The notes under the pieces were generated by a model. The model saw only the letters and a program-made list of their open reading frames with translations, searched no databases and was not told the origin of the DNA. From a virus: a stretch of DNA of 21,680 nucleotides. Below are positions 1 through 21,680 of this stretch, in pieces. The stretch is taken from the IMG/VR virus record IMGVR_UViG_3300037963_002995, positions 1 through 21,680 of that record. One strand, 5' to 3'. Both the position numbers and the translations under genes were made by a program. Within the stretch, counting starts at the first letter, position 1; each line of letters starts with the position of its first letter.

Positions 1-2
1 TG

Positions 3-1163
3 ATGTATGCTAATCCTGAAAGATGGGCTGCCATACGTAGAACTGGTTTTATGAGAGATAGTAAAAGACAGATAATAACACCTGTCATTGCTTTTAGAAG
101 AACATCCATGTCTAAAAGAACAGAAATAGCAGTAGATAAACTTGATTCAAACGACCCAAAGTTATTTTACACGTTTGAGAAAAAACATTCTGCACAAAAT
201 AGATATAATAGATTTTCAGCAGACAGAGGTTTAATACCACAAAGAGAATTATACAACGTAGCTATGCCTGACTATGTTACACTTAATTATGAGTGTATTA
301 TATTCACCGCTTACATAGAACAAATGAACAAGATTATAGAAAAGATAAATTGGGCTGATGGTTCATATTGGGGAGAGCCAGGAAAGTTAAAGTTCCAATC
401 TAATATTGAGTCATTCGAAGATTCTACAGAGATGAGTGAGGGTGAAAGATTTATTAAGACTACATTTTCATTACAATTGTATGGTTATTTGGTTCCTGAA
501 GCATTTAATGACAAATTAAATACACAAAAATACATTACACCAAAAAAGATTGATATTGTAGATGAGACAGATATGAGTGTTTCTTCACTTTTCAATCCAA
601 ATACAAAAACGGAAACACTACGTGCTTTTACGTCTACAACAAAAAGAAATAGTGGATTAGCAGGAACGACAGATTTTATCAGAGGTGTAAGAAATGCAGC
701 TGGGCAGGAAATACAAGATTTAGAGTTTACGAACATATATGGTGGTGAGACAATGTTTGTTATGAGGAATGGTGGTGCACCAACAAGTTCTCGTGATTTC
801 AAAGCGGTTATTAATTACGAAGAGGGTAACAAGTTTTATCAACAAAAAACAATTGTTATTAATGGAAATCAATCATCCTCAAAAGATGGAACTACACAAT
901 TGTATGATTTACAACTTGGTAGTTTTTCGTCAAGTATGTCGGTTCTAACAGGAAGTTTACAAGTTTCATTGAATGGAACACATATGATTTCTAACACAAA
1001 CCAAGAATCAAGTGACGATCCAGCAGACTTCTTCTTAACAGGCTCTTTAACATTTAGTAAAACACATTTAGCAGTAAAAGGAAATAGTTCGAATTTGGCA
1101 CCAGGATTTAATTTAGTAACAAACGATAGGTTGAATATAACTTATCAGAAAACAGTGACTTAA
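3..1163 (+). CDS. gp15-like tail completion / sheath-stabilising protein, 5'-truncated by window edge
   Basis: About 386 residues are visible; the gene almost certainly begins before the window, because the ATG at position 3 has no visible leader and the sequence starts mid-domain. The segment around residues 90-165 (DYVTLNYECIIFTAYIEQMN, then WGEPGKLKF, then FSLQLYGYLVPEA) matches in order the pattern I remember from T4 gp15: MIYELSIFTRYEDDM, then FKRDIKI, then WSLTFEVNGWMYPP. In T4, gp15 forms the hexameric ring that caps the tail tube and sheath and docks to the head. After about residue 200 there is an extra Ser/Thr/Gly-rich domain of roughly 180 residues that T4 gp15 (272 residues) does not have. 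It lies 2 bases upstream of the next gene, so the two are probably co-transcribed. The family call rests on remembered motifs and was not aligned; another neck or tail structural protein remains possible. Confidence 0.6.
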   Translation: MYANPERWAAIRRTGFMRDSKRQIITPVIAFRRTSMSKRTEIAVDKLDSNDPKLFYTFEKKHSAQNRYNRFSADRGLIPQRELYNVAMPDYVTLNYECIIFTAYIEQMNKIIEKINWADGSYWGEPGKLKFQSNIESFEDSTEMSEGERFIKTTFSLQLYGYLVPEAFNDKLNTQKYITPKKIDIVDETDMSVSSLFNPNTKTETLRAFTSTTKRNSGLAGTTDFIRGVRNAAGQEIQDLEFTNIYGGETMFVMRNGGAPTSSRDFKAVINYEEGNKFYQQKTIVINGNQSSSKDGTTQLYDLQLGSFSSSMSVLTGSLQVSLNGTHMISNTNQESSDDPADFFLTGSLTFSKTHLAVKGNSSNLAPGFNLVTNDRLNITYQKTVT

Positions 1164-1165
1164 TC

Positions 1166-1663
1166 ATGAGAGAGTTTTTACAAGGATATAAGGGTTCAAA
1201 CCGAAAGTTTATGGCTCCAGTAAGTGAGTCAAAGTTTAACGCTGACGTAATGGAGTTTAAGGACACTAATAATAATAGAGTTCCATTTCAGATGGCAAAT
1301 GAAAAAGGTTACGCAACAAAGAATGCAGATGTTATATCACTTGGTGATGGTAATCATCGATACAACATAAAAAGAAGAAACTACAAACTAAGTGATTTTT
1401 CAGAAGAATCTACATATTATCAATTAGATTTAGATTTAAGTTCTACAGACAACTTGGGTAATATTAACGTAAGTGTGAATACAGTAAAACAAGCAATTAG
1501 CCCGAAAGGAAATACTGAGACTTTTGAAGCAGACTTTAACTTAGTTGATAATTATAGACAACTAAGATTATATAAAAAATACGCACAAAACAATAAACTT
1601 TTTGGTATCGATTTAATAAGTGATGATAGTATTCAAATTGAATATCAGTTAGGAAGAACATAA
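1166..1663 (+). CDS. Hypothetical virion-associated protein, 165 residues
   Basis: I do not recognise this protein. It is 165 residues, begins two bases after the preceding stop, and its stop overlaps the next start (TAATG at 1661-1665), so it is translationally coupled between a tail completion protein and a fibre. No strong Shine-Dalgarno precedes the ATG, which fits coupling. It is charged and soluble-looking, with no membrane segment or signal peptide. The N-terminus (MREFLQGYKGSNRKFMAP) is basic; the centre alternates polar and hydrophobic residues (YYQLDLDLSS, INVSVNTVKQ), suggesting beta structure. The C-terminus (FGIDLISDDSIQIEYQLGRT) could be an edge strand. From its position it may be an adaptor between tail and fibre, but nothing in the sequence proves that. 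Confidence 0.8.
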   Translation: MREFLQGYKGSNRKFMAPVSESKFNADVMEFKDTNNNRVPFQMANEKGYATKNADVISLGDGNHRYNIKRRNYKLSDFSEESTYYQLDLDLSSTDNLGNINVSVNTVKQAISPKGNTETFEADFNLVDNYRQLRLYKKYAQNNKLFGIDLISDDSIQIEYQLGRT

Positions 1664-2658
1664 TGGCATACATTGATTTAGTAAGACAAGCTCAACCACA
1701 ACAAAGGAAACAAGAGGTATTAGTATCTACTGAAGTTACGCAATCAAGTGGTTTGTTTGAGTGGGAACAGAAGAAAATGACACCTGAGTTTATAGGTTCT
1801 GGTTCACTTGACTTAGCACAAGGAGATTTGACGACAGGAAACATTTCAGCAAGTAATATATCTCTATTAGGTGGTTTATATGCATCAAGTAGTTTTGGAA
1901 ATAGTCTAGCAATCACATTCCCAATTGGATTTATGAGTGGTTCGGTAAAAGTGCATGGTGATTTGATTGTTGAGGGTTCGTCTTCTTTTAATAATGTTGA
2001 AACTATGACAGTAGAAGACCCAATTCTTGATTTAAATTTTACAGGCTCTACTGCTTTAGGTTCACAAGATAGTGGAATAAGGGTTGGTAGAAGTGGTGGA
2101 ACTAACGCACAATTAATATTTGACCATAGTGAAACAAGATGGGCTATAGATAATGCCGCTGGTAGTAATATCAACATAGTCGGTGTCTCTACTACAGATA
2201 CATTAACAAACAAAACAATTACAGGTTTAGCATCATCCACAATGGCAAGTGCAGCTAACCTTACTTTTAGTGGTGATGGTGAGGTATTGGGATTACCAAC
2301 GACACCATCGGATAATGCAGCAGCTACATCAAAAATTTATGTAGACCAAAGGGATTCTTATTTGAGAAAATGTTTTGTAAAGAAAGCTGCATCATATACT
2401 GGCTCTGCTACATTCGGTGATTTTTCAGGATTTAAGACAGGTAGTTTTAACGCTATAACTGCTTCAGCACCGACAGGTTTTTCAGCTACAAACGAAAATG
2501 ATTTTATATTTTTCTTGAATGGTCAATATATGGAACATGACGCTCTGACAATAAAACAGAGTGGTAGTTTGTTCCAAGTTGAAGTTGATACTGATAGTAT
2601 AGGTTATGTTTTAGAAGCTAGTGATGAAATTTTAGCATGGGGAAAATTTGATTCGTAA
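1663..2658 (+). CDS. Tail fibre-like structural protein, 331 residues
   Basis: The start ATG overlaps the previous stop by one base. Residues 1-60 (MAYIDLVRQAQPQQRKQ onward) differ from the other fibres here and could be the virion-attachment end. The middle is Ser/Gly/Asn-rich beta-type sequence with fibre hallmarks: SVKVHGDLIVEGSSSF followed by VETMTVEDPILDLNF (residues ~103-128) parallels the VTIPGDLTVTGNR...QVADHTITVGSG segment of the two large fibres downstream. TDTLTNKTITG (~178-188) is a common phage-fibre segment. From about residue 225 (AATSKIYVDQRDSYLRK) a C-terminal domain of about 105 residues runs to ILAWGKFDS and may be a tip or trimerisation domain. No S74 chaperone domain or enzyme motif is visible. 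Probably a short receptor-binding or baseplate-proximal fibre; the exact place in the virion is unknown. Confidence 0.8.
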   Translation: MAYIDLVRQAQPQQRKQEVLVSTEVTQSSGLFEWEQKKMTPEFIGSGSLDLAQGDLTTGNISASNISLLGGLYASSSFGNSLAITFPIGFMSGSVKVHGDLIVEGSSSFNNVETMTVEDPILDLNFTGSTALGSQDSGIRVGRSGGTNAQLIFDHSETRWAIDNAAGSNINIVGVSTTDTLTNKTITGLASSTMASAANLTFSGDGEVLGLPTTPSDNAAATSKIYVDQRDSYLRKCFVKKAASYTGSATFGDFSGFKTGSFNAITASAPTGFSATNENDFIFFLNGQYMEHDALTIKQSGSLFQVEVDTDSIGYVLEASDEILAWGKFDS

Positions 2659-2681
2659 CCACATTTCTTTTACCATTCTTT

Positions 2682-2690
2682 GATATTTAT
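2682..2690 (+). promoter_or_regulatory. Leader motif GATATTTAT before the NUMOD3-like gene
   Basis: One of six intergenic copies of (G)ATATTTAT. It lies 23 bases after the 331-residue fibre stop and only 4 bases before the ATG at 2695. If it is a promoter, transcripts from it would carry little or no leader for this gene and would serve mainly the 1041-residue fibre gene downstream. Confidence 0.4.
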
Positions 2691-2694
2691 TATT

Positions 2695-2982
2695 ATGAGA
2701 AAAAGAAATTGGCCTAACAGAAAAAATAGAAAGTGTCCTGATTGTAGTAGGATGATTACCTATACAAGAAAAGACGCTTTTGATAGAGCAGTTGGAAATA
2801 ATAGTGTTTGTAAATCTTGTGCACAGATGGATAGAAAACTGACGGTTGAGACTATAGAAAAAATGAAACAACCAAAGACTATTCAACACAAGAAAAATAT
2901 TTCCAAATCTATCACTAACTGGTGGGAGCAAAAACGAACAGAACAAAGACAGACACTTAGAATGGTAAAAGATAATGGCTAA
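2695..2982 (+). CDS. Small zinc-ribbon / NUMOD3-like DNA-binding protein (possible homing-endonuclease remnant)
   Basis: This is a 95-residue protein from the ATG at 2695; an in-frame TTG at 2680 would add five residues but has no ribosome site either. Two CxxC pairs (KCPDC at 14-17 and CKSC at 39-42, 22 residues apart) make a likely zinc ribbon. They are followed by LTVETIEKMKQ...HKKNISKSI, which has the T-x-E-x-x-K-K-x / HKKxISK spacing of NUMOD3, a DNA-binding module of phage GIY-YIG and HNH homing endonucleases. No GIY-YIG or HNH catalytic motif is present, so it is either a stand-alone DNA-binding protein or a degraded endonuclease. It is very rich in Lys/Arg. It sits alone among fibre genes, and its last 8 bases overlap the start of the next fibre gene. 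It has no Shine-Dalgarno and begins 5 bases after the leader motif GATATTTAT. Confidence 0.65.
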   Translation: MRKRNWPNRKNRKCPDCSRMITYTRKDAFDRAVGNNSVCKSCAQMDRKLTVETIEKMKQPKTIQHKKNISKSITNWWEQKRTEQRQTLRMVKDNG

Positions 2983-5900
2983 GCTATCAAGCAAACAACT
3001 AAATACTAAACTCACAGGTTCATATACCTTTTCGGGTTCATCGCATTCTTTTATTGGCGATATAACTGCTGATAATAATATAAGTGCTTCCGTTTCTTCC
3101 ACAGGTTCATTTGGTGCGATAAGTGTAGCAGGAATGTCGGTTTCTAATTTAGTCGATGTTTCTTCCTCAATATCAACAAGGTTGTCAACTGAAGAAACTA
3201 ATGTAGATAATTTACAAACTGATAGTGGAAGTTTCTCAACACGAATCACAACTGCAGAAACTGAATTATCAAATACTCTTGTTTCAAGTTCAGCACAAAT
3301 AGCTAGTGATATAAGTGGTTCATTCACAGACGCTAGTTCAAGTTTTTCAACAAGGTTGTCAACTGAAGAAACTAATGTAGATAATTTACAAACTGATAGT
3401 GGTTCATTTTCGACAAGAATTACTAATCTCAAAACTGATAGTGGTAGTTTCTCAACAAGGGTTACAACTAATACATCAACTGGTAGTATTTTAGCTGGAA
3501 CTGGCAATATTCAAGGTCTTGGAACAACGAATAATGTTCAATTTAATCATATAACAGCTAGTGGCAATATAAGTTCAAGTGGCACAGTATTTGCTGACAA
3601 ATTCCAATCTACAGGAGGTGATTCAGACGGAATCTTATTTACTGATGATTTGAATATAACTGGTTCTATAACTGTAACAGGAAACGTAAGTGGTTCATCA
3701 ACTTCAACTGGTTCGTTTGGTTATTTAGAGGGTATATCTTTCGGAACTCAAGCCCAAGCTAATATTACAGGCTCATTCTCTGCAGCTAGTGCTTCATTCG
3801 CTACAACAACTACAGAAAACCAAGCTAGATTAGATACGATACAACAATTTACTGGAAGTTATGCAACTACAGGTTCTAATACTTTTATCGGAGACCAAAT
3901 AGTAAGTGGTAGTGTATTCTTAACAGGTTCTAATCACATATCTGGTACTATAAAAGTTAATGCAGAGGGAGTATACTCAAGTTCAACTGCAATATTTACT
4001 AACAATATTACTAATGGTTATCCTACATCAAACCCCTGGGGTTCTAACTTAGAGGGTAGTTATTTTAATAATTTCAATAACACTACTCACGTAAGTGAGA
4101 TTTTAAGATTTATGTCAGGTGTTATGAGTCACTCATTAGATGTGGCTGATGCAGCACCAAATACGAAAACATTTGCAAGTGTGGATACAAACGATAATAA
4201 TTTAGGTGGAACAGATACTGTAGATGGTTACCTACCACAAAGTTACGATAGCACTAATGCAACCATGAAGTATTTGGTTACAAAAGATTGGGTTACGGCT
4301 GGTGAACAAATATTTCAAGGTATAACACAATACCACGATAATGGTGGAACTTACTTTATCGATTTTGATTCCAATAGTGGTGGTTCGACAAGTGTAAGTT
4401 CTTCAGTAGATACGGAGTTATTTGGTTTAGGTGGATTGACAAGTGGAGGTCCTACTGATTTCAAAGTTAGGGTTCATGCTACACATTCGTTTAGTGATAC
4501 GGGTAGTGTATCCGCACCAACGGCTGCATCGAATACACATACCACACAATCAAAATTAGACTTGACTTTAGGTTCTTTTGGAACATCCGATGGTTTAACA
4601 CTAACAAAGATAGCAACTAATGTTCCAGCAGTTATACCTGCGGCATTCCAAGATGGTAAGTTTGTAAATGTGGGTGGAACAAGTCAGCTGAGTGGTTCTC
4701 TATCAAGAAAGTATCATGCATCAAAAGGATTATTTACAAGTGTTTCATCAAGTGGATACTATAGATGGCATGACTTAAAGGTTGGTATAGCTAGTGGTTC
4801 AGGTAATTATCAGTTTGTAAACGGAACAACTAAATCACATTTTTGGGCACCAATCGACCAAATAAGTTCAGATATAGGAACTAATAGTTTATCCATAGCA
4901 CAAGTAACACAGAGTTACTTGACAGCTGCAAGTAGAAGTTTGAGTGGCGCACCATACTTGACAGGCGCTACATACCACATAAGTGCTTCGGTTCGTGGAT
5001 TGTTCGATCCGATGTATGCAGCATCATCAACATTAGTGGATGATAACATAGGTTCAGTCGGTGTCGGTTCAGTAGGTGGTTCAGGTATAGATGATGTTTC
5101 TACAAGTGGTGGAACAATACAAACAGCGAATGCAGTATTTGCTTCGGATAGTGGTTCGGTTAGAGCGACAAGTGCAGTTCCAACAAGAACCGACGTTGTA
5201 AGATTCAACGCTACGTATACCTTGAGTGGAACTACAGGTGATAACATACAACAATCGTCAACCTTAACCGACGAAACATTTACAGTTGGTATCAGAGCGA
5301 GAAACAGAGCATCAAGTCAATCTACCCTACAAACTGAGACAATTTTTTACCATAGTGCAAGTTTATTTGGGCAACCTGCTTCAAGTGGTTCTATGGGAGT
5401 CTATCAGAGAACTCAAGGATATGATGGTGGTAGTTTGACAGGAACAACTGAATTATTTAGTGGTGAAGATTTTAGAATAAAATTGAACAACAATGTATTG
5501 GGTTTCAATGGAGATGCATTTACACAGACATACACAGTGGATAGAAGTGAAGCAAATCGTGTAATCGGTGAACAAGACTTACAGGTAAAACCAGGTTTCT
5601 TGGTAAATCCAGGTGGTAGTTCAAGATATTGGTATCCAGCTAACTATGGAACTGGCTCTTACAAATATTATATTAGAAGATTCCAAACAAGTGGAACTAA
5701 GACAAGTATGACTGTGAACTTGAATAATACAACGTTAGTAAATTGGAAAGCAACCACCGATGATAGAGTTGCTTGTGCATTAATTTTTAAGAGCGCTGCA
5801 AGTGGTAGTGGAACAAATAGTGAATTGTCAAGAGCAAGGATTTACGATCCTTCTGAATTGACAGCAAACTTGATTTCAAGCAGTGTAGCGCACCAAACAG

Positions 5901-6100
5901 ATTTCCACTTGAATCCATTTACTGACGCTTTAGATTTATATGGCAATACAGGTGGTAGTTTAAATAGTGGGACTTACACAGTTCCAATAAGAAACGCAGA
6001 TGGAATATTTTTAGATAACAATGATAACGAACTATACGTGGTAGTTAGATATGCAGGTGACCCAACACCGCTAGATGACATCACACTAACATTTAGTTAA
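2975..6100 (+). CDS. Large tail fibre / adhesin, 1041 residues
   Basis: The ATG at 2975 overlaps the end of the preceding small gene by 8 bases (ATGGCTAA carries both start and stop). The N-terminus, MAKLSSKQL, resembles that of the 1496-residue fibre (MAKLHSAL). Residues ~60-165 are Ser/Thr-rich with repeated STRLSTEETNVDNLQTDSG units at heptad-like spacing, suggesting a coiled shaft. Linkers of the type STGSFG occur near residues 45 and 247. The rest, from about residue 320, is a non-repetitive beta-rich region with large segments (for example EILRFMSGVMSHSLDVAD and RGLFDPMYAAS) that I take to be the receptor-binding part. The C-terminal ~150 residues (YYIRRF, VNLNNTTLVNWKATTDDRVA, IRNADGIFLDNNDNELYVVV) form a compact domain. 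There is no S74 domain and no recognisable glycosidase motif. Probable role: host recognition. Confidence 0.85.
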   Translation: MAKLSSKQLNTKLTGSYTFSGSSHSFIGDITADNNISASVSSTGSFGAISVAGMSVSNLVDVSSSISTRLSTEETNVDNLQTDSGSFSTRITTAETELSNTLVSSSAQIASDISGSFTDASSSFSTRLSTEETNVDNLQTDSGSFSTRITNLKTDSGSFSTRVTTNTSTGSILAGTGNIQGLGTTNNVQFNHITASGNISSSGTVFADKFQSTGGDSDGILFTDDLNITGSITVTGNVSGSSTSTGSFGYLEGISFGTQAQANITGSFSAASASFATTTTENQARLDTIQQFTGSYATTGSNTFIGDQIVSGSVFLTGSNHISGTIKVNAEGVYSSSTAIFTNNITNGYPTSNPWGSNLEGSYFNNFNNTTHVSEILRFMSGVMSHSLDVADAAPNTKTFASVDTNDNNLGGTDTVDGYLPQSYDSTNATMKYLVTKDWVTAGEQIFQGITQYHDNGGTYFIDFDSNSGGSTSVSSSVDTELFGLGGLTSGGPTDFKVRVHATHSFSDTGSVSAPTAASNTHTTQSKLDLTLGSFGTSDGLTLTKIATNVPAVIPAAFQDGKFVNVGGTSQLSGSLSRKYHASKGLFTSVSSSGYYRWHDLKVGIASGSGNYQFVNGTTKSHFWAPIDQISSDIGTNSLSIAQVTQSYLTAASRSLSGAPYLTGATYHISASVRGLFDPMYAASSTLVDDNIGSVGVGSVGGSGIDDVSTSGGTIQTANAVFASDSGSVRATSAVPTRTDVVRFNATYTLSGTTGDNIQQSSTLTDETFTVGIRARNRASSQSTLQTETIFYHSASLFGQPASSGSMGVYQRTQGYDGGSLTGTTELFSGEDFRIKLNNNVLGFNGDAFTQTYTVDRSEANRVIGEQDLQVKPGFLVNPGGSSRYWYPANYGTGSYKYYIRRFQTSGTKTSMTVNLNNTTLVNWKATTDDRVACALIFKSAASGSGTNSELSRARIYDPSELTANLISSSVAHQTDFHLNPFTDALDLYGNTGGSLNSGTYTVPIRNADGIFLDNNDNELYVVVRYAGDPTPLDDITLTFS
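3173..3402 (+). repeat. 56-bp exact direct repeat within the 1041-residue fibre gene
   Basis: The sequence at 3173-3228 recurs exactly at 3347-3402, an offset of 174 bp (58 codons). It encodes STRLSTEETNVDNLQTDSG twice, with further shorter STRxT...TDSGSF copies around it. The perfect identity, in contrast to the diverged repeats in the other fibres, suggests a recent in-frame duplication. Confidence 0.9.
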
Positions 6101-6108
6101 GGAAAGTA

Positions 6109-9100
6109 ATGGGAAAAATAGACTCAGGTTCAAAATCGAATAGACTCTTAGCGTCAAGACGGTATACACACAATACTCTCAACACGTCTCAAGAGGCGTT
6201 TACCAATGTCCTTGATTTAAGAAGTGAGGAGATATACACAAGAGCGCATCTGATTCCATCTTCAAGTTTACCACATAGTGGTAGCTCACAAAAGAACGCT
6301 ATCTTCACTAAAAATGGACAGAATGTAACTAAATATTGGTATAGACATTGCCTTACGAAATCAAACGTTAATAATGAGGTATTCTTTTTCCTATCACCGA
6401 CAGGAAGTTCTGATGGTATAGGTCCTCAGTTGATAGATGATAATCAACAAACTAATTTTATTTCACCTAAATACTCTGTATCTTCTTTAGCAAATGCTAC
6501 AACCGAAGATGCAACACCTGGTTATTTAGCAATTGTATATAAATCAACCACAACAAATACTGCTTCGTTGGGTGGTGGTGATATTGTTTCAACAAACGAT
6601 TATCAGTTTGATTACAAAACAGGTGTATTACAATTCAAGAGTGATTCAGTAGACCCAAGTGATTCACAAAAACTTTACATGACTGTTTATCAGTATGTGG
6701 GGCAAAATTTAAGAACAGGTTTAGAGGTTCAAGGTCCGTTTACTGCTTCTAATGTAACTTTTACAGGTGAATCAGATATAACAAGTTTTGGTTCAACTGC
6801 TCAGTCTATGATAAGTGGTTCTTGGAGAGGTGAATTAAGTTCAAGTTCAGTAACAGCAGCTGGTGGTGGAATTAGTGGTTCATCAAGTTCAACGGGTTCA
6901 TTTGGTCAAGTTTTTGTAGGAGATAGATTAGTATTCAAAGACCATCAAGATAGTGGTGAATATATAGAGAGTGATGGAACAGATTTAAGTATTAACGTTG
7001 GCGCTAATGGAGACATAAACATACCTGCTAATATAGGAATGACTTTTGGAAATGATGGAGAAAAAATAGAGGGTGACGGCACTAATCTCACATTAGCAGG
7101 TGGTGATATTAATCTTACTGCAGAAGCAGATGTAAACATACCAGCTGATATAGGATTAACATTCGGTGATGATGGAGAGAAGATTGAGGGTGATGGAACA
7201 GACTTAACAATCAATTCAAGTAATGATTTAAATTTAACTGCAACTACGGATATTAATATACCAGCAAACGTAGGCTTAACATTTGGTAATGATGGTGAGA
7301 AGATAGAGGGCGACGGAACTGATATGACTATCGCTTCAAGTGGTGTTCTAACATTATCTTCAGGTGGAAATACGTTAGTTGAAACTGTTACATTTAATAA
7401 CGGAGATGTAACAATACCTGGAGATTTGACTGTAACGGGTAATAGAATTGAAGCTCAAGTCGGTAGTTTACAAGTAGCTGACCATACGATTACAGTTGGT
7501 AGTGGTTCAGCTACATCAGCGCTTATGGAAGCAGGTGGTATAGATTGGGGTGTGAGTGGTAGTATAGCAAATCTTAGATATCAACACGCAACAACAAGTC
7601 TTACATCAAGTGTATTTTTAGCAGCACCTAAACTTACTGTAGACACAATCACGTTAGATGCAGCTGAGATAGATGCAAGTGGCGCACTAACAATAGATGC
7701 AGGCGCAGATATAACCTTAGATGCTACAGGTGATGTCAACGTTCCTGCTAACATCGGAATGACATTTGGTAATGATGGTGAAAAGATTGAAGGTGATGGA
7801 ACTGACCTTACCATAGCTTCAAGTAATGACTTACATTTAACTGCTACGACTGATATAAATATCCCAAGTAATGTAGGATTAACTTTTGGTAATGATGGTG
7901 AAAAAATTGAAGGTGATGGAACTGATTTAACTATAGCCTCAAGTGCTAAATTAAAATTAGATGTAGCTACTGATTTAGAAATAGATGTGGATGGTGGTGA
8001 TATAACGGTAACTGATGATGGAGCGCATATCGTTGACATATCTGCAACTAAGATTAGTGGTTCAGCAACCTCAACTGGTTCATTTGGTTATATAAAGGCT
8101 CAGAGTGGAATAAGTTCAAGTGGTCAAGTTGATATAAATTCTTCTTTTGCTCAGTTAAGATTGACTGACGATGGAATGAATGATTATCTTCGTATAGGTC
8201 AATCTGGTACAGTAGGTTATATAAAAACATCGGATGCTGATAATAATTTCAAATTTAGAAGAGGTAGTGATAATACAGATTTAGTTGAGATATTTTTTGA
8301 AGATGAAAGATTCCATATCTCTGGTTCAGGTGGATTAGATGTTACAGGTAACGTAACTGCAAGTGGGGATGTAAGTGCAAGTGGAGATGTAAGAGCAACT
8401 AATTTTTATGGGCAAGTTGCAACAGCAGCTCAAACAAATATTACATCATTACTAGCTACCGATATTAAGATTGGTGAGGATGACCAAACAAAGATTGATT
8501 TTGGAACAACGAATGAAATACGATTTGCTGCTGACAATCAGGTACAATTAAAAATTGCAGACGGAGTATTAGCACCTCTTTCAGATAGTGATGTTGATTT
8601 AGGAACTTCAGGTCAATACTTCAAAGACGCTTACATTGATTCAATAGTAACTACAGGTAATATAAGTGGTTCATCCGTATCTACAGGTTCATTTGCATAT
8701 GTTGATGTTTCTTCTAAAGTAAGTGGTTCAGCAACCTCAACTGGCTCATTTGGTAAATTAGAAATCGGTAGTGGTGTGGTAACAACCACAGGAAATATGA
8801 CACTTGATGCTGATGGCGCACAAATCAGATTAGAGGATGGTGGCACAGAATTTGGTAGGTTTAGTAGGGTTGCTTCTGATTTTGTCATAAAATCAATGAC
8901 GGGTGATAAAGATTTACTATTCAAAGGTGTGGATGATACAACAACCATAACTGCACTAAAATTGGATATGTCTGAGGGTGGAGATGCAGAATTTAGTGGA
9001 AACGTAAGTGGTTCTTCAGCATCTACAGGTTCATTTGGTAAAGTATTAGGTGATGGTTCAGATTTAACAGGCGTAACTGACGATAGTGCATTAGCTTTCT

Positions 9101-9120
9101 CAATAGTATTTGGAGGCTAA
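6109..9120 (+). CDS. Repeat-containing tail fibre, 1003 residues, paralogue of the 1496-residue fibre
   Basis: Start chosen at the ATG at 6109, 5 bases after AGGAAAG-type Shine-Dalgarno sequence. Residues 1-210 are non-repetitive (MGKIDSGSKSNRLLASRRYT onward), probably the virion-attachment domain. From about residue 280 there are six copies of a ~40-residue repeat ending in EKIEGDGTDLTI. They are interrupted (residues ~420-540) by a unique block containing VTIPGDLTVTGNRIEAQVGS and APKLTVDTITLDAAEID. That block is also present in the 1496-residue fibre at 11910-12290. Five STGSF(G/A) linkers occur. The C-terminus (DKDLLFKGVDD...ITALKLDMSEGG) is homologous to the region just before the S74 domain of the larger fibre. 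Here it is followed instead by a linker and a short end, LGDGSDLTGVTDDSALAFS. The repeat pattern suggests a beta-solenoid or triple beta-helix shaft. Confident as a fibre; its exact position is unknown. Confidence 0.88.
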   Translation: MGKIDSGSKSNRLLASRRYTHNTLNTSQEAFTNVLDLRSEEIYTRAHLIPSSSLPHSGSSQKNAIFTKNGQNVTKYWYRHCLTKSNVNNEVFFFLSPTGSSDGIGPQLIDDNQQTNFISPKYSVSSLANATTEDATPGYLAIVYKSTTTNTASLGGGDIVSTNDYQFDYKTGVLQFKSDSVDPSDSQKLYMTVYQYVGQNLRTGLEVQGPFTASNVTFTGESDITSFGSTAQSMISGSWRGELSSSSVTAAGGGISGSSSSTGSFGQVFVGDRLVFKDHQDSGEYIESDGTDLSINVGANGDINIPANIGMTFGNDGEKIEGDGTNLTLAGGDINLTAEADVNIPADIGLTFGDDGEKIEGDGTDLTINSSNDLNLTATTDINIPANVGLTFGNDGEKIEGDGTDMTIASSGVLTLSSGGNTLVETVTFNNGDVTIPGDLTVTGNRIEAQVGSLQVADHTITVGSGSATSALMEAGGIDWGVSGSIANLRYQHATTSLTSSVFLAAPKLTVDTITLDAAEIDASGALTIDAGADITLDATGDVNVPANIGMTFGNDGEKIEGDGTDLTIASSNDLHLTATTDINIPSNVGLTFGNDGEKIEGDGTDLTIASSAKLKLDVATDLEIDVDGGDITVTDDGAHIVDISATKISGSATSTGSFGYIKAQSGISSSGQVDINSSFAQLRLTDDGMNDYLRIGQSGTVGYIKTSDADNNFKFRRGSDNTDLVEIFFEDERFHISGSGGLDVTGNVTASGDVSASGDVRATNFYGQVATAAQTNITSLLATDIKIGEDDQTKIDFGTTNEIRFAADNQVQLKIADGVLAPLSDSDVDLGTSGQYFKDAYIDSIVTTGNISGSSVSTGSFAYVDVSSKVSGSATSTGSFGKLEIGSGVVTTTGNMTLDADGAQIRLEDGGTEFGRFSRVASDFVIKSMTGDKDLLFKGVDDTTTITALKLDMSEGGDAEFSGNVSGSSASTGSFGKVLGDGSDLTGVTDDSALAFSIVFGG
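6950..7990 (+). repeat. Six ~120-bp repeats in the 1003-residue fibre gene
   Basis: Units of about 40 codons end in (E/D)GEKIEGDGTDLTI or a close variant. Four lie at 6950-7340 and two at 7770-7945, separated by a unique block. The same unit makes up most of the 1496-residue fibre. Protein identity is high while third codon positions differ freely among copies. Confidence 0.88.
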
Positions 9121-9132
9121 TTTGAAAAATTT

Positions 9133-9142
9133 AATATTTATA
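9133..9142 (+). promoter_or_regulatory. Leader motif AATATTTATA before the 108-residue structural gene
   Basis: A copy of the (G)ATATTTAT family in the 54-base spacer after the 1003-residue fibre gene, 32 bases before the ATG at 9175. The complement reads TATAAATATT, which includes the late promoter octamer, but only + strand genes are present on both sides. Confidence 0.35.
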
Positions 9143-9174
9143 GTAGAAGAAAAGTGTAAAAATAGGAACAAATA

Positions 9175-9501
9175 ATGGCAAATACCTTTAAAAACGCAGC
9201 GACTGGATCTAACACAACGATAAATCCATTGTATACTTGTCCAGGTGCAACTTCGGCAGTTGTTCACGCAATCTATGTTAGTAACGTAGATGGAACAAAC
9301 GATGCTAGTATCGATATCACTATAAGTGGTAGTGCTAATTTTACGACAAGAAGACATTTGATGAAAACAGTCTTAGTTCCTGCAGATTCAACACTCATTA
9401 TTGAGAAACCAGTTAATTTGGGAGCGGGGGATATTTTAGAAACTAAAGCAACATCAAATGGTGACCTTGAGGTATTTGCAAGTATATTGGAGATTACATA
9501 A
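9175..9501 (+). CDS. Small virion structural protein, 108 residues
   Basis: The ATG at 9175 follows an AGGAACA ribosome site at 9166 and a 54-base leader that contains AATATTTATA at 9133-9142. The product begins MANTFKNAATGSNTTINPLY and ends DLEVFASILEIT. Alternating hydrophobic residues (AVVHAIYVSNV, SIDITISGSA, LEVFASILEIT) predict a single beta-sandwich. I recall similar ~110-residue proteins beginning MANTFKN and ending in SILEIT in many marine phages, next to fibre genes and annotated only as structural or hypothetical. Its stop overlaps the next start by one base (TAATG), so the two products are probably made together. It may decorate or cap a fibre; this is inference from position. Confidence 0.8.
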   Translation: MANTFKNAATGSNTTINPLYTCPGATSAVVHAIYVSNVDGTNDASIDITISGSANFTTRRHLMKTVLVPADSTLIIEKPVNLGAGDILETKATSNGDLEVFASILEIT

Positions 9502-9743
9502 TGGCTGATCCAGGATATTTAGGATTTAAAGGAATCAATAGTGATACCACAATCAAAGGTGATTTGGTTGTTACTGGCTCAATAAGTTCTACTGGTGCAA
9601 TAAAAGAAAATGGTGTTGCATTAGCAACATTAGATTCAATACAAAACATGGTTATATATGATGAAAGTTTGAATACAATCTTGAATTTTGATTACGTGGG
9701 AACGTCAGATGGAGATATTGTTGTTCATAAGATAGGTGGTTAA
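9501..9743 (+). CDS. Mini fibre-like protein, 80 residues
   Basis: This 80-residue protein is translationally coupled to the preceding gene (the start overlaps the stop by one base). It contains DTTIKGDLVVTGSISSTGAI (residues ~14-33), the same GDLxVTGSISSTG element used as a linker in the large fibres here. It is followed by KENGVALATLDSIQN and a short C-terminus, DGDIVVHKIGG. It looks like a minimal fibre module without a shaft: a short leader, one linker strand and a small C-terminal beta unit. It could be an independent small adhesin, a trimerisation partner or a fibre fragment left by recombination. The intact reading frame and its coupling to its neighbour argue for a functional gene. 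I do not recognise a named family. Confidence 0.75.
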   Translation: MADPGYLGFKGINSDTTIKGDLVVTGSISSTGAIKENGVALATLDSIQNMVIYDESLNTILNFDYVGTSDGDIVVHKIGG

Positions 9744-9755
9744 ACTTAACAATAT

Positions 9756-9764
9756 GATATTTAT
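9756..9764 (+). promoter_or_regulatory. Leader motif GATATTTAT before the 1496-residue fibre gene
   Basis: Located in the 40-base spacer between the 80-residue gene and the giant fibre, 19 bases before its ATG and just upstream of the ribosome site AGGAACG. Same orientation as the other intergenic copies. Confidence 0.4.
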
Positions 9765-9783
9765 TTAATAATAGGAACGAAAA

Positions 9784-12700
9784 ATGGCTAAATTACATTC
9801 AGCATTAGCAACAACAGAATTACATAACCCAAAAGGTATTGGAGTAGAAAGCGCTACTGAAACAATCTTAACGATTAGCGCCTCATTAGGTGCTGTTAGT
9901 GCTAGTGCAAGTATAGTTCCACACACAACCGATACATACAATTTAGGTTCTGATACACAACGATGGAATAACATAACCGCCGCAGGTAATATTTCATCAT
10001 CCACAGTATCTACTGGTTCTTTCGGTAGATTAGAGTTAGCAGGTAATGCAGAGATAGACGGAACAATAACTGTCGCTGGTGGAACAACAACGATTGGTGA
10101 CTCCGATGGTGACACCCTTGTTATTACAGCAGACTTAGCATCAAACCTTATTCCTGATGCAGACAATACAAGAGATATTGGTAGTGTAGCCGCTTCTTGG
10201 AGAAACATTCACTTAGACGGAACAGGTTCTTTCAAAAATACAATTATATCAAACAAAGAATATTTTTCAGATGCTGGTGGTGAACACATAAGTGGTGATG
10301 GAACTGATTTAACTATAGCATCAGGAAGAGACATAAACTTAACTGCTACAACTGATATTAATATACCAGCTGACGTAGGTCTTACCTTTGGTAATGATGC
10401 AGAAAAAATTGAGGGTGATGGAACAGACCTTACCATAGCAGGTAATAATATCAATCTTACAGCCGTTGCAGACGTTAAAGTTCCAGCTAATGTAGGAATT
10501 ATGCTTGGAACACACGAAAAAATAGAAAGTGATGATACTGATTTAACTATAACAGTAGGTTCAGGTGGTGATATCAATGTTGGTGCAGATATAGGAATGA
10601 CATTTGGTAATGATGGAGAAAAGATTGAAGGTGACGGCACAGATTTAACAATAGCTTCAAGTGGTAAATTGAATCTTACAGCAACAAGTGATGTTCACGT
10701 TCCTAAAAATGTCGGTATAGTATTTGATGATAACGCAAGTGAAAAGATAGAAAGTAATGATACTGACTTAACTATAAACTCAGGCGCTGATATAAACCTT
10801 ACAGCGACAAGTGATGTAAATATACCAGCAAACGTTGGTGTTACTTTCGGTGATGATGGTGAAAAGATTGAAGGTGACGGCACAAACATGACTATAAGTG
10901 CCAACAAGATTTTAATAAATAGTGCTGAAACAAGTGGTTCTTCTACTTCGACTGGTTCATTCGCACATGGACATTTTGCAAGTAAGGTTGGTATTAACGA
11001 AGTAGCACCCGCTGAAGCGTTAGAGGTTGTCGGTAATGTGAGTGGTTCTGGTACAGGTTCATTCCATCATGGTTTGGTGAGACAATACTCTTACCTATTC
11101 GATGAGGGTGGTGAATACCTATTAGGTGATGGAACTGATTTAACCATAGCATCAGGAAGAGACATTAATTTAACAGCAACTACAGATATTAATGTTCCTG
11201 CTGATGTCGGTATGACTTTCGGTAATGATGGTGAGAAGATAGAGGGAGATGGAACTGATTTAACTATAGCATCAAGTGCTAAACTAAACCTTACAGCAAC
11301 AAGTGATGTTCATATCCCACAAAACGTTGGATTAGTTTTTGACGCTAATGCTAGTGAAAAAATTGAGTCAAACGATACAGATTTAACTATTAATTCTGGC
11401 GCAGATATAAATTTAACTGCTACGTCTGACGTTAACATACCAGCAAACGTCGGTGTTACTTTCGGTGATGATGGTGAAAAAATTGAAGGAGATGGAACTG
11501 ACTTAACGATTAGTGCTAATAAGATTAAAATTAATTCAGCACTTGTAAGTGGTTCATCTACCTCTACAGGTTCATTTGCAAATGTATTTGTAGCAAATAG
11601 ACTATCCTTTAATGACCATAGTGGAAACGCAACAGGTGAATATTTAGAAAGTGATGGAACTGATTTAAATATTAATGTTGGTGGTAGTGGTGATATCAAT
11701 ATACCAGCAAACATCGGTATGACGTTTGGAAATGACGGAGAAAAAATTGAAGGAGATGGAACAGATTTAACCATTAATTCAAGCGCTGATATAAACTTAA
11801 CTGCAACTTCTGATATTAACATTCCTGCAGAGGTAGGTTTAACATTCGGAGCTGATACAGAAAAGATAGAGGTTGATGGTAGTAATAACCTTTCGATAAT
11901 TTCAAATGGAAACACATTGGTTGAAACTGTTACATTTAATAATGGTAATGTAACAATTCCAGGAGACTTGACTGTTACAGGTAATAGACTTGAAGCACAA
12001 GTTGGAAGTCTACAAGTCGCTGACCACACCATAACGGTTGGTAGTGGTTCAGCTACATCCGCACTAATGCACAATGGTGGTATTGATTGGGGTATAAGTG
12101 GTAGTGTGGCATTTTTAAGATATAGACACGCTGGAACTGCACTTTCTTCAAGTGTCTTTATGGAAGCACCTAAACTTACTGTAGATACGATTACATTAGA
12201 CGCAGCTGAAATTGATGCAAGTGGTGCATTAACAATTGATACAGGTGCAGACTTAACATTAGATGCTACAGGTGATGTTAACATACCAGCTGATATCGGA
12301 TTAACCTTTGGAAATGACGGAGAAAAAATTGAAGGAGACGGAACAGATTTAACTATAGCTTCAAGTGCTAAACTAAACTTGACTGCTACTTCAGACGTTC
12401 ATATCCCACAAAACGTTGGATTAGTTTTTGACGCCAATGCTAGTGAAAAGATAGAAAGTAATGATACTGACTTAACTATAAACTCAGGCGCAGACATAAA
12501 TTTAACTGCAACTGCAGATGTTAATATACCAGCAAACGTTGGTATAACTTTCGGTGATGACGGAGAAAAGATAGAGGGAGATGGAACAGATTTAACAATC
12601 TCTGCAAATATTCTAAAGATAGCTAGTGGTATGACAAGTGGTTCATCAGTATCTTCAGGTTCATTTGCTCATGGACATTTTCATGAAGTAGGTATCAACA

Positions 12701-14274
12701 CAAAAAATCCTGCAGAAGCATTACACGTGATAGGAAACGTTAGTGGTTCAGGAACAGGTTCATTCCACCACACCTTGACAAGACAATATTCATACTTATT
12801 CGATGAGGGTGGTGAGTATCTAACAGGTGATGGAACTGATTTGACTATAGCATCTGGTAGAGATATTAATCTTACAGCTACAACTGATATAAACATACCA
12901 GCTGACGTAGGACTTACTTTTGGAAATGACGCTGAAAAGATAGAGGGTGATGGAACAGACTTAACCATTACTGGTAATAAGATTAACTTATCACCAACCG
13001 CTGACGTTCACATACCTAAGAACAAAGGTATTGTGTTTGATGATAACGCAAGTGAGAAAATTGAGTCAAACGATACAGATTTAACTATAAACTCTGGCGC
13101 AGACATAAATTTAACTGCTACGGCTGACGTTAACATACCAGCAAATGTTGGTATAACTTTTGGTGATGATGGAGAGAAAATTGAGGGTGATGGTACAGAC
13201 TTAACTATATCAGCTAATATTCTAAAATTAAATTCATCCTTGACAAGTGGTTCTAATAGTTCTACAGGTTCATTTGGTAATGTTTTTGTAGCAAATAGAT
13301 TATCATTTAATGACCATAGTGGAAACTCAACAGGTGAATTCTTAGAGAGTGACGGAACTGATTTAAATATCAACGTTGGTGGTAGTGGTGATATCAACAT
13401 ACCAGCAGACATTGGTTTGACTTTTGGTAATGATGGTGAGAAAATAGAGGGTGATGGAACTGATTTAACCATAGCAGGTGCAAAAATAAATCTTACTGCA
13501 GAATCAGATGTCCACATACCTCAGAATATTGGATTAGTATTTGACGCTAATGGTAGTGAAAAGATTGAATCAGACGACACAGACTTAACGATTGGTTCTG
13601 GAGCTAAGATTAACTTGAACGCAACATCCGATGTTCATATTCCAAATGATGTTGGTATCGTGTTCGGTGGAGCTAGTGAGAAGATTGAGGGTGATGGAAC
13701 TGATTTAACAATTAGCGCTAATAATCTAACAGTAGATGCAGCTGCAGATATTATATTAGACGCGGGTGGTAATGATACTGTAATAAAATCAGGTGGAACT
13801 ACAATCGCTTCATTCAAGAACGCTTCAAGTGATTTCGTAATTGTTACGGATGTTGATGATAAGGATATACTACTCAAAGGACAAGATGGAACTTCTGAAA
13901 TAACGGCTCTACAATTAGATATGAGTGCAGCAGGTCTTGCAAACTTTAACAATGACGTTGTGGCATTCTATTCTTCAGACGAAAGATTGAAAGATAATGT
14001 GGTTAAGATTGGAGACCCATTAATGAAACTTTCAGAACTTCGTGGTGTAGAGTTCGATTGGAACAAAAACAAAGAAGCATTTGAGGGTGAACATTCTTAT
14101 GGTGTTATAGCACAAGAAGTAGAAAAAATTCTTCCTGAAATCGTAACCGAAAGAAGTGATGGATACAAGGCTGTTAAGTATGAATTGATAGTTCCATTAC
14201 TAATTGAAGCTGTCAAAGAGTTGAATGAGAAAGTAGAACGCATCGAAAAAAATTGTGATTGTTTGAATAAATAA
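9784..14274 (+). CDS. Giant repeat tail fibre with C-terminal S74 intramolecular chaperone, 1496 residues
   Basis: The ATG at 9784 has AGGAACG 8-12 bases upstream and the leader motif GATATTTAT at 9756-9764. Residues ~160-1330 carry about 24 copies of a ~40-residue repeat (unit end EKIEGDGTDLTI or EKIESNDTDLTI, preceded by DINIPANVGLTFG). They are broken by STGSF linkers and by a unique block at 11910-12290 shared with the 1003-residue fibre. Residues ~1397-1496 are a peptidase S74 / endosialidase-type chaperone: SSDERLKDN at 1397-1405, then VEFDWNK, YGVIAQEVEKILPEIV, YKAVKYELIVPLLIEAVKEL and a coiled-coil end. By analogy with characterised S74 proteins this domain trimerises the shaft and then cuts itself off at the Ser of the SDxRLK motif, leaving a mature fibre of roughly 1397 residues. 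Likely a major receptor-binding fibre; the shaft is probably beta-solenoid (inference). Confidence 0.92.
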   Translation: MAKLHSALATTELHNPKGIGVESATETILTISASLGAVSASASIVPHTTDTYNLGSDTQRWNNITAAGNISSSTVSTGSFGRLELAGNAEIDGTITVAGGTTTIGDSDGDTLVITADLASNLIPDADNTRDIGSVAASWRNIHLDGTGSFKNTIISNKEYFSDAGGEHISGDGTDLTIASGRDINLTATTDINIPADVGLTFGNDAEKIEGDGTDLTIAGNNINLTAVADVKVPANVGIMLGTHEKIESDDTDLTITVGSGGDINVGADIGMTFGNDGEKIEGDGTDLTIASSGKLNLTATSDVHVPKNVGIVFDDNASEKIESNDTDLTINSGADINLTATSDVNIPANVGVTFGDDGEKIEGDGTNMTISANKILINSAETSGSSTSTGSFAHGHFASKVGINEVAPAEALEVVGNVSGSGTGSFHHGLVRQYSYLFDEGGEYLLGDGTDLTIASGRDINLTATTDINVPADVGMTFGNDGEKIEGDGTDLTIASSAKLNLTATSDVHIPQNVGLVFDANASEKIESNDTDLTINSGADINLTATSDVNIPANVGVTFGDDGEKIEGDGTDLTISANKIKINSALVSGSSTSTGSFANVFVANRLSFNDHSGNATGEYLESDGTDLNINVGGSGDINIPANIGMTFGNDGEKIEGDGTDLTINSSADINLTATSDINIPAEVGLTFGADTEKIEVDGSNNLSIISNGNTLVETVTFNNGNVTIPGDLTVTGNRLEAQVGSLQVADHTITVGSGSATSALMHNGGIDWGISGSVAFLRYRHAGTALSSSVFMEAPKLTVDTITLDAAEIDASGALTIDTGADLTLDATGDVNIPADIGLTFGNDGEKIEGDGTDLTIASSAKLNLTATSDVHIPQNVGLVFDANASEKIESNDTDLTINSGADINLTATADVNIPANVGITFGDDGEKIEGDGTDLTISANILKIASGMTSGSSVSSGSFAHGHFHEVGINTKNPAEALHVIGNVSGSGTGSFHHTLTRQYSYLFDEGGEYLTGDGTDLTIASGRDINLTATTDINIPADVGLTFGNDAEKIEGDGTDLTITGNKINLSPTADVHIPKNKGIVFDDNASEKIESNDTDLTINSGADINLTATADVNIPANVGITFGDDGEKIEGDGTDLTISANILKLNSSLTSGSNSSTGSFGNVFVANRLSFNDHSGNSTGEFLESDGTDLNINVGGSGDINIPADIGLTFGNDGEKIEGDGTDLTIAGAKINLTAESDVHIPQNIGLVFDANGSEKIESDDTDLTIGSGAKINLNATSDVHIPNDVGIVFGGASEKIEGDGTDLTISANNLTVDAAADIILDAGGNDTVIKSGGTTIASFKNASSDFVIVTDVDDKDILLKGQDGTSEITALQLDMSAAGLANFNNDVVAFYSSDERLKDNVVKIGDPLMKLSELRGVEFDWNKNKEAFEGEHSYGVIAQEVEKILPEIVTERSDGYKAVKYELIVPLLIEAVKELNEKVERIEKNCDCLNK
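10270..13725 (+). repeat. About 24 ~120-bp repeats in the 1496-residue fibre gene
   Basis: Units of 40-41 codons carry DINLTATTDINIPANVGLTF then EKIEGDGTDLTI, often alternating with a second type (DVHIPxNVGxVFD then EKIESNDTDLTI). Some runs of identity exist, for example 38 bases shared by 11308-11345 and 12397-12434, but most copies differ at wobble positions. A larger segment is duplicated about 1.7 kb apart (10955-11770 and 12661-13465). Confidence 0.88.
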
Positions 14275-14276
14275 GT

Positions 14277-14286
14277 TATATTTATT
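14277..14286 (+). promoter_or_regulatory. Leader motif TATATTTATT before the 92-residue gene
   Basis: Lies 2 bases after the fibre stop and 24 bases before the ATG at 14311, in the same orientation as the other copies. The first base of the GATATTTAT core is T here. Confidence 0.35.
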
Positions 14287-14310
14287 ACTAATAAACTATA
14301 AGGAAATGTT

Positions 14311-14589
14311 ATGGCAGATAAGGAAATTAAATTCACAGACGAAGAGTTAGCTTCTTTAAAACAAATACAACAAGACTATCTCGAATGTCAGAACGCATTT
14401 GGTCAGGTAGCGATTCAAAAAATAGCACTTCAACAACAAATAGATGCTTTAGCAAAATCAGAAGAACAATATGCTCAGAAGTATCAAGACACTCAAGCAA
14501 AAGAGAAAGAAGTCGCTAAAGAATTAAACGACAAGTATGGTTCAGGTAATTTAGATCCTGAAACTGGTGTATTTACACCGAATAGTTAA
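14311..14589 (+). CDS. Small coiled-coil protein of unknown function, 92 residues
   Basis: The ATG at 14311 is preceded by AGGAAA at 14301 and by the leader motif ATATTTATT at 14278-14286. The 92 residues are almost all helical: residues 8-72 are rich in Glu, Gln, Lys, Ala and Leu with heptad-like spacing (LKQIQQDYLECQNAFGQ, IALQQQIDALAKSEEQ), predicting a coiled coil. It ends YGSGNLDPETGVFTPNS, a tail motif I recall from small conserved proteins in marine T4-like phages. No membrane segment or catalytic motif is present. It is the last gene before a rho-independent terminator and follows a fibre gene, so it may be a fibre-assembly chaperone or a minor virion protein. Function unknown. Confidence 0.75.
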   Translation: MADKEIKFTDEELASLKQIQQDYLECQNAFGQVAIQKIALQQQIDALAKSEEQYAQKYQDTQAKEKEVAKELNDKYGSGNLDPETGVFTPNS

Positions 14590-14611
14590 GAAAAACTTTA
14601 AAAAACACAAG

Positions 14612-14650
14612 AAAAATCCCCTTATAATTGTATTTGGGGATTTTTGTTTA
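14612..14650 (+). terminator. Rho-independent terminator after the fibre operon
   Basis: A perfect inverted repeat, AAAAATCCCC (14612-14621) and GGGGATTTTT (14636-14645), encloses a 14-base loop and is followed by more T-rich sequence. It lies 23 bases after the stop of the 92-residue gene and just before the late promoter of the sheath gene. The A-run on the 5' arm and T-run on the 3' arm give it potential in both directions. Confidence 0.88.
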
Positions 14651-14654
14651 TACT

Positions 14655-14662
14655 TATAAATA
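14655..14662 (+). promoter_or_regulatory. T4-type late promoter sequence upstream of the sheath gene
   Basis: The octamer TATAAATA is identical to the T4 late promoter consensus, the -10-like element read by the phage sigma factor gp55 with gp33 and the sliding clamp. It sits directly after a terminator and 45 bases before the sheath start codon, in the same orientation. No -35 element is expected in T4 late promoters. The assignment rests on motif and position only. Confidence 0.65.
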
Positions 14663-14707
14663 AACAATTTTTCTTTATTTTAACAAAAATCATTTAGGAG
14701 AAACTCA

Positions 14708-17113
14708 ATGGCTGAAAGAATAGTAAGTCCTGGTGTATTTACATCCGAGAAAGACCTATCATTTCTTCCACAAGGTGTAGCAGACATTGGAGCTGCGATT
14801 ATCGGTCCTACGACTAAAGGTCCAGCTTTTACACCTACTGTTCTGAATAACTATTCAGAATTCGAAGAGATGTTCGGTGGTCTCGATAGACGTTTTTATA
14901 CACCATATACTGTGCAACAGTATTTGCGTTCCGCGGGGACAGTAACGGTCGTGAGGGTTTTGGGACTAGGTGGATACAAACCTGATATAATCACATTATC
15001 TTGTAGAATTAGTGGTTCAACTAAAGATCACGCATTAGCTGTTTTAGCACCATCACGTGGTGGTGGAAACGGAACTGCTGATTTGACACCATCTACAGGT
15101 AGTGGAACTTTTACAAATTACACATTAGTAGTTAGTGGAAGTGATATCACAACCTATACAAAAACTATTTCGTTTAGTACAGGAAGTGCAAATTATATCG
15201 GAGATGTACTTAGCACAGATCCTCAGATAGCAGATGATGGAGCGGGAACAACGGTTCCAGTCTATCTTTACAAAAACTTTAAGGGAATTCAACATTCCAC
15301 AGGTTCAGGCGCTTGGCAAAGTGCAGTCACATCATCAACAGGTACACTTGACTTAAATTCAGGTGTTTCTACATATGATGCTGATGGTAACGCCGACACA
15401 TGGACTGGTAACAAAGATTTTAGTGTGGCAAGAACACCATATCTACAATCACAATTAGTGGCTGGAGCAAGATATAACTTGTTTAGAGTTTATACACGTT
15501 CACATGGAACGAATATGAACAAAGCTTACAAAGTTAATATCTTAAATGTCAAGGCAGCATCCTCAGTAGCAGGTAGTGACTATGGAACATTCTCATTACA
15601 AGTTAGACATCATGCACCAAATAAAACAAAAGACAATCAAATCGTTGAACAATTTGATAATTTGACATTCGATCCAGAAGCAGCAAATTACTTTGCTAAA
15701 GTAATTGGTGATAGACACGTGGAAATCGATTCAAATGGTAAGTTGACATACAAAGGTGATTATCCAAACTTGAGTAAACATATCAGAGTTGGTGATTACA
15801 AAAACTTAGAAAATATGCCAACTACAGTTGTTCCTATGGGTCACGATGCATTGAACATTCCTGTATCTAGTGCACCAAGTGCATCTTTTGTTCATACACA
15901 GCAGAATACAAATGGTGATTTCGATTCTAATATATTCTATGGATTCGATTTCGATATGGATAAACGTCCTGATAATGGTGAATACTTATCACCTATACCC
16001 AAGACAGCTGCTACAACTGGTAACGTCTCTATGTCTCTTGAGAACATGAAAGGTCACGCTGATGCAAGTTCATTAGCAACCACATTCTCAGATGCTACAG
16101 AGAATATTACACTATCACTATCAGCTATTGGTCAGAGAAAGTTCACAGTACCTTTCCAGTTTGGATTTGATGGTGATAATCCTGGTAATCCAAAACTTGT
16201 TGGTAACGATATAAGTGCAACAAACACACAAGGATTTGATATCTCAAGTGCTACAGCAAGTGGTTCAGTAGCATACAAAAGAGCAATCAATGCTGTAAGT
16301 AATCCAGATGAATTCGACATTAATATGTTGGTGACACCTGGTGTTATTCACAGACTACATCCAAAAGTGACAAATCATGCAATATTGAAAGTAGAAGCAA
16401 GAGCAGACGCTTTCTATATCATGGATGCAGCAGCATATGGTGATACTATCGCTACAGTGACAAATACTGTAAGTGCTTTGGATACAAACTATGCAGGAAC
16501 ATATTACCCCTGGGTTAAGATAGTCGATGGAGATACAAACAGACCAGTTTGGGTACCACCATCAGTAGTATTACCTGGCGTAATCGCATTTACTGATAAA
16601 GTAGCACACGAATGGTTTGCACCAGCTGGTTTAAATCGTGGTGGTTTGACTACGGTGTTGGAAGCTAAAACAAGATTGACTCACGCTGAAAGAGATGACC
16701 TCTATGAAGAAAGAGTGAATCCAATAGCTTCATTCCCTGGTCAAGGTGTAGTAGTATTCGGACAGAAAACACTACAATCCAAACCATCAGCATTAGATAG
16801 AATCAATGTTCGTAGATTGTTAATTGCATTAAAGAAATTTATTGCAAGTTCTTCAAGATTCTTAGTATTCGAACAGAACACAGTAGCAACACGAAACAGA
16901 TTCTTGAATATTGTTAATCCTTATCTTGAAAGTGTACAATCCAATAGTGGTTTAAGTGCATTCAGAGTAGTAATGGATGAAACTAACAATACTCCTGATG
17001 TTGTAGATAGAAACAGATTGGTAGGACAGATATTTATTCAACCTACGAGAACTGCTGAGTTCATCGTGTTGGATTTTGTTGTTCAACCTACAGGCGCATC
17101 GTTCCCTGAGTAA
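14708..17113 (+). CDS. Contractile tail sheath protein (T4 gp18-like), 801 residues
   Basis: The ATG follows AGGAG at 14696-14700. The N-terminus has the sheath signature: RIVSPGVFTSEKDLSF, then GAAIIGPTTKGPAFTPTVL and FGGLDRRFYTPYTVQQYLR (residues ~4-70), then TVTVVRVLG. The C-terminal ~180 residues carry the conserved sheath core: RLTHAERDDLYEERVNPIAS, VVVFGQKTLQ, LDRINVRRLLIALKKFI, FEQNTVATRNRFLNIVNPYL and RNRLVGQIFIQPTRTAEFI. It forms the contractile cylinder around the tail tube that drives DNA injection. At 801 residues it is longer than T4 gp18 (659); the extra length lies in the variable middle (~100-500), which usually forms outward-facing domains. It is transcribed as its own unit: a late promoter lies before it and a terminator after it, which fits the large amounts required. 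Confidence 0.95.
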   Translation: MAERIVSPGVFTSEKDLSFLPQGVADIGAAIIGPTTKGPAFTPTVLNNYSEFEEMFGGLDRRFYTPYTVQQYLRSAGTVTVVRVLGLGGYKPDIITLSCRISGSTKDHALAVLAPSRGGGNGTADLTPSTGSGTFTNYTLVVSGSDITTYTKTISFSTGSANYIGDVLSTDPQIADDGAGTTVPVYLYKNFKGIQHSTGSGAWQSAVTSSTGTLDLNSGVSTYDADGNADTWTGNKDFSVARTPYLQSQLVAGARYNLFRVYTRSHGTNMNKAYKVNILNVKAASSVAGSDYGTFSLQVRHHAPNKTKDNQIVEQFDNLTFDPEAANYFAKVIGDRHVEIDSNGKLTYKGDYPNLSKHIRVGDYKNLENMPTTVVPMGHDALNIPVSSAPSASFVHTQQNTNGDFDSNIFYGFDFDMDKRPDNGEYLSPIPKTAATTGNVSMSLENMKGHADASSLATTFSDATENITLSLSAIGQRKFTVPFQFGFDGDNPGNPKLVGNDISATNTQGFDISSATASGSVAYKRAINAVSNPDEFDINMLVTPGVIHRLHPKVTNHAILKVEARADAFYIMDAAAYGDTIATVTNTVSALDTNYAGTYYPWVKIVDGDTNRPVWVPPSVVLPGVIAFTDKVAHEWFAPAGLNRGGLTTVLEAKTRLTHAERDDLYEERVNPIASFPGQGVVVFGQKTLQSKPSALDRINVRRLLIALKKFIASSSRFLVFEQNTVATRNRFLNIVNPYLESVQSNSGLSAFRVVMDETNNTPDVVDRNRLVGQIFIQPTRTAEFIVLDFVVQPTGASFPE

Positions 17114-17144
17114 TTTATCTTATAACATACGCTGACGTATATGG

Positions 17145-17177
17145 AAAACCCCGACTTCGGTTGGGGTTTTTCTTTTT
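17145..17177 (+). terminator. Rho-independent terminator after the sheath gene
   Basis: The arms AAAACCCCGAC (17145-17155) and GTTGGGGTTTT (17160-17170) pair with one G-U wobble around a stable TTCG tetraloop, followed by a T-rich tract to 17177. It lies 31 bases after the sheath stop. A smaller hairpin, ATACG-CTGA-CGTAT at 17127-17140, lies just before it. Confidence 0.92.
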
Positions 17178-17199
17178 CTATAAAACTACTATAAAACTA
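17178..17199 (+). repeat. Perfect 11-bp tandem duplication in the sheath-tube spacer
   Basis: CTATAAAACTA occurs twice back to back (17178-17188 and 17189-17199), immediately after the terminator T-tract. TATAAAAC is close to the late promoter octamer TATAAATA, so this could be a doubled weak promoter, but it may be only an AT-rich duplication. Confidence 0.5.
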
Positions 17200-17243
17200 A
17201 CAAGAACTATGTAATATTGATATTATCATTTTTTTTAGTTTGT

Positions 17244-17253
17244 GATATTTATA
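17244..17253 (+). promoter_or_regulatory. Leader motif GATATTTATA upstream of the tube gene
   Basis: One of six intergenic copies of (G)ATATTTAT, here 38 bases before the tube ATG in a 177-base spacer that otherwise holds only the terminator, the 11-bp tandem repeat and AT-rich sequence. It may act as a promoter element of the phage or host polymerase. Its complement contains TATAAATA, but no gene lies in that direction. Confidence 0.4.
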
Positions 17254-17290
17254 TACGAAGATAAAAAATTGCTTTTAACGGAGACAAATA

Positions 17291-17779
17291 ATGCCTGACA
17301 TTTTAGATACCAACGAAATATTTTTTACCCCGTTTGAACCGAAAACAAAAAATCGGTTTATTATGTATATCGAGGGTATACCATCTTACTTAATTAAAGC
17401 TGGAGGAAGACCACAGATTCAGTTTGAGGAGATGATTTTAGACCATATAAATGTTAAGAGACATTTAAAAGGTAAAGGAACTTGGCAACCTATTGATATC
17501 ACGTTATACGATCCTATCGTTCCAAGTGGTGCACAAGCAGTTATGGAATGGGTTCGTTTAGGTCATGAGTCGGTTACAGGTAGAGACGGATATGCAGATT
17601 TTTACAAAAAAGATATTACATTTAATATGTTAGGTCCAGTCGGTGATATAGTAGAAGAGTGGACTTTAAAAGGTGCTTATATATCAACTGCAAACTTTGG
17701 TGAGATAGCTTTTGAGTCTAGCGAACCAGCAGATATAACCTTAACATTACAATACGATTACGCAATCTTACAATTCTAA
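17291..17779 (+). CDS. Tail tube protein (T4 gp19-like), 162 residues
   Basis: The ATG follows CGGAGA at 17279. Length (162; T4 gp19 is 163) and features fit the gp19 tube family: an N-terminal PFEPKTKNRFIMYIEGIPSY (residues 13-32), IQFEEMILDHINVKRHLKGK (near 45-64), TWQPIDITLYDPI, a long central helix region, DITFNMLGPVGDIVEEWTLK and a final strand, ADITLTLQYDYAILQF. Hexameric rings of this protein stack to form the inner tail tube through which DNA passes, polymerising along the tape measure and surrounded by the sheath. It directly follows the sheath gene, as in T4 and most myoviruses, but with a terminator between them, so it needs its own promoter or read-through. Confidence 0.93.
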   Translation: MPDILDTNEIFFTPFEPKTKNRFIMYIEGIPSYLIKAGGRPQIQFEEMILDHINVKRHLKGKGTWQPIDITLYDPIVPSGAQAVMEWVRLGHESVTGRDGYADFYKKDITFNMLGPVGDIVEEWTLKGAYISTANFGEIAFESSEPADITLTLQYDYAILQF

Positions 17780-17796
17780 TCTAATAGGAGTATAAA

Positions 17797-17949
17797 ATGA
17801 GTGAATGGATAGCAGCAAATTGGGAATACGTTTTGGTAGTTCTTTACGCAGTAGAGAAAATTGTAAAACTTACCCCAACTAAATACGATGACATTGTTTT
17901 CGATATGGTTTTGAAACCAATTAAGGACAAATTTTCACCATCAAAATAA
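17797..17949 (+). CDS. Short predicted membrane-associated protein, 50 residues
   Basis: This short gene begins at the ATG at 17797, preceded by a good ribosome site (AGGAG at 17786-17790) 6 bases upstream, and ends at TAA 17947-17949. The product begins MSEWIAANWEYVLVVLYAVE and ends KPIKDKFSPSK. Residues 8-24 are mostly hydrophobic with two aromatic residues, enough for one short membrane segment or amphipathic helix, followed by a polar KLTPTKYDDIV stretch. I recall comparable 50-80-residue proteins with a TPTxxDD motif in marine phages, but know no proven role. Candidates are a small holin-like or tail-associated protein. It lies between the tube and gp26-like genes. The strong ribosome site and tight packing support a real gene. 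Confidence 0.7.
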   Translation: MSEWIAANWEYVLVVLYAVEKIVKLTPTKYDDIVFDMVLKPIKDKFSPSK

Positions 17950-17978
17950 ATTGTAATTTCAAGAATTACTAATATAGT

Positions 17979-17986
17979 TATAATAA
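17979..17986 (+). promoter_or_regulatory. Possible promoter element TATAATAA before the gp26-like gene
   Basis: TATAATAA resembles both a sigma70 -10 box and the late promoter octamer (TATAAATA with two bases swapped). It is in a 79-base spacer, 42 bases before the next start codon. No clear -35 box is seen. This spacer has no (G)ATATTTAT motif. Confidence 0.3.
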
Positions 17987-18028
17987 ACAGGTTTTAAATC
18001 TTAATGATATTAATCAGAGGATAACTCT

Positions 18029-18403
18029 ATGGCAGAAACTAAATTTCCGACGGAAGAAGTAAATCTTCCGTCGAAGGGATATTTTTATCCCAAAGAACAT
18101 CCACTTTCATCAGGTAAAGTGGAGATGAAATACATGACCGCGCGTGAAGAAGACATTCTTACTTCACCTAATCTATTGAAGCAAGGACTTGCTATCGATA
18201 AACTTTTAGAAGCATTAATTGTGGATAAAAAGGTTAAGATAAATGATTTACTTATAGGTGACAAGAATGCACTTATTATTGCAGCTAGAATACTTGCTTA
18301 TGGTAAAGAATATAATTTTACAGTCTATGATGAAGATGGAGAACAGACTACTGCAAAAGTAGATTTGACTACGTTGAATGATAAAGAAATTGATACCAAA
18401 TGA
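18029..18403 (+). CDS. gp26-like baseplate hub / tail assembly protein, N-terminal part (first frame)
   Basis: The start ATG is preceded by AGAGG at 18015-18019. The product matches the T4 baseplate protein family (Pfam T4_baseplate, T4 gp26 type) as I remember it: VNLPSKGYFYPKEHPLSSGK (residues 11-30), then VEMKYMTAREEDILTSPNLL (31-50), KQGLAIDKLLEALIV and NALIIAARILAYGKEY (~80-95). In T4, gp26 acts in baseplate hub assembly. Family members are normally single proteins of about 210-250 residues. Here the frame closes at residue 124 (LNDKEIDTK then TGA at 18401), and the missing C-terminal half continues in another frame from 18378. This is either an indel (natural or from sequencing) or a frameshifting gene. 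The gene lies two genes after the tube and four before the tape measure, the usual place of tail assembly chaperones. Confidence 0.8.
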   Translation: MAETKFPTEEVNLPSKGYFYPKEHPLSSGKVEMKYMTAREEDILTSPNLLKQGLAIDKLLEALIVDKKVKINDLLIGDKNALIIAARILAYGKEYNFTVYDEDGEQTTAKVDLTTLNDKEIDTK

Positions 18404-18761
18404 ATTTCAGTTTAAATTACCAAATAGTAAGAGAGATGCCAACCTCAGACTTCTTACTCATCAAGACGAAAAAGAGCTTGAGATTGAAGCTGAACGATTG
18501 AAAAAGGTGGGTGGAATAACTCAAGTTATGACAAGTCGTATGAAACGAGTGATTGTTTCAGTTGATGGTAAATCAGAAAGAGCTCATATCAATAATTTTG
18601 TTGATAAAGAATTACTATCAGTAGATGCATTAGCGATAAGAAAATTTATCAATTCAGTCAATCCTGATGTGCATATGACTACTACAGCAACCTTTGAAGA
18701 TGGAACGGAACAGGAGGTTGCAGTGGAAATCACTGCTCAGTTTTTTTGGCCTTCAGCCTAA
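18378..18761 (+). CDS. gp26-like protein, C-terminal part (second frame)
   Basis: This continues the gp26-like family sequence in the +1 frame relative to the N-terminal part: NEFQFKLPNSKRDANLRLLT (from about residue 8), then HQDEKELEIEAERLKKVGG, MTSRMKRVIVSVDGKSERAH, LSVDALAIRKFINSVNPDVH and a family-typical end, VEITAQFFWPSA. The ATG at 18378 has no Shine-Dalgarno, and TGA precedes it directly (18375-18377), so independent initiation looks poor. The two halves most likely form one protein of about 240 residues. The possible joining window is only 26 bases (18378-18403). The 3' end overlaps the gp51-like frame by 68 bases. The homology of both halves is clear by eye; how they are joined is unresolved. 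Confidence 0.75.
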   Translation: MIKKLIPNEFQFKLPNSKRDANLRLLTHQDEKELEIEAERLKKVGGITQVMTSRMKRVIVSVDGKSERAHINNFVDKELLSVDALAIRKFINSVNPDVHMTTTATFEDGTEQEVAVEITAQFFWPSA

Positions 18762-18960
18762 ACACAAAAAAGATATTCACGAAGAAATATTTCAACTAAT
18801 ATACTATCACAAGGGTGGTTTTACCTTTGATGAAGTATACAACCTACCAATATACTTGCGCAAATTTTACTTAAAACGTCTTGAAAAACAGTATCAAGAT
18901 GAAAATAAGGAAATAGATAAAGCTCAAAAGAAGATGCGACAAAAGTATAAATCACCTTAA
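18694..18960 (+). CDS. gp51-like baseplate hub assembly protein, possibly expressed by frameshift from the gp26-like gene
   Basis: The frame is open from a TTG at 18694 (ATG at 18700), but neither has a ribosome site, and the first ~15 residues (MKMERNRRLQWKSLL) look like translation of another gene's frame. Recognisable sequence starts at FFGLQPKHKKDIHEEIF, encoded by the T-run at 18741, and continues YYHKGGFTFDEVYNLPIYLR, KFYLKRLEKQYQDENKEID. This fits the short gp51-type hub assembly proteins of T4-like phages as I remember them (small helical proteins with GGF...DVYNMPxxLRKFY). T4 gp51 helps assemble the hub and does not stay in the virion. The 68-base overlap with the gp26-like frame and the seven-T run suggest a gp26-gp51 fusion product made by +1 or -2 slipping. 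The coordinates give the open frame, not a proven start. Confidence 0.7.
   Translation: MKMERNRRLQWKSLLSFFGLQPKHKKDIHEEIFQLIYYHKGGFTFDEVYNLPIYLRKFYLKRLEKQYQDENKEIDKAQKKMRQKYKSP
18741..18747 (+). promoter_or_regulatory. Candidate programmed frameshift site (run of seven T)
   Basis: In the gp26-like frame the codons are CAG TTT TTT TGG CCT TCA GCC TAA. A Phe-tRNA on the second TTT can move +1 or -2 and still pair with TTT, then continue GGC CTT CAG into the gp51-like frame. The site is four codons before the gp26-like stop. An AGGAGG sequence lies 23 bases upstream (18712-18717). No strong downstream hairpin was recognised. Confidence 0.5.
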
Positions 18961-18979
18961 TAGAAAAACTTAACTATTC

Positions 18980-18988
18980 GATATTTAT
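18980..18988 (+). promoter_or_regulatory. Leader motif GATATTTAT before the 82-residue gene
   Basis: Lies in the 66-base spacer after the gp51-like frame, 38 bases before the ATG at 19027. The spacing is the same as that in front of the tube gene. Confidence 0.4.
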
Positions 18989-19026
18989 TATTGAATCAAA
19001 ACAACCTAATCATATTGGAGATACTA

Positions 19027-19275
19027 ATGGCCGGCAGAATCGGTAGATACACATACAAAAACGAATCTGTATTGAAAGAATTTTTCAAAGTTCTTTTCGG
19101 AAAACTTGGAGCATCTAAGAGACGAAAAATAGAAAAGGATATGAGAAAAGATCCTGAGATGAGAAAGCTCCTTGATAAGTTAGAGAAACGAAACAAAGAG
19201 GCTATTAAGCGAATGAAAGCTAAAAGAGACTCTAATCCAAACTACGATTCTTATCTAAAAAGTATAGGTGAATAG
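19027..19275 (+). CDS. Small basic protein of unknown function, 82 residues
   Basis: The start was set at the ATG at 19027 because TTGGAG lies at 19015-19020; an in-frame TTG at 18991 would add 12 hydrophobic residues but falls in the leader next to GATATTTATTATTG. The product, beginning MAGRIGRYTYKNESVLKEFF, is helical and very basic: KRRKIEKDMRKDPEMRKLL and KRNKEAIKRMKAKRD make up most of residues 30-65, ending YDSYLKSIGE. No cysteine pairs, membrane segment or enzyme motif. It lies between gp51-like and the tape measure, so a role as a tape-measure chaperone or hub-assembly factor is a reasonable guess. I do not recognise a named family. Confidence 0.75.
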   Translation: MAGRIGRYTYKNESVLKEFFKVLFGKLGASKRRKIEKDMRKDPEMRKLLDKLEKRNKEAIKRMKAKRDSNPNYDSYLKSIGE

Positions 19276-19295
19276 TATCCAATAAAGGATAAACA

Positions 19296-20951
19296 ATGCC
19301 AAAACCCAAAAATCCAGCTAGTGATTTATTTGCAGATGAATTAGAAAGACTTGGAGGCGTACCAGGCCTTGCAGATGTCTTTGAACAGCTAGAACGACGT
19401 ACTAAAAAAGTATCTGAGAATACTGGTGACTTTGTAGATAAATTACAAGATGCATTTGATGAAGCAGAAAATGTAGCTGATAGTCAAAAAGATTTATTTT
19501 CGACAACTGTTAATCTAAAATCTCTACAGAGAAAAGCTAACCAAGAAAAAAATAGAGATATGAAGAAAATATATCAGAGCTTGGTGCAAGAGGGTAGAGT
19601 TCAAGCAAACCTTAGAAAAGAAGCTGATGTAGCTCTAAAAAGTTATAGGAAAAAGGAAGCAACTGTAAAAAAACTTACTGACATGATACCTGGAGTGGGT
19701 GGTATGTTAGGAAACATCATTGATGGTGTTGGTGAAGCATATAAAGATGGATTGGGTAAAGGATTAGATAAAGGTGAAGCTCAACTGATGGGTATCGGTA
19801 AAGGTTTCAAGGTTGTTGGTGGTCTTATGGTAGCAGCGATATTTAAAAACTTTTACGATAATATGACAGAACTTGGTGTAGGTCTTAGAGATACATTTAC
19901 AAGACCAGAATTCTTCTTATTTGGAAAAGAAATGAGAGCCCTGTCTCAAGAGTTCGGTAATATCAATGAGGGTTCTATGAGACTCGGTTTAAGCATGAAA
20001 ATGACTTCTATATTTTCAGGAGTAACTGCAGAAAACCAAGTAAAGATTTTAGCAGCGATGGCAGCAACTTCTGATGCAAGTCTTGAAGTTCTCAACTCTC
20101 AAATGAAAGCATACAAGCAGGCTGGTGTTCCATTTAAATTGATAATGGATGATGTAGCTGGTAATACAGAACTTTTTGCAAAATTTGCAAAAGATGGTGG
20201 AGGAAATATATTTGATGCAGCAAAAAGAGCAAGAGAGTTAGGTGTTAATTTAAGTGATGTAGCGAGTATATCAGAATCATTACTTAACTTCGAATCATCC
20301 ATAGAAGCACAAATGAATGCACAAGTTTTACTAGGTAAAAGTATTAATCTTGATAGAGCAAGACAGTTAGCATTTGCAGGAGAGCAATCAGCTATGATGG
20401 ATGAGATTGTTTCTCAAGTTGGTGGTGAAGCAGAATTTAATAAGTTAAATGTTATACAAAGAAAAGCATTAGCAGATAGTGTTGGTTTAAGTGTAGATAG
20501 AATGGCTGCTTTAGTCAGAGAGGAAGAAAAAAGTAATAAATCGACATTAGCAAAAGCAGCGTTATTCATAGGTTTAGGTGCTCTTGTAGGTGCCATTGGT
20601 GGAATGATATTCACAAGTTTATCACTACCTACATTTGGTGCAAGTTTAGCTGGATTTGCAGCATTAGGTCCAGGAGCTTTAGCTGGAGGAGCGATTGGAG
20701 CAGCAGCAGGAGGAGCAGCCTATTCTATGGGATCTAGTAAAGGTCCATCATTTCAAGGATTAGGTGCAAATAAAATAGCTCATTTAAGAAGTGGTGAAGG
20801 TACATTTCACGCTGGTGAATCTGTAGCACAAACTGAAACTTTTAATATGAGTGGAGTAGAGGAAAGACTTGATGCGTTAATTGGAAAGTTTGATAAGATG
20901 GCTGGGTCTATAGCAGACTTAGAAACAGGTGGAGGAGGTGCTGCAGCATAA
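19296..20951 (+). CDS. Tail tape measure-like protein, 551 residues
   Basis: The ATG follows AAGGA at 19286. Residues ~10-125 are highly charged helix with coiled-coil character (FEQLERRTKKVSENTGDFVD, LKSLQRKANQEKNRDMKKIY). Hydrophobic stretches follow at ~130-146 (MIPGVGGMLGNIIDGVG) and ~168-187. Residues ~419-477 are a long Gly/Ala hydrophobic segment (ALFIGLGALVGAIGGMIF, GALAGGAIGAAAGGAAYS), typical of tape measures, which enter the host membrane during injection. The C-terminus (LRSGEGTFHAGESV then VEERLDALIGKFDKMAGSI) returns to helix. Position after the tube and hub-assembly genes supports the call, as does a length near T4 gp29 (590). At the usual ~1.5 angstrom per residue it would set a tail tube of roughly 80 nm (inference). 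Its stop overlaps the next start by one base. Confidence 0.8.
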   Translation: MPKPKNPASDLFADELERLGGVPGLADVFEQLERRTKKVSENTGDFVDKLQDAFDEAENVADSQKDLFSTTVNLKSLQRKANQEKNRDMKKIYQSLVQEGRVQANLRKEADVALKSYRKKEATVKKLTDMIPGVGGMLGNIIDGVGEAYKDGLGKGLDKGEAQLMGIGKGFKVVGGLMVAAIFKNFYDNMTELGVGLRDTFTRPEFFLFGKEMRALSQEFGNINEGSMRLGLSMKMTSIFSGVTAENQVKILAAMAATSDASLEVLNSQMKAYKQAGVPFKLIMDDVAGNTELFAKFAKDGGGNIFDAAKRARELGVNLSDVASISESLLNFESSIEAQMNAQVLLGKSINLDRARQLAFAGEQSAMMDEIVSQVGGEAEFNKLNVIQRKALADSVGLSVDRMAALVREEEKSNKSTLAKAALFIGLGALVGAIGGMIFTSLSLPTFGASLAGFAALGPGALAGGAIGAAAGGAAYSMGSSKGPSFQGLGANKIAHLRSGEGTFHAGESVAQTETFNMSGVEERLDALIGKFDKMAGSIADLETGGGGAAA

Positions 20952-21680
20952 TGGCATTAATAGATATGAAATCAGATTTATCACAAGGTGTTGGTTCAAA
21001 ACAGACACCTCAATCTTTTACGGATGGTCATTCAGGTACTCTTGTTACAGGTAATAAGTCGTTTGACATACCACCAAGATTTGATATACAGACATTTAAG
21101 ATATCAGCACAAAGTCGTCAAAGTGAACAACTCAATTTTCAATTCAATGAAACTTTTAACACACCAGGACAAAGCATAGTAGATAAACAAGTTCCTGAAC
21201 TACAAGAGTATTACGATAGAGCATTCAGTCAAACCGACCCATTGGGTGCAAGAAGTAATAGAAGATTTGGTCCTGACGAACCTTTTATTTTAAAAGAGAT
21301 AGGAGATAGATGGGGACCTGGTGGAGCAGGTGCAATAGATTTTGGATTGGTAAGAGGTGGAGCAATAACACAAGCTGCGAGAACTGTAGCAGACATAGAA
21401 AGAATAGGTAAGTTTTTAATCACACCAAGAGGTGTTGCTTTTGTAACGAAACAAACTGTATTACAAAGTATGAATGCAGGTGTGAGGGAACGTTTCGGTG
21501 TGACATTTACTACTAAAGATAGTGATTTACCTGATAATGTTCCTCAAGGAACTATAGCAGCTGGAGATGATAGAGGTGGAATGAGAGCACGTAAAAATAG
21601 AGGTATGGATTTGTCTCAACAATTTGGTTTCACCAAATATAGAAATTCACCAAGTGCTGGTTTTGTTGATGGTAGTGATG
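20951..21680 (+). CDS. Tail/baseplate structural protein, 3'-truncated by window edge
   Basis: The frame opens at an ATG overlapping the tape-measure stop (TAATG at 20949-20953) and stays open to the end of the window, giving 243 residues of an unfinished gene. It begins MALIDMKSDLSQGVGSKQTP. The N-terminal ~95 residues are polar and Gln-rich. They are followed by RSNRRFGPDEPFILKEIGDR (from ~102), DFGLVRGGAITQAARTVADI and RIGKFLITPRGVAFVTKQTV. I recall this last set of motifs (PFI-x-x-IG-x-RW, FVRGG, KF-x-x-xPRG-x-x-F-x-x-KQ) from large uncharacterised structural proteins that follow tape measures in marine phage contigs. It has no signal peptide or enzyme motif in the visible part. A baseplate or tail-tip role is inferred from its position only. 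Coupling to the tape measure suggests matched synthesis. Confidence 0.8.
   Translation, partial: MALIDMKSDLSQGVGSKQTPQSFTDGHSGTLVTGNKSFDIPPRFDIQTFKISAQSRQSEQLNFQFNETFNTPGQSIVDKQVPELQEYYDRAFSQTDPLGARSNRRFGPDEPFILKEIGDRWGPGGAGAIDFGLVRGGAITQAARTVADIERIGKFLITPRGVAFVTKQTVLQSMNAGVRERFGVTFTTKDSDLPDNVPQGTIAAGDDRGGMRARKNRGMDLSQQFGFTKYRNSPSAGFVDGSD

Follow-up and report, generated by a model that had tools for sequence, protein, structure and literature searches.

Gene Content of the Tail Module

The stretch of DNA analyzed here, referred to as the window, comprises 21,680 of the 26,721 bases of an IMG/VR virus record. Its tail genes lie in the order sheath, tube, the gp26-like and gp51-like frames, a small ORF, and a long ORF at the position expected of a tape-measure gene:

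14708..17113, + strand: tail sheath gene, given for context (phrog_23, E 1.5e-72; Pfam sheath domains)
17291..17779, + strand: tail tube gene, given for context (phrog_4542, E 3.3e-27)
18029..18403, + strand: N-terminal half of the putative gp26-like short chaperone (TAC-N), ended early by a 20-nt deletion (PF12322, E 2.5e-6, profile positions 9-105; phrog_150, E 1.6e-8; a single intact ORF in relatives)
18378..18761, + strand: C-terminal half of the same putative chaperone, zero frame, ending ...AQFFWPSA-stop (ORF; phrog_150, E 8.7e-4, profile positions 176-233)
18398..18399, no strand: site of the 20-nt deletion, specific to the window and ambiguous by a few A, which breaks gp26 (alignment with 8 relatives)
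19296..20951, + strand: candidate tape-measure gene, 551 aa (assigned by position)

The PF12322 (T4_baseplate) match of the N-terminal half is above the curated cutoff of that family. The candidate tape-measure gene gave no significant family match in a Pfam/PHROG-type profile search, and the second gene downstream of gp26 in phage immuto carries the annotation tail tape measure. The gp26/gp51 pair is thus found between the tail tube and the (candidate) tape-measure genes, the position that tail assembly chaperones occupy. Several other features of the module are recorded here as observations in their own right. At 17143-17172, between sheath and tube, there is a strong hairpin resembling an intrinsic terminator (13 bp, then a T-rich tail), and a 12-bp inverted repeat (CGACGGAAGA...TCTTCCGTCG) lies just inside the gp26 start at 18046-18075, where it is partly kept in near relatives, possibly via coding. 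The region from 2975 to 14274 is taken up by very large, internally repetitive fibre-like ORFs, the last of which ends like an intramolecular-chaperone (peptidase S74-like) domain.

Each of the 11 first-round relatives encodes gp26 in a single ORF of about 250 codons. The 20-nt deletion near 18398/18399, which may be genuine or an assembly error, is private to this record, splitting the gene into the overlapping frames 18029-18403 and 18378-18761, and all eight relatives aligned across it are intact. An earlier, sequence-only reading of this DNA had described the frame ending FFWPSA as gp26-like; this frame, 18378-18761, is real but is only the C-terminal half of gp26, given that PF12322 matches the preceding ORF and that the gene is unbroken in relatives. 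Because the deletion breaks gp26, the record as assembled may make neither chaperone product. The junction described below is untouched by the deletion; the same contig also contains, further downstream, a run of undetermined bases.

The predicted structure of the short-form gp26 of this clade (pLDDT 89.5, pTM 0.85) matches, with a Foldseek probability of 1.00, the predicted structures of T4-like hub or hub-assembly proteins from SP-15 (TM 0.82), Campylobacter CP220, Vibrio VH7D, and Acidovorax ACP17, annotated in the last case as ‘hub assembly chaperone’. The model has no significant match to any solved structure, and the fold is therefore not tied to that of solved chaperones.

Two Reading Frames Share a Seven-T Run

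The run of seven T at exactly 18741-18747 is common to the gp26-like and gp51-like frames, as the sequence-only reading had noticed from the two peptides FFWPSA and FFGLQPKHKK. Around it the gp26 frame reads CAG TTT TTT TGG CCT TCA GCC TAA (QFFWPSA-stop), and the +1 frame reads AGT TTT TTT GGC CTT CAG CCT AAA (SFFGLQPK). The features of the junction are:

18720..18736, + strand: hairpin GCAGTG-GAAAT-CACTGC, proposed +1 stimulator, its 3' arm ending 4 nt before the T-run (clade-wide stem counts and covariation; listed by a terminator scan)
18741..18749, + strand: putative slip site TTT TTT TGG (tRNA-Phe moving +1 from UUU to UUU, with UUU or UGG in the A site)
18742..18960, + strand: gp51-like extension (TAC-C) in the +1 frame, FFGLQPKHKK...KYKSP-stop (+1-frame profile match in 313 loci; alignment)
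18759..18761, + strand: zero-frame stop TAA, end of the short product (sequence)

In the window the only potential starts upstream in the gp51 frame are TTG at 18694 and ATG at 18700, neither with a Shine-Dalgarno sequence at usable spacing, in agreement with the earlier statement that no start in this frame has a ribosome site. The expectation that the T-run would be conserved holds, far more than chance would allow, for the 11 first-round relatives, all of which keep ITAQ-TTTTTTT-GGCC together with the +1 frame, but seven T are not strictly required, since TTTCTTTGG is found in 49 of the 248 distinct loci considered next.

Conservation of the +1 Frame and Probable Direction of the Proposed Slip

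Viral contig scans together with searches of annotated phages yielded 315 gp26 homologues of the window's type with the stop codon in hand, and in 313 of these a profile of the extension places gp51 in the +1 frame at the same site. The two exceptions are LR756511, where it is in the -1 frame, and one contig too short to score. Among isolates, the +1 arrangement occurs in Flavobacterium phage immuto, Microcystis phage Mel-JY01, Rhodothermus phage RM378, Bacillus phage SP-15, and Streptococcus phage GXN1, with a weak match of the extension in SP-15 (E 0.003) and GXN1 (E 0.03). In the first four of these phages (loci L013, L015, L017, and L018) gp51 has been missed or is annotated as a fragment or separate ORF, and in none as a frameshift product.

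When loci are counted as distinct 120-base junctions, 248 remain. Their slip 7-mers are TTTTTTT (194), TTTCTTT (49), CTTTTTT (3), TTCTTTT (1), and TTTCTAT (1), and the codon that follows the slip region is TGG in 244. The residues encoded by the +1 frame are variable before the slip site and nearly invariant (FFGL) after it, and we therefore place entry into this frame at the run. The comparison of homologous loci that had been suggested for the overlap and the slippery run finds both conserved, and at the level of sequence it establishes the two-frame arrangement and its conservation. An open frame, the lack of starts, and conserved slip codons likewise support the original suggestion of a gp26-gp51 fusion by slippage on the T-run, and we hold with high confidence that frameshifting would be the means by which it is made.

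That suggestion had left the direction of the slip open, with Phe-tRNA moving either +1 or -2. A -2 frameshift of the tail chaperone has been proposed for Mu-type phages, and the same movement at this T-run would add one Phe to the product (AQFFFGLQ). The seven T do allow perfect -2 re-pairing, and under a strict test, in which codon positions 1 and 2 must re-pair exactly, -2 is allowed at 197 of the 248 sites. The same test fails for -2 at the other 51, whereas +1 re-pairing is possible at every one of the 248. Under relaxed pairing -2 is excluded at two sites only, by inspection L309 (GAG TTC TTT TGG) and LR756508 (AAC TTT CTA TTC), and Streptococcus phage GXN1 (GAA TTC TTT CGT), which lies outside the 248-site count, excludes it as well. 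Backward movement would also be opposed by a hairpin behind the ribosome (PMC6321510). We consequently regard a -2 slip as unlikely and have good confidence, from the pairing rules, that the slip would be +1. A single rule covers all sites: the P-site codon is UUU or CUU, and the next base is a pyrimidine. The commonest contexts are UUU UGG C and CUU UGG C.

Initiation of gp51 and the T4-Type Relatives

If gp51 were a protein of its own, initiated internally or by reinitiation after termination close to the gp26 stop, no frameshift would be needed, and annotators do list separate short ORFs. However, 113 of the 248 distinct loci have no ATG, GTG, or TTG in the gp51 frame, either in the open upstream stretch or in the next 20 codons downstream; CTG, ATT, ATC, and ATA are also missing upstream in 86 of these 113. 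In 114 of the 248 a stop lies so close upstream that just 1-3 codons are open ahead of the slip. A gp51 start after the T-run, which would have spoken against the fusion, is thus absent from these 113 loci; separate initiation is therefore excluded there, and with it for much of the clade.

Relatives of the cyanophage type bear on the same question. Their extension occupies the -1 frame, with T TTT TTC or T TTT TTT at the shift, in P-SSM2, S-PM2, KVP40, phiM12, Cr30, and HTVC008M, and the -1 frame is likewise used in all 78 scorable cyanophage-type metagenome loci. In the -1 clade (L133-L206) an ATG two bases after the gp26 stop is kept (TAAGTATG), giving listed junctions of the form TAA/TGA-GT-ATG, and free gp51 could therefore be made there by reinitiation besides frameshifting. 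The ATG is absent in HTVC008M, however, and T4 gp51 is a single polypeptide that contains gp26 plus the extension. We consider a separately initiated gp51 quite unlikely as the explanation of the window's locus. Sullivan et al. (2010; PMC3037559) had earlier pointed out that the first ~200 residues are missing from gp51 of cyanophages and vibriophages.

In T4 itself gp26 (208 aa) and gp51 (249 aa) are encoded on opposite strands and both match PF12322 over the whole length of the profile; the C-terminal part of T4 gp51 also matches phrog_634. In the alignment, the start of the gp51 extension coincides with the C-terminal end of gp26 from T4 and from the cyanophages. Judged from these matches, the short and long forms in T4 are separate paralogous genes, 26 and 51. 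Profile comparison (hhalign) of the +1 clade with T4-type gp26/gp51 is modest (39-55% probability, E 1e-4 to 3e-4), and that of the extensions reaches E 1.2e-4 at 55% probability only. With a -1 shift in the cyanophage type, a +1 shift in the window's type, and separate genes in T4, one homologous locus appears to exist in three forms. In Campylobacter phage NCTC12673 (L037, 2082-2756) a gp51-like paralogue with the extension adjoins a gp26-like gene and is apparently interrupted by a stop; the locus has a two-gene arrangement of the T4 type, in which an error or recoding may be involved.

The Upstream Hairpin

The hairpin at 18720-18736 belongs to a block of 87 loci in the gp26 protein tree, referred to as the hairpin clade, which was delimited after the hairpin had been seen and whose smallest enclosing group has 88 members with a support of 0.62. 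A stem of at least 6 bp is found in 52 of the 56 distinct upstream sequences of this clade. The mean best stem is 6.30 compared with 3.77 in synonymous shuffles, figures to be read with the post hoc choice of the clade and the inflation of counts by relatedness in mind. In the register of the hairpin, three of the base pairs join two codon third positions, and all three covary when the encoded amino acids are kept constant (P 0.002, 0/2000, and 0/2000), relatedness again inflating the counts. Among 15 sequences chosen for at least 6 pairs, and hence biased, 92.4% of cells are paired compared with 78.9% in shuffles, and four hairpin pairs show two-sided changes within this same biased set. In single sequences alone the hairpin is mostly not significant, and part of the pairing is dictated by the encoded protein.

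Work with E. coli 70S ribosomes has shown that an upstream hairpin adjacent to the E site raises +1 and lowers -1 frameshifting, the hairpin-stimulated +1 shift requiring an unfilled A site (PMC6321510). By this precedent and the covariation, we have moderate confidence that the hairpin would stimulate the +1 slip in the window's clade. In the remaining +1 clades such stems are not enriched (mean best stem 3.75, shuffled 3.51); the hairpin is therefore not required in general, and we rejected it as a stimulator common to all +1 clades. We also rejected Shine-Dalgarno stimulation by the AGGAGG at 18712-18717, which is more than 20 nt from the run and follows from coding. A search of Rfam returned no family at 17900-19400.

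A stem followed by U7, and one that a terminator scan lists, could instead act in transcription, as an intrinsic terminator or attenuator in the operon or as a site of RNA polymerase slippage. We consider such a role very unlikely. Four nucleotides separate the stem from the T-run, and in 39 of the 87 hairpin-clade loci the run is TTTCTTT, a poor U tract and no homopolymer, while both the hairpin and the +1 frame persist. Termination would, moreover, leave the conserved open +1 frame unexplained. Transcriptional slippage was rejected as the general mechanism because of these TTTCTTT sites without a homopolymer. Finally, one could suppose that a decayed gene, or an indel introduced into a single ORF by sequencing or assembly, gives a false impression of two frames. 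This idea might draw on the private deletion in gp26 and the undetermined bases noted above, but it is practically negligible given that the same frame change recurs in 313 loci from many metagenomes and in the isolates immuto, Mel-JY01, RM378, SP-15, and GXN1.

Proposed Mechanism

Based on these data, we consider it very probable that a single tail assembly chaperone is produced in two lengths from the gp26/gp51 locus, the long form arising by a +1 slip. We propose that ribosomes staying in frame would produce the short form (gp26-like, TAC-N) and stop at 18759-18761, while a minority would slip +1 at (U/C)UU U within UUU YUU UGG, with the first or second UUU as the P-site codon, and continue into the gp51-like extension to give the gp26-gp51 fusion (TAC-NC). 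The hairpin at 18720-18736, directly behind the decoding sites, would probably assist this forward movement in the window's clade. We hypothesize that it refolds at the edge of the E site and in so doing blocks backward movement and favours +1, as does the internal Shine-Dalgarno in prfB. By analogy with gpG/gpGT of lambda, coating of the tape-measure protein would fall to the short form and recruitment of tube subunits to the long form. The occurrence and efficiency of the shift and the role of the hairpin are inferred, and it is homology and gene order that point to a chaperone function in these phages. The likeness to the frameshifting of tail assembly chaperones drawn in the sequence-only reading is upheld by the position between tube and tape measure and by the composition of T4 gp51.

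Known and Apparently New Aspects of the Locus

As to whether such a system had been described, which the sequence-only reading could not say, the general T4-like chaperone pair has been, in 2022, while no account of a +1 class that has an upstream hairpin came to light in the open-licence literature. An abstract by Vladimirov and colleagues reportedly names genes 26 and 51 and states that frameshifting is conserved in several T4-like groups. The central idea of that reading is right but, with the pair published in 2022, not new. The identification of the T4-like tail chaperone genes (Vladimirov, Gautam and Davidson, 2022, Virology 566:9-15) is cited in PMC10885494 and PMC12846349, and the PRFect and phage Adele papers describe some T4-like phages with a short gene and a fused long gene as well as poly-T -1 signals in T4-like TAC-N genes. 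In the open-licence literature we found no report of a +1 shift in the gp26/gp51 family, nor of a naturally occurring hairpin upstream of a site of this kind; there, the upstream hairpin as a +1 stimulator is described only from designed constructs (PMC6321510). The +1 direction in a large marine phage group and the covarying hairpin before the slip site thus look new.

We lean toward the view that this is a natural, conserved +1 frameshift driven by an intramolecular hairpin at the edge of the E site, at a homologous locus that has switched among -1, +1, and gene duplication (T4) in phage evolution. Hundreds of phages from marine and freshwater sources, in which gp51 is now overlooked or called as a stray ORF, would gain a corrected annotation, and the arrangement supports a link between two long-puzzling ‘hub assembly’ proteins of T4 and the widely distributed pair of tail chaperones. 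At identical FF codons, relatives shift by -1, by +1, or not at all, and they would also provide a natural test case of the way in which a hairpin located behind the ribosome decides the direction of a slip.

Comparison with Known Recoding Systems

As is proposed for the window, lambda (gpG/gpGT), P2 (E/E+E'), and Mu have an overlapping pair between the tube and tape-measure genes from which a short and a long chaperone are made, but they use a -1 or -2 shift, and the likeness drawn here is one of arrangement. The G-T type of frameshift has been described as conserved in long-tailed phages ‘except T4’ (Atkins et al., 2016; PMC5009743). The T4-like chaperones gp26 (TAC-N) and gp51 (TAC-NC) belong to the same family (PF12322/phrog_150) and follow the same logic of a short and a long form, although in T4, unlike the window, both come from separate genes. 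The cyanophage/KVP40 type has homologous genes and shifts at an FF-coding T-run at the same place in gp26, but by -1 at T TTT TTY, with a stop close after and, in many, an ATG after the stop. What sets the window's type apart from the T4-like chaperones of the citing papers is the +1 direction, the large marine and freshwater clade, and, in one part of it, the covarying upstream hairpin.

A hallmark of the prfB-type +1 frameshift is an internal Shine-Dalgarno some 3 nt upstream of the codon in the P site. In the window no Shine-Dalgarno occupies that place, and the hairpin lies there. Like E. coli prfB (RF2), with its CUU UGA C, the window's clade has a YUU U slip, possibly a slow UG-starting codon in the A site, then C, and in the hairpin clade also a duplex next to the E site. 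Unlike prfB, the A-site codon is UGG (Trp) and not a stop, the duplex is an intramolecular hairpin and not a Shine-Dalgarno pairing, and the shift is not autoregulatory.
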